DNA of 64,000 nucleotides, taken from positions 124,001 to 188,000 of the forward strand of contig JAUICM010000003.1 of the NCBI GenBank assembly GCA_030427885.1, in the 5' to 3' direction. The notes beneath the pieces are model-generated. The model ran no database searches. It saw nothing but the letters and a program-made list of their open reading frames with translations, and was not told the DNA's origin. Below, piece after piece: positions 1-64,000 of this stretch. The DNA comes from Rhodothermia bacterium. GTDB lineage: Bacteria; Bacteroidota; Rhodothermia; Balneolales; Balneolaceae. Position 1 is the first letter of the stretch, and each line of letters begins with the position of its first letter. The translations under genes were made by a program, and so were the position numbers.

Positions 1-259
1 TAACATCGCATTGCTCCCAATGCACGTTACTGAGACCGAAGGTAAATACGATATCAAAGTTACCGTACGCGGTGGCGGAAAAGCAGGACAATCTGGTGCT
101 ATTCAGCACGCTCTTGCCCGCGCTATCGACGGCGAGAACGAAGAATTGCATACAATTCTTAAAGAGCACGGTCTTCTTACACGTGATGACAGAATGGTTG
201 AACGTAAAAAACCAGGTCAGCCAAAAGCACGTAAGAAATTCCAGTTCTCTAAGCGTTAA
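1..259 (+). CDS. rpsI: 30S ribosomal protein S9, 3' part (5' end outside window)
   Basis: This is the C-terminal part of small-subunit protein S9. The reading frame is open from base 2 (N-I-A-L-L-P-M-H...) to the stop at 259, so the gene starts before the window and the internal Met codons are not starts. It shows the conserved S9 core [20 protein letters not shown], then [20 protein letters not shown] and the basic tail QFSKR, which in this family reaches toward P-site tRNA. rpsB follows after a hairpin spacer, as in the usual rplM-rpsI-rpsB-tsf order. Identity is very secure; only the N-terminus is missing. Confidence 0.96.
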
Positions 260-310
260 TATTTACGCTTATACAACATTTTTTAAACACACATGTGTGG
301 CGACTCAAAG

Positions 311-348
311 CCAGGTGTCCCGGTATTAAGGCCGGGATTGGTTTTTTT
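311..348 (+). terminator. Hairpin plus T-run between rpsI and rpsB
   Basis: CCCGG and CCGGG form the core of a stem, extended by a CCA/TGG pairing, and are followed by seven T residues. It ends the rpsI transcript, or acts as a leaky terminator or attenuator in the rpsB leader, which runs 134 bases from rpsI to the rpsB start. The lower stem is imperfect. Confidence 0.6.
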
Positions 349-393
349 GGGGATGACCCGCACAGAGGATTAACCTAAACACATACTAATACA

Positions 394-1272
394 ATGCCTA
401 AAGCTGCATCTATTGAAGACCTGTTAAAATCAGGCGCACATTTTGGTCACCTGACCCGACGCTGGAACCCGAAAATGAAAGATTTCATTTTCATGCAACG
501 CAACGGGATCCACATCATCGACCTCAAGAAAACTCAAAACTATCTACAGGAAGCACTCGACGAAGTTCAGAAACTTGCCCGTGCTGGTAAAACCATTCTT
601 TTTGTAGGTACTAAAAAGCAATCAACTGAGATCATCAAAACCGAGGCTATCCGCGCAGGCATGCCTTATGTTACTCATCGTTGGTTAGGTGGTATGCTTA
701 CCAACTTCTCCACTGTCCGCAAGAGCATCTCCCGCATGGAAGAGATCGAGCGTATGAAAACAGACGGAACTATGGCTGAGCTTACCAAGAAAGAAGGTCT
801 GATGCTTGAACGTGAGCAGGACAAACTTGAAGATACTCTTGGCGGTATTGCTAATATGACCCGCCTTCCCGGTGCTATCTTTGTGGTTGATATCATTAAA
901 GAACACCTTTCTGTAAGTGAAGCGATTAAACTTCACATCCCGATCATCGCAATGGTTGATACCAATAGTGATCCTGATGTTCCTGACTTCATCATTCCTT
1001 GTAATGATGACTCTGCAAGAACCATCCAGCTGATCACCACTCAGGTTGCAGATGCTATCATTGAAGGCTCTGCAGAACGTGAAGCTCAGAAAGAAGAAGA
1101 GCTCATGGAACAGGCAGCTGCCGAAGCAAAAGGATCTAAAGACAGTAATGACGATGATTCTGACGACGATGTTGAAGTGAAAACAAAACTTCGTTCAAGA
1201 CGAAAAAAGAAAGCTGCTGAGCCAACTTTAGAAGCTGAAGATGGTTCTGACGACAGCGACGAAGAAGAATAA
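394..1272 (+). CDS. rpsB: 30S ribosomal protein S2 with charged C-terminal extension
   Basis: Ribosomal protein S2 of the small subunit, needed for S1 binding and translation initiation. The N-terminus carries the family signature [20 protein letters not shown], followed by [38 protein letters not shown] and the late block [14 protein letters not shown]...[13 protein letters not shown]. At 292 aa it is longer than typical bacterial S2 (about 240-260). The excess is a low-complexity tail from roughly residue 240: an acidic run ([12 protein letters not shown]), a basic run (RSRRKKKAA) and a final acidic run ending SDDSDEEE. tsf follows after 30 bp, giving the standard rpsB-tsf operon. Confidence 0.97.
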
Positions 1273-1302
1273 TTTTAATCCATTTTAAAAAGAGTTATAA
1301 CA

Positions 1303-2136
1303 ATGAGCATTTCTGCTGCAGACGTTAAAAAACTTAGAGACATGACCGGCGCTGGTATGATGGACTGTAAAAAAGCCCTCGCCGAAGCCGAAGGAGATTT
1401 CGACAAAGCTGTTGAGATCCTCAGAAAAAAAGGCCAGAAAGTAGCTGATAAGAGAGCTGACCGTGAAGCTAAAGAAGGTTTGGTTCTTACCCGTATCAGT
1501 GACGATGCTAAAAAAGCTTCTGCTATCGAAATCAATTGCGAAACTGACTTCGTGGCACGTAACGAAGATTTCCAGGCTCAGGCTAATAAATTCCTCAACG
1601 CAGCTTACGATAACGATATCGAAACTGTTGACGCACTTATGGAAGTTGAAGTGGACGGACGTTCTATTGGTGACCATCTGCAGGACATGACCGGTAAGAT
1701 CGGTGAGAAGATCCAGATCAGCACCGTGGTACTTGCAAAAACTGATGGTTCTCTGGTTTCTTACATCCACCCGGGCAACCAGCTTGGTGTGATCGTTGAG
1801 TTCGACGGTTCTATTGAAAGTGATGAGATCGGTAAAGACGTGGCTATGCAAGTTGCTGCAATGAAGCCACTTGCTGTTACTCAGGACGAAGTTGATGCTT
1901 CTGTTGTTGAGAAAGAACTTGAGATCGCTAAAGAGCAACTGATCAACGAAGGAAAACCTGCTGAGATCGCTGAAAAAGCAGCTCAGGGTAAACTTCGCCG
2001 CTTCTACGAAGAGCGTGTTCTTCTGAACCAGAAATTCGTAAAAGACAACGGTGTTACTGTTAAGCAGTACCTGGAGCAAAATGGTGCTCCTCTGGCGAAA
2101 GCCTTCCACCGAATTCAATTAGGCGAAGACGCTTAA
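1303..2136 (+). CDS. tsf: Translation elongation factor Ts
   Basis: EF-Ts is the guanine-nucleotide exchange factor for EF-Tu. The N-terminal UBA-like module reads VKKLRDMTGAGMMDCKKALA (family TGAGMMDCKKAL signature, residues about 9-28). The second signature, INCETDFVARNEDFQ, is near residue 78. The 277 aa length fits the family. It is the second gene of the rpsB-tsf operon and is followed 19 bp later by a strong intrinsic terminator, so pyrH is probably transcribed separately or by read-through. A long open frame antisense to this gene is a codon-bias shadow. Confidence 0.97.
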   Translation: MSISAADVKKLRDMTGAGMMDCKKALAEAEGDFDKAVEILRKKGQKVADKRADREAKEGLVLTRISDDAKKASAIEINCETDFVARNEDFQAQANKFLNAAYDNDIETVDALMEVEVDGRSIGDHLQDMTGKIGEKIQISTVVLAKTDGSLVSYIHPGNQLGVIVEFDGSIESDEIGKDVAMQVAAMKPLAVTQDEVDASVVEKELEIAKEQLINEGKPAEIAEKAAQGKLRRFYEERVLLNQKFVKDNGVTVKQYLEQNGAPLAKAFHRIQLGEDA

Positions 2137-2155
2137 TCATTTTTTCTTTACATTT

Positions 2156-2188
2156 GGCTGTCCCCAAAACCGGGACAGCCTTTTTTTT
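2156..2188 (+). terminator. Intrinsic terminator after tsf
   Basis: A perfect 9-bp stem, GGCTGTCCC/GGGACAGCC, with a 7-base loop is followed directly by eight T residues. It sits 20 bp after the tsf stop. Confidence 0.92.
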
Positions 2189-2216
2189 GTCTTTTAATTT
2201 TTAGAAATCCAACCAC

Positions 2217-2936
2217 GTGGCAAATAAATACAAGCGCATCCTACTCAAATTAAGCGGAGAAGCTTTACTCGGGGAACAAGGACATGGAATCGATGGAGAT
2301 GTCCTCACACAATATGCAGAAGAGATCAAAGCCGTTCAGAGAGAAGGCGTGGAGGTCTCCATTGTGATCGGAGGTGGAAATATATTCCGTGGCGTTAAAG
2401 GAGCTACCGAAGGCATGGATCGTGTGCAGGGTGATTACATGGGTATGCTTGCCACCATGATAAACAGTATGGCTCTGCAGGATGCTTTGGAACGCCAGGA
2501 TGTGATGACCCGCTTGCTCAGTGCAATTCGCATGGAAGCTATTGCAGAACCATTTATTCGGCGCCGTGCTGTACGTCACCTCGAAAAAGGACGCGTGGTT
2601 ATATTCGGTGCAGGAACAGGAAATCCTTACTTCACCACCGACACTGCCGGAGCCCTCCGTGCTATTGAGGTTGAAGCCGATGTGATCCTGAAAGGAACCC
2701 GAGTGGACGGAATCTATGATTCAGACCCCGAAAAAAATCCGGATGCCGTTAAATTCGATACCATCACCGGTGATGAAGTATTAAAGAGACGCCTTTCTGT
2801 GATGGACCTGACCGCCTTCACCCTGTGCCGCGAAAACGAAACTCCTATTATTGTGTTCAACATGAACCAGAAAGGAGCCTTCAAAAAGATCGTGTGCGAC
2901 GGCGAGGACCTGGGAACTACCGTTGTTTGGGAGTGA
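2217..2936 (+). CDS. pyrH: Uridylate (UMP) kinase, PyrH type
   Basis: UMP kinase phosphorylates UMP to UDP in cytosolic pyrimidine synthesis and belongs to the amino-acid-kinase fold, not the NMP kinases. Visible blocks are [15 protein letters not shown] at the N-terminus, [13 protein letters not shown] near residue 50, [20 protein letters not shown] for the nucleotide site and [20 protein letters not shown]. The 239 aa length is typical. The start is GTG at 2217; no in-frame ATG lies nearby upstream and [14 protein letters not shown] fits the family N-terminus. In most relatives frr follows directly, but here about 3.5 kb of other DNA separates them. Confidence 0.96.
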
Positions 2937-3523
2937 TTCTTCACTTCGTTTGCATCCGCTCTCTCTGTTTTAAGAAGAACTCCTGGGATCATATGCCCGG
3001 AAGTCCCGAAGCTTCGGGATCTGGAGCTTTTGGTTCTGGAGCCTGCACTGTGGTAGCTCAGGGTCGGTCCAAAAGAACTGAGAACCAATACATGACTCGG
3101 TAGCCGTTCCATAAGATCCTGAATCAAGTTCAGGATGACGAGTGCTTTTAAGGATTTTGTCATCGTGAATATAGCTAGGGATCAATCATGGTTCAGGATG
3201 ACGGCTTAAAGATATTTTCATAGTAGAAAAGTCCTCCCTCGAGGGAGGTGGCATTTTGAGCTTGCTCAAAAGCCGGAGGGTGTCGGAAACTAACTCCCAA
3301 ATTAATACGGACACCCCTCCCGCCTTCGGCGTACTCCCCTCAAGGGGAGACTTATTTTATCCACAAAGATAAACCTATCCCTCTTTAGAGAGGGACAAGT
3401 CAAAACTTGTTTTGTCTCAGGGAGAGGCCCGGGTGGGCTGCTGTTACAAAGCCTCACTGGTCCTCCCTCTGATCTCACATAAATGAGTGATCTGTCTCCC
3501 TCCTAAGGTAGACATGTAAAGAA
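2937..3523. repeat. Palindrome-rich intergenic spacer between pyrH and the YHYH lipoprotein
   Basis: No convincing gene lies in these 587 bp. Several inverted repeats are packed together. TCCCGAAGCTTCGGGA is a perfect 16-bp palindrome at 3004-3019. ATCCTGAA/TTCAGGAT pair at 3116-3136. GTTCAGGATGACG occurs twice as a direct repeat (3128-3140 and 3191-3203). A composite foldable unit at 3231-3351 contains CCTCCCTCGAGGGAGG, TTTTGAGC/GCTCAAAA, GGGTGTC/GACACCC, CGCC/GGCG and TCCCCT/AGGGGA. CCCTCTTTAGAGAGGG lies near 3380-3395. This looks like several families of dispersed extragenic palindromes piled together. Short open frames here are artefacts. Confidence 0.75.
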
Positions 3524-4537
3524 TCAGTGAAAATGGTCGTGATCCAGTTTGGCTTTGGGCATGCCTTTGCTGAAAGAGGCATCCGGAGTTCCCGAATAAC
3601 ATTTGATCATCCACGGATAGGTATCGGTTACATAATATCCGTACTGACCGTTTACCGTCATGCCGTTACACTCATCCAGATCGCCGGTGCCGGTAAACTC
3701 GTAATCGTCAATGTAGCTGCCGTCATAAGTTCCGCCCGGGTCATTATCATCAGGACCGGGACGGGTACCTGATCTGAGTTCATATCCGGAGACTGCTTTA
3801 CGCACCTGATTAGTTTGAGGATCCAGAAAGTAGCTGCCATAGATCGGGAAGCCATCAGCAGCAAAGCCAATTACAGGTGAACCGCTATCCCCAGGTACGT
3901 CATCAAACATGGCTCGTGGATCACCATGATAGTGGTAGGTGCCATCGGGCTGGGTATGAGCATTATGGGAATCGGCACCAAATTTCGATTCCGTCCCCAA
4001 TGGATCTAAGAGCCAGCCATCCTGTTGGGTACAGCCAATAGCGGTATTTCCGTCATTATCAGCCTGCGGATCGTTTGGTTTATAACATCCGGCAGAAAGC
4101 ATATCCACTACTACCCCGTTCAGCATAATAGCATCGTAGTAGAGTTGTGAAAGCTCTGTCCATTGTTGATTCTTTTCGGGTGATTTCGGAACCGTAAACA
4201 CCCTGTCATTCTCACTCACATCTGTGGCAAAATGCGCAGTTACATCATTAAAGTCGTGGTTGGGAATTCCATTCACTGAGACCGTACAATTATCATCATC
4301 TGCAGTTACGCTTACCGAGCCCTCGAAATTAGTATTCTTCTGAATATCCTGTACATAAGAGACATATTCTTCCGCATACTCGGTGCAATCAGAACTAATA
4401 TTCGTAAAGATCGAATCTGTAATATCGATCTTATCGTTTTCTTCTTCGCCTGATGAGGATCCTGAGGAGCAGGAAATGAATAGCCCTGAAGTGAGTATCA
4501 AAAGCATTATCCCCGTTTTGATTCTTATTTTTTGCAT
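3524..4537 (-). CDS. YHYH-domain lipoprotein
   Basis: A secreted lipoprotein of 337 aa. The N-terminus has a hydrophobic stretch ending in the lipobox LFISC (Cys23), then a Ser/Gly and acidic linker. The centre contains DSHNAHTQPDGTYHYHGDP, with the YHYH signature at residues 201-204, followed by GFAADGFPIYGSYF, matching the YHYH-domain family (PF14240). Several Cys residues (51, 84, 151, 169 and near the C-terminus) could form disulfides. The family's biochemical role is not known to me; the His-rich motif suggests metal or ligand binding, which is inference. It is 70 bp downstream of a histidine kinase on the same strand. Confidence 0.8.
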   Translation of the reverse strand: MQKIRIKTGIMLLILTSGLFISCSSGSSSGEEENDKIDITDSIFTNISSDCTEYAEEYVSYVQDIQKNTNFEGSVSVTADDDNCTVSVNGIPNHDFNDVTAHFATDVSENDRVFTVPKSPEKNQQWTELSQLYYDAIMLNGVVVDMLSAGCYKPNDPQADNDGNTAIGCTQQDGWLLDPLGTESKFGADSHNAHTQPDGTYHYHGDPRAMFDDVPGDSGSPVIGFAADGFPIYGSYFLDPQTNQVRKAVSGYELRSGTRPGPDDNDPGGTYDGSYIDDYEFTGTGDLDECNGMTVNGQYGYYVTDTYPWMIKCYSGTPDASFSKGMPKAKLDHDHFH

Positions 4538-4607
4538 GGTTTTGTTGTGTATTTAAGATTGATTAACCTTAATACACCTCCGGTTCGGCTTACCCCTAAT
4601 GGATAAG

Positions 4608-6242
4608 CTAAATTGAAACGCTGGCCGCACTTCCTTTTATTTTCTTCTCTGTGTTGAATTCAAGGCTGATCTTCGTTCCATTGTTCTCAGCACTGATTAT
4701 TTCAAGTTCACCATGAAGTTGAGTTGCCATGAGATGAAGCAGCTGCATTCCAAGCCCTGTTCCTGAACCCTTTATTTTTTCTGCAGGTATTCCAATTCCA
4801 TTATCAGAGATCAATATTGATATATGATTACCTTTATTCTTGAAAAGTATATTCATTTCACCTTTTTTACCATTTGAGTACGCATGGCGAAATACATTGT
4901 TGACCGCTTCATTCAGAAAAAGGGCACACGGTACGGCCTGATTAATGTTTATCTTTAATTTGTCCAGTTCAAAATTTACATCTACATCCACATAGTTAAA
5001 CTGATTGGATATCATATCCACCAGTTTCTTCGCATGTTTATCGAACCGGATGTTTTTAAGATCTTTTGCATGATATAGCTCTTCATGTATCATAGCTATG
5101 CTCTGTATCCTGCTCACGGAATCCATAAGGTGATCATTCAGCACTTCATCATCCGATTGCATAGCCTGTAGCTGCAGAAGCCCCGAGATCACCGCCATAT
5201 TATTCTTAACACGATGGTTCATCTCGGAGATGAGTACTTCTTTTTCCTGCAAGGTTTGTTCAAGTTTCTTTTCTCTGGTAATACGTTCGGTTATATCAAT
5301 TGCCATTATCTGAGTAGCCTTTTTATCCATATATATGAAGTCAGCAACATACACTTCCACAGGAATCACTTTCCCGCTTTTCGTTTTGAATTCATCCACA
5401 AAAGGATAACTCCTGACCATACTCAGATCCTCTTCTCTGGCCTTCCGAATCTGTTCCCAGGTATCCGCATGCATAACCTCACTTAAATTTTTACCAATTA
5501 GTTCATCGAATTCTGCTTCCAGTAATTCACAGCCCGCAGGATTTACAAATAGAATTTCATCATCCTGATGGATCCCGATCCCAAAAGGAGATTCATTCAC
5601 AAGGAGCCTGTATCGTTCCTCCTGATCTCTTAATGCACTTTCCGTTTTAATAATTTCTGTTTTATCTGCAACGATAAACACTATAGATTCGATCTCTCCA
5701 TTCCGGTCTTTGATAGGTGCAGCATTACTCGAGATAAATTTCTCAGTTCCATCCTCAAACCTGAGCAGATACCTCTCACTTACCATCTGCTCTCCGGACA
5801 TTATCCGGTGATGCAGGCGCTCCTCTTTTTTAATTACCGTACCATTCAAATGAGAGGTAGTAAAGGGCAGGTCTACTAATTTCTTTCCCACGATGTAAGA
5901 TCTGTCAAACCCAAGTATCTCTGCTCCCTGATCATTTATATAGGTTACATGAGCATCTAGATCCAGAATTGCGATCGCCAGTGGTGAATGTTCGAGTATC
6001 TTATCAGAAAACTCTGTACCCAGTTTGATTTTTTTATCATACCTGTTAACCAACCAGTAAATCAATAATCCTGATATTAATACATAGAACAAACCCTTTA
6101 TAGTCTGAAAAAAGGTTATGTCCTGAATATCATTCGCAAATACTGCGATTACTTTGTCTGAGTATATGATCCAAAGAGCAGCAAACAGCACATAAATAAA
6201 TGCGATCGTTTTTGGATTCAATATTTTGCCTGACCTGTTCAA
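4608..6242 (-). CDS. Membrane PAS-PAS sensor histidine kinase (HisKA_2 type)
   Basis: A sensor kinase of 544 aa. Two N-terminal membrane segments (about residues 11-35 and 45-66) are followed by a PAS domain around 78-195 (HSPLAIAILDLDAHVTYIN), a second PAS around 207-322 (NESPFGIGIHQDDEILFVN) and a HisKA_2 dimerisation motif, EMNHRVKNNMAVISGLLQLQ, with phosphoacceptor His343. The ATPase domain has N-box LNEAVNNVFRHAY and G-box DNGIGIPAEK...GSGTGLGMQLL. No response regulator is adjacent, so the partner is unknown. It is transcribed divergently from frr across a 222-bp AT-rich spacer and may be cotranscribed with the YHYH lipoprotein. The signal sensed cannot be read from the sequence. Confidence 0.9.
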   Translation of the reverse strand: MNRSGKILNPKTIAFIYVLFAALWIIYSDKVIAVFANDIQDITFFQTIKGLFYVLISGLLIYWLVNRYDKKIKLGTEFSDKILEHSPLAIAILDLDAHVTYINDQGAEILGFDRSYIVGKKLVDLPFTTSHLNGTVIKKEERLHHRIMSGEQMVSERYLLRFEDGTEKFISSNAAPIKDRNGEIESIVFIVADKTEIIKTESALRDQEERYRLLVNESPFGIGIHQDDEILFVNPAGCELLEAEFDELIGKNLSEVMHADTWEQIRKAREEDLSMVRSYPFVDEFKTKSGKVIPVEVYVADFIYMDKKATQIMAIDITERITREKKLEQTLQEKEVLISEMNHRVKNNMAVISGLLQLQAMQSDDEVLNDHLMDSVSRIQSIAMIHEELYHAKDLKNIRFDKHAKKLVDMISNQFNYVDVDVNFELDKLKININQAVPCALFLNEAVNNVFRHAYSNGKKGEMNILFKNKGNHISILISDNGIGIPAEKIKGSGTGLGMQLLHLMATQLHGELEIISAENNGTKISLEFNTEKKIKGSAASVSI

Positions 6243-6464
6243 CTTCAGTAGTACCCAAATTATTCCGTATCTGTAAATTCACAAAATTTCATTAAACATT
6301 ATAAATGAAAAATTTCCTAATTAATTCCTTAATGCAGATAATTTTTAACAAGCATATAATATGTGTAAAACCCCACTTTCATTAAGATTTATTGCTCACT
6401 TTTATTAACTTCACGAAATTAAAAAACAGGGTTATCAGCCCCATTCAAACCAAAGCAATCAGGT

Positions 6465-7034
6465 ATGATCTCCGAAGAACTACAGGACATAATTGACGAA
6501 GCGGACATGAAAATGGATGACGCCGTCCAGTATCTCAAAAGTGAATTCTCGCATATCCGTACAGGTAAGGCAAATCCCGCATTAATCTCTGGTGTTAAGG
6601 TTGAGTATTACGGAGCACAAACACCACTGCAACAGCTGGCTAATATTACTGTTCCGGAACCTCGTTTGCTTATGGTTTCACCTTACGATAAATCAACCCT
6701 TCCTGATATTGAAAAAGCTATTATGGCTGCAGGACTTGGCTTGAATCCGATGAATGATGGAGATTTTGTTCGTATTCCACTTCCTATCTTGACAGAAGAA
6801 CGACGCAAAGAACTCGTGAAAGTGGCCAGAGATAAAGCTGAACAGGCCAGAATCAGTATTCGTAACTCGCGACGTGATGCCAACGAGACCATAAAGAAAA
6901 CGGTTGAATCAGAATCACTTCCCGAAGATTCCAGATTTGAAGCCGAAGATGAAGTGCAGGCAAAAACAGACAATCATACCAAAGCAGTGGATGAGTTGTT
7001 GGCGGGGAAAGAATCAGAAATTATGACCGTATAA
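6465..7034 (+). CDS. frr: Ribosome recycling factor
   Basis: RRF acts with EF-G to split post-termination ribosomes. The 189 aa length is typical. Visible blocks are EFSHIRTGKANPALISGVKV (the conserved RTGRA-like motif), YYGAQTPLQQLANITVPEPR, DGDFVRIPLPILTEERRKEL and the C-terminal helix ARISIRNSRRDANETIKK. It normally follows pyrH but is displaced here by 3.5 kb. Its own promoter should lie in the AT-rich spacer at 6243-6464, shared with the divergent kinase. A dispersed palindromic repeat follows within 5 bp of the stop. Confidence 0.96.
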   Translation: MISEELQDIIDEADMKMDDAVQYLKSEFSHIRTGKANPALISGVKVEYYGAQTPLQQLANITVPEPRLLMVSPYDKSTLPDIEKAIMAAGLGLNPMNDGDFVRIPLPILTEERRKELVKVARDKAEQARISIRNSRRDANETIKKTVESESLPEDSRFEAEDEVQAKTDNHTKAVDELLAGKESEIMTV

Positions 7035-7037
7035 TAG

Positions 7038-7124
7038 TCATTGCGAGCAAAGCGAAGCAATCTCAATGAATAGGCTTAAAAACGAGATTGCCACGTCAAT
7101 GCATTCGCATCTCCTCGCAAAGAC
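7038..7124. repeat. Imperfect extragenic palindrome between frr and smc
   Basis: The outer arms GTCATTGCGAG and CTCGCAAAGAC pair with one mismatch. Inside, GCAATCTC pairs with GAGATTGC. The whole ~87-bp unit fills most of the frr-smc gap. From memory, this CATTGCGAG...GAAGCAATCTC type of element is dispersed in many genomes of this group. It may terminate frr or stabilise its mRNA 3' end. Confidence 0.75.
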
Positions 7125-7146
7125 TTTTTTATTTTAAATCTAGCTC

Positions 7147-10100
7147 GTGTATATATCCGAACTCAATTTACAGGGATTTAAAAGTTTTGCTCATAAAACC
7201 AAAGTGAGCTTCGATAGCGGAATAACGTCTATCGTTGGCCCCAATGGTTGTGGTAAATCTAATATTGTGGATGCACTGCGCTGGGTTCTTGGCGAGCAAC
7301 GCCCGTCCCTGCTCCGGTCTTCTGCCATGAGCAATGTGATCTTCAATGGTACTTCGAAAAAGAAGGCTTTGGGGATGGCGGAGGTTTCGCTCACTTTTGT
7401 AAATGATAAAGGCATCCTACCTATCGAATACAGTGAAGTTACCATCACACGCCGTTTGTTCCGCTCAGGTGATTCAGAATATCTCATTAATGGTACTTCC
7501 TGCCGTCTGAAGGATATCATGGAGCTGTTCATGGATACCGGTATGGGCTCTGATGCCTATTCGGTGATTGAGCTGAAAATGGTTGAAGAGATCCTTAATG
7601 ATAAAAATAACGACCGACGTCGTTTGTTTGAGGAGGCTGCGGGTGTTACCCGATATAAGGATCAGCGTAAAAAAACCCTTCGCAAACTGGACGAGACTCG
7701 TAAAGACCTTCAGCGTGTGGATGACCTACTGATCGAGCTTCGCAAGAAGGCACGTTCTCTGGAGATCCAGGCTGAGAAAGCTGAAAAAGCCAAGGTGTAT
7801 AAAGATGAGCTTGAATTACTAGACAAAGCTCTGACCCTGCACGATTTCAAAAAGATCCAGGAAGAGATGGAACCTCTTCAGGAACGGATCACAAATGCAG
7901 AGAAAGAAAAGAAAGAAATCACTAAAAACACTGATGAACTGGAATCGGCAGATGAAAAGGCCCGTGCTCAGCTTATTGAGAAAGAACGACAGCAGGGTGA
8001 GGCTCAGCGCCAGGTAAGTCAGCTTCATAATTCTATACGGGAAGCTGATACCAATATCCGCATCACCAAAGAGAAGATTGAGAATGAGAAAAAGGTGATC
8101 AAGGAATATACCAAAGATATTGAGCAGGGAGAGGTCGATCTCAAAGAGCTTATGGACCTGTTGAATAACAGCAGAAGCAAGCTCGAATCTTTTGATGACG
8201 ATCTCGATAAATCTGAAAAAGCTCTCGAAGATTCCAAGAAAAAGTATTCTCAGATTCAGCAGCAGTACAACCGTGAACGCCACGATCTGTACGAACTTGA
8301 AGTTTCGCTGAGTGCCACTAACAATGAGCTGAATCAGCTGCAGGCAAAGCGTATCAAGATCGAATCCCGGCTTGAAAATACAGAAGGCGATCTGGAGCGG
8401 ATCAATGATGAGATCGTTGATCTGAACGATGAGATCGACAACATGAATGGCGAGCAAGGCCTTATTGAAGGCAAGCTTGAGAAACTGGTTACCGAACGGG
8501 ACGAACTTGAGAAGGACCTGGAAACATCACGGGAGAAAAGAGAAAGCTTTGCCAATAAGCAGAATGAGATCAAAGATGAGCTAAGGACTTTACAGAGTCA
8601 GAAAGAATCACTTCTGAACGAGATCGGCCTGTTGAACGACCTGGCAAATTCAAACGAAGCTTTTCCGGGCAGCGTAAAGTATTTGCTCGAAAACCACCGA
8701 TTCGATTTTAAAGATATCACCACGGTTTCTGAGATCTTCGACACGGATGAAAAGCACGCCGTAGCACTTGAATCTGTTTTAGGAGATGCTCTCAATTACG
8801 TGGTCGTCAAAACGCTTGAAGATGCCGAACGTGCTGCAAAGCTTCTGAAAGAAAATAAAAAAGGCCGGGCCACCTTCATTCCTTTGGATCAGCTCGCTGC
8901 CAGGTACGAGGTGCAGAAAGGCTCATTATTCGATAATGTGAAAGCCAAACCTGCTTATTCAGCCCTTAAACAGTTACTTCTGGGTAATGTGATGGTGTTC
9001 GATTCGGTAAAAGAAGCATATTCCGGATTGAAGAATAGCAACTCCATTGGCGTTACTTATGATGGCGAAGTAGTGACCAATGCCCGGTTCTATCAGAGTG
9101 GAAGCAAAAGTAAGAATACCGGGGTTCGGGTTGGGCTAAAGGATAAGATCGAGCGACTTGAGAAGGAAGAAGCCAAAACCACTAAAGAAATTGTAAAGCT
9201 GGAAGAGTATCTGGCTCAGATCGTTGAGAAATATGATAAGCTCGATATCGGTTTGCTCAGTACAAACCTGAAAGAAAAAGAGCAGGAAGTACGACGCCTT
9301 GAGCAACAACAGCATAGTCTGAGTTCGAAAGTTCAGGTTTATCAAAAGAATATCACCGAGCTGATGAACCGGAAAGACCATCTGAAAAGCAGCGAAGGTA
9401 CTGCACAGGAGGAACTCGATTCCATGCAACCAAAACAGAAAGAGCTGCAAAAGAAAATGCTGGAACTTGATAAGCAGCAAACCGATAAGAAAGAGTTGCT
9501 CGAATCGCTGGAAGACGAACGCGCTATTGCTCAAAGCCGCTACAACGATACCCAGCTGAAACATCAGGATCTGCGGAATAAGGTTGAGAACCACGAACGT
9601 GATGTCAAGCGGGCGGAGACTGGGATACAGAGTGTTCAGTCCCGTATAGAGAATCGTACGAAGCTTACGGAGCAGTCAAAGAAGAACATCACTGAGTATA
9701 CCAGCTACATCGGGCGTCTTGAGGAAGAACTGACTGTAAATCAGGAATTGAAAGTTGAAGCCGATGAGTCTCTGCAGAAGGCGGAAGAGTCTGCTGCCAA
9801 ACAACGCGGGCAGATCAATGAGATCGAGAAGAATCTGAGAGAAATTCGCCGCCAGAAGGAAGTAAACATGGAACTGGTGCATCACCTGGCTATGGCCAGG
9901 GAAAAGATGGAAATGCAGATCCAGGGACTGTCTGACCACATCTGGGAAACATATGGCATTCTGATGAAACAGATCGAAGGTGCTGAGATGCCCGAAGATA
10001 AAACTCCCGATGAGGTAAAACAGCGTATTGGCTGGTTACGACAGAAGCTCAACAGTATCGGTGAAGTAAACCCGCTGGCCATCGAAGAATATAAGGAGGA

Positions 10101-10683
10101 AAAAGAACGCCTCGACTTCTACGAAACTCAGATCGATGACCTCGATAAAGCTGAAAAACAGTTACTGGAAACAATTGAAGAGATCAATACCACAGCCACT
10201 GAACGCTTTAACGAGACATTTGAGAAGATCAGAACGAACTTCCAGACGGTATTCAAAACTCTCTTCTTCGAAGATGACTATTGTGACCTGATCATTGAAC
10301 AGGATGTGGAGGACCCGCTTGAGGCCCGTATCGAGATTAAAGCTCAACCACGGGGTAAACGTCCTTCCGGAATATCACAGCTGTCAGGTGGTGAGAAAAC
10401 CCTTACCGCTATTGCCCTTCTTTTTGCGATCTACCTGGTTAAACCTTCTCCTTTCTGTGTACTGGATGAGGTTGATGCACCTTTAGATGACGCCAACATT
10501 GAGCGTTTCGCCAAGATGATCAAGAACTTCAGTAAAGAAACTCAGTTCATCATCATTACCCACAATAAAAAGACCATGAGTAAGGCGGAGATGATGTATG
10601 GTGTGACCATGCCTGAAACCGGTGTTAGCCGCCTTGTAGGAGTTAAAATGGGTGATGTGGACGATATTGATGACGCTGCTTAG
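7147..10683 (+). CDS. smc: Chromosome segregation protein SMC
   Basis: Structural maintenance of chromosomes ATPase, 1178 aa, the core of bacterial condensin. The N-terminal head has Walker A GPNGCGKSN at residues 31-39 and the family start LNLQGFKSFAHKT. Two long coiled-coil arms flank a hinge at roughly 500-670 (FPGSVKYLLENHRFDFKDI ... GDALNYVVVKTLEDAERA). The C-terminal head carries signature LSGGEKTLTAIALLFAI from 1079 and Walker B CVLDEVDAPLDD near 1105. The start is GTG at 7147, which begins exactly at the conserved (V/M)YISELNLQGFK. The kleisin partners ScpA/B are not in the window. Confidence 0.97.
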   Translation: MYISELNLQGFKSFAHKTKVSFDSGITSIVGPNGCGKSNIVDALRWVLGEQRPSLLRSSAMSNVIFNGTSKKKALGMAEVSLTFVNDKGILPIEYSEVTITRRLFRSGDSEYLINGTSCRLKDIMELFMDTGMGSDAYSVIELKMVEEILNDKNNDRRRLFEEAAGVTRYKDQRKKTLRKLDETRKDLQRVDDLLIELRKKARSLEIQAEKAEKAKVYKDELELLDKALTLHDFKKIQEEMEPLQERITNAEKEKKEITKNTDELESADEKARAQLIEKERQQGEAQRQVSQLHNSIREADTNIRITKEKIENEKKVIKEYTKDIEQGEVDLKELMDLLNNSRSKLESFDDDLDKSEKALEDSKKKYSQIQQQYNRERHDLYELEVSLSATNNELNQLQAKRIKIESRLENTEGDLERINDEIVDLNDEIDNMNGEQGLIEGKLEKLVTERDELEKDLETSREKRESFANKQNEIKDELRTLQSQKESLLNEIGLLNDLANSNEAFPGSVKYLLENHRFDFKDITTVSEIFDTDEKHAVALESVLGDALNYVVVKTLEDAERAAKLLKENKKGRATFIPLDQLAARYEVQKGSLFDNVKAKPAYSALKQLLLGNVMVFDSVKEAYSGLKNSNSIGVTYDGEVVTNARFYQSGSKSKNTGVRVGLKDKIERLEKEEAKTTKEIVKLEEYLAQIVEKYDKLDIGLLSTNLKEKEQEVRRLEQQQHSLSSKVQVYQKNITELMNRKDHLKSSEGTAQEELDSMQPKQKELQKKMLELDKQQTDKKELLESLEDERAIAQSRYNDTQLKHQDLRNKVENHERDVKRAETGIQSVQSRIENRTKLTEQSKKNITEYTSYIGRLEEELTVNQELKVEADESLQKAEESAAKQRGQINEIEKNLREIRRQKEVNMELVHHLAMAREKMEMQIQGLSDHIWETYGILMKQIEGAEMPEDKTPDEVKQRIGWLRQKLNSIGEVNPLAIEEYKEEKERLDFYETQIDDLDKAEKQLLETIEEINTTATERFNETFEKIRTNFQTVFKTLFFEDDYCDLIIEQDVEDPLEARIEIKAQPRGKRPSGISQLSGGEKTLTAIALLFAIYLVKPSPFCVLDEVDAPLDDANIERFAKMIKNFSKETQFIIITHNKKTMSKAEMMYGVTMPETGVSRLVGVKMGDVDDIDDAA

Positions 10684-11018
10684 GCGCGAAGCTCCAATTT
10701 TGAATTAAGAATCAGGAATAAGAGTACGGCATTTTAAAACTCACTGGCTTTGAACAACGAGCCTCCCCTCCTGGGAGGGGATTGAGGGGTGGGTTAACTC
10801 ATATTCATTTTAGCTATTCATTATTCGTAATGCTTCTCCTTATATTTAAGACCTATTGCTCGTAAAGAATTCAGCATCCCTGAAATTTATATATCTTCCT
10901 CTATTTGATGAGAATAGAGACTTGAAATTCAGCAATACCTCAAATATACATCATATGACTGATGCGTAAATGATTGTTGATTTCCACCTTTGGGTAACTT
11001 TTATAAACCTGAAGCAAT
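10684..11018. other. Intergenic spacer: palindrome, ispH relic and promoter region of cytochrome b561
   Basis: This 335-bp gap between smc and the cytochrome gene has no intact gene. It contains a G/C-rich hairpin repeat (CCCCTCC/GGAGGGG, 10765-10780, within 10761-10797), a decayed copy of the ispH start (10841-10908, listed separately), and about 110 bp of AT-rich DNA before the cytochrome start that should hold its promoter. I could not assign clear promoter hexamers. Confidence 0.7.
10841..10908 (+). pseudogene. Relic of the 5' end of ispH
   Basis: Bases 10841-10895 match 12376-12430, the bases around the real ispH start, at about 45 of 55 positions. The start codon ATG (12390) corresponds to ATT here (10855). 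Read in that frame the relic gives ARKEFSIPEIYISSSI then stop, against ARKEFNIPDMYKSPII in intact IspH. Most differences in the conserved part are third-codon-position or conservative, so the copy was probably once coding. Homology ends after about 15 codons. The relic and intact ispH bracket the cytochrome b561/LuxR pair. Confidence 0.8.
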
Positions 11019-11768
11019 ATGGAAAAAACTACTGTTTACGATCTCCCAACCCGATTTTTTCACTGGTTGTTTGCTGCTCTCTTTATTTCTGCCTTTGCCA
11101 TAGCAAAAACCTCAGATGATGATAACCCGATTTTCAGCTACCACATGTTAGCAGGAATAACAATGCTTTTTATATTAGCATTGCGGTTGTTGTGGGGAAT
11201 CTTTGGAACAACTTATGCTAAGTTTTCAAGTTTCCGGTTACATCCTGTTGAACTTTTTTCGTATTTCAAAGATGTATTATTCAGCAGAACGAAAAAATAT
11301 TTCAGTCATAATCCTGCTTCAAGTGCAGCAGCTGTTCTCATGTTTTCTTTAACTCTTGGACTCGGTTTCTCCGGCATAATCATGGCATCAGGTAATGAAT
11401 CTGAGTTTTATGAAGAGGCTCATGAGATAATGGCAAACCTTTTCATTATTACCGTAGCAGCTCACCTGGCAGGTTTACTTTTGCATCATATGGTTCATAA
11501 TGATTCTCTTTGGAGTAGTATGTTTAATGGAAAAAAAGATCCCATTCAGCATAAAACCGGAATCAATTCCTCCCGACCGGTCATGGGGTTTATTTTCCTT
11601 TTGCTAAGCCTGTCTTGGATCGGCTATGTATATTCCAACTATGATACAAACACCCGTACATTAGCCCTTTTTGGGAATCAGTTACAGCTTGGAGAATACG
11701 AGGGTGCCGAACATGAATCAGAAACTGAATATAAAAATGAGCAAGATGACGAAGATGATGATGATTAA
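11019..11768 (+). CDS. Cytochrome b561-family diheme membrane protein
   Basis: An integral membrane cytochrome b of the b561/Ni-Fe-hydrogenase b-subunit type, 249 aa, probably passing electrons between quinones and another carrier. Membrane helices lie near residues 14-29, 41-61, 104-122, 137-157 and 187-206. Candidate heme-ligating His residues are His15 (RFFHWLF), His42 (SYHMLAG), His135, His149 and His156/157 (AHLAGLLLHH). The C-terminus is a strongly acidic tail (QDDEDDDD). A membrane-bound LuxR-type regulator starts 6 bp downstream and is almost certainly cotranscribed. Its electron partner is not encoded nearby. The pair appears to be an insertion between smc and ispH. Confidence 0.85.
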   Translation: MEKTTVYDLPTRFFHWLFAALFISAFAIAKTSDDDNPIFSYHMLAGITMLFILALRLLWGIFGTTYAKFSSFRLHPVELFSYFKDVLFSRTKKYFSHNPASSAAAVLMFSLTLGLGFSGIIMASGNESEFYEEAHEIMANLFIITVAAHLAGLLLHHMVHNDSLWSSMFNGKKDPIQHKTGINSSRPVMGFIFLLLSLSWIGYVYSNYDTNTRTLALFGNQLQLGEYEGAEHESETEYKNEQDDEDDDD

Positions 11769-11774
11769 TCGCTT

Positions 11775-12284
11775 ATGAAAAAAAGTGAACGCGTAGCTAT
11801 TTCCATAATATTGCTTTCTATTGCCTTGCTCACATCGGTAGATATATATACCGATTATTTTGACGGGGTTGCCTGGTGGCACATCATTATAGAATCAACT
11901 ATTGCATTGTTTGCGCTTTCCGGTATTTATTATCTGATGAGGGGTCATTTTATGCTGCTAAGGAATTTTGAAAAAGAACAAGAATCCAACGCAGAACTCG
12001 AAAAAGAAGCTCTGAGGTGGAAGAAGGTCTCCCGATCATACCTAGAAGGCTTAAGTAGTGAAATTGATAAGCAACTGACTTCTTGGGGCTTAACACAAGC
12101 AGAAAAAGACGTGGCCTTTCTTCTTCTAAAAGGGCTTAGCATCAAAGAAATAGCTGATGTACGCTATACGAGTGTAAAGACCGTTCGCACCCAAACTATC
12201 GCTATTTATGCTAAGTCAGGTCTTTCAGGACGTTCTGAGCTTTCTGCTTTCTTTCTGGAAGATCTGCTACTTCCTTCCGGATGA
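11775..12284 (+). CDS. Membrane-anchored LuxR-family HTH regulator
   Basis: A 169-aa protein with two membrane segments (about residues 7-24 and 34-55), a charged coiled-coil (60-95) and a C-terminal LuxR/GerE-type helix-turn-helix (about 106-165: LTQAEKDVAFLLLKGLSIKE then SVKTVRTQTIAIYAKSGL). The DNA-binding domain would face the cytoplasm while staying tethered to the membrane. It lies 6 bp after the cytochrome b561 gene, so it may sense the redox or membrane state linked to that cytochrome. The functional link is inference from position. There is no receiver domain, so it is not a conventional two-component regulator. Confidence 0.85.
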   Translation: MKKSERVAISIILLSIALLTSVDIYTDYFDGVAWWHIIIESTIALFALSGIYYLMRGHFMLLRNFEKEQESNAELEKEALRWKKVSRSYLEGLSSEIDKQLTSWGLTQAEKDVAFLLLKGLSIKEIADVRYTSVKTVRTQTIAIYAKSGLSGRSELSAFFLEDLLLPSG

Positions 12285-12389
12285 CCTGCCAAAGGCTTAC
12301 TTCTACTTTTTAAAATGTTCAATTCAATACCATTATTCCTTCTCTGATTATTAGATATCCTACTCCTTCTCTCCGTATATTTACTACCT

Positions 12390-13637
12390 ATGGCCCGTAA
12401 AGAATTCAACATCCCCGACATGTACAAATCGCCGATCATCCGGAAGGTGAAAGAGGCGACCAAGATCACAGATCCCATGAAGAAAGAACTGGATCCGACA
12501 GTACTGGATTTTGGTCCGGTTCAGTTCTTGATTCCACGATTCTTTGGCTTTTGCTATGGGGTGGAAAATGCGATCGATATTGCCTACCGGGCGGTTGATG
12601 AGCATCCCGATAAGAATATTTACCTGCTCTCGGAGATGATCCATAATCCAACCGTGAATGAGAATCTCTTATCCAAAGGGTTGAAGTTTTTGTTTGATAC
12701 CGATGGAACCGAGCGAATTCCTATCTCCTCTCTTAATTCTGATGATATCGTGATCGTACCTGCCTTTGGTACGACACTGGAGATCCAGGCTCAGCTCAAA
12801 GAAGTGGGGATCGATCCGTATGAGTTCAACACCACCTGCCCCTTTGTAGAAAAGGTCTGGAAACGTGGAAAACAGCTCGGTAAAAAAGAATACAGCCTGG
12901 TGGTGCACGGCAAACATCAGCATGAGGAAACAAGAGCTACTTTCTCTCACAGTGCCGAACATTCTGCTGTTGTGGTGGTACTGAATCCTGAAGAAGCGAG
13001 TATACTGGCTGAGATCATGACCGGGGACCGGCCTGATTCCGATTTTGAGAAATACTTCGGCCATAAATCCACTCCCGGATTTGATCCCCATAAAGATCTG
13101 CAACGGTTTGGTGTGATCAATCAAACCACTATGCTGGCTACCGAAACTCAGGAGGTCATGGATATATTGAAGGAAGCTGCCGTTAAGATCCATGGAGAAA
13201 CAGATATTCTGAATCACTTTGCAGATACTTCTGATACACTTTGCTACGCTACTAATGAGAACCAATCGGCTACGCTTGCTTTGGCTGAGACCGATGCAGA
13301 TATCGCTTTGGTGGTTGGGGGATACAACTCTTCCAATACCATGCATCTGGTGGAGATCCTTGAGCATTCTTTTTCAACGTATCATGTGCGGGATGCCTCG
13401 GAGCTAAAATCTGAAACGGAAATTCATCATTTCGACCAGTGGAAAAAGGAGATCCTCGAAACGAAAGACTGGCTTCCTTCTGATAAGAATCCTTTGAAAG
13501 TAGCTATCACTTCCGGTGCTTCCTGTCCCGATATTCTTGTGGATGAAGTGATGTTAAAAGTGCTTAATTATTTTGAGGGGACACGGGATGTGGATGAAGT
13601 CATTGCTCCATATGAGAATTTGAAGATTGAAAGTTGA
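12390..13637 (+). CDS. ispH: 4-hydroxy-3-methylbut-2-enyl diphosphate reductase
   Basis: IspH (LytB) is the last enzyme of the MEP isoprenoid pathway, making IPP and DMAPP with an Fe-S cluster. The three cluster Cys are visible: Cys55 in FGFCYGVENAID, Cys150 in NTTCPFVEKVW and Cys285 in DTLCYATNENQ. Other family motifs are EMIHNPTVN, VVHGKHQHEE, VVGGYNSSNT and ITSGASCPDILVDEV. At 415 aa it is the longer form seen in plants and cyanobacteria rather than the ~316 aa enterobacterial form. A decayed copy of its first ~15 codons lies 1.5 kb upstream. It converges on ybbR, with a hairpin between them. Confidence 0.95.
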   Translation: MARKEFNIPDMYKSPIIRKVKEATKITDPMKKELDPTVLDFGPVQFLIPRFFGFCYGVENAIDIAYRAVDEHPDKNIYLLSEMIHNPTVNENLLSKGLKFLFDTDGTERIPISSLNSDDIVIVPAFGTTLEIQAQLKEVGIDPYEFNTTCPFVEKVWKRGKQLGKKEYSLVVHGKHQHEETRATFSHSAEHSAVVVVLNPEEASILAEIMTGDRPDSDFEKYFGHKSTPGFDPHKDLQRFGVINQTTMLATETQEVMDILKEAAVKIHGETDILNHFADTSDTLCYATNENQSATLALAETDADIALVVGGYNSSNTMHLVEILEHSFSTYHVRDASELKSETEIHHFDQWKKEILETKDWLPSDKNPLKVAITSGASCPDILVDEVMLKVLNYFEGTRDVDEVIAPYENLKIES

Positions 13638-13663
13638 GGGATATCAACATTCAACTTTCAATT
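13625..13663. terminator. Hairpin between convergent ispH and ybbR
   Basis: GATTGAAAGTTGA (13625-13637) and TCAACTTTCAATT (13651-13663) form a stem of about 12 bp that overlaps the ispH stop codon and ends just before the ybbR stop. It may serve both strands, although there is no strong T-run. Confidence 0.5.
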
Positions 13664-13665
13664 TA

Positions 13666-14682
13666 TCATTGATCCACAATACTGAAGTACGCCACTGCTT
13701 TAGGCTGGAAACTACGCAGACGTAGCTGATACTGCGTTGCTGTCAATTCTATATCCGGCGTTACGAATCCTGTCGAATCCTCTAAGATCTCCTGATAAGG
13801 CACATAGACCTCATACGGACGAATATTCTGTACATCTGCATATTGGTCGATTGGTACATCATATCTGATCGTAATAGCCGATGGATTGAAATTAATGATC
13901 TGGCCCCGTGGCAGGTTTCGGGTTCTGATATATACGCTAAGCTCTCCCTCGGTAAACTCCGAGACATCAGCCGTGTAAGCTATTCGATCGATTGAGGGAA
14001 TAATAAGTGGGTTTTCAGCCTGAATAGGAATATTCTGATCGATGTCTTCTCGTACATTGGCAAGTTTAAGGGTATCAGAAACCACCCATTCGTCGATATC
14101 GGTAACTTGGGATGCAGCACCTGTGATAGTAAGGCTGTCAGGAGATATACTCGGCGAGCCAACAAATCCATAGCGTTGCATAAAGCTGATATCGGTATTT
14201 AAACGAATTGGAACTTTCTTCGATATCTTTGGCTCCAGGCCAATATTAACCATAAAAGGTTGAACTTTGATCACGGATACATCCTGTTCAACAGCAAACC
14301 TTTGCCGAACCTGATCTGACAAATTCACCTCTCCTTCTGTGATATCAATAAATACTTCCGGGGGTTTATTATATAGTCCGATGAGTTTCCAGCCATCACC
14401 GCTTACCTCCACCTGCACAAACTCTGGGAGATCTTCAACAAGGGCCATATCATCTGGAATAGCGCCCTGCCGAAGTGGGATATTTATACTGATATTATAA
14501 TCACTGTTCAGGTTTACGATAAACCATAAACTCAGTGCCATTACATAGGCTATTGCAAAAACAGCTATTCTTTCGCGGCGGGCGGCACGCACATCAATTT
14601 CATTGGCTCCGGGTGGGGTTCCCAGCCTGAAAAATCTACTGATGCGATTGATGATTAGGTCTTTTAGCTCGCTGGCCGTCAT
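13666..14682 (-). CDS. YbbR-domain membrane-anchored protein
   Basis: A 338-aa protein with one N-terminal membrane helix (about residues 38-57, VFAIAYVMALSLWFIVNLNS) and an extracytoplasmic part built of repeated YbbR-like beta domains. These are suggested by repeated patterns such as IPLRQG, VPIRLNTDI and VEVSGDGWKLIG. In other bacteria YbbR/CdaR binds and tunes the diadenylate cyclase CdaA, but no cyclase gene is in this window. It follows dciA by 37 bp on the same strand, as the last gene of a recF-dciA-ybbR unit. The precise role here is not established. Confidence 0.8.
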   Translation of the reverse strand: MTASELKDLIINRISRFFRLGTPPGANEIDVRAARRERIAVFAIAYVMALSLWFIVNLNSDYNISINIPLRQGAIPDDMALVEDLPEFVQVEVSGDGWKLIGLYNKPPEVFIDITEGEVNLSDQVRQRFAVEQDVSVIKVQPFMVNIGLEPKISKKVPIRLNTDISFMQRYGFVGSPSISPDSLTITGAASQVTDIDEWVVSDTLKLANVREDIDQNIPIQAENPLIIPSIDRIAYTADVSEFTEGELSVYIRTRNLPRGQIINFNPSAITIRYDVPIDQYADVQNIRPYEVYVPYQEILEDSTGFVTPDIELTATQYQLRLRSFQPKAVAYFSIVDQ

Positions 14683-14719
14683 GATCAGGGAATATAGAGT
14701 CAGCGTGTGGTATAAACAA

Positions 14720-15013
14720 CTAGCCCCGAACTATAATATCAGCTATTACCTGTCCCCGAACTTTGGCATTCAGGCGCTTGGCAATACTGAAGCGGTTTGC
14801 ATGTATCTCGTGTCTCCAGGAAGGATTCTTAACCCTCATAACGAGCTTATCTCCCTCAAAATGAAGGTCTTCGCTTTGTGAGGCTATACGTTCTCCTACC
14901 ACTTCTTTCCATGCCGCCAGTATCATTCCCTGTTTCAATTTCTTCTTCTGAGGAAACCGATCCAGAAAATCCTGTAGTGCGGAACTAAGTGGTTTGGGTT
15001 TATCTAAACGCAT
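14720..15013 (-). CDS. dciA: DciA-like protein (DUF721)
   Basis: A small (97 aa) DUF721/DciA-type protein. The family pattern is a helical start, then QGMILAAWKEVVGERIASQS and LVMRVKNPSWRHEIHANRF, a KH-like fold. DciA is the replicative-helicase loader or operator in bacteria that lack DnaC/DnaI; that role is family knowledge. It begins 13 bp after recF on the same strand, a common pairing in this phylum. No dnaC-like gene is seen in the window. Confidence 0.85.
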   Translation of the reverse strand: MRLDKPKPLSSALQDFLDRFPQKKKLKQGMILAAWKEVVGERIASQSEDLHFEGDKLVMRVKNPSWRHEIHANRFSIAKRLNAKVRGQVIADIIVRG

Positions 15014-15026
15014 GGTAATTGATTAA

Positions 15027-16160
15027 CTAACGGTCCCTTTCAGTGATCTGTCCGTCCACGACACTGTAAAACTTATTCCTGTTTCCATCAAAGGTAACAA
15101 AATCTTCGAAAGGAACCGGATTCGCAGAAGTAATGAATGTTTGTCCGGAATGTTCCTGCAAGGCCTTCAAAAGTATCCCAGTCTTATGGAGGTCAAGATC
15201 ACCGAATACATCGTCGAGCATAAAGATCGGCAGGTCATCAAGTTCATCTGAATAATAATGAAGCTGTGCCAGTTTCAATGATAGTGCAAACAAACGGTGC
15301 TGCCCCTGAGAGCCGAAACGTCGCAACTCAAAATCATCCAGGTAAAAAATAATTTCATCCCGATGAGGTCCGGTAAGCGTTTGCTCCCTCTCCACTTCTT
15401 TTTCGAAGGTCGCTTCCAGTTCTTTGTAATATTGTTCTTCGATCGCTTTCGGATCTGCTGAAGCTTCACAAAATGTCTGGTACTCCAATCCGGTGGTCAG
15501 GTTCATTCCTGAGATCATTGCATAATCCCTGCTCAGATATTCCTTAAAGTTCTCCAGTACCTCATAGCGCTTGGCTATGATCCGGGAACCAGTTTCTACC
15601 AGCTGCTTATTCCATGGCTCAAGATACATTTGAAGCATATTCTGAGGACCTCTGTAATCCTGCAGCAATGTATTCCTCTGTTTCCGAATGCGCCGGTAAT
15701 CGATCAGATCCCGTAAATACCCAACTGATATCTGGCTAATAAAGGAATCCAGGAAAGAGCGCCGTTCTGCAGGCCCCTCAAGAGTGAGTTTCTTATCATC
15801 AGGCGAAAGCACTACAACCGGGACCATGCCGATCAGGTCCGATAGTTTATCCAGAGGTCCATCATTCACAAATATCTTCTTACCCTCCCCACGGGAATAG
15901 GTACAGCTTACTTCAAACTCAGAACGGATCTCTCCGGTGAAGTCACCTTTTAAAAAAAAGTAGCTCTCTCCCTGGTAAGTCACGTACATATCTGAAGTGG
16001 ATACAAAGCTTCGTGACATGCACAGATAATGGATCGCATCAATGAGGCTGGTTTTACCGGCTCCATTCGGACCGGTTATCACATTCAGGTGCGGAGCCCA
16101 ATCGACCTGATTCTTTTTGTGATTTCTAAAATGGAGCAGCTCAAGATGTGTAATGCGCAT
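15027..16160 (-). CDS. recF: DNA replication and repair protein RecF
   Basis: RecF binds DNA gaps with RecO/R and promotes RecA loading. At 377 aa it has Walker A GPNGAGKT (residues 30-37), the family block VVLSPDDKKLTLEGPAERRS, LTGPHRDEI, the signature region GSQGQHRLFALSLKLAQ and Walker B FMLDDVFGDLD. The N-terminus MRITHLELLHFRNHKK matches the family start. It is first in a recF-dciA-ybbR minus-strand unit and is about 12 kb from dnaA, so the classical dnaA-dnaN-recF cluster is not kept. Confidence 0.95.
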   Translation of the reverse strand: MRITHLELLHFRNHKKNQVDWAPHLNVITGPNGAGKTSLIDAIHYLCMSRSFVSTSDMYVTYQGESYFFLKGDFTGEIRSEFEVSCTYSRGEGKKIFVNDGPLDKLSDLIGMVPVVVLSPDDKKLTLEGPAERRSFLDSFISQISVGYLRDLIDYRRIRKQRNTLLQDYRGPQNMLQMYLEPWNKQLVETGSRIIAKRYEVLENFKEYLSRDYAMISGMNLTTGLEYQTFCEASADPKAIEEQYYKELEATFEKEVEREQTLTGPHRDEIIFYLDDFELRRFGSQGQHRLFALSLKLAQLHYYSDELDDLPIFMLDDVFGDLDLHKTGILLKALQEHSGQTFITSANPVPFEDFVTFDGNRNKFYSVVDGQITERDR

Positions 16161-16204
16161 GAGCCAATAGTAGTAATAAAAAGACCCGATTTAAATGTTT
16201 AGAA

Positions 16205-16281
16205 TTAAAAAACCCACCAGTGATTTCTCCGGATTGTCTCTATTCGGGGTCATGTTTTCAGGATTAGTGCACTGGTGGGGT
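16205..16281 (-). terminator. Long-loop terminator of the small paralog at 16291-16755
   Basis: On the minus strand CCCACCAGTG and CACTGGTGGG pair perfectly (10 bp) around a 47-base loop and are followed by TTTTTT. It lies between the stop of the 154-aa gene and the recF start. Confidence 0.7.
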
Positions 16282-16290
16282 GTCTCTGTG

Positions 16291-16755
16291 TTAGCTTGCT
16301 TTTCGCTTTATTCTAAGTTCAAAATTTGAGGAACATTCCTTATTACTCTTTGCAAAGCCAGCAAGGCGTAATTTTTCGCTTCGTGTGTTTCTTTCCGGTT
16401 TATGGATATAAACAGGGACTGAGGGTTGTACCCTGATTCTGGATTCTATTCTGTTGTCAAAAAAGTATAACTCCCAGTTATCTAATAAACTCTCAATACC
16501 AGTAAACTCAATGGACCCCATCAGTTCAGTATTACATCTTTCAAGCTCTATGGGAATCCTGATCTCTTCGAGCTCATCATCCGGTAGTGAATTGATAGAG
16601 ATCTGGCTTTCCATATCAGGCGATGTGATCCCGATCATCAGATATTTATCTCCCATCGGATATCCCATAAATGCCTGATGAACTCCCAGATCTGTAAGCT
16701 CTATTTTCCACACTTCAGTGCAGGACTTAGTAATAACCTCATTACCCGTATTCAT
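16291..16755 (-). CDS. Small protein of unknown function, paralog of the 18755-19225 product
   Basis: I do not recognise a named family. The 154-aa product has no signal peptide or membrane segment. It shares a pattern with the 156-aa protein at 18755-19225: W-K/E-(V/I)-x-LTD near the start, DKYLM-x2-I-x-SP, a middle block ending (L/F)-(D/E)NW-x-(L/V)-x2-(F/K)DNR, and FEL-(R/H)-I at the C-terminus. The alternating hydrophobic pattern suggests a beta-sandwich resembling domains found before sorting tails in secreted proteins of this group; that is inference. It is divergent from a TPR-HTH regulator whose promoter carries repeated TTGTAGAGAT sites, so coregulation is plausible. Confidence 0.7.
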   Translation of the reverse strand: MNTGNEVITKSCTEVWKIELTDLGVHQAFMGYPMGDKYLMIGITSPDMESQISINSLPDDELEEIRIPIELERCNTELMGSIEFTGIESLLDNWELYFFDNRIESRIRVQPSVPVYIHKPERNTRSEKLRLAGFAKSNKECSSNFELRIKRKAS

Positions 16756-16788
16756 AAAGTTTAACCCTTGTGTATGATTATCGGCTTG

Positions 16789-17000
16789 TCTACAACAAAT
16801 CTAATGAAGCAACACTAACAATTTTCAACTCGTAGATATTTTGTAGAGATAAATACTGTTTTGCTCTCAGGTTTTGTAGGGATGATCTAAATCAAGATCA
16901 GGCCTAATCGAAATACAAGTCGCGCATAATGCCCTTCAATGACGATTAAAACTCTTTTTTGAAAATTTACCTGTTGTGATTGTAGAGATTCTGTAGAGAT
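16789..17000. promoter_or_regulatory. Repeated TTGTAGAGAT-like sites in a divergent promoter
   Basis: TTGTAGAGAT occurs at 16841-16850 and 16980-16989, CTGTAGAGAT at 16991-17000 and TTGTAGGGAT at 16874-16883. A reverse-strand relative (TTGTAGACA) lies near 16790-16800. The sites fall between the divergent 16291-16755 gene and the TPR-HTH gene. The two at 16980-17000 are tandem with an 11-bp step, about one helical turn. They are candidate operators, possibly for the adjacent regulator. Confidence 0.5.
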
Positions 17001-17077
17001 CAGAAACCGATGATATTAAGGTGTTTTTGGTTATGATTAAGAAACTACTGGTTACAAAGCACCTAATTGATAACGCT

Positions 17078-18748
17078 ATGTTGTTCAGAAAATCTCTATA
17101 TCTGATTGTTTTACTGATCCTCCCATTTTCCGCAATTGCACAAAATACAGGCATTGATTCCTTAAGATCTCTGATCATCAGCAGCACTCCCGATACTGTC
17201 AAAATTGATCTCTATTTAAATATCGCTCAGAAATTCAATCAAACTAATCCCGATTCTACTGAGATATATGCCCTGCGGGCTAAAGATCTTTCTGAGAAAC
17301 TGGGTCACCTTTATTATTCGGCCTACAGCTGGAATATTGTTGCAGCAGCTTATATGCGTCTTGGCTCTTACAGCAATGGATTATCGGCTTTAAAAGAGGC
17401 ACAAAAATACGCTGAACTTCTTAATGACGATCATATTTCCTTAAAGGCGCATATACTCCGTGGACTTGGAAATATTTACTTTATCCAATACAAATATGAA
17501 GAAGCGATCTACTTTTATAATGAATCTCTTGAATTGTTTGAAAAGGCAAATGACATTTCTGGTATCGGGTTTGTCTATAACAACTTCGCCAATGTGTACT
17601 ATGAAACCCTGAAGTTTGATTCTGCTCTCATCTACTATAAAAAATACCTGGAGATCGAAACTTCACAAGGCAATGAAATGGGAATGGGAAGTGCCTACCT
17701 GAATATGGGTATGCTGTATCAGGAAATGGATTCTGTAGATCAGGCCATTGAATATAGTTTAAAAGCAAAAGAGATCGCTGAGAAGCACAATGCCCTTGTT
17801 ATGCTTACCTATCCTCTTAAGGTTTTGAGTACTGTTTCAAGAGATAAAGGGGAATACCAGGAATCGATAGAATATGCTACACAAAGCCTGGAAATAGCTG
17901 ATGATCTTGGGATCATTTATGAACAGAAGGATGCACATGATAATCTGGCCGCTTCTTATGAGAAGACCGGTAACTATGAGCTCGCTTACACCCATTACAA
18001 AGCCTTTAAGGAACTCAATGACAGCCTCCTGAATGAAGATTCGAACAACAAGCTTGCGGAAATGAGAGCTAAATATGAGACCGAGAAAAAGGAGCAGGAG
18101 ATCGCAGTTCTGGAAGCTGAGAATAAACTTCACAAAACAAGAAATCTCGTTATTAGTCTTGTTGCGGGCATCATCCTTATACTAATATCTGCTACCTCAA
18201 TTCTATATGCCAGCCGCAAAAGAAAAGAACTGCTGCTTTTAGAGAAAGACAATGAAATTGCAGAATCGAAAAAGAAACTGGCCGAAGAAGAGCTTCAAAA
18301 TTCAAAGCTGAGGGAAGAAAACCTGCAGAAGGAACTAACCAACTATGCACTCCATATTGTCGAAAAGAATGATTTCCTTGACGAGGTGAAATCGGAAGTT
18401 TCTCAGATCAAAAATCAGATCCGGAATCAGGAGGCCCTTACACATATAAACAGGTTGGGGTCGAAGATCTTCCAGAACCTCATGATCAATAAAGACCGGG
18501 AGGAATTTGATATTCAGGTAGAACAGGCATGTGAGGGATTCTTCAAAAACCTTGAGACCAAATTTCCGGATCTTACCTCTCAGGAACGGAGATTATCCGC
18601 ATTACTTAGGTTGAATCTTAGTTCTAAAGAGATCTCGGGAATCATGAATATCTCTCCAAAAAGTGTGGATCAGGGACGTTATCGCCTCAGGAAAAAGCTT
18701 TCTATAAATACACAGAAGAATCTTTCTGTATTCCTGAACCAGATCTAG
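17078..18748 (+). CDS. TPR-repeat transmembrane regulator with C-terminal HTH
   Basis: A signal-transducing regulator of about 556 aa from the preferred ATG at 17078, which gives the signal peptide FRKSLYLIVLLILPFSAIAQ. An upstream in-frame GTG at 17021 would put 19 polar residues before it. About six tetratricopeptide repeats follow (A-x-Y-x-LG and FVYNNFANVYYE patterns) in the exported part. After a membrane helix (LVISLVAGIILILISATSIL) come a long charged coiled-coil and a LuxR/GerE-like HTH (LTSQERRLSALLRLNLSSKE, ISPKSVDQGRYRLRKK). Periplasmic TPRs may sense a protein or peptide and drive cytoplasmic DNA binding. It lies between two paralogous small genes. Confidence 0.85.
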   Translation: MLFRKSLYLIVLLILPFSAIAQNTGIDSLRSLIISSTPDTVKIDLYLNIAQKFNQTNPDSTEIYALRAKDLSEKLGHLYYSAYSWNIVAAAYMRLGSYSNGLSALKEAQKYAELLNDDHISLKAHILRGLGNIYFIQYKYEEAIYFYNESLELFEKANDISGIGFVYNNFANVYYETLKFDSALIYYKKYLEIETSQGNEMGMGSAYLNMGMLYQEMDSVDQAIEYSLKAKEIAEKHNALVMLTYPLKVLSTVSRDKGEYQESIEYATQSLEIADDLGIIYEQKDAHDNLAASYEKTGNYELAYTHYKAFKELNDSLLNEDSNNKLAEMRAKYETEKKEQEIAVLEAENKLHKTRNLVISLVAGIILILISATSILYASRKRKELLLLEKDNEIAESKKKLAEEELQNSKLREENLQKELTNYALHIVEKNDFLDEVKSEVSQIKNQIRNQEALTHINRLGSKIFQNLMINKDREEFDIQVEQACEGFFKNLETKFPDLTSQERRLSALLRLNLSSKEISGIMNISPKSVDQGRYRLRKKLSINTQKNLSVFLNQI

Positions 18749-18754
18749 TTCGGA

Positions 18755-19225
18755 TTAAATTCGTGAGATATGAAGTTCAAAGATCGGTTTCTTCCGTCCA
18801 CTCTCTTTATCAATAAAACCAAGATCCATTAATTTATTGACCTCAATAACCGGATTTATTTCATATACACTTTCTCCGGAAACTTCAGCAGCTTCTTCAT
18901 TCCTGTTGTCTTTAAGCATCACTTTCCAGTTTTCAAAAAAAGCGTCTGAACTTTTTATCGAAATGCTCCCAATATTCGTTTGATCGATCTCTTCAAAATT
19001 CAACCCGATCACTACTGTACCATCCTTAAGATTAGTAACTGTATTATACAGGATCGATTTTTGGCCATGCGGAGAAATGATATCTGTCATCAGATATTTG
19101 TCTGTTATATGACGGCCGAAATTGAATTTGTTAAGACTTGGGTCTGTAAGAATAACTTCCCACTTTGCATTTCTTACAGTTGGCTTAACATTAGCCTGCG
19201 CTGTTTGTAGCATTTGAATTTTCAA
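18755..19225 (-). CDS. Small protein of unknown function, paralog of the 16291-16755 product
   Basis: A 156-aa protein of no named family that I recognise. It shares the layout of the 16291-16755 product: AKWEVILTD, DKYLMTDIISP, FFENWKVMLKDNR and a C-terminal FELHISRI. No signal peptide or transmembrane segment is evident. The gene is convergent with the TPR-HTH gene and only 6 bp separate the stop codons, with no hairpin, so transcription from the two strands probably overlaps. Its promoter region (19226-19309) does not show the TTGTAGAGAT sites seen upstream of the other paralog. Confidence 0.7.
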   Translation of the reverse strand: MKIQMLQTAQANVKPTVRNAKWEVILTDPSLNKFNFGRHITDKYLMTDIISPHGQKSILYNTVTNLKDGTVVIGLNFEEIDQTNIGSISIKSSDAFFENWKVMLKDNRNEEAAEVSGESVYEINPVIEVNKLMDLGFIDKESGRKKPIFELHISRI

Positions 19226-19309
19226 TGATACCTCTATGATTGCTAACTCTTTAATCTATTGGGATTATAACCAATAAATTTTAAAACTAATAGTAAATAT
19301 AAAGGTGTT

Positions 19310-22300
19310 TTACTTTATAAGAACCATCTTTTTAGAAATATTCAATGCCCCTGTTTCCAGCACATAAAAATATACACCGCTGGCTTTGCTTCCGGAATTC
19401 CATGTAAATGAATGGCTGCCTGCACTCTTAACACCGTTCACAAGCACATCCACTTCTCTTCCCAGGGCATCGTATACTGCAAGCTTAACAATACTTTGCT
19501 GTGGTAATCTAAAGCTGATCCTGGTACTTGGGTTAAACGGATTTGGGTAATTCTGGTCCAATTGGATCTCTGAAGGTAGTTCTGTCTCTTCTTCTTTTGA
19601 GACGCTCACTCCGTTTTCAGTGCCCGGCGTGCCACCAACTTTTAACGAAACTACCCAGTTTTCTCCTAGTGAATTATCCGACATCGGGTTTTCCAGTTCC
19701 ATACTATATCCCGTTGCAACGGCTCCGGCTGGCCAGGGTGATTCCCCGAGATATTCTACTGAATCAATGATCGCACCAGAGTCAGTATACAACCTCACCT
19801 GATCTCCATTACTGGAAAGCCCAAATCCAAGCTCACCAAAAAGTGAACTTACTTTATTATAACTACCGTTAAAATCTTCCAGATCATCGGCAACAACCAG
19901 ATAAGCGCCAGCAGCTAATTCTGTTCCATCTGGAAATATATACTCATGATCATCATCACTATCCTTGAGAACCCAGCTACTTATATCGATATCATATCCT
20001 GCAGCATTGTACAATTCGATCCAATCACCTGAGTCAAATTCATCGCTACTACTATGCATGATCTCATTGATCACTACAGTGGTTTCTTCACCATCAGAAG
20101 CTTCAAAATTTGCAACCAATGAAGAACCCGGATCCACCATGATCCTGTGTTCTTTAGAATCTGAATCACCGCTCCATCCTGTAAATTTATATCCGGGCTT
20201 TGGAATTGCAGTTACCGGTACTTTCACCCCGCCAAAGTATTTTCCCGACCATGGATAGTTTTCAGGATAAACCCTATTTACCCGCACATCACCGTATTCT
20301 GAATCTGAAACATCTACTTTTATACTGCGGGGTAGGGAAAGGTCAAAACGGTCCCGAATAAAAGTTTCCATGTAGGACCTGCGATTATCCGCAAAATCCC
20401 TCATAGTATTCAGATCACTCTGCCAGGTACTGACACTTGAGCCCCAGGCCTGGTCATTCCTTACAGTGGCAACGTGGCGCGGAATCTCTGACTCGATCAA
20501 TCCGGATAAAGAATCTATTACAGAGTTGATATACTCAGCTTCAAATCTGGTATTCATCAGGTCTGACATCCTGTTGACAAATTTCTGAACAAATACATCA
20601 CTCTGAACCATTTGTCTGAAAATGTAGGTTGACCATGGTGGATTTGGCCAGTCGGGACCATTAGGATCCAGTGCGAACTCTATGGTATTCTGAACAACGT
20701 TATAATCATATAAATTGAAGCCAAAGTCAGTATCATACATGATCCATCGCCACTTGCCGTTTGTCAGCCTGTTTCTCCAGAATTTGATATTGTTACCGGG
20801 CCAGTCGGTGTTCGCATAGTAGATCTCTGCAGCCATATAATCGGTATAATTATCAATATCGATCATATCCTCAATTTCCTGATACTGATCGGGGTCAGAC
20901 ATATTTGCTGAGCCAAGGGCATCTCTGAATGCATTATAAGCTTCATTATCTCCGTGAATAGCCCATCCATCTCCTTCCAGAAGATCTATCTCATCCGCAT
21001 CTGCTTCACTGTTCGACTCAATGAAATGCTCATTCACTTTCTCACGGATATTATGAATCCCCCAGTATTCTCCATTGATATACAGAACTGCCGGACGGAA
21101 TGCCTGATAGTCAAGAGCGCTGCCCTCCATCAGGGTTTTCATCATACCGTCACGGATCATTGAATGTCCCTGTGAGGTGAAGTCATTTCCTGAATTCCTA
21201 AGCACAAATGCCTGGAACTTATCAATGTCTTTCTCTTCAAATAGTTTGTATTCCAGCTCAGAATTCCCGTACTCATTCCTGAAATAAATGGCCAATGATT
21301 TCGCCGGATTCGAACGACTACAACCTCCAAATATCTTAGCCCCTGCTCCGGAGACAAATGCTCTCGATTTGTCCTTCTCATAAAGTTCAACGGTAACAGG
21401 TATCTCCCAGTCCTGATTCCAGTTCACTTCTCCTTCACAGTTTCCTGAAACTCCATTTGTACCACGCACATAAATACCTGACTCATCACTCCAGAGGTTG
21501 TCGGGGTGAGTGCTCAATGAAACTACGGGCAGTTCATGTTCCTCATCTTTGAAATAGGTTTTGGTAACAATATTACTTGGAAGTTTACCCGGTTCAAATG
21601 ATCTGAACTTTAGAGTAAATGTCTTAGACAGGGTTCTGGCATCCGATCTAAATGGCAATGATTCTATAGTGGGATCTCGACCATCCCATGAAAAGCGAAT
21701 AACATCTCCCAGTGAAGTATCTGCCAGAGCTACGCTAAGCTGCCCGTTGTAAAATCCCTCTGGTTTATCAAGTTCGGGATCAGCACTTCTTCCAACATAG
21801 CCTTCTGATGTATTAGCGAGTCGAGGTGTTGGATTCAAATAAATGTAGAAAAGTGAATCATTTTCTGCTGAGCGACCATAAGACTCTCCGGTTCTCAACT
21901 CCGGAAAAGCAAGGTGGTCGATACTAGCACTATCAGGTGAAGTAAGAAACAGCTCTTCCCCTTCCGAACTCAGCTTAAAATTCAGATGGTAGGTTTCTGT
22001 TGAACTTCCAAGATCCAGAAAAGGGATCAGCGTCAAATCCGATGACCCGGTACTGTTGTTATGAACCTGAATAGCGAGAGTATTCTTTCCCTGCTGAACA
22101 AGGTCCAGAAAATTATTCAGGTCTATCTCCGGTAGTTCCTGCCCCTGAATCAGCATAGGTTCAGTATAAATGGTAGCCGTTGCATTATATGCTAATGGAG
22201 CGGTGCCAACCATATTTTCGCGATGCACCTCAGTTCCATTGATGTAGGCAACATAGCCATCATCGAAGTCCAGCTTCATCAACATTCCATTGATCAACTC

Positions 22301-22834
22301 TTTATTCTCTACTGAAAATGATGTTCTGGTAAATATAGAGAGGGTTCCATCTGGTACTGTAGTTGCATCATCTCCGTCTCCATACCCAATTCCAAATACA
22401 CCATCCTGCCAGTTTGAATCATCGAAATCATTTGTGATCCAGCTGTCATCCACTGCTGATTCAGGTATGATGTACTTTGTTGAATTTCCTTGTACGATCA
22501 CATTTTCCCAATCGAAAAGCTGGCCCACCTGTTCTTTATCAGAAGCGAACAGAATGTAATACTCACCCGGCGCTATACTGACTTCAGGAAATGTAAACTT
22601 GAAGAGGTCAAGTGAATCGTCCGAGATCCCATATCCTTCCAGTGAAACTGTGCTGTCAGAATAGTTATATAACTCGATCCAATCCGGAAAATCGCCATCT
22701 TCATCCGCCAGTCCTGAAGCATTACTGGCTACAACTTCGTTAATATAAATCTGTGCCTGCAGGGCATCAGATTGTACTGCAGTCCACACTAAAAGCGCTA
22801 CCAGGCTTAGGGCGACTAATGCTGCTTTTTTCAT
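19310..22834 (-). CDS. Secreted CotH-kinase-family protein with lamin-tail domains and T9SS tail
   Basis: A large (1174 aa) secreted modular protein. In order: signal peptide (about 1-27), a lamin-tail-like domain (INEVVASNASGLADEDGDFP), a jelly-roll-like region (to ~290), a chitobiase C-terminal-like segment (FSWDGRDPTIESLPF), a CotH kinase-like domain (about 430-790, with FRNEYGNSELEYKLFEE, GEYWGIHNIREKVNEHFI and WRWIMYDTDFGFNLYD), an InlB-type repeat (PKPGYKFTGWSGDSD), a second lamin-tail domain (INEIMHSSS...WIELYN) and a C-terminal type IX secretion domain (QNYPNPFNPSTRISF ... GVYFYVLETG ... KKMVLIK). CotH domains phosphorylate proteins in spore coats and some effectors; activity here is unproven. 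It is probably displayed on the cell surface. Confidence 0.88.
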   Translation of the reverse strand: MKKAALVALSLVALLVWTAVQSDALQAQIYINEVVASNASGLADEDGDFPDWIELYNYSDSTVSLEGYGISDDSLDLFKFTFPEVSIAPGEYYILFASDKEQVGQLFDWENVIVQGNSTKYIIPESAVDDSWITNDFDDSNWQDGVFGIGYGDGDDATTVPDGTLSIFTRTSFSVENKELINGMLMKLDFDDGYVAYINGTEVHRENMVGTAPLAYNATATIYTEPMLIQGQELPEIDLNNFLDLVQQGKNTLAIQVHNNSTGSSDLTLIPFLDLGSSTETYHLNFKLSSEGEELFLTSPDSASIDHLAFPELRTGESYGRSAENDSLFYIYLNPTPRLANTSEGYVGRSADPELDKPEGFYNGQLSVALADTSLGDVIRFSWDGRDPTIESLPFRSDARTLSKTFTLKFRSFEPGKLPSNIVTKTYFKDEEHELPVVSLSTHPDNLWSDESGIYVRGTNGVSGNCEGEVNWNQDWEIPVTVELYEKDKSRAFVSGAGAKIFGGCSRSNPAKSLAIYFRNEYGNSELEYKLFEEKDIDKFQAFVLRNSGNDFTSQGHSMIRDGMMKTLMEGSALDYQAFRPAVLYINGEYWGIHNIREKVNEHFIESNSEADADEIDLLEGDGWAIHGDNEAYNAFRDALGSANMSDPDQYQEIEDMIDIDNYTDYMAAEIYYANTDWPGNNIKFWRNRLTNGKWRWIMYDTDFGFNLYDYNVVQNTIEFALDPNGPDWPNPPWSTYIFRQMVQSDVFVQKFVNRMSDLMNTRFEAEYINSVIDSLSGLIESEIPRHVATVRNDQAWGSSVSTWQSDLNTMRDFADNRRSYMETFIRDRFDLSLPRSIKVDVSDSEYGDVRVNRVYPENYPWSGKYFGGVKVPVTAIPKPGYKFTGWSGDSDSKEHRIMVDPGSSLVANFEASDGEETTVVINEIMHSSSDEFDSGDWIELYNAAGYDIDISSWVLKDSDDDHEYIFPDGTELAAGAYLVVADDLEDFNGSYNKVSSLFGELGFGLSSNGDQVRLYTDSGAIIDSVEYLGESPWPAGAVATGYSMELENPMSDNSLGENWVVSLKVGGTPGTENGVSVSKEEETELPSEIQLDQNYPNPFNPSTRISFRLPQQSIVKLAVYDALGREVDVLVNGVKSAGSHSFTWNSGSKASGVYFYVLETGALNISKKMVLIK

Positions 22835-22933
22835 TCAAATGAGGGTTCGCTGATCTTTTAACTTCGTGAGTCTAAACTTTCAATGTATACTATTTACCAA
22901 TAAATCGTAAGAAAAAATTATAAAGTATATATG

Positions 22934-22961
22934 AAAAAAGCCCTGCTATGAGGGCTTTTTT
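22934..22961 (-). terminator. Terminator after eno
   Basis: AAAAAAGCCCT and AGGGCTTTTTT form a perfect 11-bp stem with a 6-base loop, flanked by A/T tracts so that it could work in both directions. It lies 23 bp past the eno stop on the minus strand. Confidence 0.88.
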
Positions 22962-22983
22962 AAGTCAAAACTAAGAAATAGGA

Positions 22984-24282
<1,299 letters not shown>

Positions 24283-24406
24283 TTAATTTTTTCGATCAGT
24301 TAGTAAGTGACTAAAGGTACTACGATTTAATATGTACTTAAAGTCATTGATGAATAAGTTTTCGTAAATTAGCAGAGTAATATAAATTTTAAATAAAGTA
24401 AGAACC

Positions 24407-25108
24407 TTGTCGATCATTCACCCCTGGATCATTCTTTTTGATATTGATGGTACCCTTCTCACTGTAGACCGAAATTTTAACCGACCTTTATTACGAAGTA
24501 TTATTGATGACCTGGGAATTGATTATCCCGGTATGGAAAAAGATCCATTCTCAGGTAGGACAGATCATGATATCATTTCTTCTTTTCTCGTTAATCACGA
24601 CTACGATGAAGATCTCTACCAGACTTTTAAAGAAGTGTATCTCGAACGGATCCAGAAAGAGATCAATGAGAATCATGTTTTAAGACATGAACATATTGAT
24701 GAGGCTATCGACTTTTTTGACCGGCCAGGTTTTGTTACCGGTTTGCTTACCGGTAACTATCCTGATGCAGCTATCATCAAACTTAAAACAGCCAATATAC
24801 ATCATGAGTTCGCATTTGGAGCATTTGGTGAATTCCATAAAGACAGGAATATGCTCCCACAGCTTGCACTAACCTCTATTAAGGATATGCTAACAGTTGA
24901 ACCTGATCCTCAGCGGTTTATTATTATCGGAGATACTCCAAGAGATGTGATATGTGCGAAATCAGCCGGTATGAAATGCGTTTCTGTAACTACAGGAAAG
25001 TTCAGTCGAAGCGATCTTGAAACACATGGACCGGATCTTATTATTGAGAATCTGAAAGATCCGGCCGACTGGTTCGAAAAATTAACAGGAGAGAAAGTTC
25101 AGGCTTGA
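24407..25108 (+). CDS. HAD-family hydrolase (phosphoglycolate-phosphatase-like)
   Basis: A cytosolic haloacid-dehalogenase phosphatase of 233 aa. Motif I is FDIDGTLL (nucleophile Asp12, Asp14), motif II is LLTGNYPDA, and the late acidic motif is IIGDTPRDVICAKSAG. A helical cap lies between (about 20-95). This is the phosphoglycolate-phosphatase/beta-phosphoglucomutase layout; the true substrate cannot be read from the sequence. The start is TTG at 24407, and no ATG lies before motif I. The stop is 4 bp from the stop of the convergent next gene. Confidence 0.85.
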   Translation: MSIIHPWIILFDIDGTLLTVDRNFNRPLLRSIIDDLGIDYPGMEKDPFSGRTDHDIISSFLVNHDYDEDLYQTFKEVYLERIQKEINENHVLRHEHIDEAIDFFDRPGFVTGLLTGNYPDAAIIKLKTANIHHEFAFGAFGEFHKDRNMLPQLALTSIKDMLTVEPDPQRFIIIGDTPRDVICAKSAGMKCVSVTTGKFSRSDLETHGPDLIIENLKDPADWFEKLTGEKVQA

Positions 25109-25112
25109 TCTT

Positions 25113-25937
25113 CTACCACATCCATCCAAACACAAATGTGATCTGAGCCGAACCAAAGTATTTGGATGCATCATATGATTCAACGAAGGCATCCTGATCT
25201 ACAGTACCATCCGGGTTTCTGATGATATTGCCAGCTCCATCCCGTCCAGGCTGGAACGGCTCCATGATCTGAATTCCGGAATCGAAGTAATAGAAGCTAT
25301 ATCCAAACTGAAAGGTTTGTAGTTTTGCAAAGTTATCACCGAAATCGATACCAAGAACCAGGTCACCAGTCCATCCCCACAGAGTTTCTGAATCTTTCCA
25401 GCCCTGAAAAATATCCAACACTGGCTCGAAGCTGCTGTATTCGTATAAATTTGATTCTCTGAACCCATTTCCATTCTGATCTTTGAAATATGGATAGGTT
25501 ATGGCAAGTGTAGGTCCAACACTCATTGAAGTATGAACCCTGAAATTATCATTTATCGCCTGTGCAAATAACCGTCTTTTGATCCCGATAGTAGCTGGAA
25601 AGGTAATTACCCTTTTAAACTTACTTGGTATGGTCTTACTCCCGAAATAGTAATCAATGAAAGTCTGTTCGCTGGGATCGCGCAAGCCTGCTATTTTTAA
25701 ATTCACTAAACCTTCGGTGTACGAGCTGAGGCCTTTTCTGAACTGCATTCCTAAACCAAAGCCAAAATCATTCAGATTAAAACTAAATCCGAACCCGGAT
25801 CTGAACCCTTCATCATATAAATTCTTGGGCTGTTGAATGCCCTGAAGTTCTGGTTCACCATATTGTGCCTTGACCTGCTCTGTACCCGCGACTAATAATA
25901 ACACCAGCGTAAGTGCAATAAAATTCTTCATTTTCAT
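25113..25937 (-). CDS. Exported outer-membrane-type protein of unknown function
   Basis: A 274-aa protein with an N-terminal signal peptide (FIALTLVLLLVAGTEQVKAQ). The mature part alternates aromatic and polar residues (FGFSFNLNDFGFGLGMQF, FQFGYSFYYFDSGI) and ends ITFVFGWMW, consistent with a small outer-membrane beta-barrel. I do not recognise a specific family. It stands alone on the minus strand, convergent with the HAD gene, with an AT-rich 145-bp spacer to the next divergent gene. Confidence 0.7.
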   Translation of the reverse strand: MKMKNFIALTLVLLLVAGTEQVKAQYGEPELQGIQQPKNLYDEGFRSGFGFSFNLNDFGFGLGMQFRKGLSSYTEGLVNLKIAGLRDPSEQTFIDYYFGSKTIPSKFKRVITFPATIGIKRRLFAQAINDNFRVHTSMSVGPTLAITYPYFKDQNGNGFRESNLYEYSSFEPVLDIFQGWKDSETLWGWTGDLVLGIDFGDNFAKLQTFQFGYSFYYFDSGIQIMEPFQPGRDGAGNIIRNPDGTVDQDAFVESYDASKYFGSAQITFVFGWMW

Positions 25938-26082
25938 ACCTTTGGGAATAATTCAGTTTGTAAATAACAAATAATCAACGAAAAAAACTTCAATTTCTTA
26001 TTGCCTTAAGTATATAACCTGTTATTTTCCTCTCAAATTTTTTAAGAGGCACACTAGAATTTTTATTCGATAAATTATAGGA

Positions 26083-26469
26083 ATGAACTCACACACTACC
26101 TATCTGGTTTTTGGACCAGCAGCAACGTTGAAAAGAATGTCATCAAAATTATTTGGCGATCAGGAGCCAAAGTTTCTCTATTCAAGAACAATTGAAGAAA
26201 CGAATGAGCAGTATTTTGTTGCCGTTTACGAAGAATACGAAAAACAGATTAATTCCAGTGTAACGCTTACCTGTATTTTTGAGAACTCTCCGAAGCACAA
26301 CAAGATCATTCTCAAGAAAACAGGTGGACGAATGGGATTCAGAGGCAGCTCGCTCTCAGAGGAACGAAATGTTGAATCGAATGTAATTGATTTTATTTTC
26401 GACTTTGCTAAAAGATACGGCCTGACTGTACAGGAAGAACGCATTTCAGACCAAAAAGAAGAAGAATAA
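26083..26469 (+). CDS. Small hypothetical protein upstream of prmC
   Basis: A 128-aa soluble protein with no signal peptide, membrane helix or motif I can name. It begins NSHTTYLVFGPAATLKRMSS and ends in a charged tail (SDQKEEE). The hydrophobic spacing suggests a mixed alpha/beta fold. It ends 4 bp before prmC, so the two are probably cotranscribed. Function unknown. Confidence 0.65.
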   Translation: MNSHTTYLVFGPAATLKRMSSKLFGDQEPKFLYSRTIEETNEQYFVAVYEEYEKQINSSVTLTCIFENSPKHNKIILKKTGGRMGFRGSSLSEERNVESNVIDFIFDFAKRYGLTVQEERISDQKEEE

Positions 26470-26473
26470 TTAC

Positions 26474-27340
26474 ATGCCAAAACCTCCTTCTGAATGGAAT
26501 GTTTTGTCCATGCTGGAATGGGCAACTTCCTATTTTGAAGAAAAAGGCATCCGAAATCCACGCTTCAGTATCGAGTGGTTACTTGCTCATGTAATGGATG
26601 TTCGGCGGCTGGATCTTTATCTCTTGTATGACCGCCCCCTTAACCCGGATGAACTTTCCCTCCTTAAACCACTGGTAAAAAGAAGAAGCGAGCACGAACC
26701 TCTTCAATACATAACCGGAGAAACTGACTTCTATAACACAACGATCAAAGTCCGGCCCGGTGTACTTATTCCCAGAATGGAAACTGAACAGCTGGTGGAG
26801 TTGGTTTTAAATAATAATTCAGAAAATCCCGCTCTCAGGATTTTAGATATTGGAACAGGATCAGGTTGTATTCCTATCGCTCTTAAAAAAGAAGAGCCCG
26901 CTTTTAACATATTTGCCAGTGACATCTCTGATGAAGCGCTTGAGATCGCCAAAGAAAATGCAGCCTTTAATGAAACAGATATCAGTTTTGTAAAAGACGA
27001 TATTCTCAACCCTTCAGCATTCGGGGAAGATCAGAATTTTGATATCATCATTTCTAACCCCCCTTATATTTTAGAAAATGAGCGTGCAGGTCTGGATAAG
27101 GAAGTAAAAGATTTTGAACCTTCCCTTGCCTTATTTTGTTCATCCACCTCATCTATGTTCTCGGCCATTCATGATTTTGCACTTAGTCACCTTAACATTG
27201 GTGGGCAATTATATCTGGAACTTCACGAGAACAATGCCGGGGAAGTATTGGAAATTTTTTCTACTCCAAACTGGTCGGCATCGGTGATGAAGGACTACGG
27301 AAATAAGGATCGGTTTTTGATCGCAAAAAAGTTGAAATAA
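26474..27340 (+). CDS. prmC: Release-factor glutamine methyltransferase
   Basis: PrmC (HemK) uses S-adenosylmethionine to methylate the Gln of the GGQ motif in release factors. At 288 aa it shows the N-terminal helical domain with EHEPLQYITGETDFY, the SAM-binding motif LDIGTGSGCIPIAL (about 124-137), ASDISDEALEIA and the catalytic NPPY at 195-198. It starts 4 bp after a small hypothetical gene and is followed by the dnaA upstream region. Confidence 0.95.
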   Translation: MPKPPSEWNVLSMLEWATSYFEEKGIRNPRFSIEWLLAHVMDVRRLDLYLLYDRPLNPDELSLLKPLVKRRSEHEPLQYITGETDFYNTTIKVRPGVLIPRMETEQLVELVLNNNSENPALRILDIGTGSGCIPIALKKEEPAFNIFASDISDEALEIAKENAAFNETDISFVKDDILNPSAFGEDQNFDIIISNPPYILENERAGLDKEVKDFEPSLALFCSSTSSMFSAIHDFALSHLNIGGQLYLELHENNAGEVLEIFSTPNWSASVMKDYGNKDRFLIAKKLK

Positions 27341-27714
27341 TTGAAATTCTAATTTTGAATTTCCGAAATACTTTCACTTTAAAAAATGTGGAAAACTTGT
27401 GGAAAAGTATTTTTATTCACAGATCTTCGTCTTCAGATTAGGTTAATTGTATGTTATGGCAATATTACCTGGAAACCCCAAGCTTGGGGTTAAAACAGGG
27501 TATATTTTTTAACTCATTGAGCTACAGCGATTTATAAATTATTTATGAGTGTGGATAACTTTCTAAAAATGCTTCAACTCCGGTTTGACAAGTCGTTCAG
27601 AATTCTCCATTTTCAATCGCAGAAACAGTGTGAATGGTTTCAGTTCGCTGTGGATAACTAAACTCGCTCAAAGAACTTATAATTTTATTTCCGGAGGTAT
27701 AAGGAACATTGCAA
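27341..27714. other. dnaA upstream region with DnaA-box-like sites; oriC candidate
   Basis: This gene-free spacer of about 370 bp is AT-rich. It carries two perfect copies of TGTGGATAA, the reverse of TTATCCACA (27550-27558 and 27649-27657), and two near-copies TGTGGAAAA (27387-27395 and 27398-27406), all in the same orientation. The perfect palindrome AACCCCAAGCTTGGGGTT is at 27474-27491. The T-rich and AT-rich stretches at 27501-27545 could unwind easily. This is either an autoregulatory dnaA promoter or part of oriC. GGAGG and AAGGAA precede dnaA. Confidence 0.6.
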
Positions 27715-29154
27715 ATGGTATCGGCTGAGGCGGCTTGGGAGAAATGCCTGGATATAATTAAGGACAATATTAGCTACCAAAAATTTAAGTCTTGGTTTGA
27801 GCCAATTAAGCCGGTGAGCCTGATCGATAATACCTTAACCATTCAGGTTCCGAGCCAGTTCTGGTATGAGTGGCTGGAAGAGCATTACTATAATATGCTT
27901 CGTTCTACACTCGCAAAAATTTTGGGACCTGAAGGCAAGCTTGAGTATTCTGTGCTTATGGAGAAGTCAGAACAATTTGAAAACAACCGATCTGTTCGTT
28001 TACCCCAGCGACCAATGCCCCCCGTTCAGGATCAACACATCCAGGGATATCCTGAATACTCTCCTGAACGAATTGAAAATCCTTTTGTAATTCCGGGTAT
28101 CCGAAAGACTAAGATCGATTCGAACCTGAACAGCTCTTATGTTTTTGAGCGTTATATAGAAGGAGACTGTAACCGGCTTGCACGTTCAGCTGCTATGGCA
28201 ATTGCTGACAATCCCGGAAGCAATTCTTTCAATCCATTTTTTATATATGGCCCTACTGGTCTGGGTAAAACTCACCTGATCCAGAGTATCGGTAACCGCA
28301 TCAAACAGAAGTTCGGTGATGAAAAATCAGTACTCTACATTTCTTCAGAGGCCTTCACTAACGAATTTGTTCACGCGATACGAAATAACCGGGCCAGTGA
28401 GTTCTCTATGTTCTATCGCAATATTGATGTTCTCATCGTTGATGACATTCAATTCTTCAGTGGTAAGGAAAAGACACAGGAAGAATTCTTCCATATCTTC
28501 AATGCGCTTCACCAGGACGGTAAACAGATCGTTTTGAGTAGCGATCGCGCTCCCAAAGATGTTCCAGATATTGAGGAGCGTCTGATCTCCAGATTCAGCT
28601 GGGGCTTAAGCGCTGACCTCCAGATGCCGGAATATGAAACCCGGTATGCTATCCTGGAACGTAAAGCTAACGACAACGGCATTGAGATCGATCCTGAGAT
28701 CATTGAATTCATCGCTCATAATTTTAAATCTAATGTTCGTGACCTTGAGGGCGCGATCATAAAACTTCTTGCTCACGCTTCTCTTCAGAATATTGATGAC
28801 ATCGATCTGGCTATGGCCAAGCGTGTACTTAAAGACATGGTGAAAGAGTCTCATACTCAGATCTCCATTGAGTCAATACAGAACTATGTATGTGAGTATT
28901 TTGGAATTGATACCAATAAAGTACGCGAGAAGACCAGAAAACAAGAGATCGTTGAAGCACGCCAGATTGCGATGTACTTGTCCAAACGGTTTACTAAATC
29001 CAGTTTGAAAACTATAGGCCTTCATTTTGGTGGGCGCGACCATTCTACGGTGATCCATGCCATCTCAACTGTGGAAGAACGCATTGCAACCAGCCCTAAA
29101 CACAAACGCATTCTGGAAGAACTCCACCAGCGAATTGAAGTAGCCAGTCTATAA
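27715..29154 (+). CDS. dnaA: Chromosomal replication initiator protein DnaA
   Basis: DnaA binds DnaA boxes at the origin, melts DNA and recruits helicase. It is 479 aa from ATG 27715. AAGGAA lies 8 bases upstream of this ATG, which I prefer over TTG 27709. Domain I is residues 1-85, then a short linker. AAA+ domain III has NPFFIYGPTGLGKTHLIQSI (Walker A 179-187), Walker B VLIVDDIQFFSG (Asp243/244) and SSDRAPKDVP. Domain IV carries the box-binding helix-turn-helix LHFGGRDHSTVIHA. No dnaN follows; instead an inverted repeat and folB come next. Confidence 0.97.
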   Translation: MVSAEAAWEKCLDIIKDNISYQKFKSWFEPIKPVSLIDNTLTIQVPSQFWYEWLEEHYYNMLRSTLAKILGPEGKLEYSVLMEKSEQFENNRSVRLPQRPMPPVQDQHIQGYPEYSPERIENPFVIPGIRKTKIDSNLNSSYVFERYIEGDCNRLARSAAMAIADNPGSNSFNPFFIYGPTGLGKTHLIQSIGNRIKQKFGDEKSVLYISSEAFTNEFVHAIRNNRASEFSMFYRNIDVLIVDDIQFFSGKEKTQEEFFHIFNALHQDGKQIVLSSDRAPKDVPDIEERLISRFSWGLSADLQMPEYETRYAILERKANDNGIEIDPEIIEFIAHNFKSNVRDLEGAIIKLLAHASLQNIDDIDLAMAKRVLKDMVKESHTQISIESIQNYVCEYFGIDTNKVREKTRKQEIVEARQIAMYLSKRFTKSSLKTIGLHFGGRDHSTVIHAISTVEERIATSPKHKRILEELHQRIEVASL

Positions 29155-29166
29155 TTTATTCTCCCC

Positions 29167-29240
29167 ACCAAATCACGAAATCACAAAGAAATAATCTTCC
29201 TGATTATTAAATCTCTTTTTGTGATTTTGTGATTTTGTGG
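29167..29240. repeat. Inverted repeat between dnaA and folB
   Basis: CCACCAAATCACGAAATCAC and its near-complement GTGATTTTGTGATTTTGTGG fold into a long imperfect hairpin of about 25 bp per arm. Within each arm the unit ATCAC(G/A)AA is itself tandemly repeated. It may end the dnaA transcript or be a dispersed repeat; there is no clean T-run. Confidence 0.65.
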
Positions 29241-29253
29241 CTATTAATCTTCT

Positions 29254-29613
29254 ATGGATAAACTGGTTTTAAAAGGACTCAAATTCAGAGCCAACCATGG
29301 CTTTTTTGAAAGTGAACGAATCGAGGGTAATGACTTCGAAGTAGATCTGGTCTTCAAACTTTTTCTTGAAAAGGCTGGAAAAGAAGACGATTTGAAACTA
29401 ACTATTGATTATTCAACGGCCCAAAAAATAGTCGCCTCGGTAATGCACGGAAAATCTGTCAATCTTATCGAAACACTCGCTCTTCGGATAGGAAATAAGA
29501 TCCAGAAAGAAATACCTCTTTCAGATGAGTTTTCGGTGAGCGTTCGAAAATTAAATCCTCCCATGGAAGGCGGCGCTGATTATTCTGAGGTGACTCTGAA
29601 ATGGCCACGGTGA
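29254..29613 (+). CDS. folB: Dihydroneopterin aldolase
   Basis: FolB cleaves 7,8-dihydroneopterin to 6-hydroxymethyl-dihydropterin in folate synthesis. At 119 aa it has the family start LKGLKFRANHGFFESER, where the family's active-site Tyr/His loop lies (here HGFF), LTIDYSTAQKIV and NLIETLALRIGNKI, and ends SEVTLKWPR. Its last 13 bases overlap the start of folK, so the two are translationally coupled and consecutive in the pathway. Confidence 0.92.
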   Translation: MDKLVLKGLKFRANHGFFESERIEGNDFEVDLVFKLFLEKAGKEDDLKLTIDYSTAQKIVASVMHGKSVNLIETLALRIGNKIQKEIPLSDEFSVSVRKLNPPMEGGADYSEVTLKWPR

Positions 29614-30089
29614 TCATTGCCCTGGGCTCTAATCTGGACAATCCGTTGGAGCAGCTCACACAGGCTGGCAGGTTTCTGGATGAGTTATCGGACCTTCCTG
29701 TATTACGATCTCCCATTTATATTTCAGAACCCGTCGGGCCTTCTGAGAATGATTTTCTTAACACAGTAGCTGTTATTGAAACTGATCAGAGCCCTGAATC
29801 ACTTTTCGAAAAATTAAAAGCTCAGGAAAAAAAACAAGGGCGCCCATCCCGATACCCAAAATGGACGGCTCGTACATTAGATCTGGATATTATTAGCTAC
29901 GACGACTTGGTGGTTCAAACAGATAGCCTTATCATTCCTCATAACGAATACACTAAGCGTTTATTCGTTCTTTTGCCTTTAAAAGACGTTTTTCCAGAGT
30001 GGCAGGATCCTTCAACTGCTCAACATATCGACGATCTTATAGCCAAGGCAGATAAACTAAAAATTTCGAAGACGGACCTTAACTGGTGA
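29601..30089 (+). CDS. folK: 2-amino-4-hydroxy-6-hydroxymethyldihydropteridine pyrophosphokinase
   Basis: HPPK transfers pyrophosphate from ATP to the pterin made by FolB. At 162 aa it shows IIALGSNLDNPLEQL, GPSENDFLNTVAVIETD and the family signature RTLDLDIISYDDLV followed by IPHNEYTKRLFVLLPL. It overlaps folB at its start. Its stop (TGA at 30087-30089) touches the start of the deoxynucleoside kinase, so the three genes form a tight operon. Confidence 0.94.
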   Translation: MATVIIALGSNLDNPLEQLTQAGRFLDELSDLPVLRSPIYISEPVGPSENDFLNTVAVIETDQSPESLFEKLKAQEKKQGRPSRYPKWTARTLDLDIISYDDLVVQTDSLIIPHNEYTKRLFVLLPLKDVFPEWQDPSTAQHIDDLIAKADKLKISKTDLNW

Positions 30090-30091
30090 AC

Positions 30092-30733
30092 ATGCCCAAT
30101 CATTTTGAATTTATCGCTGTAGAAGGAGTGATAGGGGCCGGAAAAACATCTCTGGCCTCATTGCTGGCAGAAAGACGTCAGGCCCGGCTGGTTCTGGAAG
30201 AGTTTGAGGATAACCCATTTCTTCCCAAATTCTATGAAGATCGCGAGCGATATGCTTTCCAGACTCAGCTTGCTTTTTTAGCAAGCCGGTTCAAGCAGCA
30301 ACAGAATATGCTGAGCAAGGATCTTTTCCATCAGTTTACCATTTCCGACTATATCTTCGAGAAAGACCGGATCTTTGCACGCTTGAATCTGGATGAGGAC
30401 GAACTGGCTCTGTATGACAACATCTTCAATATCATGACTGGTATTGCTGCCCAGCCAAACCTGATCATTTTCATTCAATCATCTGTTGAGCGATTGATGG
30501 AAAACATTAACAAAAGGGGGCGGGAATATGAGCAGCATATCACAGAGGATTATTTACGTGATTTGAATAATGCGTACAATCATTTTTTTTATCATTACAA
30601 TCGTACGCCCGTGATCTTTATAAATACTACGGAAATTGATTTTGTAAACAATCCTGAGCATTTAGCGTACATCGAAGAACAAATTTTTGAAAGACCCGTT
30701 CACTCTAACACGCACATACATATTGCTCCTTAG
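30092..30733 (+). CDS. Deoxynucleoside kinase
   Basis: A cytosolic deoxyadenosine/deoxyguanosine-kinase-like enzyme for nucleoside salvage, about 213 aa. The P-loop reads EGVIGAGKTSLA near the N-terminus. It is followed by LEEFEDNPFLPKFYEDRERY with the substrate-binding Glu, FQTQLAFLASRFKQQQN and DYIFEKDRIFARLNL, the DRS-like motif of the dNK family. A LID-like stretch, NKRGREYEQHIT, follows. ATG 30092 lies just after the folK stop; a GTG at 30086 overlapping folK is the alternative. The exact base specificity cannot be fixed by eye. Confidence 0.9.
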   Translation: MPNHFEFIAVEGVIGAGKTSLASLLAERRQARLVLEEFEDNPFLPKFYEDRERYAFQTQLAFLASRFKQQQNMLSKDLFHQFTISDYIFEKDRIFARLNLDEDELALYDNIFNIMTGIAAQPNLIIFIQSSVERLMENINKRGREYEQHITEDYLRDLNNAYNHFFYHYNRTPVIFINTTEIDFVNNPEHLAYIEEQIFERPVHSNTHIHIAP

Positions 30734-30735
30734 TC

Positions 30736-30927
30736 ATGTTTTTGAAATTTCTGTTTTTTACGTTCCTTTTTTACGTTCTGCTTAAATATATAGGACGAAT
30801 GTTCTTACCTTCCAGTGGGAAACGTCCGCAATTTAATCCATTCCAGGGCTCCGGCCGTTCTGGTCGAAAGAATTTCGACCAAATAGAAGAAGCTGAATAT
30901 GAAGACTTATCCGATAAAACTAAGTAA
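30736..30927 (+). CDS. Small membrane protein (DUF4834-like)
   Basis: A 63-aa protein with one N-terminal membrane helix (LKFLFFTFLFYVLLKYIGRM), then a polar, Gly/Arg-rich and finally acidic tail (EEAEYEDLSDK). This resembles the short DUF4834 proteins found next to nucleoside kinase or TPR genes in this phylum. It starts 2 bp after the kinase gene and ends 3 bp before the TPR gene, so it is clearly part of the operon. Function unknown. Confidence 0.75.
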   Translation: MFLKFLFFTFLFYVLLKYIGRMFLPSSGKRPQFNPFQGSGRSGRKNFDQIEEAEYEDLSDKTK

Positions 30928-30930
30928 CTA

Positions 30931-31476
30931 ATGAATTTTGAAGAGAAATTGAACCGTGGGTTCGAGCTACTACAAGACAAAGACATCGACCACAGTTTAG
31001 ACATCGCCCGAGAACTCCAGAAAGAAAATCCGGAATCTCATGAGGCTCATTATTTAGAAGCATTGATCATGCAACAGCTGAATCAGCTGGATATGAGTTT
31101 AAAATCCATCGAAAAAGCAATGGAATTGGGTGAAGGTAATGCTGCTTATCACAATTTACGCGGCAACATCCACATGCAGAAAGAAGACCTCGAAGACGCT
31201 GAAAAAGATTTTGATAAGGCTATTGAGATTGCTGATTCAAACTCTGCACACCGCAATAAAGTTATGTTGATGCTTATGACTGATCGTGGTCAGGAAGCAA
31301 TTCCATACCTCATCGGCCGTATAAAAGCTGATCCTCAGGATGCAGAAAACTGGATCCTTATGGGAGACATGATCAAACGAGGTGGACAGGCTGATAAAGC
31401 CCGTACTTATTATGAGCAGGCACTCAAGATCGATCCCGATAATGAGTACGCTCAACGTCAGCTTGAAGAAGAATAG
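30931..31476 (+). CDS. Soluble tetratricopeptide-repeat protein
   Basis: A 181-aa protein made of roughly four TPR units with no signal peptide. Clear units are around residues 35-68 (HEAHYLEALIMQQLNQLDMS), 70-105 (AAYHNLRGNIHMQKEDLEDA) and 138-172 (ENWILMGDMIKRGGQADKAR then YYEQALKIDPDNEYA). It is the last gene of the folB-folK-dNK-DUF4834-TPR operon. TPR proteins act as protein-interaction scaffolds; the partner is unknown. Confidence 0.85.
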   Translation: MNFEEKLNRGFELLQDKDIDHSLDIARELQKENPESHEAHYLEALIMQQLNQLDMSLKSIEKAMELGEGNAAYHNLRGNIHMQKEDLEDAEKDFDKAIEIADSNSAHRNKVMLMLMTDRGQEAIPYLIGRIKADPQDAENWILMGDMIKRGGQADKARTYYEQALKIDPDNEYAQRQLEEE

Positions 31477-31522
31477 ATCCTGATTTAAACCCGGATTCAG
31501 AAGTGCTGAAAATCAGACTCTT

Positions 31523-31867
31523 TTAATCATCGTATTTTAAAAAGGAAGCACTGATCTGTGTTTCATCGGTAGAGCTATTTTCTCCTATCGGGACAGAATC
31601 TTTGCCAACGCCGGTAATAAGGATTGCATCTGCACCTCTTTGCTTTGCTTCCTCAACGAGTTTCTTCTGAATCTTATCAGTTGATAGCCCAAAACCACCG
31701 GTTCCAATTGCCCGGCCAATTATGGTGAATTCATGCTCTATACTCTTTTCATCAAAATAGACATCTACTTGTGTGGTTGGAGTATATGTCTCTCCTACAT
31801 AGCGTACTTCAGCGCAAGCGAGTGTTGCCAAAACTAATCCCAGCAGTAATAATCTTTTCATATCCAT
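31523..31867 (-). CDS. Small lipoprotein of unknown function
   Basis: A 114-aa lipoprotein with signal sequence RLLLLGLVLATLAC and lipobox Cys18. The mature part has a motif (KKLVEEAKQRGADAILITGV) typical of small envelope proteins that multimerise through a YbjQ- or RcsF-like alpha/beta fold; I cannot assign a family firmly. It converges with the TPR operon and is divergent from the next periplasmic protein. Confidence 0.7.
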   Translation of the reverse strand: MDMKRLLLLGLVLATLACAEVRYVGETYTPTTQVDVYFDEKSIEHEFTIIGRAIGTGGFGLSTDKIQKKLVEEAKQRGADAILITGVGKDSVPIGENSSTDETQISASFLKYDD

Positions 31868-32008
31868 AAAGTTAAAAGGTTGAACAGGAAGCTAATACTA
31901 ATACAGTTTTCAAAAAATATTTTTACTTCTTTGAATAAACTATTTTCGTTTTAGCCTCGTCATTGGTTTGTATTGATAAAGCTTGGTCGCCAACTCAATC
32001 ACAAAACA

Positions 32009-32461
32009 ATGAAAAATTCAGCAAAATCCACCTTACTTTTTATAGTTGCGCTCTTACTTGCAGTACCAGCTTTAGCCCAACAACGCCCGAGTGACAGAGG
32101 TCCGGGTAATGGAAGACCGGGTGCCGGTCCTGAAATGGATCGCCTTCGTGATGTACCATCTGAAGTACGAAGTGAAGCTCAGATCGCTGTATTCGATGAG
32201 TATCTGAAACTTACAGATGTTCAAAAGAAGCAACTGGCCCAGGCAAATGATGATGCAGCTACAAAAGCTGATAAGCTCCGTGACCAAAAAGTAAACCGTC
32301 AAAAAAAGATGGATATGGCCCGGGAATTACGGAATGAGCATCAACAAGCCATTCATAAGATCCTTAGTAAAGAGCAATATTCCGTCTTTTTGGAAAAGAA
32401 AGAAGCCATTCAATATGACATTCGCCAACGCCTGAAAGATTACACCAGGAACGGTGACTAA
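32009..32461 (+). CDS. Periplasmic Spy/CpxP-like helical protein
   Basis: About 150 aa from ATG 32009, which puts a good signal peptide at the N-terminus (NSAKSTLLFIVALLLAVPALAQ); an upstream TTG at 31973 would add 12 unlikely residues. The mature protein begins with a Pro/Gly/Arg-rich segment, then is highly charged and helical, with LKLTDVQKKQLAQANDDA and HKILSKEQYSVFLEKKEA. This L-T-x-x-Q pattern repeats as in the Spy/CpxP or DUF4890 family of periplasmic chaperone-like proteins. A strong terminator follows. Confidence 0.7.
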   Translation: MKNSAKSTLLFIVALLLAVPALAQQRPSDRGPGNGRPGAGPEMDRLRDVPSEVRSEAQIAVFDEYLKLTDVQKKQLAQANDDAATKADKLRDQKVNRQKKMDMARELRNEHQQAIHKILSKEQYSVFLEKKEAIQYDIRQRLKDYTRNGD

Positions 32462-32468
32462 TCAGCGT

Positions 32469-32500
32469 AACCCGGCACTTATTTAAGTGTCGGGTTTTTT
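32469..32500 (+). terminator. Terminator after the Spy-like gene
   Basis: AACCCGGCACTT and AAGTGTCGGGTT pair over 12 bp with one G-U, with a 4-base loop, followed by TTTTTT. Confidence 0.9.
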
Positions 32501-32555
32501 GTTGTCATACATTGAACTTTGACTGGTAAAAGCGGTATATTTGTCGCCCTTTCCT

Positions 32556-32639
32556 GCTCACGTGGCGGAATTGGTAGACGCGCACGCTTGAGGGGCGTGT
32601 GACCTAACGGTCGTGATGGTTCGACTCCATTCGTGAGCA
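32556..32639 (+). tRNA. tRNA-Leu (anticodon GAG)
   Basis: A class II tRNA of 84 nt. The acceptor GCTCACG pairs with CGTGAGC over 7 bp, with discriminator A. The D-arm contains GGCGGAATTGGTAGACGC. The anticodon stem-loop is CACGC-TTGAGGG-GCGTG, giving anticodon GAG. A long variable arm (TGACCTAACGGTCG) and a T-arm with GGTTCGACTCC follow. The CCA end is not encoded (C-T-T follows). Confidence 0.96.
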
Positions 32640-32645
32640 CTTTTT

Positions 32646-32682
32646 AAAAGCCTGTCTCTTTCAAAAAGACAGGCTTTTTTGT
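32646..32682 (+). terminator. Terminator after tRNA-Leu
   Basis: AAAAGCCTGTCT and AGACAGGCTTTT form a perfect 12-bp stem with a 9-base loop and a T-run. Confidence 0.92.
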
Positions 32683-32746
32683 TTAAAGATTGACAATAAA
32701 CTGCCCTTCTCCTATTCTGATCAAAATGTAAGTCAACTCTCTCTCA

Positions 32747-33208
32747 ATGCTTACCAAAATATTTTTACCTCTTTTAGTGTTAATCACTTCTTTCGTCAAT
32801 CCAGATAGTTTTAATACTATCCGTATTGAGGAATTTCCACCAGAAGAATTCAAGGGTATCTGGATAGATTCTGATGACGAAGCTGAGTCATTAATCATAA
32901 TAGATGATAGAATTAAGATCTATTCAATGTACAGTGACTGGGAACTGGAAGGAGAGCTCCTGGCTGAAGATGAACAACTGTTTGTTCTTTTTTATGATGG
33001 TGATGAAAGTGTCCGGATTGATGCAACAGAATTCACTATTAATGAAAAGTCGATGCACATGACATTCTATAATTTGGATGACGAATTGGTTTCAATGACT
33101 TTTGATCTGGAAAACGAACTACTCACTATCGGAGCAATCTATAGTGATGAAGATCCTGAATACATAGACTTTCATAAAATTGAAACTTCTCCTCTGGATG
33201 ATGAATAA
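32747..33208 (+). CDS. Exported hypothetical protein
   Basis: A 153-aa protein with a probable signal peptide (LTKIFLPLLVLITSFVNP). The mature part is acidic and beta-rich (WIDSDDEAESLIIIDDRIKI, LFYDGDESVRIDATEF), like small lipocalin- or META-like sheets, but I do not recognise a family. It stands alone between tRNA-Leu and msrA. Confidence 0.6.
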   Translation: MLTKIFLPLLVLITSFVNPDSFNTIRIEEFPPEEFKGIWIDSDDEAESLIIIDDRIKIYSMYSDWELEGELLAEDEQLFVLFYDGDESVRIDATEFTINEKSMHMTFYNLDDELVSMTFDLENELLTIGAIYSDEDPEYIDFHKIETSPLDDE

Positions 33209-33324
33209 CTAAATGTTATACTTTCGTGACTCTAAACTTGATGCTTTATACTACTTTGAAAGCTAAAAGGAATGATTTGTCGCATTTTGTCATTTCTATC
33301 CATAAATAAAGATCTTGTAGAATT

Positions 33325-33945
33325 ATGAAACGAATAACCATGTTGATCCTGCTTGTCGCAGGCTTGATCTCAACACAAATACAGGCACAGGAAAAGGAGA
33401 AGAAATTGGAAGAAGCAACATTTGGCGCCGGATGTTTCTGGTGCGTCGAAGCCGTCTTTGAATTAGTTCAGGGAGTGGAGCATGTGGAATCGGGATATTC
33501 CGGTGGACATGTTAAAAACCCTTCTTATAAGGAAGTCACTACGGGAAGAACCGGCCATGTGGAAGTAGCCCGAATTATATATGACCCAAGTGTGATCAGC
33601 TATGAAGTACTTCTCGAAGTTTTCTGGCATACCCATGACCCAACCACATTGAACCGACAAGGCAATGATGTAGGTACACAATATCGTTCTGTGGTCTTTT
33701 ACCATAATGAAGAACAAAAAAAGATCGCCGAAGAATCACTGAAGAAAACAGAGGCTTCCGGGCTGTGGGACGATCCTATTGTTACAACGATCGAGCCACT
33801 GAAAAACTATTATGTGGCTGAGAATTATCACCAGAACTATTATGAGAATAATCCCAATGCGGGATATTGTTCATATGTGATCGCGCCCAAGATCGCGAAG
33901 TTCAAGAAGCAGTATAAACACTTGCTCAAGAAGACAAATTCCTGA
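33325..33945 (+). CDS. msrA: Exported peptide-methionine (S)-S-oxide reductase
   Basis: MsrA reduces methionine-S-sulfoxide in proteins. The 206-aa product has an N-terminal signal peptide (TMLILLVAGLISTQIQAQ), so it acts in the envelope. The catalytic motif FGAGCFWCVEAVF has Cys37. Family blocks VESGYSGGHVKNPSYKEVTT, HTHDPTTLNRQGNDVGTQYR and ENYHQNYYENNP follow. A late Cys (NAGYCSYV) is the likely resolving residue. A strong terminator follows. No msrB is seen in the window. Confidence 0.95.
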   Translation: MKRITMLILLVAGLISTQIQAQEKEKKLEEATFGAGCFWCVEAVFELVQGVEHVESGYSGGHVKNPSYKEVTTGRTGHVEVARIIYDPSVISYEVLLEVFWHTHDPTTLNRQGNDVGTQYRSVVFYHNEEQKKIAEESLKKTEASGLWDDPIVTTIEPLKNYYVAENYHQNYYENNPNAGYCSYVIAPKIAKFKKQYKHLLKKTNS

Positions 33946-33950
33946 TCTTC

Positions 33951-33979
33951 AAGCCTCTGGGGTTCCAGAGGCTTTTTTT
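33951..33979 (+). terminator. Terminator after msrA
   Basis: AAGCCTCTGG and CCAGAGGCTT form a perfect 10-bp stem with a GGTT loop and a T-run, 6 bp after the msrA stop. Confidence 0.92.
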
Positions 33980-34049
33980 ATTATTTGTAAATCAGTTGGT
34001 TGGCTGCTTACTATTCATTTTATTCAGAAAAGGATTTAAAAGGTCATTT

Positions 34050-35147
34050 ATGAAAAAACTACTCGTTTTACCCATTTTTCTAATCACGCTAACAGCATTC
34101 GCTCAGGAAACTGAAATGAGAATGGATATTGAGGAATATGAGCCAACATCCACGTTAGTTGTTCCTGAACATATAACCACTTCCACTAAATATCCTTTCA
34201 TTGATGTGCATAGCCACCTTTGGAGAATGGGCACCATGGATCTCGCACAAACAGCCCGCGAAATGGACAGCCTGAATATGGCTGTGCTTGTAAATTTGAG
34301 TGGCCGCTCCGGTGAGGAACTAAAAGCAATGGTAGATAACGCGAATAAACTTGCGCCCGGACGATTCGTGGTTTTTGCTAATATCGATTTTAATGGGATA
34401 GATGAACCCGGATGGACTGAAAATGCTGTTGCTCAGTTACAGACCGATTACGACAATGGTGCCCGAGGAGTTAAAATTTTCAAAAACCTGGGCCTCACTG
34501 TTTTGGATTCTGAAGGAAACAGAGTCCACACAGACGACACTCGAATTGATCCTGTATGGGCTAAAGCAGGGGAACTCGGAATTCCTGTTCTCATCCATAC
34601 CGGAGAACCTGCTGTATTTTGGGAACCTATTGATGAGCATAATGAACGCTGGCTGGAAATGAAGCAGTATCCGGACCGTCACCGTGGAGATACTACCCGT
34701 TACCCAAGTTGGGAAGTAATAATGCAGGAGCAGTGGAATATTTTCAAAAAACATCCTGAAACTACTTTTATTAATGCTCATTTTGGATGGATGGCTAACG
34801 ACCTTGACAGACTAGGCGAGCACTTAGATACTTACCCAAATGTGTATACAGAAATCGCAGCAATCATTGCTGAACTAGGCCGCCAACCGAGACATGCACA
34901 GGAATTTTTTATTAAATATCAGGATCGACTTCTATTCGGAAAAGACACTTATCGCCCTCATGAATATCATACTTATTTCAGGGTTTTAGAAACAGATGAT
35001 GAATATTTCGACTACTTCCGAAAACGTCACGCCTTTTGGCAAATGTATGGACTGAATTTACCTGATGAAGTGTTAAAAAAACTATACTATAAAAATGCCT
35101 TGAAGATTATTCCGGGTATTGATGAATCACTATTTCCAAACGAATAA
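34050..35147 (+). CDS. Exported amidohydrolase (TIM-barrel metal-dependent hydrolase)
   Basis: A secreted member of the amidohydrolase-2 family, about 365 aa from ATG 34050, which gives signal peptide KKLLVLPIFLITLTAFAQ. An in-frame TTG at 33996 would extend the N-terminus without benefit. The metal-binding motif is FIDVHSHLW. Later ligand-type blocks are VLIHTGEP, FINAHFGWMAND and the terminal LLFGKDTYRPH. The substrate is unknown; relatives include decarboxylases and carboxylic-acid hydrolases. A DUF2911 gene follows 17 bp later. Confidence 0.82.
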   Translation: MKKLLVLPIFLITLTAFAQETEMRMDIEEYEPTSTLVVPEHITTSTKYPFIDVHSHLWRMGTMDLAQTAREMDSLNMAVLVNLSGRSGEELKAMVDNANKLAPGRFVVFANIDFNGIDEPGWTENAVAQLQTDYDNGARGVKIFKNLGLTVLDSEGNRVHTDDTRIDPVWAKAGELGIPVLIHTGEPAVFWEPIDEHNERWLEMKQYPDRHRGDTTRYPSWEVIMQEQWNIFKKHPETTFINAHFGWMANDLDRLGEHLDTYPNVYTEIAAIIAELGRQPRHAQEFFIKYQDRLLFGKDTYRPHEYHTYFRVLETDDEYFDYFRKRHAFWQMYGLNLPDEVLKKLYYKNALKIIPGIDESLFPNE

Positions 35148-35164
35148 CCATTAAAAACAATACT

Positions 35165-35734
35165 ATGAAATTACTAACTAACTTAGGGGCAATTCTTATT
35201 TTTGGACTTCTCTTGTCCCTAGATGCAGCACAAGCACAGGAACGTGGCAAAGGAAACCGCCCTAGCCCTAACGCAACCGTAAGTCAGGATATTGGTGAAA
35301 CTACTGTTACCATTACGTATGGTCGACCAGGACTCAAAGGCAGAAGCCTGTCATCTCTCGCACCTGAAGGCCAAGTATGGAGAACAGGTGCTAATGAGTC
35401 AACTACTATTACTTTCTCCAGCGATGTAATGTTTGGGGGTGAATCTGTTCCTGCCGGAACTTATGCGCTATTCACCATACCTGGTGAAAACTGGACCTTC
35501 ATTCTTAACAGCCAGCTGATACGAAGTGAAGAAGATCCGAGACCAGCCTGGGGAGCATTTGGCTACGATGAGTCTAAAGATGTTGCTAAAGTACCTGCTG
35601 CAGTAACTACAACTGATGCTACCAATATGGAGTGGTTCACTATTTATTTCGATACTCTTTCAGATACTAAAGCTCATCTGAATCTTCATTGGGGGTCTAC
35701 TATGACAGCCATCCCAATCACTCTGAGTATGTAA
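35165..35734 (+). CDS. DUF2911 exported protein
   Basis: A 189-aa exported protein with a signal peptide (GAILIFGLLLSLDAAQAQ). The mature part matches the DUF2911 pattern: VTITYGRPGLKGRSLSSL, GQVWRTGANESTTITFSSDV, VPAGTYALFTIPG and WTFILN. The family is common in this phylum and biochemically uncharacterised. It is probably cotranscribed with the upstream amidohydrolase and is followed by a terminator. Confidence 0.88.
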   Translation: MKLLTNLGAILIFGLLLSLDAAQAQERGKGNRPSPNATVSQDIGETTVTITYGRPGLKGRSLSSLAPEGQVWRTGANESTTITFSSDVMFGGESVPAGTYALFTIPGENWTFILNSQLIRSEEDPRPAWGAFGYDESKDVAKVPAAVTTTDATNMEWFTIYFDTLSDTKAHLNLHWGSTMTAIPITLSM

Positions 35735-35757
35735 TTTCAGCTCTTCAAACATTTACA

Positions 35758-35787
35758 AGAGGCTCTTCTAATTGAAGGGCCTTTTTC
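35758..35787 (+). terminator. Terminator after the DUF2911 gene
   Basis: AGGCTCTTC pairs with GAAGGGCCT (with a wobble), 5-base loop, then TTTTT. Confidence 0.8.
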
Positions 35788-35989
35788 ATTTCAGGCAAAT
35801 GAGAAAAAAATAAGCCTGATGCCCGGTGGGTAAGTTTCCTATTTACTAATAGTTGGTCATCTATGTTTATAAGTAGGTGGGCATCAAGCTTGAGCCTAAT
35901 ATAGGCGCTGCTTTTGGAGTCCTGAAACGAATGTGATGTACTGCTTTATTTTGTGATGAGTCCGCTTGTTGAAGTGTTGAACCTCAAAA

Positions 35990-36026
35990 CAAAAAAAGAG
36001 CCACTGTTTACCACAGCGACTCTTTT
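35990..36026 (-). terminator. Terminator after susD
   Basis: On the minus strand AGAGTCGCTGT pairs with ACAGTGGCTCT (three G-U), 5-base loop, followed by a run of T. It lies about 30 bp beyond the susD stop. Confidence 0.82.
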
Positions 36027-36057
36027 CCTTTAGGGCTTAGCCTGATGGGAGCCTGAG

Positions 36058-37542
36058 CTAGTTAGCATCCCACCACACTTTCGTTTCCAGAGCATTTACA
36101 CCTGTTGGCACACCCGTTGCTTGTACATTATCCACGTTATTACTCAGTTCAGAGAATGGATATGGATAGCGAACCGGTATAGCGCCGCTTGGAGACCGGG
36201 GATTATTCGTGATTGGGGTTAGTTCCGGATAGCCGGTTCTTCGCCAGTCGTTAAATACCTCAAGACTCAGGAAGTTTGCGATCGACTTTTGAACGATCAG
36301 ATCCTCTAATGGATCAGCAGAAGCCGCTAACAATGGCAGACCTGTGATATAGGTAGCTGCGTCAGCAGCGTCAACACCCAGTTTGTCCATGGATGCCTGA
36401 ATAGCCTCTTCATAGATCGGCTGAGCAGCGGCTGCCCCACTTGAGATCAGAGTGGCTTCAGCTTCAATGAACTTCAACTCAGCGTAGCTCATCCATGTAA
36501 GAGGAGCATCAGGATCACTGTAGAAGTTACCAATGGAGGAATAAGCCGTCGCGCCGTTACCATCCAGTCCATTTACATGACCAATGAAGGTTGTAGTATC
36601 AGGATCGTAGGTAAAACCGGCTACCAGGCCATTATTGTCAACGGCACCTGGCGCTCTTGCCTGTACTTTAAGGCGTGGATCATTCAGATTAGTGAGCATA
36701 TTCACATAGGTTGCACTTAGCTGATTCCTTGTGTCCCATTTACCATCTATGACAAACTGGAACCATGGGTTTTGCGATCCATCCTGATCATAATAAGCAA
36801 AATCAGCATCATCACTGTTATCCTGGAAACCGTTAGCCAGAGCAGTCAGTGCAGCCTGGGCTCTGGTTGCAGCAGAATTACCTGGCGCCTCACTCAAGCG
36901 CAGATTATATCTGGCTATAAGTGAATAGGCAAGTCTTTCCCACTTATCCATGTCTCCACCATATAGCAGATCATCCGTACCCGGACTGACTGGGCTTGTT
37001 TGCTGGAAATCAGCGATTGCGGCATCAAGCAGTTCGAATATCTTCCCATATACGAACTCCTGAGTATCATAAGCCGGAGTTGGATTAGTTGGATCATGTG
37101 ATTCTGTATATGGGATATCTCCCCAGAGATCTGTGAGTATTGCAAATGACCAGGCCTCAATCACTTTTGCGATCCCGGAATAGGCATAATTACCATTATT
37201 GGTTGCAAGCTCGTCCAGCTGTTTTGCGTTGTTCAGCACCTGGGCATAGGTCCAGTTCCACATGTTATTTACGTCCGCCTCGTCGTGGTCGTAGTTATCT
37301 GCAGAAGGAGCAAAGCCGGTAAATGCTGTTTGCTGTATCCAGAGCGATGTTGTTCTGGATGGCTCGTTTCCTATTACTTCGTAGCTGAATTCTCCCAGCA
37401 AAGCGGGAAGTTGCAGATTTTCTGCAACTGCTGTAGGTGAAGTAGGATCCTCGTTCACGTCGAGGAAACTATCACACGCCCATCCCAAAGCCAGGAACGT
37501 CACTACTAATACTGTTCTTGATATATATTTAATTGATTTCAT
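36058..37542 (-). CDS. SusD/RagB-family outer-membrane lipoprotein
   Basis: The surface-exposed lid of a SusCD nutrient-uptake complex. The 494-aa product has lipobox LGWAC (Cys23) followed by DSFLDVNEDPTSPT, the usual start of SusD-like lipoproteins. Helical TPR-like segments (WNWTYAQVLNNAKQLDELA, IAKVIEAWSFAILTDLWGD) and the C-terminal FNDWRRTGYPELTP are typical of the SusD-like_2 group. It lies 18 bp after susC on the same strand. The ligand (oligosaccharide or peptide) cannot be read; no glycosidase gene is adjacent. Confidence 0.93.
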   Translation of the reverse strand: MKSIKYISRTVLVVTFLALGWACDSFLDVNEDPTSPTAVAENLQLPALLGEFSYEVIGNEPSRTTSLWIQQTAFTGFAPSADNYDHDEADVNNMWNWTYAQVLNNAKQLDELATNNGNYAYSGIAKVIEAWSFAILTDLWGDIPYTESHDPTNPTPAYDTQEFVYGKIFELLDAAIADFQQTSPVSPGTDDLLYGGDMDKWERLAYSLIARYNLRLSEAPGNSAATRAQAALTALANGFQDNSDDADFAYYDQDGSQNPWFQFVIDGKWDTRNQLSATYVNMLTNLNDPRLKVQARAPGAVDNNGLVAGFTYDPDTTTFIGHVNGLDGNGATAYSSIGNFYSDPDAPLTWMSYAELKFIEAEATLISSGAAAAQPIYEEAIQASMDKLGVDAADAATYITGLPLLAASADPLEDLIVQKSIANFLSLEVFNDWRRTGYPELTPITNNPRSPSGAIPVRYPYPFSELSNNVDNVQATGVPTGVNALETKVWWDAN

Positions 37543-37560
37543 AATGCTTATTCCTGACGA

Positions 37561-40500
37561 TTAAAATTGTAGGTTCAGGCTGACTGAGAAACTTCTGTTT
37601 CCCGGTGTAACTGCGTGGTAGAATCCCTGTGCATTACCGGTTCCGAGCAGACTGCCTTCAGGATCTTTATAGGAGAAATCACTATCGATCCACAGATTTC
37701 GGCCTGTTCCGGTGATGGTTAGTCCTTTCAATGGAACTTTAGCGAGTACACGGGCCGGTAAGCTGTATGAGAGGCTTACTTCACGTAGTTTCAGGAAGCT
37801 TCCGTCTTCCACCAGGTTCTCAAAGGCATTGGTGTAATGGCCCTGATAAAACGCCTGATCCCGAACTATTTCAACGTCATTTGGTTCACCTGTGTTTGCA
37901 TTCACACCTTCGAATACATAGGTAGATCCACGGTCAGATGTCACATCTGATGTGCCGTAGAACACACTGTAGTATTGATCGAAGTTGAGGATATCACCCC
38001 CCTGTCGTTTGTCAAGCAATGCACTTAGGGTAAACGATTTGAAGTTGATCGTACTTCTCAGGTTTGCAGTCCAGTCGGGCTGTACATTACCGATCGCACC
38101 AAGATCACCCGCAATCAATGGCAAGCCGTCATCACCTATCAAAAGCTGACCTTCCTCATTTCTGTCATAGCGGGAACCCCAGATCACGCCGTAACCGTTC
38201 TTGGTATCTTCAACACGAACCTGAATTGAGCTGAATCCTCCGAGGAAGATGTTCTCTACACCGGGAGCAAATTCAACAACTTCTGTTGTGTTTTTCGAGA
38301 AGTTCAGGTTCAGATCCCAACGGAAGCTTCTGCTTTGAATTACTGTTGCACCAGCTGATACCTCAAGACCATAGTTTTTGATCTCGCCTGCATTGGCAAG
38401 TTTGGCTGCATAACCGGTTGCATAGGAAGTTGGTACCTGAAAGATCTGATCTACGGTAGATCTGGTATAGTAAGATACATCCAGTGAACCGCGACCCTGA
38501 AAGAATCTCAGGTCCACACCTACTTCATATTCTGAAGTTGTTTCTGGTTTAAGCTCTGAGTTACCAATAACAGTACTCAAACGGTATCCGTTAACTCCAT
38601 TGTATGGATAGATGATATTCCCACGAACACCATCACCCGGATTACTCTGCAGATAAGCTGTAGCCAGAGAATACACCGGTGCATCATTACCTATCTTAGA
38701 ATAGGATGCTCTCAGTTTACCAAAAGACAGGATATTTCCATTGATACCAAATGCATCAGAAAATACAAATCCCACACTTGCAGATGGATAGAAATACGAG
38801 TTGTTGTCAACCGGAAGGGTTGAAGACCAGTCGTTTCTTGCGGTCAATGTCAGATATACCAGATTCTGATAATCTGCGGTCGCCTGACCATAGACTCCGA
38901 TCAGTCGTCGCTCTTCGATATCTTCATTCGCGGTTACGATATTCGCATTTGAGATATGGAAGAAACCCGGTGCATTGAGTCCGTTACCAAACACTTCGGT
39001 TGAAGAATAATTACGAATATTCACGTTGTTACCAACCAGAAAGTCCAGGGTGATGTCTTCTGTAAGTGCCCGTTGTCCACCCAGAGTCAGATCCGAATTG
39101 ATCTCAGTTCTGTTGATCTTCTGGTTGTACATACTTCCATCAGGAGTACCAATAGTGCCAACATTTCGCTGGCCATCCCGCTTATCAGAATAGGTATCAA
39201 TACCGATCTTCTCATTAAGCTCAAGCCAGTCAACTAGTCTCACATTCACAGATGTATTCGCTATAAAGCGGTCGACCTCGCTGTAAAAACCATTGTTATC
39301 ACTAAGCCAGTTCGGGTTATTGAACGCGGTTGTATAATTACGCTGCGTTCCATCTTCCCAGGTTGCCTGAGTTGGATCGAAGTTAATGGGAGTGAAGTTC
39401 AGTCCATACAAATATGAAGCGGCACCATTTCCTTCGCCAAGCCATTTATTATAGGTATCGATGTAGTTAACGGCGGTCTGAACATCAATACGATCACTTA
39501 GTTCCGTTGAAAAACGCGCCATCACACTGGTTCTGTTCAGCTCAGTTCCCGGAACAATACCTGACTGATCCGTATTCGCAACCGACGCATAATATGTACT
39601 TCCTGAGGTACCACCTGCAATACTTACTGAATTCGCATAGGTCATGGAAGTTTGATAGAACTCCGCTCTTGGATCATAAGTCTGGATATGATCCACACCA
39701 AGATCTGAAAGTACCTGCGCACTTACCTCGTCTTTATGAGGCCCCCAGCTTCGGGTTGTTTGCGGGTTTGTTGAAGGTGCACCTGGTTCTACATATCCAC
39801 CTCTCGACAATGGAAGGCCGTTGTAATAGTACCCATCGATACCGCCAAGATAGTCTGTTTGATATCCATCAGTAAAAGCATCAGCAGAAGTGATAGAACT
39901 TTTAATATTTACCGTAGGAGCCTGGTTTAGCTTACCATTTTTAGTGGTGATGATGATCACCCCGTTCGCTGCTCTGGAGCCATAGAGCGCCGTGGCACTT
40001 GCTCCTTTAAGAACCGACATCTCCTCAATGTTGCTCGCATCGATATCAAGCCCACGGTTAGAAGCACTACCCGTAAATAGCGGGGTAGAATTTGCATTTC
40101 CGTACACATTATCGTCTTCATCATTACTGATCGGAATACCATCCACAATAAATAATGGTTGGTTATTTCCCTGAAGTGATGCATTACCACGGATGATGAT
40201 CCTTGAGCCACCACCTGGTTGTCCATTGGAACTGTTCACCAATACACCTGCTGTTTTACCAGCTATTGAGTTCACCAGATTTGCCTCTCCTGAAACGGCG
40301 AGTTCATCTCCTGTTACTTCCTGTACCGCATAACCCAGCGATCGCTCTGAGCGCTGCATACCTAATGCTGTTACAACAACGTCTTCGAGCCCAAGGAGGT
40401 CGGCAGTCAGATTAAAGTCTCGCTGAACGGCTGCAGATCCAACCTGAACCTGTTCATTGAGTTCCTGATAGCCAACGTAAGTTACCCGGAACGTATATGT

Positions 40501-40713
40501 TCCCGGAGTAACGCCTGTTACGGTGTACTCTCCATCAGCATTTGTTGCTGCGCCTCGTCCCAGTTCCACTATAAAGATATTGGCGCCGGGTAGTGTTTCG
40601 CCTGTAGCTGCATCCAAAACCGAGCCTGAAACAGATCCGCTTTGGGCAACAGCTGCGCCACTGAATATTATACTCACTGCAAAAAGTGTGAGTAGTTGTA
40701 GCCTATTTATCAT
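37561..40713 (-). CDS. SusC/RagA-family TonB-dependent transporter
   Basis: An outer-membrane import channel of 1050 aa. A signal peptide is followed by a carboxypeptidase-D regulatory-like domain (VSGSVLDAATGETLPGANIF), a plug with the SusC signature (NQPLFIVDGIPISND near residue 190) and NAGEIKNYGLEVSAG-type barrel repeats. It ends SLNLQF with a C-terminal Phe, as in outer-membrane barrels. It pairs with susD 18 bp downstream. The LytTR regulator gene ends 144 bp upstream on the same strand, so that system is a good candidate to control it. There is no anti-sigma/FecI pair next to it. Confidence 0.94.
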   Translation of the reverse strand: MINRLQLLTLFAVSIIFSGAAVAQSGSVSGSVLDAATGETLPGANIFIVELGRGAATNADGEYTVTGVTPGTYTFRVTYVGYQELNEQVQVGSAAVQRDFNLTADLLGLEDVVVTALGMQRSERSLGYAVQEVTGDELAVSGEANLVNSIAGKTAGVLVNSSNGQPGGGSRIIIRGNASLQGNNQPLFIVDGIPISNDEDDNVYGNANSTPLFTGSASNRGLDIDASNIEEMSVLKGASATALYGSRAANGVIIITTKNGKLNQAPTVNIKSSITSADAFTDGYQTDYLGGIDGYYYNGLPLSRGGYVEPGAPSTNPQTTRSWGPHKDEVSAQVLSDLGVDHIQTYDPRAEFYQTSMTYANSVSIAGGTSGSTYYASVANTDQSGIVPGTELNRTSVMARFSTELSDRIDVQTAVNYIDTYNKWLGEGNGAASYLYGLNFTPINFDPTQATWEDGTQRNYTTAFNNPNWLSDNNGFYSEVDRFIANTSVNVRLVDWLELNEKIGIDTYSDKRDGQRNVGTIGTPDGSMYNQKINRTEINSDLTLGGQRALTEDITLDFLVGNNVNIRNYSSTEVFGNGLNAPGFFHISNANIVTANEDIEERRLIGVYGQATADYQNLVYLTLTARNDWSSTLPVDNNSYFYPSASVGFVFSDAFGINGNILSFGKLRASYSKIGNDAPVYSLATAYLQSNPGDGVRGNIIYPYNGVNGYRLSTVIGNSELKPETTSEYEVGVDLRFFQGRGSLDVSYYTRSTVDQIFQVPTSYATGYAAKLANAGEIKNYGLEVSAGATVIQSRSFRWDLNLNFSKNTTEVVEFAPGVENIFLGGFSSIQVRVEDTKNGYGVIWGSRYDRNEEGQLLIGDDGLPLIAGDLGAIGNVQPDWTANLRSTINFKSFTLSALLDKRQGGDILNFDQYYSVFYGTSDVTSDRGSTYVFEGVNANTGEPNDVEIVRDQAFYQGHYTNAFENLVEDGSFLKLREVSLSYSLPARVLAKVPLKGLTITGTGRNLWIDSDFSYKDPEGSLLGTGNAQGFYHAVTPGNRSFSVSLNLQF

Positions 40714-40857
40714 AGTTACCTCAAATCTTGTTAAATGATTTATTCGCCTGTTATGGCGAGCCAGATAACATATTAGAGGTGCTATTCTGCAGTTAAAAAG
40801 AAATGTGACGAGTAGGGTTATGGAGGGACAAACTGCTAATCTGCTGTGACAAGACTG

Positions 40858-41607
40858 CTAAAAGCTTTGGATAAGTTCTTTATAATTACGACTCATTTTA
40901 AGTTCCTCTCCATTTTTCATTATCACTTTATAGTCGCCGTACGACCACTCCTCAACGCGTTCCACATGATCCAGGTTTACGATCGTGGAACGATGGATCT
41001 GGAAAAAAGTATCTTCGTTTAATTTGCTTTTTAACCCGCTCATGGTGCTTCTTAGGAGGTGTTTCTTCTTTTCTGTCACAATATTGACATAGTTTCCGGA
41101 GGCTTCGATCCATAACACTTCACCCACTCTGATTATGTAGATATTGCCTCCACTCTTGATGATGAACCGCTCTATCAGGTGTTCAGTTTCCGTTTGCCCC
41201 TTCAATAGTTGTTCGATCTTACTTCGCATTTCCTTCTCATCATAGCTATCAAGTGACTTGCTGGCTCTCTCAACTGCTTGCATCAGGCGGGCTTTATCGA
41301 AGGGTTTGTGAATGTAATCCAGGGCATTCACTTCGAATGCTTTAACGGCATACTCGCTGAACGCTGTTACAAAGATCACCACCGGCATTTTCTCCACATC
41401 CATATTATTGAGTACATCAAAACCATTCACTTCCGGCATCTCAATATCCAGAAACAGTAATTCGGGCTGATGCTCTTCGATCGCTTCAATTGCTTCGATT
41501 CCGTTTTTACACACTCCAACCAGTTCAACCTGATCCAGTTCTCTTAGCATATAGCTCAGCCTGTCCCTTGCGTGTTGCTCATCATCAACCAGTATTGTTT
41601 TAATCAT
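40858..41607 (-). CDS. LytTR-family response regulator
   Basis: A 249-aa response regulator. The receiver domain has acidic DDE (residues 8-10), phosphoacceptor Asp54 in LFLDIEMPEVNG, FVTAF near 80 and the conserved Lys in IHKPF near 102. The C-terminal LytTR DNA-binding domain (about 145-249) reads IIRVGEVLWIEASGNYVNIV, LRSTMSGLKSKLNEDTFFQI and HRSTIVNLDHVERV. Its start overlaps the stop of the LytS-type kinase by 4 bp (ATGA). It is the third gene of a pseudokinase-kinase-regulator operon and probably controls the susCD genes just downstream. Confidence 0.95.
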   Translation of the reverse strand: MIKTILVDDEQHARDRLSYMLRELDQVELVGVCKNGIEAIEAIEEHQPELLFLDIEMPEVNGFDVLNNMDVEKMPVVIFVTAFSEYAVKAFEVNALDYIHKPFDKARLMQAVERASKSLDSYDEKEMRSKIEQLLKGQTETEHLIERFIIKSGGNIYIIRVGEVLWIEASGNYVNIVTEKKKHLLRSTMSGLKSKLNEDTFFQIHRSTIVNLDHVERVEEWSYGDYKVIMKNGEELKMSRNYKELIQSF

Positions 41608-42689
41608 AGCAGTAGATATTTTTTGGGAATGAGTATTGAAGATCTGAACCCTCCCTCTTTTCGGATACCCACATCAAGAAGTGCTCCCTGTCCAAAGTAT
41701 AACTTCAACCGCTCATCGATATTTCGGAGTCCTATACTCCAATTCGAACGCTCAGGTTTCTTTTTGGGTCCGTCACCATCATCCAGAACCTCAATCACCA
41801 ACAACTCTTCCTGAATCCTGGACCTGATGGTAACAGTGCATTTATTCATCGACTTTCCAACCCCGTGTTTGATCGAATTCTCAACCAACGGCTGGATCAG
41901 GTAACAGGGAATGCTTACCTCTTCTGTTGCCTCATCTATATCAATCTTTACCGACAGGCGGTCTTTGAACCGGGCTTTCTCAATACTAAGGTATTTCTTA
42001 AGAAAGCGAATCTCCGCCTTTATCGTACAGGAATCGGGCTGATTGGTATCGAAGGTAGTCTTGATCAGATCCTCCAGTTTCGAAACTGTATCGATGGCTT
42101 TTTTTGGATCTGTGTGGATCAGAAAATCGACCATATTCAGGGTATTGAATAGGAAATGGGGTTTTAACTGCGCCTTTAATGTTGATAATGAAGCCTGAGA
42201 AAGCTGGGCTTCCAGTTTATTGGAACGCTCTTTCAGTTCCGACAGATCTTTATAGTAGCGTTGTAATCCCGATAACACTGCTATTCCCCAATACATTAGA
42301 AAAGCCATTGATCCCGATAACAGAAGCTGTCTTTCCAGCATCTTGATGATCCGGGCCATGTCCTGCTGAAAAATATTATATCCACCCCAGGCGATAAGCA
42401 GTGATTGAAGGGTGAAAATAAATATGGCCACGAACAGTAAACCCATAAAGAAATGAGCGATCAGGTTCTTCCAGTGCCCGAATAAGGGAACCTTGACCGA
42501 GACCAAAACTACAGCCGGAAGTAACAGGGCTGGTATGATCACCATCAGCAGAGAGCGAACGATGATCCAGTGAAATTCAGAATCCTTCAGGTAATAGGCG
42601 TTCACCACTACCACAATGGTGAAGAACATCCCACCCAGCAAAATCATCATTTTACCGGCACCATCCACAAAGAGGAGCTTCTTAAGCAT
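41604..42689 (-). CDS. LytS-type membrane histidine kinase (His_kinase family)
   Basis: A 361-aa sensor kinase. Four membrane segments (about 14-34, 42-65, 74-100 and 121-141) are followed by a coiled-coil and the catalytic start LKAQLKPHFLFNTLN with phosphoacceptor His178. The N-box is PLVENSIKHGVGKS and the G-box is VLDDGDGP...WSIGLRNIDERL. I start it at 42689: AAGGAGG sits 6 bases before that ATG and the ORF's upstream ATG (42710) would add seven residues. It overlaps the upstream pseudokinase by 8 bp and the downstream regulator by 4 bp, so the three are translationally coupled. Confidence 0.93.
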   Translation of the reverse strand: MLKKLLFVDGAGKMMILLGGMFFTIVVVVNAYYLKDSEFHWIIVRSLLMVIIPALLLPAVVLVSVKVPLFGHWKNLIAHFFMGLLFVAIFIFTLQSLLIAWGGYNIFQQDMARIIKMLERQLLLSGSMAFLMYWGIAVLSGLQRYYKDLSELKERSNKLEAQLSQASLSTLKAQLKPHFLFNTLNMVDFLIHTDPKKAIDTVSKLEDLIKTTFDTNQPDSCTIKAEIRFLKKYLSIEKARFKDRLSVKIDIDEATEEVSIPCYLIQPLVENSIKHGVGKSMNKCTVTIRSRIQEELLVIEVLDDGDGPKKKPERSNWSIGLRNIDERLKLYFGQGALLDVGIRKEGGFRSSILIPKKYLLL

Positions 42690-43815
42690 ATTCGACCTCC
42701 TTCCCTGCATTCACCAGTACGATCAATTCCAGCTTGTCGCCCGAAACAGAGTAATTCAGCCTGTGTTCTTTCGTTGAAAACCCTTCTAATAGCTGAACTA
42801 TATTCCTGACCTCATCTTCAGATTCAAGTGCTTTTAGAAGTGCATTACCATCCTGAACACCATCGATAGAAATACTCAGTGTCAGCCCGGATTCAGCTCC
42901 GGTTTTACAATGGTATCCCAGACCTCTGAAGTTTTTAGTAAAGTCTTTGTATTCACCGAAAAGTATTTTCTCCAGCAGTGGAATGAACAGGATCAATGAA
43001 GGCACTTTCTCCGAACCCGGAAATTTATCATCACCAAGATCTACTTCAAATGCTTTCTCAAGCCTGAGCTTCACCAGGTTAGCGTACATTCTGAACAACT
43101 GGGTATTCTCCGAGACAGATACTTTTTCTTCATCCATCTTATCCACCAGTTTTCGGAGGATACCGGCCATCAGTATCACCATTTGTGAGGCTTCTTCAGG
43201 GCTGTTCCCTGCCTTGGTCTTTATAAATTCTAAGTTGGGATAAATGATCTCGGGATTCAATCTCAGCTCAACTTCCTTTAACCTGGCTTTCTGAAGCTCC
43301 AGTTTAAGTTCTGATTCCCGTTCAACGATCTTTTTTTGTTCTCTGATCTTGATAAGTCCGGCTACAAGGCCCACAATGGTGATATACGCCAGAAACCTCA
43401 TTTCCAGAAAGGACATGAAATCGCCGAATATTTCCATCCAGCCAAACATGGTTCCCAGGAATATAGAGTTCATATATACCTGCCATACATTGTGAATTAC
43501 AAACACAACCAGTGCGATCCCGATATGGCCAAATATAACAGATGGTTTTAATCTGGAGAAAAACTCAGGCTTCCTTTTACTCGCCGATATCACAAGAACC
43601 ATTGCCGCTCCCAGAGGTAGAAAAGCTATCCACTCTACAGCAAATATGTAGAGGAAGCTAAAATCAAAACTTTCGGCCCCCGAAATTACCAGGCTTGTGA
43701 GTATTGCGTGATAAAAAGTAAAAATGAGTGCTGATACAGCAACTACGATATATTCAAGATACTTCTTCAACATCCCTTTGTTAGTGATGAGAATATCGTT
43801 ATTAGCTGCTTTCAT
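42682..43815 (-). CDS. Degenerate LytS-type histidine kinase (pseudokinase)
   Basis: A 377-aa membrane protein with the layout of the downstream LytS-type kinase: membrane segments near residues 20-45, 55-77, 93-111 and 138-155, then a coiled-coil and a kinase-like C-terminus. Where an active kinase has L-x-PHFLFN, this protein has LRLNPEIIYPNLEFI, so the phosphoacceptor His is Glu189. The N-box region reads FIPLLEKILFGEYKD, without the N-A/S-IKHG pattern, and I find no DxGxG G-box. The frame is intact, so this is a maintained inactive partner or sensor, not a decayed gene. It is translationally coupled to the active kinase. Confidence 0.8.
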   Translation of the reverse strand: MKAANNDILITNKGMLKKYLEYIVVAVSALIFTFYHAILTSLVISGAESFDFSFLYIFAVEWIAFLPLGAAMVLVISASKRKPEFFSRLKPSVIFGHIGIALVVFVIHNVWQVYMNSIFLGTMFGWMEIFGDFMSFLEMRFLAYITIVGLVAGLIKIREQKKIVERESELKLELQKARLKEVELRLNPEIIYPNLEFIKTKAGNSPEEASQMVILMAGILRKLVDKMDEEKVSVSENTQLFRMYANLVKLRLEKAFEVDLGDDKFPGSEKVPSLILFIPLLEKILFGEYKDFTKNFRGLGYHCKTGAESGLTLSISIDGVQDGNALLKALESEDEVRNIVQLLEGFSTKEHRLNYSVSGDKLELIVLVNAGKEVEYA

Positions 43816-43932
43816 ACCAGTATCTAAGTGATTAGCCGCTGTTTATCAGGTACGAGCCGCTATAAAACAGGGACGAAATTACACACATGGTCTACTACTT
43901 CGCCCCCGTTTTGTTGCCCTAAAGAAAAGCTT

Positions 43933-46332
43933 CTAGAATTCCCACTTCACCTGGAACAGGAAATTCGTTCCGGCCTGAGGATAATAATAATTTACGCGCT
44001 GTTCTCCACCCCAGATATAGCCGTAGGTATAACCGTTAGTTTCGTATTCTGCGTCCAGAATATTACTCACTTGTAAAGTTCCGGTGATCGCCTTTGCGAA
44101 AGCAAGTCTCGTTAGCTTGTAACTGAGCTTAATGTCATTCACTAAATATGGATCGAGAGAGCGGGCATCATCCTGGGTATTATCCAGGTATTGTCTGGAT
44201 ACATATTTGGTAGTGAGATCTCCGGTAAAGCCTCCTTTGGTATAGCTAAACACAGAATTAAAGATCACACTTGGGGAAAATGCAATATCAGTATCGCTGA
44301 ACTGGCGTTCGATCTGTCCTCCATTATCGTAATCATCGATAAACTCAGAGATCTGATCGATCTTATTTCTGCTCAGAGTGGCATTTACCGCCCAGCCGAA
44401 TTCGGGAATGAACTGATATCCTCCTTCCAGCTCCACTCCTACACGATAGCTTTTATCAACATTATCGCGGATATAAGCTCCCACATCGTTGATCTGGCCA
44501 GTCAATACTAACTGGTCTTTGTAGAACATTCCGTACAGATTAACACCTGCAAAAGCAGCTCCCATTTCTCGGCTATATCCTGCTTCCACATTATAAAGAG
44601 TTTCGGCATTCGGGCGGCTTTGAGGGGTTGAGTTTACATATTCATCTCTGGTTGGTTCCTTGCCCGCCATACCAAATGAAAGAAATGCACGCTGGCCTCT
44701 TTCATCCCGGTAAACAACCCCTGCTTTTGGATTGAAGAAGCCGAGCTTATCCGTTACATCAACTGCAACCGTTCCACCTCCAGGCTGATTATCCAAACCA
44801 AAGAAGGTATAATTGATATTTCTGTACTGCAGATCAACATACCCGTTCAGGTTCTCTCCTATCAGATACTGAAGCTTCCCATAAATATTGAGGTCCTTCT
44901 TCTCGGCATCATTGTCATAATAATTCTGCCCTGTTTCACTGTCCCCAGCGTAACGTGCCCAGATCACTTCCCCAAAATGACCGCCATCATAAATGTTATA
45001 TCCTCCACCCAGGGTGACGTTCCATGATTCTCCGGATGAATATTTTGTTGAAAAGATCCCGCCATAAAAATCATTATTCAGCCAACGTCGGCGTACCAGA
45101 TCAGAGTTAAGCTGAACAGAATTGATCCCGTAATCAACCAGTAGTTCATTGGCTTTGTATTCCTCATAATAGCCTTCTCCCTTTGTGTAATGAAGAGATG
45201 CATTGGCTGTCCAGTCATCGGTCAGACGATAGGAATAGTGCAGTTGGTAATAATCCTGACGATAGTTGTCTACCTGATTTTCATATGGATTACCTGACTT
45301 TTCAGTTCCCGCTTCATTGAAGGTTCGATCCCCTGACTCCAGCACACTTTCCTCAACTCCGTACCAGGCCTGATAGGTGATCTCTTTTCCCGAGAATACA
45401 TCCGCCTTCAACAGACTACGTTTTCCTCGTTTGCTACCGGAAAGATAAAATGAATACAGATCAGCATCTGCGCGGTCGATATATCCATCCGAGACAATCT
45501 TAGACAGACGTCCTTCGAACATCCAGCCATTTTCCATTAAGCCGGAACCCAGCATGATATTGGCTTTCCTTGTGTTGAAGGATCCAATACCTGTATTCAC
45601 TTCTGCGAATGGTTCCACTTTATTGCTGCTTGTCTGCAGATTGATGGAAGCTCCAAAAGCTCCGGCTCCGTTCGTTGACGTTCCAACTCCGCGCTGGATC
45701 TGAATATTATCAACAGAAGAAGCGATATCAGGCAGATCCACCCAAAATACTCCGTGCGATTCGGCATCATTTACCGGAATTCCGTTAATGGTCACATTGA
45801 TTCGTGCCGGATCAACGCCCCGGATTCTGATACCAGTGTATCCCACACCTGCACCTGCATCCGAAGTGGTTACCACCGATGGTGTATTCCTCAACAAGTA
45901 TGGAACATCCTGACCCAGATTTTTCTCCCCGATCTCAGACTTTGTGATATTGGTGTATGAAAATGGTGTGGCATCATCCACCCTGGTAGCTTCCACAAAA
46001 GCCGCATCACTGATATATGTTTCCGGCTCAAGAAATATCCTCATGTCAGTATTATCAACGGGAATCTCGATCTCTTTGGATCTATATCCCAGAAAGTTGA
46101 TCTGAATTCTTCGCGGAGCTCCTTCTTTAAGTGTATATGAAAATTTCCCGTCGCCATCGGTAACAGCTCCGCTGGAAGTATTCATCTGTTTGATGGTAGC
46201 TCCGGCCAGTGGCTCTTTGTTTTGGACATCAAGAACAGTACCAGAAATAGTCTGTGCCTGTATCTTAATAGATGATAGTAAAGTTAAAAAAACTGCAAAA
46301 AGCAGTGTGGAATTGAATGTTTTTGAGAACAT
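43933..46332 (-). CDS. TonB-dependent outer-membrane receptor under TPP riboswitch control (probable thiamin receptor)
   Basis: An outer-membrane receptor of 799 aa. A signal peptide (LLFAVFLTLLSSIKIQAQ) precedes a carboxypeptidase-D-like domain (ISGTVLDVQNKEPLAGATIK), a plug (IRIRGVDPARINVTINGIPV, IQIQRGVGTSTNGAGAFG) and a beta-barrel ending NFLFQVKWEF. It lacks the SusC signature and a SusD partner. A TPP riboswitch lies about 80 bases upstream on the same strand, so the receptor most likely imports thiamin or a precursor; receptors with this regulation are known in Bacteroidota. GGAGG is 4 bases before the ATG and is predicted to be masked when TPP is bound. Confidence 0.93.
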   Translation of the reverse strand: MFSKTFNSTLLFAVFLTLLSSIKIQAQTISGTVLDVQNKEPLAGATIKQMNTSSGAVTDGDGKFSYTLKEGAPRRIQINFLGYRSKEIEIPVDNTDMRIFLEPETYISDAAFVEATRVDDATPFSYTNITKSEIGEKNLGQDVPYLLRNTPSVVTTSDAGAGVGYTGIRIRGVDPARINVTINGIPVNDAESHGVFWVDLPDIASSVDNIQIQRGVGTSTNGAGAFGASINLQTSSNKVEPFAEVNTGIGSFNTRKANIMLGSGLMENGWMFEGRLSKIVSDGYIDRADADLYSFYLSGSKRGKRSLLKADVFSGKEITYQAWYGVEESVLESGDRTFNEAGTEKSGNPYENQVDNYRQDYYQLHYSYRLTDDWTANASLHYTKGEGYYEEYKANELLVDYGINSVQLNSDLVRRRWLNNDFYGGIFSTKYSSGESWNVTLGGGYNIYDGGHFGEVIWARYAGDSETGQNYYDNDAEKKDLNIYGKLQYLIGENLNGYVDLQYRNINYTFFGLDNQPGGGTVAVDVTDKLGFFNPKAGVVYRDERGQRAFLSFGMAGKEPTRDEYVNSTPQSRPNAETLYNVEAGYSREMGAAFAGVNLYGMFYKDQLVLTGQINDVGAYIRDNVDKSYRVGVELEGGYQFIPEFGWAVNATLSRNKIDQISEFIDDYDNGGQIERQFSDTDIAFSPSVIFNSVFSYTKGGFTGDLTTKYVSRQYLDNTQDDARSLDPYLVNDIKLSYKLTRLAFAKAITGTLQVSNILDAEYETNGYTYGYIWGGEQRVNYYYPQAGTNFLFQVKWEF

Positions 46333-46336
46333 CGAT

Positions 46337-46380
46337 CCTCCAATTAAATTAAAGATTAATGGAGGAGGTCAACCCGCCTG
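46337..46380 (-). promoter_or_regulatory. TPP riboswitch expression platform masking the Shine-Dalgarno
   Basis: In the mRNA the Shine-Dalgarno GGAGG (46341 to 46337) is complementary to CCTCC inside CCTCCTCC (46368 to 46361), forming a hairpin just before the start codon. The aptamer's own 3' strand has GGAGGA (46422 to 46417), complementary to TCCTCC at 46366 to 46361. The two pairings are mutually exclusive. Read together: ligand-bound aptamer, Shine-Dalgarno masked; free aptamer, Shine-Dalgarno open. Confidence 0.6.
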
Positions 46381-46411
46381 TGCATTGCCAGGCATGTCTG
46401 AGATAGGAACA

Positions 46412-46489
46412 GGTTTTCCTCCGCCGGTATTACCCGGATCAGGTCTTAGGGTATGATCTCAGCCCCATTTAATTGGGACACCCCTAACC
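46412..46489 (-). ncRNA. TPP (THI-box) riboswitch aptamer
   Basis: Read on the minus strand the segment has all the conserved parts of a TPP aptamer in order: closing pair GGTT...AACC, GGGGTG, a variable hairpin TCCCAATTAAATGGGG, GGCTGAGATCATACCC, then ACCTGATCCGGGTAATACCGG and GCGGAGGAAAA. This is the standard sensor for thiamin pyrophosphate. It lies in the leader of the TonB receptor gene. Confidence 0.96.
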
Positions 46490-46520
46490 GTGCAACAAAG
46501 GTAGGAAGTTTATCCTCCAA

Positions 46521-46531
46521 GTTCTAGAGCT
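46521..46531 (+). repeat. Left copy of an 11-bp direct repeat flanking an AT-rich gene
   Basis: GTTCTAGAGCT is repeated exactly at 47438-47448. Inverted copies also occur at 47294-47304 (GAGCTCTAGAA) and 47417-47425 (GAGCTCTAG). All lie in or around one AT-rich gene. Confidence 0.55.
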
Positions 46532-46716
46532 CTCTTTTTTTATATGGGTAAGATTTCAGGTCTGTTCGTGAATCTGTACTTCCAGAGCATAATATTGGAA
46601 GCTGGAGCTTCCAGACTCCATTCCGAAGGGGGACCTTCGGAATGAGACAAAGTTTAGAGTATTTAGTTATTATCTTATCGTACAAACCAATTTGGACATA
46701 TTGAATTACCTCAATT

Positions 46717-47364
46717 ATGATTTTCTCAAAACCAACTAAGAATAAATTTGGAATAACATTCATTGGTGAATTTCATGATTTCAAATTTATACATGAGACC
46801 CTTCACAAAATTACTGATTCGGAGTTTCTTACTGAATATGACCGCGAGTGGGCATGCAATATTCACTACGAATTCAGGAAAGGTTATGAAGGGCAAAGAG
46901 AATTAGTTGATTTGGATTGTTATGAATACTCCAACAAGTACATCGAAATTTCTTTTTTATGGACTCAATTATTTCTCTATCTAAGTATAGTTAGAAAAGG
47001 CTTCGACTCTGCGAGAATTAGTTATAAGGAAAGAATCTATTTCTTATTTCTTGAAGAATTGATCAGGGAAACTCTAAATGATATGGAATCAGGACTTGGT
47101 GATGAGATTTTTAACCTTTACCCAATTACTTTAAAAAAAGAATATTTATTCTCATTCATAGTTGAAGTTGATATTGATTTCGTAAAAATGAGTCCACATA
47201 ACAGCTTTGACAAAAATCAACTCCTTAAAGCATTATTCAAACTAGACTCATTTTCAGATGAATACAAAAAGTTCGAAGAAATTCTTAAAAAAAGAGCTCT
47301 AGAATTAGATACAGTTCCTCAAGCTTTAGTATCTGAAGTTGAATACCCTAAAATTGAGCTTTAA
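46717..47364 (+). CDS. AT-rich hypothetical protein
   Basis: A 215-aa soluble protein I do not recognise. It has no signal peptide or membrane helix and is rich in Phe, Tyr, Lys and Glu (FIGEFHDFKFIHETLHKITD, YEYSNKYIEISFLWTQLFLY). Codon use is visibly more A/T-rich than the neighbours and palindromes stand on both sides. Together with the flanking 11-bp repeat this suggests a separately acquired cargo gene. It has its own orientation, opposite to the receptor operon. Confidence 0.65.
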   Translation: MIFSKPTKNKFGITFIGEFHDFKFIHETLHKITDSEFLTEYDREWACNIHYEFRKGYEGQRELVDLDCYEYSNKYIEISFLWTQLFLYLSIVRKGFDSARISYKERIYFLFLEELIRETLNDMESGLGDEIFNLYPITLKKEYLFSFIVEVDIDFVKMSPHNSFDKNQLLKALFKLDSFSDEYKKFEEILKKRALELDTVPQALVSEVEYPKIEL

Positions 47365-47389
47365 GACCTATTAAAATCATCTCTTTTCA

Positions 47390-47448
47390 CTCGTTCCCAA
47401 GCTCCTGCTTGGGAACGAGCTCTAGTTTATATTCCATGTTCTAGAGCT
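47390..47448. repeat. Nested hairpins and right copy of the GTTCTAGAGCT repeat
   Basis: CTCGTTCCCAAGC and GCTTGGGAACGAG form a perfect 13-bp stem with a 4-base loop (47390-47419). Overlapping it, GAACGAGCTCTAG pairs with CTAGAGCTGTTC (one bulge), ending at 47450. The second arm contains the direct repeat GTTCTAGAGCT at 47438-47448. Confidence 0.75.
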
Positions 47449-47525
47449 GTTCGCTTATTACGCTTCTTTTCATATTGATTTCACAAAACTGCGTATCTTT
47501 TCGCCTTATCAACCCAATAAAGACT

Positions 47526-48800
47526 ATGAACCGAATATCAACTTCACTTTTTACACTTTCCCTGCTTGTACTTCTTAGTGCCTGTAGTGGAAATAGCTCT
47601 AATGAATCACAGCTTTCAACTGACATCACCGCTGCAGATGTTACCGAACATATTACATTTTTGTCTTCTGATGAGCTCAAAGGCCGTGAGGCCGGAACCG
47701 CTGATGAAGCCAAAGCAGCTAACTATATAGCGGATTATTTCAGAGATTTTGGGCTAGAGCCGGCAGGTAACGGCCAAACCTATTTCCAGGAATTCACCAT
47801 AAATACCTCAGTGCTCAATAACCCTCATTCTACTGATACTACCGGGGAGAAAAGACTATCAAAAAACGTAGCCGCTCTGCTCCAGGGAACCGGAGATTCT
47901 GATGAGTTTATCATTATTGGTGCTCACTACGATCACCTGGGTTATGGCAAATTTGGTTCGCTTTATCGTGGTGAGGAACTCCGAATTCACAACGGAGCTG
48001 ATGATAATGCCTCCGGAACCACCGGGCTTCTGGAACTTGCTCAGTATTTTTCATCTAATCGTCCTGAAACTGATATTCTGTTTCTTGCTTTCTCTGGCGA
48101 AGAAATGGGACTACTTGGATCTGCACACTATGCTGATAACCCGACGGTAGATCTCAGTAATGCTCTTGCTATGATCAATATGGATATGATCGGCAGAATG
48201 AGTGATAATAAACTCATGATCTTTGGAATGGGAACAGCTGAGAACTGGACCGATATCATGAACGCTGCAAATACGGACTCTCTGGATCTGAACCTGGTTA
48301 AAGATGGAACCGGCTCCAGCGACCACACAAGTTTCTATTATAAAAGTATTCCGGTACTGCATTATTTCACTGATACCCACTCTGATTACCACCGGCCATC
48401 GGATGATGCAGACTACATTAACGCGGAGGGAGAAGTTCTTGCTTTGAACCATCTCGTTCGTGTGGTAGAACAACTCGATGCATTGAATCAGGATCAGCTT
48501 GTATTTACTGAGGCACCAAGTGAACAACGCCAGAGCATGAGACTGGATGGCCCAACCTTAGGTGTACTTCCTGATTATGGATATGATGGCAAAGGAATGA
48601 AGATCACCGGAACCAATGCTGGTGGAGCTGCTGCAAATGCCGGACTTATAGGTGGCGATGTCATTGTTGCCATTGGAGACATGGAACTCGAAGACATCTA
48701 TGGATATATGGGAGCGCTGAACAAGCTTAAAAAAGGCCAACTTACCACTATTACAGTTCTTCGGGATGGAAACCGAATTACTATGGATCTTCAGCTTTAA
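47526..48800 (+). CDS. M28-family zinc peptidase with PDZ domain, lipoprotein
   Basis: About 424 aa from ATG 47526, which gives a lipoprotein signal ending LLSAC; an upstream in-frame start at 47475 adds 17 residues before it. The M28 metal-binding residues are visible: IIIGAHYDHLG (His), HNGADDNASGT (bridging Asp), FSGEEMGLLGS (Glu-Glu), INMDMIGRM (Asp) and a final His in the DTHSDYHRPSDD block. A C-terminal PDZ domain follows (about 330-424, GGAAANAGLIGGDVIVAIGD). It probably cleaves peptides at the cell envelope as an aminopeptidase. It stands alone between two palindromic spacers. Confidence 0.92.
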   Translation: MNRISTSLFTLSLLVLLSACSGNSSNESQLSTDITAADVTEHITFLSSDELKGREAGTADEAKAANYIADYFRDFGLEPAGNGQTYFQEFTINTSVLNNPHSTDTTGEKRLSKNVAALLQGTGDSDEFIIIGAHYDHLGYGKFGSLYRGEELRIHNGADDNASGTTGLLELAQYFSSNRPETDILFLAFSGEEMGLLGSAHYADNPTVDLSNALAMINMDMIGRMSDNKLMIFGMGTAENWTDIMNAANTDSLDLNLVKDGTGSSDHTSFYYKSIPVLHYFTDTHSDYHRPSDDADYINAEGEVLALNHLVRVVEQLDALNQDQLVFTEAPSEQRQSMRLDGPTLGVLPDYGYDGKGMKITGTNAGGAAANAGLIGGDVIVAIGDMELEDIYGYMGALNKLKKGQLTTITVLRDGNRITMDLQL

Positions 48801-48818
48801 CTCCATCCTTATTCAATT

Positions 48819-48966
48819 GCTCTGCGTCAGATTATACCATTGGGTATCGACGCAGAGCATCCTTACCAGTTATATTAATCCGAAAGACGAGGCGTGACTG
48901 AAGTTGCTGCTTGTAAAAAAACCTGAGTACTAAGTAAAAACTTACACAAGCAGGGGTTTTAACCCC
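48819..48966. repeat. Three nested palindromes in the spacer after the M28 peptidase
   Basis: GCTCTGCGTC/GACGCAGAGC (48819-48858) encloses ATACC/GGTAT, making a cruciform-like unit. CTGCTTGT/ACAAGCAG (48907-48953) encloses TAAGT/ACTTA. GGGGTTTTAACCCC is a perfect 14-bp palindrome at 48953-48966. No gene fits in this spacer. Confidence 0.7.
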
Positions 48967-49049
48967 GTTCGATATTTATTCAGGACCCATACAATAATTA
49001 TCTGTTATTTAAGTCCAACTATTTGATAAAATTCATGTATTTTCTTCGC

Positions 49050-49568
49050 ATGAATTTCAAACCCCTTATCTTTTCTCTTATTCTTTTCAGCTCATGTACC
49101 TTTCAAAAAGAATTGGTTTATGATGATCTGCAGCCGAGGGCTGTTCCACAAAAAACCTTGACCTATCCGGAAGCAAAAAGTATGTACGATTCCTTTCCCG
49201 AACAGGCTAAACAAATGCTTTCTGAGCGCAACATGCAATGGAGTGATCCTATGCTTCAATGTGATCCAGAGTCCAGTTTCTTCCCATTTTTGGAAGAGGG
49301 CGTATTGGCATTGGAGAAAAAGGTAGGATACCCACAAGAAGCCCGTTATAATAGGGAGAATGGGATAGTGAGAGTAATCTACACCATTGATAGTCTGGGT
49401 GTACCCGGAGACTACAGAATTATGCAAAACCCTTCGCCAAGTTTGAGCAGGGCTGTACTGGAAGCTCTGGATGACAGCTTTTATGTCCCTGGGTTCTGTA
49501 ATGGACAACCTACTGCGGTTGTCCATAATTACTCGTTCGTATTTCAGGCTTTTATTATTAGCCGCTAA
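49050..49568 (+). CDS. Lipoprotein with TonB C-terminal-like domain
   Basis: About 172 aa from ATG 49050, giving signal NFKPLIFSLILFSSC with a lipobox Cys. The C-terminal half resembles a TonB_C domain: VGYPQEARYNRENGIVRVIY, IDSLGVPGDYRIMQNPSPSL and SRAVLEALDDSFYVPGFCNG. As a lipoprotein it lacks the usual membrane anchor and proline-rich arm of TonB, so it is probably a standalone TonB_C-like envelope protein rather than a working energy transducer. Its last 4 bases overlap the end of the convergent M14 peptidase gene. Confidence 0.75.
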   Translation: MNFKPLIFSLILFSSCTFQKELVYDDLQPRAVPQKTLTYPEAKSMYDSFPEQAKQMLSERNMQWSDPMLQCDPESSFFPFLEEGVLALEKKVGYPQEARYNRENGIVRVIYTIDSLGVPGDYRIMQNPSPSLSRAVLEALDDSFYVPGFCNGQPTAVVHNYSFVFQAFIISR

Positions 49569-52060
49569 TTCCCTACAAAGAATACCGCGTTTCCGAACAG
49601 TAGTTTTCCGTTGTGCCAGAATCCTCTGAACAGCGGATTATCGATCATGTATACTACGTGACCTCTGCCCATATCCTGAACGCCATAGGAAAGCGAGCCT
49701 TCGATCGTGTCCTGAGCATTAGCCCCAACGAAGCCACTTCGTGGGGTTCCATCACGGGCTACACCAACGTTCCATCCATCCGACAGATATTCATAGGATG
49801 TGGAACCTAACTTCAGGGACATGTAAGATTCATCATATCCAAAAGCCAGTGGATGAGTTATATCCATTTGAAGTTCATAAACTGCGCCGGGATTAGAGTT
49901 GGTAGTCGATTCACGTCCGGCTGTGTCATATTTTCTGAGTCTGGAATCCATGCTTTCATCATCAGAACCTTCGCGGGATTTTCTGGATAGGTTAAAGCCA
50001 TCTTTTCCTGCTAAAAATCCATTCGCACGATCCAGAGCGATCAGCGTTCCCCCACCTCTTATCCAGCTTTTCAGATCATCCAGTCCGGAACCCCCAAATG
50101 CATCGCTATACGATCCTGATGGCATGATCATAACATCAAAATCATCCCAATTCAGATAATTCAGATCATCCAAATTCACCAGTGTGATCGGATACTCGAT
50201 CTGTTGATCAAAATAATGCCATACAAACCCAACGGCATTGCTGCTGGTACCATCACCAGCAATCAGTCCGACCCTCGGAATATCAATTAAGCTTACTGAT
50301 GATGACCCGAAATCCTTTCCGCTATCAACAAAACCTGTTGCAACCGGAGTAACTTCTCGGTTCAACAGGTCAGCCGCATCTTCTACAATGCGGTCGAAAT
50401 CACTTCCCAGTTTCTCATTTCCGTTCCTTGTAATCACCAGTGTACCTGCAGCATAGCTGCTTCCATTGATACTAAATCCTTCGTCAGCGAAACGTGGACG
50501 AACACCGTTTCTCAAAAGCTTAGCTAAGAATTTCAGGTCATCCATTGAATTCCACTTAGCTAGATAGGCATAGGGCTTTTCAATATTAACCGGAAGAGAT
50601 GCTTCTGTATCGAGGGAAACACCATTGGTTTCGATCTCGCCGGACAGGGCATATCCATCCACTCCGAATGCATAATGTGCTTCCCATGCAGTGATGTCGT
50701 AGGTCATAGAATCGGCTAATTCAGGCTTTGGCTCAAACAATACTCTTACCAGATTACCCTGTGGCTGACGTGTACTTATCACGAAATCGCCTTTCTCGAT
50801 GCGAACTCTTTCGGTCTGTCCATTTGAAAAATTATACCCGTTCGGGTTGCTGTTATTCGCAGCCTCGCGAACCATAATATTCTGATCCAGCAAATAACGC
50901 ATCAATTGAGCCGTTTTATCAGGATTGCTGCTCTTTTTTACCACAAATGTCTTGTAGTTCCCCGATCCATTGGTTCGTGCATCACTGAAATACTTTGCGA
51001 ATTCTGATATCACTTTTTCTGCATTTTTAGCAGTGATCTCAACCGTTGACAGCCCTGTTGTTGAATGATGTAACAGGCGATCATACAAACTCAGTGTATC
51101 TCCCTGAGCTGTTTGAACTCCAAGACCAACGCCACCAGCCTGCTCGTAGGTCATGCCAATAGCTCCATTGTAGGTTGGCCAGGTGTCCCCATAACTAGGG
51201 TAGAACAAATCAAATACTTCTTTAGTAAAATAGAGCCAGTTATTTTCATCAAAGTATTTGGCGTGGTTCTTACCGATCTGAGTCTGAAATTCTCTTTGCC
51301 ATTCCGAGATCACATTGTGAAATGGTTTTGCTGCCGGAGCGAAATAGTAGGGTGAATTATATCCCTGTTCGTGAAAATCGACATGTACCTGGGGCATCCA
51401 TTCCATATAGGCTTCAATTCTCTGCTGGCTTTCGATCTGTGTCTGCCATGCCCAATCACGATTCAAATCAAAATAGTAGTGATTGGTTCTTCCTCCAGGC
51501 CAGGGCTGACTGTGTTCTCTGGCTTCCGGGTGTGCATCAAACTGAGCACCCGTAACAGAGCGATTCCAGTTCACATACCGGTCACGTCCGTCCGGATTGA
51601 TCATCGGATCCATGATCACAACCACATCATCAAGCCAAGCGGTTTTGTTAGTAACTAATTCATAGATCGTATAAAGAGCTGCTTCGCTGGAAGAGGTCTC
51701 GTCGCCATGAACATTATAACTCAGCCAGACAATTGGTTTTTGATTTGGCGTGGGATCACCTGCCTCAAAGCCAACCAGCTTTAAATTATTAGATCTGATC
51801 TCATCAATATTAGTCTGGTTTTCTTCGGAGGTCACAACTACATAAACCAGTTCACGTCCCTCGTAGGTTTTACCATACTCCTGGAATGTAACCAGATCCG
51901 AATTCTCAGCCACATGTTTGAAGTAGTTTTCAACTTTGTAGTGAGGTGTCCACTGCTCTCCCAGTTCATATCCCAGAAACTCAGCTGGTGACTGAAGTTG
52001 AGCGTTTGTGTTTACGCTGAGAAAAAGGATGAATAGTAATAATGTGATACTCTGCTTCAT
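49565..52060 (-). CDS. M14-family zinc carboxypeptidase
   Basis: A large (831 aa) secreted carboxypeptidase-like enzyme with a signal peptide (TLLLFILFLSVNTNAQ). The catalytic zinc site is visible: HGDE (His118, Glu121), INPDGRDRY (substrate-binding Arg), FDLNRDW, HVDFHEQG (His230) and MTYEQAGG (catalytic Glu306). The C-terminal half (from ~400) resembles a class-I glutamine-amidotransferase-like domain (VGLIAGDGTSSNAVGFVWHY, DDLKSWIRGGGTLIALD), common in this M14 subgroup. It is 70 bp downstream of the NTF2-like gene and is convergent with the TonB_C lipoprotein gene. Confidence 0.92.
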   Translation of the reverse strand: MKQSITLLLFILFLSVNTNAQLQSPAEFLGYELGEQWTPHYKVENYFKHVAENSDLVTFQEYGKTYEGRELVYVVVTSEENQTNIDEIRSNNLKLVGFEAGDPTPNQKPIVWLSYNVHGDETSSSEAALYTIYELVTNKTAWLDDVVVIMDPMINPDGRDRYVNWNRSVTGAQFDAHPEAREHSQPWPGGRTNHYYFDLNRDWAWQTQIESQQRIEAYMEWMPQVHVDFHEQGYNSPYYFAPAAKPFHNVISEWQREFQTQIGKNHAKYFDENNWLYFTKEVFDLFYPSYGDTWPTYNGAIGMTYEQAGGVGLGVQTAQGDTLSLYDRLLHHSTTGLSTVEITAKNAEKVISEFAKYFSDARTNGSGNYKTFVVKKSSNPDKTAQLMRYLLDQNIMVREAANNSNPNGYNFSNGQTERVRIEKGDFVISTRQPQGNLVRVLFEPKPELADSMTYDITAWEAHYAFGVDGYALSGEIETNGVSLDTEASLPVNIEKPYAYLAKWNSMDDLKFLAKLLRNGVRPRFADEGFSINGSSYAAGTLVITRNGNEKLGSDFDRIVEDAADLLNREVTPVATGFVDSGKDFGSSSVSLIDIPRVGLIAGDGTSSNAVGFVWHYFDQQIEYPITLVNLDDLNYLNWDDFDVMIMPSGSYSDAFGGSGLDDLKSWIRGGGTLIALDRANGFLAGKDGFNLSRKSREGSDDESMDSRLRKYDTAGRESTTNSNPGAVYELQMDITHPLAFGYDESYMSLKLGSTSYEYLSDGWNVGVARDGTPRSGFVGANAQDTIEGSLSYGVQDMGRGHVVYMIDNPLFRGFWHNGKLLFGNAVFFVGN

Positions 52061-52082
52061 TGTGATGATTTAAGAATTCAAA

Positions 52083-52127
52083 ATTCAAAATTTGAAATTG
52101 AGCATAAGCCAATTTTAAATTTTGAAT
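52083..52127. repeat. AT-rich inverted repeat between the NTF2-like and M14 genes
   Basis: ATTCAAAATTTGAAATTG (52083-52100) and CAATTTTAAATTTTGAAT (52110-52127) match 17 of 18 as inverted arms with a 9-base loop. It starts 3 bp after the NTF2-like stop and may act as its 3'-end hairpin. Confidence 0.7.
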
Positions 52128-52130
52128 CTT

Positions 52131-52616
52131 TCATTTTTCATTGTTAAGTGCCTTTTCGATCTGATCTTTTACACTGTCCATGATCGAGTTTGGGATGGGA
52201 ACTGTCAGGCTATAGTGAGCGATCTTCCATACTCCATCTTTTTTGACCAACACCCCTGTTCCACGGCACGGCCCTAAATTAGGGGTATCTAACTCCTCAT
52301 CAAACCACGCTGTGTTGCCATCTTCATCAAACATCACATGTCTTTTGATCGGCGTAAAATTCCAGGCTCTTCCCCTTTCAAAAGGTACTTTAGCATACGC
52401 TTTGAACTGTTCCACATTCCAGCGCTCCGTAGCATCGGTGCCCATAAATATGGAACCTTCATTTGCAAAATGCCCAAAATAGCGATCAAAATCGGCCTCG
52501 GCTGCCGCATTATGCCAGTCGTCCATAACTTTATTTACTTCTTCATTTTGTGAAAACCCCGCCATTGGGAGCATTGTCAGGAGAGCAATAAGGTACATTT
52601 GTTTCATTGACACCAA
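52131..52616 (-). CDS. Exported NTF2-like (SnoaL/DUF4440-type) protein
   Basis: A 161-aa protein with a signal peptide (MYLIALLTMLPMAGFSQ) and an NTF2-like cone fold: helix VNKVMDDWHNAAAEADFDRY, HFANEGSIFMGTDATERW, the central sheet RHVMFDEDGNTAWFDEEL and GTGVLVKKDGVWKIAHYSLT. These folds bind small ligands or assemble as dimers; no catalytic set is evident. An AT-rich inverted repeat follows it, upstream of the M14 gene. Confidence 0.8.
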   Translation of the reverse strand: MVSMKQMYLIALLTMLPMAGFSQNEEVNKVMDDWHNAAAEADFDRYFGHFANEGSIFMGTDATERWNVEQFKAYAKVPFERGRAWNFTPIKRHVMFDEDGNTAWFDEELDTPNLGPCRGTGVLVKKDGVWKIAHYSLTVPIPNSIMDSVKDQIEKALNNEK

Positions 52617-52724
52617 TTTTGTTTTGATGTTATTTTACAGCATACAAATGGAATGAACAACCTTTTTACATAAGTTTTAGATTGGGTTCAAAAGCTATGC
52701 TTCAGCATATAAATAATTGCCATC

Positions 52725-53489
52725 ATGCAACTTTCAACATCGTTGATAACAGTCATAATATGTTTATATAGTTTAGCTTCTCCTATTGTGATGAGACACG
52801 ATGTGGGGGAATCGGAGTATATTGAGTTAGCAGAAAAGTATGCAGGGTCTGTAGTAAACCTGAGCGCCGGATGTGGCACATTCATCCGGGATAATGTCAT
52901 CATAACTGCGGCACATGTAGCTATTATGATCGAGGAGGGTACTTACGTTACCGTTGACGGAAAAAACTATTCAATCAAAAATATCATTATTCATCCCGAA
53001 TTTGTGATGGAGCGAAGGATTGAAAACGATATCGCAATCCTGATCTTAGAAGAAGGCGTTCCGGATGTTGAAACTGCTAAGCTTTATTATGGAAATGACG
53101 AACTTGGTAAGTCTATTATTTTTGCCGGTACAGGATGGGCAGGAACCGGAGATAAAGGAATGATTGATGGAGCTATTGTTAAAGATGAGATTATGCGGGC
53201 AGCTCAGAACAAGGTGGACCAAATTACTGAAAATGGTTTTATCAGGTTCACTTTTGATGAACCGGGTTCGGAAAATGCATTGCCTTTAGAAGGTATCAGT
53301 GGTCCCGGAGACAGTGGCGGACCAGCCTTATGGTTCAACGAAGGTCAGCCTTATCTGATGGGAGTGAGCTCATATCAAAACGGAAGAGGTTTACAAAGAC
53401 CCCAGGGAGTGTATGGTGTATATGAATATTATACCCGGGTTTCTGAATTCGCACAATGGATCGATCAGGAAATAGGAAAATTGAACTAG
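52725..53489 (+). CDS. Secreted trypsin-like serine protease
   Basis: A 254-aa exported protease. The N-terminal hydrophobic segment (LITVIICLYSLASP) is a signal peptide. The catalytic triad is complete: His64 in ITAAHVA, Asp102 in ENDIAIL and Ser197 in GPGDSGGPAL. Its size and layout match chymotrypsin-fold S1 enzymes. It stands alone, divergent from the NTF2-like gene. Confidence 0.92.
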   Translation: MQLSTSLITVIICLYSLASPIVMRHDVGESEYIELAEKYAGSVVNLSAGCGTFIRDNVIITAAHVAIMIEEGTYVTVDGKNYSIKNIIIHPEFVMERRIENDIAILILEEGVPDVETAKLYYGNDELGKSIIFAGTGWAGTGDKGMIDGAIVKDEIMRAAQNKVDQITENGFIRFTFDEPGSENALPLEGISGPGDSGGPALWFNEGQPYLMGVSSYQNGRGLQRPQGVYGVYEYYTRVSEFAQWIDQEIGKLN

Positions 53490-53562
53490 CTTAAATCTTC
53501 AGATTTCATTTCTATACCAGTACTTTAAAAAAGAAATAGAGTAACCTACTAAACCTACTGAA

Positions 53563-55320
53563 ATGCCAACCAATCAGGATGTAGCAGAACAACTGAATCT
53601 CGTATTCCAACTCATGCAGCTTGCCGGAGAAAACCGGTTCAAAGCTATTGCATTCGATAAAGCCTCCCAGACCATCAAAGGCTTGAGTGATGATATCAAC
53701 GAATATATCGAGAATAAAAATCTGACCGATATAAAAGGGATCGGTAAATCAATCGCTGAAGATATCTATGCCTATGCCGAAACCGGAAAGATGCCGGTAT
53801 TAGAAGCCTTCAAGGAAAAAGTACCTTTGGGTTTAATAAAATGGCTGGATATTTCTGGTCTCGGCCCTAAGAACATCCTTAAGATCCATGAAGAGTTTGG
53901 TATCACTGAGATCGAAGAACTCAAAGGCCTGATCGAAAGTGGTGAACTGGCAAAATTACCGGGACTCGGTGGAAAATCAGCGGAGAAGATCGCCAAGTCC
54001 ATCGAATGGATGGAAAAGTTTGACGAGCGGTGCAGAATTGATCAGGCTACCAAAATTGCCGAAGTGATCGTTGAAAGCATGAAGGATTTGCCCGGGGTTG
54101 AGAAGATCGAGGTTGCCGGATCGCTTCGCCGGGCCAAAGAAACCATTGGCGATATCGATATTCTGGTAGGGGCCAAGGAAGAATACTCGAATGATCTGTT
54201 TGATGCTTTTACCAGTCATGAGCGGGTAACCGAAATCCTGGGACGGGGAGAATCAAAGAGCTCTGTTCGAACAAAAGAAGGCCGTCAGGTTGATCTCCGG
54301 ATCATCCCTCCGAAAAGTTTTGCTGCGGCACTCATGTATTTCACAGGCAGCAAAGAGCATAATATTGTAATGCGTTCACGTGCCCGTGAGCGGGGAATGA
54401 GTCTGAATGAATTTGGCTTGTACGATCTGTTCGAGAATGGGGAGACAAACAGAGATGCTCCACATTCCTTTGAGACAGAAGCTGATATTTATAAGCTGCT
54501 GGGCCTGAGCTGGGTTCCACCTGAGCTTCGTGAGGACCGTGGTGAGTTTGAGATCTTTGAAGAACAGGATGAATTACCTCTGGTTCAGGAGTCCGATCTG
54601 CGGGGGGTGATCCATGCGCATAGCACCTGGAGTGATGGTAAGTTCTCCATTCGTGAAATGGCTGAGGCCTGTATGGAACGGGGATATGAATACCTGGGCA
54701 TGACCGACCACTCTAAAACAGCTGCTTATGCAGGCGGCCTGACCGAAGACGAGATCAAACAACAGTGGGAAGAGATCGATAAACTGAACGAAGAATTCAA
54801 AAGCGCCGGAAAGAACTTTGTGATCTTCAAAGGTATTGAGTCTGATATTCTGGCTGATGGAAGCCTGGATTATGATGATGATATTCTGGAAGGCTTCGAC
54901 TTTGTGATCGCGAGTGTTCATCAAAGCCTGGAAACACCCAGAGAAAAAATGATGGAGCGTTTCCGAAATGCGATCAAAAATCCATACACACGGATCGTGG
55001 GCCATCCAACAGGACGACTACTCCTGAAGAGAAATGGAAGCGATATCGACCTGAATGAACTTGTCGCACTTGCAGCAGAACACAACACGGCTATAGAAAT
55101 AAATGCAAACCCTCTGCGTCTTGATCTGGACTGGAGCTATGGTAATAAAGCCAGGGCCGTTGGAATGATGACTTCCATCAACCCTGATGCACATAACATA
55201 GACGGGATCGATCTGATGAAGTATGGTGTTAAGATCGCACGAAAAGGAAAATATGAGAAAGAGCGTGTGTTAAATACCAAAAGCGCAGAAGATGTAATGG
55301 CATTTTTTAAAGCCCGATAA
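53563..55320 (+). CDS. polX: Family X DNA polymerase with PHP domain
   Basis: A PolX repair polymerase of 585 aa. The N-terminal helix-hairpin-helix domain reads LNLVFQLMQLAGENRFKAIA and IKGIGKSIAEDI. The polymerase-beta palm has GSLRRAKETIGDIDILVGA (metal-binding DID) and RQVDLRIIPP. The C-terminal PHP phosphoesterase domain (about 345-585) has VIHAHSTWSDG, GMTDHSKTAAYAGG, KGIESDIL, SVHQS, VGHPTGRLL and AIEINANPLRLDLDW with an intact metal-ligand set, so 3'-5' exonuclease or phosphoesterase activity is likely. A flavin reductase gene follows 11 bp later. Confidence 0.95.
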   Translation: MPTNQDVAEQLNLVFQLMQLAGENRFKAIAFDKASQTIKGLSDDINEYIENKNLTDIKGIGKSIAEDIYAYAETGKMPVLEAFKEKVPLGLIKWLDISGLGPKNILKIHEEFGITEIEELKGLIESGELAKLPGLGGKSAEKIAKSIEWMEKFDERCRIDQATKIAEVIVESMKDLPGVEKIEVAGSLRRAKETIGDIDILVGAKEEYSNDLFDAFTSHERVTEILGRGESKSSVRTKEGRQVDLRIIPPKSFAAALMYFTGSKEHNIVMRSRARERGMSLNEFGLYDLFENGETNRDAPHSFETEADIYKLLGLSWVPPELREDRGEFEIFEEQDELPLVQESDLRGVIHAHSTWSDGKFSIREMAEACMERGYEYLGMTDHSKTAAYAGGLTEDEIKQQWEEIDKLNEEFKSAGKNFVIFKGIESDILADGSLDYDDDILEGFDFVIASVHQSLETPREKMMERFRNAIKNPYTRIVGHPTGRLLLKRNGSDIDLNELVALAAEHNTAIEINANPLRLDLDWSYGNKARAVGMMTSINPDAHNIDGIDLMKYGVKIARKGKYEKERVLNTKSAEDVMAFFKAR

Positions 55321-55331
55321 CGGAACCTGTA

Positions 55332-55916
55332 ATGATCATTGAAGAGAAAGATTTCAAAAACCATCAGATGAGCAAGCTGCTGAAAGGCACTGTTGTTCCC
55401 AGACCTATTGCCTGGGTTTCTTCAGTTAGTGCTGAAGGCATCTCAAATCTTGCCCCGTTCAGCTATTTTACCGTTATATCCAGCGACCCGATGATGCTCG
55501 GTTTCTCCATTGGTAACCGTCCTGTTCAGGATAAAGACACACTAGCAAACATAAAGGATACCGGAGAGTTTGTAGTGAACATGGTCTCTGCGAAACTGGC
55601 GGAAGGGATGCATATTAGCAGCAAGGGATTTCCTGCTGAAGTAAGTGAGTTTGAAAAAGCCGGAGTAACTGAGTTACCCGGTCATGCTGTGGACTCTCCG
55701 CGGGTTAAAGAGTCACCCATCAGTATGGAATGTAAACTGGACCGTATCATCGTGATCGGAGGGAGTAGCCTCGTAATAGGTAAAGTTGTTTGCTACCACA
55801 TACTGGATGAACTGTATATGGAAAATGATAAAGTAGATATTAAAGCTTTCGATCCGATCGGCCGCCTCGCAGGAGATTATGCTTATATCAGAGAGTTCTT
55901 TGATCCCAGAACCTAA
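55332..55916 (+). CDS. Flavin reductase-domain FMN-binding protein
   Basis: A 194-aa cytosolic flavoprotein of the flavin-reductase-like split-barrel family. Visible blocks are GTVVPRPIAWVSSVSAEGIS, NLAPFSYFTVISSDPMMLGF, DTLANIKDTGEFVVNMVS and IVIGGSSLVIGKVVCYHI. It probably binds FMN and reduces flavin with NAD(P)H or acts as an oxidoreductase; the partner monooxygenase is not in the window. It is 11 bp after polX, perhaps only by chance in one transcript. Confidence 0.88.
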   Translation: MIIEEKDFKNHQMSKLLKGTVVPRPIAWVSSVSAEGISNLAPFSYFTVISSDPMMLGFSIGNRPVQDKDTLANIKDTGEFVVNMVSAKLAEGMHISSKGFPAEVSEFEKAGVTELPGHAVDSPRVKESPISMECKLDRIIVIGGSSLVIGKVVCYHILDELYMENDKVDIKAFDPIGRLAGDYAYIREFFDPRT

Positions 55917-56125
55917 AATTTTAGTGAGATTATATTTTTACCTAAGCATTTAAGGCAATATTTCTGAAATGCCTAACTGATTCATATTACCTTCACATTT
56001 CTTTTTTAGAGTCCACCTTAGCTTGAAGTAAATGGTATCGCTTCAGGCCTGTTAAATTCTTACCGGGCTACATTTTTCACAACAACTTGTGTGAAGTAAC
56101 TCGTCTAACATTTTGGGGGAATACA

Positions 56126-57055
56126 ATGAAAAAAAGAATGTTCTTAGCCACTCTGCTTACTCTTCTTTTAAGTACTTTAATTTATGCAGAACCCGCCACT
56201 ACTGAAACGAACAGTGGAGGTATAGACTGGTTTGAGCTGATCATAACATTTGGGTATCTGGTTGGTGTCTTCCTCTTGCTGCCAATCGTAGTGTATACAA
56301 ATATGCATGAATCTCTTGATGAAGATGAGGAAGAAACCTCTGAGGAATTATCATACTCAGGTAGTTTAACCGAGGCCGAACGTAATGAACAAACTGATAT
56401 AATTCTTCAGAATATTGAAGAAAAACTGACTCCTTTCACTATTGATGATGGTAAGGAGATGCTCACTATCACAAAAGGAACCCAGGCTAAGTTCATGAAA
56501 AAAGCTCTGGATTATATTCATACAGAACTCCATCCAACTGATCCTGATCTCATTGAACGTTATAACGAAATGTCTTCAGTATATAACGACCGTTCTCAAC
56601 GCGTCTTTACCGGCTCATGGTGGATCATTCTATGCAGCATTGGTATCGGGGTTCTAATGCTCGTTACGGCCGGATTTACCAATTTCATCATTATTCACAC
56701 ACTTGGTGTTATTTTCTATGTTCTTTCCAGCCGTTCAACAATGTATGGTATCGAAAAAAGAATGAAGATCTTCGGCATGATGCCTGGCTTTTTAAGCGGT
56801 ATTATTTCCGGACTATTTTTAGGCAATGGCACCAAATACTATGTGAAATCCGGAAACGGACCCTGGAAACGGGATTGGGAAACAGAAGGAAGCATGGCTA
56901 TGGTGGGCTTATTGATTATGCTTGTGGTTGCAATGTTCCTTGGATTTATGGCAGCTATTTTGGGAGTAGTAAATTTCATTATCAATTACTCTTCCTCTTT
57001 CCTGTTGCCATTTCAATCAAATGAGAAATGGTATCAAAAGAATTTTGCGGTGTAG
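56126..57055 (+). CDS. Polytopic membrane protein of unknown function
   Basis: About 309 aa from ATG 56126, giving signal RMFLATLLTLLLSTLIYA; the ORF's upstream ATG would add 13 non-hydrophobic residues. A membrane segment follows near residues 32-52. A charged cytoplasmic-type region (DEDEEETSEELSYSG ... LTITKGTQAKFMKKALDYIH) comes next. Then several more helices (WWIILCSIGIGVLMLVTAGF, FIIIHTLGVIFYVLSS, MAMVGLLIMLVVAMFLGFMA) occupy the second half. I do not recognise a family. The gene is convergent with the AI-2E gene, 4 bp between stops. Confidence 0.75.
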   Translation: MKKRMFLATLLTLLLSTLIYAEPATTETNSGGIDWFELIITFGYLVGVFLLLPIVVYTNMHESLDEDEEETSEELSYSGSLTEAERNEQTDIILQNIEEKLTPFTIDDGKEMLTITKGTQAKFMKKALDYIHTELHPTDPDLIERYNEMSSVYNDRSQRVFTGSWWIILCSIGIGVLMLVTAGFTNFIIIHTLGVIFYVLSSRSTMYGIEKRMKIFGMMPGFLSGIISGLFLGNGTKYYVKSGNGPWKRDWETEGSMAMVGLLIMLVVAMFLGFMAAILGVVNFIINYSSSFLLPFQSNEKWYQKNFAV

Positions 57056-57059
57056 TAGT

Positions 57060-58142
57060 TCAATCGTATTCGATCTTATTGCCAAGCAGATACCCGTAGG
57101 GCCGGAGTTCATCGATTTCCTGAAAAATGACTCTTAGTATGCCGATCAGAGGAACAAAGAGGATCATTCCCGCAATTCCCCAAACTTCGCCTCCAATGAT
57201 CAGTGCAAGCATCGCCATAAATGGATTTATAGCTACTTTAGATCCTACGATTCTCGGAGTGATGAAATTTCCTTCCAGAAACTGAACAACCGCAAAAACT
57301 GCTACCACCAAAACCGGGGTTAACAGTGAATCACCCAAAAGCAGTGCAAACAACAACGGAGGTAACGCGCCGATAATAATACCTATATATGGTATTACTG
57401 CGAGCAGTGATGCAAATACCCCGAAAAATATCGCGTGCTCGAGTCCTATAATAAGCAGACCGGTTGTATTCAAAACCGCAAGTATCCCAATCACAGTCAG
57501 CATACCCACCAGATAATTTTGGGTGACCTCCTGTACATTAACCAGAACTTCATCAATGCTTGAGCTCCCCTCTTTTCTCTCAAACAGCTTCTCAAAAAAG
57601 GTCTGATACATCTCACGGTAGTAAAGCATGAAAAACATAAAAATGGGAAGCAGAGACATCAAAGTGAATGTGCTTGTAGTGGCACTCAGGATTGAACTGA
57701 AATAAGATCCACTTTTGTCGATGATATTACTTAAACCCTGTTCCAGGTAATTGGAACGTTGCTCCGCCGACAAACCCACCGTCTCTTCCAGAAAACGAAT
57801 ACCATCTGCAGTTACGGATTTAAGTCGCTCACTGACCTCAGGAACTCTTTCGGCAAACTGAACAAACTGAGCAGATATTAAAGAGATGATACCGGCTACA
57901 ACAATGACCACCAATATTATGGAAAGTATAATGCTGAATGCCCGGCCCAGTTTCCAGCTCTCCAGTTTTTGTACAATGGGGTTCAGAAGCATGGAGAAAA
58001 AAGCAGAGAATGCGAGCGGCATCAGAATGAATTTTCCATAGCTGAGTATCACAAATAATAGTGACAAACCAATCATCACTACTGACGCCTTTAACCAGAA
58101 TGGGTACTTTCTCTCCGTCTTTACAGGGTGGTGTTTCATCAT
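57060..58142 (-). CDS. AI-2E family transporter
   Basis: A 360-aa polytopic membrane protein of the AI-2E/PerM family, which includes the TqsA exporter and Na+/H+ antiporter-like members. Helices occur at about 16-35, 39-55, 68-91, 150-176, 215-240, 243-260, 270-290 and 305-335. Family marks are MPLAFSAFFSMLLNPIVQKL near the N-terminus, VIPYIGIIIGALPPLLFALL and LEGNFITPRIVGSKVAINPF. Its start overlaps the stop of the DUF4153 gene by 4 bp. The substrate is unknown. Confidence 0.9.
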   Translation of the reverse strand: MMKHHPVKTERKYPFWLKASVVMIGLSLLFVILSYGKFILMPLAFSAFFSMLLNPIVQKLESWKLGRAFSIILSIILVVIVVAGIISLISAQFVQFAERVPEVSERLKSVTADGIRFLEETVGLSAEQRSNYLEQGLSNIIDKSGSYFSSILSATTSTFTLMSLLPIFMFFMLYYREMYQTFFEKLFERKEGSSSIDEVLVNVQEVTQNYLVGMLTVIGILAVLNTTGLLIIGLEHAIFFGVFASLLAVIPYIGIIIGALPPLLFALLLGDSLLTPVLVVAVFAVVQFLEGNFITPRIVGSKVAINPFMAMLALIIGGEVWGIAGMILFVPLIGILRVIFQEIDELRPYGYLLGNKIEYD

Positions 58143-59968
58143 TTGATCTTTGTTAGCACTTCGAATGAAAGGTGATCGATCTGGAGATTGTCTCCTCTAT
58201 ATCCTCTTATTGATTTGACCATAAGTTTGAGCTTTAACTCATCATTCTCAAATTCAAAGATCATTTTATCCCTGGGTACAAATAATTCACCCTCTTTTAA
58301 ATTCACAGTTTTTCCAAGACGGGAAACTATTTCCGAGAGATCTATCTGAATCACTCTTTCAGAGTTCTTTTCATAGACATCCAATACACCATCAATGTTT
58401 CTTAAGTTGAATTCCCAATGGTGATCTGATTCATTCAGTTCAACAGATAAATTATTTGGATTCTCAAAAGTTATATCTCCAAGAATCACATCATAGTCAC
58501 TTACACCTGAGAACCAGGTTCCATCGGCAGTATATCGAAACTGAGAAATGCTATTATTGTATGAATCAGCAGTCTCCCATTTTGAAACAAACTCCAGGTT
58601 CATCAGACCCAGGATATCAGAACCTGAATTTACTGTGTCATCTTTCGCATAAAAATCTTCTTGGAAATAAGGTTGAAGTACATCAATACCATGAGTTTCA
58701 ATTAAGTAAAAGACAATTGAACTCAACTCTTTTCTCTGGTTGAATTCCAGATCAGATCCAGAAGTACTAACAAAGCCATCTTCTCCCATTCTTCCACTCT
58801 CTGTTAACAACTCAGTAAATCTGCCCAGCTGACTCCGTTCTGATACCTCAAATGCTCCAAAGGGCCCGAAAGAAGAAAGTATCGCAATAATACATAGTGA
58901 TACCGGAATCACTTTGATACTCTTTATTTTGCTGATCAAAAAATAGATCACAATTCCACTTAACCAAACTCCAAGCGTTGCCACAAAATATCTTGGAACC
59001 GTAACCCCATATTCTGATATCCTTATTCCGATCGATACCATCAACAACATGATCAAGGGTAAAAGTGCAATGTAATATCCCCTTGAATACACTGAAATCC
59101 AGGTATGATCCTTACTGTTCCGTATTGGATATAACAGCAGTAAGGAAAGGATTCCTGCTATCGAAAAGCTGAGAACCAAATTTGAAACCCAGCCATTTGG
59201 TAATTCCCATTCAAAAATGATCTTCCCCAGATATAAATAGAGAATCAAAATGTAGATCGTAACCAGAGGAATAAGTACATATTGAACAAATACTTTTAGT
59301 CCCGTTGGATACTTTAATTCAAGTTTTGTGTCAGGATCAATATCCGGCACACCGGACAGGAAGAAGACAGTGTTGAATATCCCGACCAAAAATATAAATA
59401 GCTGCCCGTACCTTTCCCCTTTTATACTCACTTCGAGGAGATTATCAATAGCTGCCATGGCAATAATAAGCCCAATAAATAGCGCAGCGGAATAAAGTGC
59501 CGAAAGAAGAATACGCAGGAAAAGAGTCTTGTTGTATTCCCAGAACTCTTCAACATTTCCCTTACCGATGAATGGTGCAAACGCTACCATCAAATGAGTG
59601 ACCAATGCAAATAGTACGAACCTGAACCACACTTCATGAGGTCCTTGCGAAAAGCCATCCCCATTCAGAAAATAGTAGGTTACCAGAATCAGAATTACGA
59701 CGGACCTGAGCAGGTTCTTCTTTAAGGGACTAAATTCAGAACGCTCCGAAAATACATCAATGGCAAAACTCAAAGAAATTCCCAGGGCGGAGATCACAAA
59801 CAATCTGAGCGTAACTGAAAAGGCTCCACTTTGAGTATCCGATAACTCAAGCAGATAAATCGCTGCACATGTACCAATAAATGCTAATGATAAAACAACC
59901 GGAAACCTCAGAAAGGTATTTGAAGTACTTTTGATGATCTGGGAAATGGACGGGATGGATAGCTTCAT
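58139..59968 (-). CDS. DUF4153 membrane protein
   Basis: A polytopic membrane protein of about 609 aa from ATG 59968 (KLSIPSISQIIKSTSNTFLR). The ORF's TTG start at 60022 adds 18 residues and is less likely. The N-terminal ~375 residues contain about ten membrane helices. The C-terminal ~220 residues are a soluble, probably extracytoplasmic domain (YFQEDFYAKDDTVNSGSD, YDVILGDITFENPNNLSVEL). This matches DUF4153 proteins in layout. It is translationally coupled to the AI-2E transporter and 108 bp from the upstream HisKA_2 kinase gene on the same strand. Confidence 0.8.
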   Translation of the reverse strand: MKLSIPSISQIIKSTSNTFLRFPVVLSLAFIGTCAAIYLLELSDTQSGAFSVTLRLFVISALGISLSFAIDVFSERSEFSPLKKNLLRSVVILILVTYYFLNGDGFSQGPHEVWFRFVLFALVTHLMVAFAPFIGKGNVEEFWEYNKTLFLRILLSALYSAALFIGLIIAMAAIDNLLEVSIKGERYGQLFIFLVGIFNTVFFLSGVPDIDPDTKLELKYPTGLKVFVQYVLIPLVTIYILILYLYLGKIIFEWELPNGWVSNLVLSFSIAGILSLLLLYPIRNSKDHTWISVYSRGYYIALLPLIMLLMVSIGIRISEYGVTVPRYFVATLGVWLSGIVIYFLISKIKSIKVIPVSLCIIAILSSFGPFGAFEVSERSQLGRFTELLTESGRMGEDGFVSTSGSDLEFNQRKELSSIVFYLIETHGIDVLQPYFQEDFYAKDDTVNSGSDILGLMNLEFVSKWETADSYNNSISQFRYTADGTWFSGVSDYDVILGDITFENPNNLSVELNESDHHWEFNLRNIDGVLDVYEKNSERVIQIDLSEIVSRLGKTVNLKEGELFVPRDKMIFEFENDELKLKLMVKSIRGYRGDNLQIDHLSFEVLTKIK

Positions 59969-60075
59969 ATTCTGAATATTTTGCTTAAATATTCTCTGAT
60001 GGAGGTACACCAGATTGAACAAGTGTACTTAAAATTTCAGCACAAATACACCCCTGAAGAAAATCACAAAATAAA

Positions 60076-61650
60076 TCACGAAGCCTGTTTAATTCGAAGC
60101 CTGAAGTTTGTTTTTCCCGGTTGTGAATCCATATCGAGTTCACCTCTCAACTGTCGAACCAGGGTTTTGATGATGGTCATTCCCAGATTTTTAGTTGAGC
60201 CCTTATCCTCAGGATGTGGCTGCTTAAAACCAACCCCGTTATCCTGAACCGATAACTCCAGATGATCGGTACCTTGCTGAAACCTTACCTTTATCTCTCC
60301 CTCATCTTTATCAACGAAAGCATGTTTATAGGAATTCACAAGTAGCTCATTCAATAAAAGCCCTAGCGGGATGGCACGGTTCATTTCCATCTGAAACCCA
60401 CTGGTATCAAGATCGAGCTTTATCTTTTTACCCACCGGATTAAAAGACGTATTGATCGATTTACATAATCGGCCAAGGTATTCCTGAAGATCTACCTTTG
60501 AGAAATTCTCAGTTTGATAAAGAGTTTCATGTACAAATGCCATCGACTTCACTCTAGACCTGGAATCACTAAGTACGTGCTTAACACCAACGTCTTCCGT
60601 ATTCATGTACTGCAATTCCAGCAAAGCAGTTACTACTGCGAGGTTATTTTTAACTCTGTGATGAATCTCCTTGAGAAGTACTTCTTTCTCCGAGAGAGAT
60701 TGAATGAGTTCTTCTTCTATCTGTTTGAGCGACTGAGTTTTAATATCAACACTCTTTTTTAATTCCTTATTCCAGCTTCCGATAAGGAAAACACCACCAA
60801 GTCCAACACAAAGAACGATCCAGATTGAAACCCATGTTATTATTTCCACTGATTCCATGGAACTCATGATCGCTTCAAGAGATTTCACCTCCATAGACGA
60901 AATTTCTTCTGCAAGTCTTTGCTTGCCTAGTAATTCCCCTGAATAAATGAAAATTGAGATCACAACGGTTGTAAGCACCACTGTACTGTAAACCCAGGTG
61001 GTAGAAACCTCGGGGCGTGGGGGAACATCATACCATTTGTCTTTAAGCCGTTCCACAACCGGTGATAACAGATAAAGTGCCGGAGCTATTATTACCACTG
61101 ATTGTAGAAAGGTTCCTGCCCACCAGGCATTCCATAACTGAGCTGTTTGGGTGGCCGATAATTCGTGCGAATTGCTCCAGATAAAAGCCCCAAGTGAACT
61201 GGCTGTAGCCGATACAAATGAGGTAAATACAAAGACGATCACACTTGGGATACTCCTCAGAGAGTAATCGACAGAGATGCTGTGATACACTATTGCCACA
61301 ATTGATAACCCGAACACAAATGCCATTCCGAATAAAATAGACCATTGGAACTCAAGGTGGCTGAAAATTCCAATCACAAACATGGACAAGAAAATGGGGA
61401 TGAATGACCATTCAAATCCAAACCAGAACAACAGTAACAAACTCAAAAGTAATGGGGGGTTGATCAAAAAGAATTTGATCAATTGGTTTCGATCAGCGTT
61501 TAAAGTAACCCAGTCATCCGGAAGATTCGTCAAGGTCAACCAAATAGCAAAACAGATAAGAACTATCCAGATTGTTAAAGCCCCGATGACTCTTAAATCG
61601 AATGGTTCATATTTCCCCAGAATATAATCTAATTGTATAGGCCGCCACAT
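60076..61650 (-). CDS. MASE1-like membrane sensor histidine kinase (HisKA_2 type)
   Basis: A sensor kinase of 524 aa. The N-terminal half has about eight membrane helices (IGALTIWIVLICFAIWLTL, LLLSLLLLFWFGFEWSFIP, FVIGIFSHLEFQWSILFGMA and others), resembling the MASE1 sensory module. A further helix near 270-290 and a coiled-coil lead to the HisKA_2 motif KEIHHRVKNNLAVVTALLEL with His331. The ATPase domain has N-box LLLNELLVNSYKHAF and G-box VQDNGVGFKQPHP...GSTKNLGMTII. No response regulator is adjacent. It is the second HisKA_2 kinase in the window. Confidence 0.87.
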   Translation of the reverse strand: MWRPIQLDYILGKYEPFDLRVIGALTIWIVLICFAIWLTLTNLPDDWVTLNADRNQLIKFFLINPPLLLSLLLLFWFGFEWSFIPIFLSMFVIGIFSHLEFQWSILFGMAFVFGLSIVAIVYHSISVDYSLRSIPSVIVFVFTSFVSATASSLGAFIWSNSHELSATQTAQLWNAWWAGTFLQSVVIIAPALYLLSPVVERLKDKWYDVPPRPEVSTTWVYSTVVLTTVVISIFIYSGELLGKQRLAEEISSMEVKSLEAIMSSMESVEIITWVSIWIVLCVGLGGVFLIGSWNKELKKSVDIKTQSLKQIEEELIQSLSEKEVLLKEIHHRVKNNLAVVTALLELQYMNTEDVGVKHVLSDSRSRVKSMAFVHETLYQTENFSKVDLQEYLGRLCKSINTSFNPVGKKIKLDLDTSGFQMEMNRAIPLGLLLNELLVNSYKHAFVDKDEGEIKVRFQQGTDHLELSVQDNGVGFKQPHPEDKGSTKNLGMTIIKTLVRQLRGELDMDSQPGKTNFRLRIKQAS

Positions 61651-61726
61651 AGAAACTAATTTGTGGATCTTAGCTCCGACAAAATGTGAGTTTAGAAGGG
61701 TTTTTCAAATTAAATTTTTAGTTTTT

Positions 61727-62458
61727 TTAATGAATCTCTCTTTTTACCTCATTTCCTGTAGAATCATATTCGATCCATGTTCCTGAAATTTCACCATTTT
61801 TGAACTCCCCTTTCACCGCCAGATTCCCATTTTTATACCACCTTTTTACCTCACCATTCCCCCCTTTTGGAAATACAGATCTCTTCGTTCCATCTGAAAA
61901 ATAAGAAGTCGATGCAGAATCGCTCCTTACGGTATACCATCTTATTTCTCCATGTTTATCAAAATATGTTGATACACTATCTTCATGAAGTTCTTTTATC
62001 TTATTTGTGAGAGAATTGCGGTAGATCGTCTGTGATGAGGTCCATTCCACCAGAAGCTTTCCATTAAAACTCCAAACCTGTCCAAAATCCTTTATAAAAT
62101 CAGCATCCATTCCCAACTGCCTGTTAGGATGCCAAAATCTCAAGCGTTGAATGTACCCATCTCTGAACACTGCTTCCACGTTATACACATCCCAATCGTA
62201 AGTTCGTATATAGCCTGAATAAGGTTGCTTATCTTTTTTGTAAACCAAACGAAGTCCGGGATCCTGAACTTCATAGTAAGTTGCCCCGTTTGCGTTTGTA
62301 CGTTTGATAAACAGCTGTGCCGGGATCACCCCTTGTACTTTATCCAAAAAAGTAAGTTCGGGGTATTCCTTAAGAAAAAAATACGCTCCTGTGGTTCTTT
62401 CTTTGCACGCTGAAACCAGAGTACCGATTAAAAGAACCCCAAGAACAAACCGCTTCAT
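61727..62458 (-). CDS. YwqK/MORN-type lipoprotein
   Basis: A 243-aa lipoprotein with signal RFVLGVLLIGTLVSAC (Cys18). The C-terminal part has YwqK-type MORN-like repeats (VKRWYKNGNLAVKGEFKNGE, ISGTWIEYDSTGNEVKREI). These are often named antitoxins in databases, but that label is not supported here because there is no toxin next to it. Its ATG overlaps the TGA of the cyclophilin gene (TGATG), so the two lipoproteins are translationally coupled. Confidence 0.82.
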   Translation of the reverse strand: MKRFVLGVLLIGTLVSACKERTTGAYFFLKEYPELTFLDKVQGVIPAQLFIKRTNANGATYYEVQDPGLRLVYKKDKQPYSGYIRTYDWDVYNVEAVFRDGYIQRLRFWHPNRQLGMDADFIKDFGQVWSFNGKLLVEWTSSQTIYRNSLTNKIKELHEDSVSTYFDKHGEIRWYTVRSDSASTSYFSDGTKRSVFPKGGNGEVKRWYKNGNLAVKGEFKNGEISGTWIEYDSTGNEVKREIH

Positions 62459-63333
62459 CAGTTGTAATTATATCCGAATTTCTCCGCTATCACATCCCGA
62501 TCCATTTCTTCTACGGTCATGGTCATAGGTACCGCAGATACCGGCCGGTCGGCCTGACCCGTTTCTACTGCTGCTATTTTATCTAACACATCCAGTCCCT
62601 GGATCACCTCACCAAACACTGTGTAATTGTTATCAAGAAAGGGTGTCCCTCCCAGAGTAGAATATATTTTTCTCTGTTCCGGAGAATATACTCTCGGGAT
62701 ATAATCACTGAGCGTTTCCTCTTCAACTTCTTTCAAAATTGATTCTACACTGTCAATTCTGCCTGCTGATTGATTGCGTCTTAAAGCTTCGAGCACATCC
62801 TTATTCTCCGGGGCCTGGATGTAGTCCCTCATAATGAGCTGCTTGGCGTTTTGATTCTGACCTTCCTGAATCTGATCGAGTTCCAGAGAACTAACCGGTT
62901 TCCCCTGAACTATATAAAATTGTGAGCCACTGGATCGTCTTTCCGGGTTTTGCTGATCTCCAAGCCTGGCTGCCGCAAGGGCTCCCTTTTTGTGAATAAG
63001 ATCTGAATTAAACTCCGCTTCCTGTGTATATCCCGGGCCACCCTGGCCATCATTAAATGGAATATTATCCTTTGAATTCGGATCACCGCCCTGGATCATG
63101 AATTCCGGGATCACACGGTGAAATGTTGTACTGTCATAGAAGCCCACATCTACCAGTTTTAAAAAATTCGCTTTATGTATTGGAGTTTCATCATAAAGAA
63201 CTACATACATGTCACCATAATCGGTACTGATCTTTACTATTTTATCGGTTTGGGGAGCTTGCCCTTCACTTTGCTGTTTGCTGCAAGCCGCGGTTGTTAG
63301 AAGTGCGAAAATCAAGATGAGAGATCTTTTCAT
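62458..63333 (-). CDS. Peptidyl-prolyl cis-trans isomerase (cyclophilin), lipoprotein
   Basis: A 291-aa envelope cyclophilin. The signal sequence ends LLTTAAC (Cys17). The cyclophilin core reads ISTDYGDMYVVLYDETPIHK, FHRVIPEFMIQGGDPNSKDN, GGPGYTQEAEF, GALAAARLGD and SSGSQFYIVQGKPV, so the catalytic region with the FHRVI Arg is intact. Between FYIVQGK and the final strands (TPFLDNNYTVFGEVIQGLDV) about 75 extra helical residues are inserted (EEGQNQ-like to KEVEEETLSDYI). It is first in a two-gene unit with the YwqK lipoprotein and divergent from the epimerase gene. Confidence 0.93.
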   Translation of the reverse strand: MKRSLILIFALLTTAACSKQQSEGQAPQTDKIVKISTDYGDMYVVLYDETPIHKANFLKLVDVGFYDSTTFHRVIPEFMIQGGDPNSKDNIPFNDGQGGPGYTQEAEFNSDLIHKKGALAAARLGDQQNPERRSSGSQFYIVQGKPVSSLELDQIQEGQNQNAKQLIMRDYIQAPENKDVLEALRRNQSAGRIDSVESILKEVEEETLSDYIPRVYSPEQRKIYSTLGGTPFLDNNYTVFGEVIQGLDVLDKIAAVETGQADRPVSAVPMTMTVEEMDRDVIAEKFGYNYN

Positions 63334-63425
63334 CTGCTTAATGTGATTTTAATATTTTATTATTCATTTTTGGAAGGCAATAGTACAAAATCATTGCCCT
63401 TTACACTAAAACAAAATACACCGAA

Positions 63426-63824
63426 ATGCATATCGATCATATTGGAATTGCCGTAAAAGACCTTGAAAGTGCGATCAAAACATATGAGACTATTCTGAAT
63501 TCACCATGCAGCAAACGAGAGCTGGTATCTTCCGAAAAAGTTGAAACAGCTTTTTTCAATACCGGTGAGTCTAAAGTAGAATTATTAGGAGCTACTGAAC
63601 CAGACTCTGTAATTGCAAAATACGTTGAGAAAAAGGGAGAAGGTCTTCATCATGTTGCATTCGAGGTAAAAGACATCCATGCTGAACTGGACCGCCTCAG
63701 AGGTGAAGGATTCACAATTCTAAATGAACAGCCAAAACAAGGTGCCGATAATAAGCTTGTGGCCTTTATTCATCCCAAGGATAATAATGGAGTTCTGGTC
63801 GAATTATGCCAGACTCAACCCTGA
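63426..63824 (+). CDS. mce: Methylmalonyl-CoA epimerase
   Basis: A glyoxalase-fold (VOC) enzyme of 132 aa that epimerises methylmalonyl-CoA for propionate metabolism. Family features are IDHIGIAVKDLESAIKTYET with the first metal ligand, ESKVELLGATEPDSVIAKYV, EGLHHVAFEVKDIHAELDRL with the second His, and KDNNGVLVELCQT with the terminal Glu. The matching mutase genes are not in the window. Only 2 bp separate its stop from the stop of the convergent outer-membrane protein. Confidence 0.92.
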   Translation: MHIDHIGIAVKDLESAIKTYETILNSPCSKRELVSSEKVETAFFNTGESKVELLGATEPDSVIAKYVEKKGEGLHHVAFEVKDIHAELDRLRGEGFTILNEQPKQGADNKLVAFIHPKDNNGVLVELCQTQP

Positions 63825-63826
63825 GA

Positions 63827-64000
63827 TCAGAAATGATATCTCAAGGTTAGATATGAATGTACATTATGAAGTACAGTGTCGTCATCGAAAAGATAGTTAT
63901 CCCGATTTGCGTATGAAGAACTTATGGTATAGGAGATCTTTGCGAAAGAACCCGAAAATTTAAGCCCTACCTGATGTTCTATATCCTGAGGTGTTGCCTC
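63827..64000 (-). CDS. Outer-membrane beta-barrel protein, 3' end only (5' part outside window)
   Basis: Reading the minus strand from the window edge, 57 codons are open from base 64000 (EATPQDIEHQVGLKFSG...) to a TGA at 63829-63827. The peptide has alternating hydrophobic/polar strands (KISYTISSSYANRDNYLF) and ends HSYLTLRYHF with a C-terminal Phe, the usual signature of an outer-membrane barrel. No start is present because the gene runs off the window. The family cannot be named from 57 residues. It is convergent with mce; a 6-bp hairpin TGAGAT/ATCTCA spans the junction. Confidence 0.72.
   Translation of the reverse strand, partial: EATPQDIEHQVGLKFSGSFAKISYTISSSYANRDNYLFDDDTVLHNVHSYLTLRYHF

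Follow-up and report, generated by a model that had tools for sequence, protein, structure and literature searches.

Histidine pseudokinases are few, and most of them are known one by one. The closest described precedent for the locus reported here is FasBC-FasA of group A Streptococcus, in which, according to the passages of PMC12675982 on this system, two sensor-kinase-like proteins are encoded together with a ComE-like family regulator and heterodimerise in a two-hybrid test; its authors propose that FasC is a sensing pseudokinase and that FasB supplies the kinase domain (PMC12675982). Also in group A Streptococcus, the membrane pseudokinase RocA is described as interacting with the active sensor kinase CovS and altering its activity (PMC7028121), and in Caulobacter the histidine pseudokinase DivL controls an active kinase (PMC4211667, PMC5361649). 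LytS-type kinases paired with LytTR regulators control transporters in Escherichia coli, as described for BtsS/BtsR and YpdA/YpdB (PMC5552118, PMC10653868). No LytS or LytTR pseudokinase was found described in the open-access literature, where absence is weak evidence, and in two open-access papers naming LytTR, SusC and SusD, the passages on LytTR describe no regulator of the kind reported below.

The locus was found in a 64,000-nucleotide stretch of DNA (the window), on the minus strand of which a LytS-type pseudokinase (PSK), a LytS-type histidine kinase (KIN), a REC-LytTR response regulator, SusC and SusD are encoded in this order. PSK (gene 1, 42682-43815, 377 aa) was assigned by Pfam and alignment, followed by KIN (gene 2, 41604-42689, 361 aa) and the regulator (gene 3, 40858-41607, 249 aa, phosphoacceptor Asp54). 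In an ORF check all three frames were open at these coordinates, and the overlaps of 8 bp between PSK and KIN and 4 bp between KIN and the regulator were exactly those given in the original prediction. The ATG of KIN at 42689 is preceded by AGGAGG, while the longest KIN ORF begins at 42710. A sigma-70 scan gave nothing useful. The next genes encode a SusC/RagA-type TonB-dependent transporter (37561-40713, minus strand, 1050 aa; TIGR04056, 564 bits) and then a SusD-like lipoprotein (36058-37542, minus strand, 494 aa; PF12771, 254 bits), which form a SusCD/RagAB pair and are the proposed targets of the system.

KIN has the features of a LytS-type kinase, with its own predicted membrane helices, a PF06580 match of 79 bits, a weak HATPase match (19.5 bits, under the cut-off), a PHFLFN motif carrying His178, an N-box (VEN271) and a GLRNI glycine box; His178, N271, G320 and N323 were invariant in all ten members of the family described below. 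The regulator contains PF00072 and PF04397, and its phosphoacceptor Asp in the FxDxxMP motif was recognised by pattern in 7/10 members and was seen in the sequences of the remaining three.

PSK has the layout of the same protein type, with about four predicted membrane helices, a DHp-like region and an eroded C-terminal domain, but the kinase chemistry is lost. Pfam returned PF06580 (His_kinase) at 37 bits and no ATPase match. Glu189, preceded by P188, aligns with the phosphoacceptor His of kinases, and the N-box Asn and the Gly boxes are missing, so that the original description of two adjacent LytS-type membrane proteins, the second intact and the first without these elements, was borne out. 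In the ten PSKs the phosphoacceptor column holds Glu in five, Asp in three, Tyr in one (L040), Ala in one and His in none. Relatives in which the first gene keeps the His, which would have spoken against the original prediction, were thus absent from the family; of the His-to-Glu change that it had noted, the loss of His was general (10/10) but the replacement by Glu was found only in half of the members. Since Asp, Tyr and Ala also occur at this position, Glu as a phosphomimic was rejected as a general rule. In the same alignment His was kept in 9/9 partner kinases and in 67/67 other LytS-type proteins, which are the best matches of these searches and not a random sample, and among the four PF06580 proteins found in the window's own genome PSK alone is without His. 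With kinase homology, no catalytic residues and ten intact frames, PSK is classified, like DivL, RocA and FasC, as a histidine pseudokinase and not as an active histidine kinase.

The profile alignment of PSK to KIN (hhalign, 99.7% probability, 14% identity) spans 348 columns, indicating that the two are homologous end to end and that PSK retains the full extent of a LytS-type protein, with its catalytic part eroded. NCBIfam and PHROGs held no family matching PSK, and a profile search of solved structures gave a single weak kinase chain (6swj, 39.9 bits). The structure prediction was poor for PSK (pLDDT 54) and weak for KIN (pLDDT 68.5), probably owing to the input of just three sequences, and with the poor PSK model Foldseek returned nothing at E ≤0.001, its best rows being histidine-kinase fragments at 2.5e-3; no conclusion on structure is drawn from it.

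To search related genomes for adjacent LytS-type pairs had been suggested with the original prediction, and a PSK search of 97 such genomes followed by reading of the neighbourhoods gave nine further PSK-KIN-LytTR operons, so that the pair does occur outside this genome and a single-strain oddity was rejected. These are the loci L034-L041 (genomes G023, G033, G005, G018, G034, G051, G058 and G011) and the divergent L042 (G069), and with the window the ten loci span three families of one order. The gene order was identical in 10/10, with intergenic spacings of -11 to +3 bp between PSK and KIN and -29 to +15 bp between KIN and the regulator. When 128 genomes of the order were searched, strong matches to PSK (E ≤1e-125) were observed in nine genomes and strong KIN matches (at least 458 bits, the next being 274) were confined to the same nine, each of the nine KINs having an adjacent PSK; these score gaps arise partly by construction, since the loci in question supplied the sequences for the models; the loci had been found by a single-protein search. 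G069 falls below the strong-match limits. Its PSK, found at 37.3 bits, diverges strongly and cannot be aligned with certainty, and when it was used as query the window PSK was the first match after itself. No further PSK was observed among the loci fetched from the wider searches (244 genomes of the class and 392 of the phylum), and a plasmid collection gave a single 26% match. The distribution of the operon is patchy, and G034 and G051 are labelled as the same genus while their PSKs fall in different clades, which suggests that the operon may have been transferred whole.

From the computed anatomy, conservation pattern, co-occurrence, linkage and repeats we infer, with moderate confidence, a duplicated LytS-type kinase whose copies have split the labour, PSK sensing, KIN catalysing and the regulator controlling SusCD and its own operon. 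After a tandem duplication, PSK would have kept (or gained) a membrane sensing site and the DHp-like dimerisation helices while losing the phosphoacceptor and the ATP-binding boxes, and KIN would have kept the catalytic function while constraint on its sensing site relaxed. Both would be made in step and probably act as a PSK-KIN heterodimer, in which PSK would detect a membrane or periplasmic signal, possibly one related to what the linked SusCD pump takes up, and would turn KIN on or off. With both the His and the ATP site missing from PSK, such a 1:1 heterodimer could be phosphorylated only in cis, on KIN. The kinase would then phosphorylate the LytTR regulator, which is predicted to bind 9-bp repeats before susC and before its own operon.

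The division of labour is suggested by where the two proteins are conserved. In the membrane domain of PSK, E61, H97, D132 and R140 were invariant (10/10), H108 was present in 10/10 or 9/10 depending on the alignment, and Q112 in 9/10, whereas in the membrane domain of KIN no residue was found in 10/10 and, among the polar ones, H79 alone reached 9/10. The cytoplasmic part reverses this contrast, with 29 invariant residues in KIN and six in PSK. The simplest reading of these sequences is that a sensing site was kept in PSK and freed from constraint in KIN, which supports the proposal that PSK is a ligand sensor, since its invariant polar membrane residues have no counterpart in KIN. In the 67 other LytS-type proteins, E61 (7, with 31 gaps), Q112 (6, 24 gaps), D132 (8, 23 gaps) and R140 (5, 21 gaps) are rare. 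The H97 column holds His in 30 of them (21 gaps) and the H108 column in 20 (22 gaps), and this part of the PSK membrane conservation is common to ordinary LytS proteins.

The same membrane residues bear on the alternative that PSK is an inhibitory partner, similar to RetS, in which KIN would be a complete homodimeric sensor kinase and PSK would block it by drawing it into unproductive heterodimers until PSK is removed by a second signal. The membrane helices of KIN and its full set of catalytic boxes would suit this, and RetS-GacS is a published case of one kinase blocking another, as outlined in PMC4866733; but invariant membrane residues are observed in PSK and none in KIN, and the tight gene spacing favours a constant 1:1 supply over a separately regulated inhibitor, and we regard this alternative as rather unlikely.

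The conservation within PSK itself bears on a second alternative. The mean pairwise identity was highest in the DHp-like region (0.32), as expected of a dimer interface, followed by the membrane domain (0.23) and the C-terminal part (0.18), while in KIN the DHp (0.44) and catalytic (0.39) regions led. If PSK acted allosterically, for which DivL would serve as the model, its C-terminal remnant would bind, in place of ATP, the regulator, a metabolite or a protein and would tune phosphotransfer or phosphatase activity rather than sense at the membrane. Invariant E282, P272 and L330 in this remnant, together with strands and helices that are still predicted there, would be in line with such a role, and DivL is presented as a repurposed kinase in PMC4211667; the remnant is nevertheless the least conserved region of PSK, and an allosteric role of this kind appears quite improbable, more so than inhibition. 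The division of sensing and catalysis between PSK and KIN is the preferred reading.

In each of the six pairs compared, third codon positions differed most, first positions less and second positions least, for PSK and KIN alike (for PSK of the window and G023, third 0.67, first 0.42 and second 0.32). Together with the intact frames and the tight spacing, this bias supports the original view that the inactive copy is maintained and made in step with the active one. The view of PSK as a functionless duplicate in decay, which its faster evolution might suggest (42-46% identity to the window copy in the three nearest relatives, vs 52-53% for KIN), is largely refuted and scarcely credible: all ten frames are intact across three families, the gene order is conserved, some residues are invariant, differences are biased to the third codon position, and each of the nine KINs found in the 128 genomes lies beside a PSK.

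The distances among PSKs and among KINs are strongly correlated (r 0.967, with 0/5000 label shuffles as high), and each correlates with the distances among the regulators at r 0.88. Because common descent alone gives high values, the PSK-KIN correlation is taken as joint inheritance rather than contact. In a free tree of 87 rows, in which long branches are in play, the PSKs and the G069 protein were separated from every protein that has the His (SH-aLRT 99) and PSK was not the sister of KIN; when 44 of these rows were analysed, a topology uniting PSK and KIN in one clade was not rejected and even had the higher likelihood (p-AU 0.63). A search with the PSK membrane domain in the 392 phylum genomes returned the nine known loci sampled there and a weak match in G435 (39.7 bits). 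The latter belongs to a LytS-LytTR pair of the ordinary kind, with a single kinase that has the His and no SusCD in the 19.5 kb fetched. Among non-members, the G435 protein also had the top score with the PSK profile (149 bits); its score with the KIN profile was higher still (287 bits), as expected of a working kinase. Its likeness to PSK would fit, but does not prove, duplication of one such kinase.

The control of susCD put forward in the original prediction is supported both by linkage and by repeats of LytTR type that precede susC. In 7/10 loci (window, L035, L036, L037, L039, L040 and L042) the operon has SusC and SusD genes beside it, upstream in L040 and downstream in the other six, and no SusCD was found within the 19.5-kb stretches fetched for L034, L038 and L041. 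Control LytS-LytTR loci had SusC in 0/20, as judged by a match to three query SusCs; a SusD match lay at the contig start in L144, and a weak TonB-receptor match in L156 (51 bits) was not counted as SusC. The controls were drawn from the non-PSK matches of the 97-genome search, came from seven of the ten genomes, left out at least two more such matches and included three stretches cut by contig ends. The Fisher p-value was 6e-5 (7/10 vs 0/20), or 4e-4 if L144 is counted, both values being rough because the loci are related. The SusD type is PF12771 in the window, L037 and L039, and PF07980 in L035, L036, L040 and L042. It is possible, and is proposed more tentatively than the division of labour itself, that the locus represents a duplication-split kinase with sensing-only and catalysis-only subunits in an obligate, cis-only heterodimer, inherited as a module that retained its LytTR-type repeats while it was joined to different SusCD pumps (PF12771 in some loci, PF07980 in others).

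Published LytTR sites are described in passages of PMC4847170 as pairs of 9-11 nt repeats that lie 11-13 nt apart and have no common sequence. Before susC, three direct repeats on the minus strand (40804-40853), 21 and 20 bp apart, are proposed as LytTR sites, namely CTTGTCACA (40845-40853), TTTGTCCCT (40824-40832) and CTCGTCACA (40804-40812). Three weaker direct repeats before PSK (43827-43877, minus strand), 21 bp apart, are proposed as autoregulatory LytTR sites, namely TTCGTCCCT (43869-43877), CTCGTACCT (43848-43856) and CTAATCACT (43827-43835). The repeats are 9 bp long with spacers of 11-12 bp, which would fit the published spacing, and similar pairs were observed before PSK or susC in most relatives. 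In the 220 kb of the window and L034-L041, 14 pairs scored at least 16/18 with a consensus from the same promoters, 11 of them before PSK or susC, while shuffles gave 0-1. Compared with GC-matched random stretches, 14/16 promoter regions had p <0.05, the exceptions being susC of L035 (p 0.058) and PSK of L039 (p 0.37); these p-values are optimistic because the consensus was read by eye from the promoters themselves. A strict form of the pattern gave 3 matches in the 4.15 Mb genome against 2 for the reversed control and is therefore no regulon finder; its value is that two of the three genome matches are the susC promoter.

The ten loci make up a small family that provides natural replicates, in which the pseudokinase always has the same partner and the promoters offer a likely read-out. 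They are well suited to asking how a kinase without activity of its own can govern an active one. Because PSK is without both the His and the ATP site, the pair would allow a clean test of cis phosphorylation, and also of whether sensing and catalysis are separable between the halves of a kinase dimer. The PSK-KIN-LytTR arrangement further suggests a type of regulator for SusCD pumps that was not found in the passages of open-access literature consulted.

Among the known systems, rocA is located apart from covRS, DivL has a Tyr in place of the His, and to our knowledge BtsS/BtsR and YpdA/YpdB have one kinase each and no pseudokinase partner. The Tyr of DivL is matched here by the L040 PSK alone. 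DivL differs in belonging to another kinase family and in its cell-cycle role (PMC4211667, PMC5361649). RocA still has a His (H246, dispensable), its regulator is CovR, and no SusCD pump appears in the account of the system in PMC7028121. The original prediction knew of no described system of this kind linked to SusCD; FasBC-FasA does follow the same logic, but in the passages of PMC12675982 it is without SusCD. It is a Gram-positive system that controls the FasX sRNA, and it is likened to the present locus by description. FasC keeps a required H246 (PMC12675982), whereas PSK has Glu, Asp, Tyr or Ala in its place (10/10) and no ATP boxes. What the two systems share is two kinase-like proteins and one regulator per operon, as in 10/10 loci here. 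Since PSK is without the His that FasC requires, the locus is probably FasBC-like in its working but is not counted as a member of FasBC-FasA.

Directly upstream of the LytS-type pseudokinase gene, a gene encoding a TonB-dependent receptor is located on the minus strand (window 43933-46332), and this receptor may be a member of the regulon of the pseudokinase-kinase-LytTR operon. Close relatives of it adjoin the operon in two related loci of other genomes of the order, L034 (locus positions 4177-6600, 1213 bits) and L036 (10561-12972, 1236 bits); in L035 the receptor next to the operon is less closely related. In the most divergent copy of the operon (L042, genome G069, 2743-10483, minus strand), the gene order pseudokinase, kinase, LytTR regulator, SusC, SusD was unchanged, and the His position of the pseudokinase was occupied by Ala (PALLL).

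A further repeat pair of the same kind as those before susC and the pseudokinase gene (CTCATCACA, TACATCACA, 20 bp apart) was observed on the minus strand at window 35932-35960, between the susD 3' end and the convergent DUF2911 gene, which together with an amidohydrolase (PF04909) gene, likewise convergent with susD, occupies window 33996-35734 (plus strand). In L034, no SusC follows the regulator despite a LytTR-like repeat pair directly 3' of the regulator stop codon (12095-12123, plus strand), which is possibly a relic of a lost susC promoter. Outside the susC promoter, the sole match to the strict repeat pattern in the window's genome was L110 (G000:C8:196690-196716), adjoining a gene that we take, from its motifs, to resemble a DNA cytosine methyltransferase.

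Near the operon and susCD, genes encoding peptidase M28 (window 47475-48800) and peptidase M14 (window 49565-52060) were present, and none of the five neighbour genes scanned there encoded a glycoside hydrolase. In the control locus L156 (8265-12506, minus strand), a single LytS-LytTR pair has a TonB-dependent receptor gene directly upstream; this receptor is a different one, and the same genome also carries the pseudokinase operon.

Follow-up and report, generated by a model that had tools for sequence, protein, structure and literature searches.

A cis-acting TPP riboswitch predicted to mask a retained Shine-Dalgarno sequence before a probable thiamin receptor gene in Balneolaceae

The window analysed here, a stretch of 64,000 nucleotides from a Rhodothermia bacterium of the family Balneolaceae, carries on its minus strand a gene for a TonB-dependent outer-membrane receptor with CarbopepD_reg_2 (carboxypeptidase-regulatory-like), Plug and TonB_dep_Rec_b-barrel domains (Pfam), preceded by a TPP riboswitch aptamer (Table 1). 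The aptamer matches RF00059 over its full length (model 1-105; Infernal, Rfam 15) at 67.0 bits (E 5.6e-11), where the gathering threshold is 54.3, and the conserved TPP core segments CTGAGA and ACCTGATC..GG.TAAT.CC.GCGnAGG are present in the alignment and in the sequence itself. A sequence-only reading of this DNA had placed every segment of a TPP sensor at 46412-46489 and proposed an Infernal search; all pieces that it named, in the aptamer and in the leader, lie where it placed them, and the search returned a score above rather than below threshold. By these sequence features the element is a genuine TPP riboswitch for which TPP binding is predicted. It is the sole match in the whole 4.15 Mb genome, where no second TPP riboswitch was found, and the aptamer is above cutoff in 84 of 92 genomes of the family.

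Table 1. Features of the receptor locus, in window coordinates (SD, Shine-Dalgarno sequence)
Feature	Position	Strand	Basis
TPP riboswitch aptamer	46399..46495	-	RF00059 match; P1-to-P1 span ~46412-46489
P1 5′ strand GGTT	46489-46486	-	sequence
GGAGGAAAACC: aptamer core and P1 3′ strand; proposed partner in the TPP-free state	46412..46422	-	sequence; duplex energy; SD-open fold
GGTTGACCTCCTCC: GGTT mimics the P1 5′ strand; CCTCC would pair with aptamer GGAGG (on) or SD (off)	46361..46374	-	folding, duplexes, GTT enrichment
5′ arm of the SD-sequestering hairpin (TCCTCCATTAA)	46356..46366	-	family duplexes, aligned hairpins
3′ arm of the sequestering hairpin, ending in the SD	46337..46347	-	[AG]GAGG conservation
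SD GGAGG	46341-46337	-	sequence
Receptor ATG, 4 nt past GGAGG	46332-46330	-	sequence
TACCTTTG, match to the Bacteroidota -7 promoter box (TAnnTTTG)	46496..46503	-	consensus (PMC9723704)
ORF hairpin ACTGC TTTTT GCAGT, then TTTTTT; codons 9-14	46292..46306	-	synonymous-shuffle tests
TonB-dependent outer-membrane receptor, 799 aa, probable thiamin receptor (OMthi/Omr1 type)	43933..46332	-	Pfam domains; aptamer upstream in relatives

The nearest named relatives of the receptor are encoded by Balneolaceae MAGs (62-67% identity), followed mostly by proteins of Pedobacter and Sphingobacterium (40-49%). Because 73 of 80 relatives of the receptor in other genomes, predominantly those of Sphingobacteriales, have a TPP aptamer immediately before the gene, the pairing of aptamer and receptor is evidently old. 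The neighbouring ORFs scanned encode a second TonB receptor, two His_kinase proteins, a LytTR regulator and a DUF6904 protein, and no thi gene occurs among them, as the sequence-only reading had remarked; the one thiamin pyrophosphokinase (TPK) gene and the one PnuC-family transporter gene of the genome both lie outside the window. The genome search found no ThiC and no ThiE above cutoff, the ThiE family appearing only as a sub-cutoff fragment. With TPK and a PnuC-family transporter but neither ThiC nor a convincing ThiE, the source bacterium is probably a thiamin auxotroph whose sole TPP riboswitch precedes the receptor gene. The receptor is probably a thiamin receptor of the OMthi/Omr1 type, with transport predicted, and the TPP-riboswitch-linked OMthi of Bacteroides thetaiotaomicron has been assigned a role in thiamin uptake by genetics (PMC5613172). 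The earlier proposal of a receptor for thiamin or a precursor is upheld in its first part by the aptamers upstream of the relatives, but this gene content makes intact thiamin the likelier substrate. A genuine aptamer on a receptor that imports a precursor or some other compound is improbable: TonB receptors are diverse and their substrates unreadable from sequence, but the lack of ThiC and of ThiE above cutoff, the presence of TPK and the PnuC-family transporter, and the genetic identification of the corresponding B. thetaiotaomicron receptor as a thiamin transporter (PMC5613172) all argue against it.

Transcription likely starts close to the aptamer. The box in Table 1 fits the Bacteroidota -7 consensus TAnnTTTG (PMC9723704), and in 59 of 76 loci of the family TAnnTT[TG] occurs 8-34 nt before P1, compared with 8% of control windows, so that the predicted 5′ end of the mRNA falls at the aptamer or just before it. 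Upstream of the riboswitch, the intergenic segment 46579-46645 (minus strand) contains two hairpins (TTCCGAAGG..CCTTCGGAA and TGGAAGCTCCAGCTTCCA) that might represent a repeat element or terminators.

The TPP loci of the 92 Balneolaceae genomes yielded 79 distinct receptor leaders, 75 of which carry [AG]GAGG 3-8 nt before the ATG (69 GGAGG, 6 AGAGG), and an SD adjoins the receptor start in 18 of the 19 genera examined. Of the four leaders without the motif at the ATG, one (L191) has GGAGG ahead of an alternative ATG and another (L009) has only the GGAGG of the aptamer itself. In the latter (L009:1571-1587, from a 1.5 Mb family genome), the likely receptor ATG directly follows the aptamer (GGCGGAGGAAAACCATG), whose conserved GGAGG could serve as the SD, an arrangement that would amount to direct occlusion with no separate platform. 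By comparison, [AG]GAGG precedes 4.3% of 235 genes sampled from the window's own genome, in line with the earlier expectation that an SD would be unusual in this lineage of Bacteroidota. Measured on about 450 kb of the same genome, GGAG or GAGG is found before 9.8% of genes vs 3.8% after shuffling, and a looser test that also admits AGGA gives 14.5% (7.2% shuffled), 45% in E. coli and 5% in a Sphingobacteriales set; the Balneolaceae lineage is SD-poor, not SD-free. Retention of the SD as a general trait of riboswitch-controlled genes was considered and is not seen in the cobalamin-riboswitch leaders of the family. The 16S anti-SD ACCTCC is intact in 22 family genomes, the relatives having been examined since the exact pattern was not found for the window's own genome, where the 16S 3′ end is probably missing from the draft assembly.

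Opposite the SD each leader has a C-rich arm, and the SD/arm duplex averages -11.1 kcal/mol in 75 family leaders vs -7.8 ± 2.0 for shuffled linkers. The outer helix is replaced between genera and still pairs (CCATT/AATGG, CCAA/TTGG, TCAAT/ATTGA, TCTTAT/ATAAGA), and in genus 2 the SD has changed together with its partner (CCTCT..AGAGG). These comparisons use per-sequence duplexes because bulges shift the register in the RNAalifold alignment of the hairpin, which scores -1.1 kcal/mol. No terminator was found between aptamer and ATG in the window leader. As the SD is kept in nearly all leaders and faces a CCTCC arm whose outer helices differ yet pair, the predicted masking of the receptor start is well supported. 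The sequence-only reading had proposed that CCTCC pairs with the GGAGG 4 bases before the ATG and that relatives be compared, and this pair is indeed conserved and coevolving across the family.

The hairpin need not act through the SD as such. Since SD sequences go largely unread by Bacteroidia ribosomes (PMC9976891, PMC8710568), the role of GGAGG may be solely that of a hairpin arm, in which case the hairpin would occlude the start region in general and initiation would proceed with no SD pairing. The low SD use of the genome, the sequestration of the anti-SD in Bacteroidia ribosomes (PMC9976891), and the Pedobacter and Sphingobacterium orthologues, which mostly lack an SD yet have a hairpin before the start, are all consistent with such occlusion. 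Nevertheless it seems somewhat unlikely, as the outer helix drifts freely while GGAGG stays 3-8 nt from the ATG even in L018 and L159, whose partner arm is altered or spans it incompletely, and as the excess of SD-like motifs before starts in the genome is small but real. A true SD is favoured over a mere hairpin arm because GGAGG is also kept in genus 3, where the arm spans only part of it (CCCGCTCTTAT/ATAAGACGGAGG).

For the state without TPP, the window offers a P1 strand-exchange duplex, GGAGG(AA)AACC/GGTT(GA)CCTCC, of -17.3 kcal/mol (46412-46422 with 46361-46374 and flanks), which is recovered in the fold with the SD held open. A GTT no more than 7 nt 5′ of the anti-SD arm is present in 52 of 75 leaders vs 15% of control windows. 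The on-state pairing named earlier, aptamer GGAGGA with TCCTCC, exists in the window but is better drawn as exchange of the P1 strand (GGAGG..AACC/GGTT..CCTCC). Among relatives it is conserved and strong in genera whose aptamer ends in GGAGG, whereas GTAGGG genera have weaker alternatives and the family mean of the aptamer/anti-SD-arm duplex (-9.7 kcal/mol) is no better than that of shuffles (-9.75), so that the pairing is not general to the family. Folding with and without P1, likewise proposed in the sequence-only reading, revealed no ligand-dependent switch, and equilibrium folding was rejected as proof of switching because the SD is paired in both states. Switching would therefore have to be kinetic, which we infer to be compatible with the order of transcription.

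Taken together, the computed aptamer, SD, sequestor conservation and gene content make it likely that the locus is a cis-acting TPP riboswitch by which a bacterium probably auxotrophic for thiamin represses translation of a thiamin receptor. Transcription would begin beside the aptamer and, when TPP is low, the 3′ segment of the aptamer and its P1 strand (GGAGG..AACC) would pair with GGTT..CCTCC before the SD is transcribed, leaving the SD GGAGG free and allowing the receptor to be made. Binding of TPP would close P1 and release CCTCC, which could then pair with the GGAGG in front of the ATG and block initiation.

The coding sequence itself contains a further element. In the window a hairpin, ACTGCTTTTTGCAGT, is followed by TTTTTT, and a hairpin with a T-rich tail recurs in 46 of 79 family receptors vs 9% after synonymous codon shuffling, in 7% of genes of the same genome and in 1 of 18 cobalamin-riboswitch genes; outside the family it is found in 31 of 71 receptors vs 12% shuffled. 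Only over its first ~70 nt does the receptor ORF have a folding energy clearly below that of synonymous shuffles (mean z -1.2, vs about -0.2 further on), the genus mean z is negative in 16 of 19 genera (Wilcoxon p 0.002), and gap-free neighbours show two-sided stem changes from A-T to G-C and from T-A to C-G. The hairpin within the first ~15 codons has thus been selected beyond codon choice, a new observation that both the sequence-only reading and aptamer-centred annotation had overlooked. Its tail is only slightly richer in T than codons predict (4.54 vs 4.20 T in 9 nt; runs of four or more in 42% vs 29% expected), and because this excess is marginal, a terminator, a pause hairpin and other roles are all possible.

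In E. coli, start-site transcriptional pausing is a proven checkpoint in the TPP riboswitch of thiC (PMC5234074). The conserved hairpin, within codons 6-17, may supply an extra layer of control during transcription, for instance if RNA polymerase slows down or stops near the start codon when no ribosomes follow. One version of this would be a translation-coupled intrinsic terminator: with initiation blocked by TPP, RNA polymerase would stop ~50 nt into the gene and control would be mainly transcriptional. The frequency of stem and T-rich tail among receptors relative to shuffles and to other genes of the genome speaks for such a terminator, as does the window hairpin with its run of six T; against it stand the tail barely exceeding codon constraint, the short stems (5-9 bp), and the B. 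thetaiotaomicron OMthi transcript, which does not respond to thiamin in RNA-seq (PMC5613172), albeit in a distant relative. Mainly transcriptional control is accordingly a doubtful alternative to translational repression. A combination of the two is conceivable, and we put it forward tentatively: a two-checkpoint riboswitch in which a functional SD is kept on one gene as the target, and masking of the start is coupled to pausing or termination of RNA polymerase at the coding hairpin when ribosomes do not follow.

The E. coli thiM TPP riboswitch uses alternative pairing among a P1 segment of the aptamer, an anti-SD and the SD. The receptor leader would resemble thiM in this pairing and possibly thiC in pausing near the start codon (PMC5234074), but it differs from both in serving an uptake receptor, in belonging to an SD-poor lineage and in having a conserved hairpin inside the coding sequence. 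The closest parallel within Bacteroidota is OMthi/BT2390 of B. thetaiotaomicron (PMC5613172), which also has an RF00059 aptamer on a TonB-dependent thiamin receptor; unlike that system, the platform described here is predicted to mask a conserved SD, thiamin biosynthesis is apparently missing, and no pnuT or tnr3/TPK gene adjoins the receptor. The action of TPP riboswitches in Bacteroidota has been described as uncertain (PMC5613172), and those of Bacteroides regulate transcription or translation according to the title of a 2019 preprint cited in PMC7366714. Bacteroidia rpsU (bS21) leaders, which have an extended SD and are controlled by ribosome composition (PMC9976891), likewise retain a regulatory SD in a phylum of mostly SD-less mRNAs, but the present leader has a 5-nt SD core that would be controlled by a metabolite-sensing RNA. 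The rpsU leader of the same genome (L267, minus strand), GAAAGGAAGTGAGG, is near an extended SD complement and resembles the retained Bacteroidia rpsU SD. Taken singly, aptamer, receptor type and SD masking thus belong to known kinds, TPP riboswitches on such a receptor being known in Bacteroides, and the retained SD in an SD-poor family together with the selected ORF hairpin makes this a variant with an unusual platform. Balneolaceae, which keep an SD on a riboswitch target but seldom have one elsewhere, provide a natural case that could reveal whether and when their ribosomes read SDs.

Other TPP loci differ in platform or gene. In Balneolaceae, the TPP aptamers of L157, L169, L175, L178 and L205 are followed by apparent plain intrinsic terminators, which suggests at least two platform types in the family. 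Pedobacter orthologues of the thiamin receptor (L041, L042, L046, L048 and others) have an apparent TTG start with SD-less hairpins before it, and Sphingobacterium has a start hairpin of the type AGTTAAA...CCCCT...TTTAACT, the same aptamer being joined to a different expression platform. At about 14 Balneolaceae loci (L168:474-1199, plus strand; also L134, L138, L162, L170, L179, L182, L184-L187, L195, L198 and L209), a TPP aptamer precedes a gene for a class-I SAM methyltransferase of ~241 aa (Pfam Methyltransf_11, E 5.6e-15), which is not a known thiamin gene. As AIRS/ThiL-like and ThiE-like ORFs, judged by eye, follow closely behind it in L168 and L198, the methyltransferase may be an unrecognised enzyme of the thiamin pathway. 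Elsewhere in the window, two opposed matches to the Rfam whalefall-1 RNA lie ~30 nt apart at 3375-3429 (plus strand, 46.4 bits) and 3460-3515 (minus strand, 45.4 bits).
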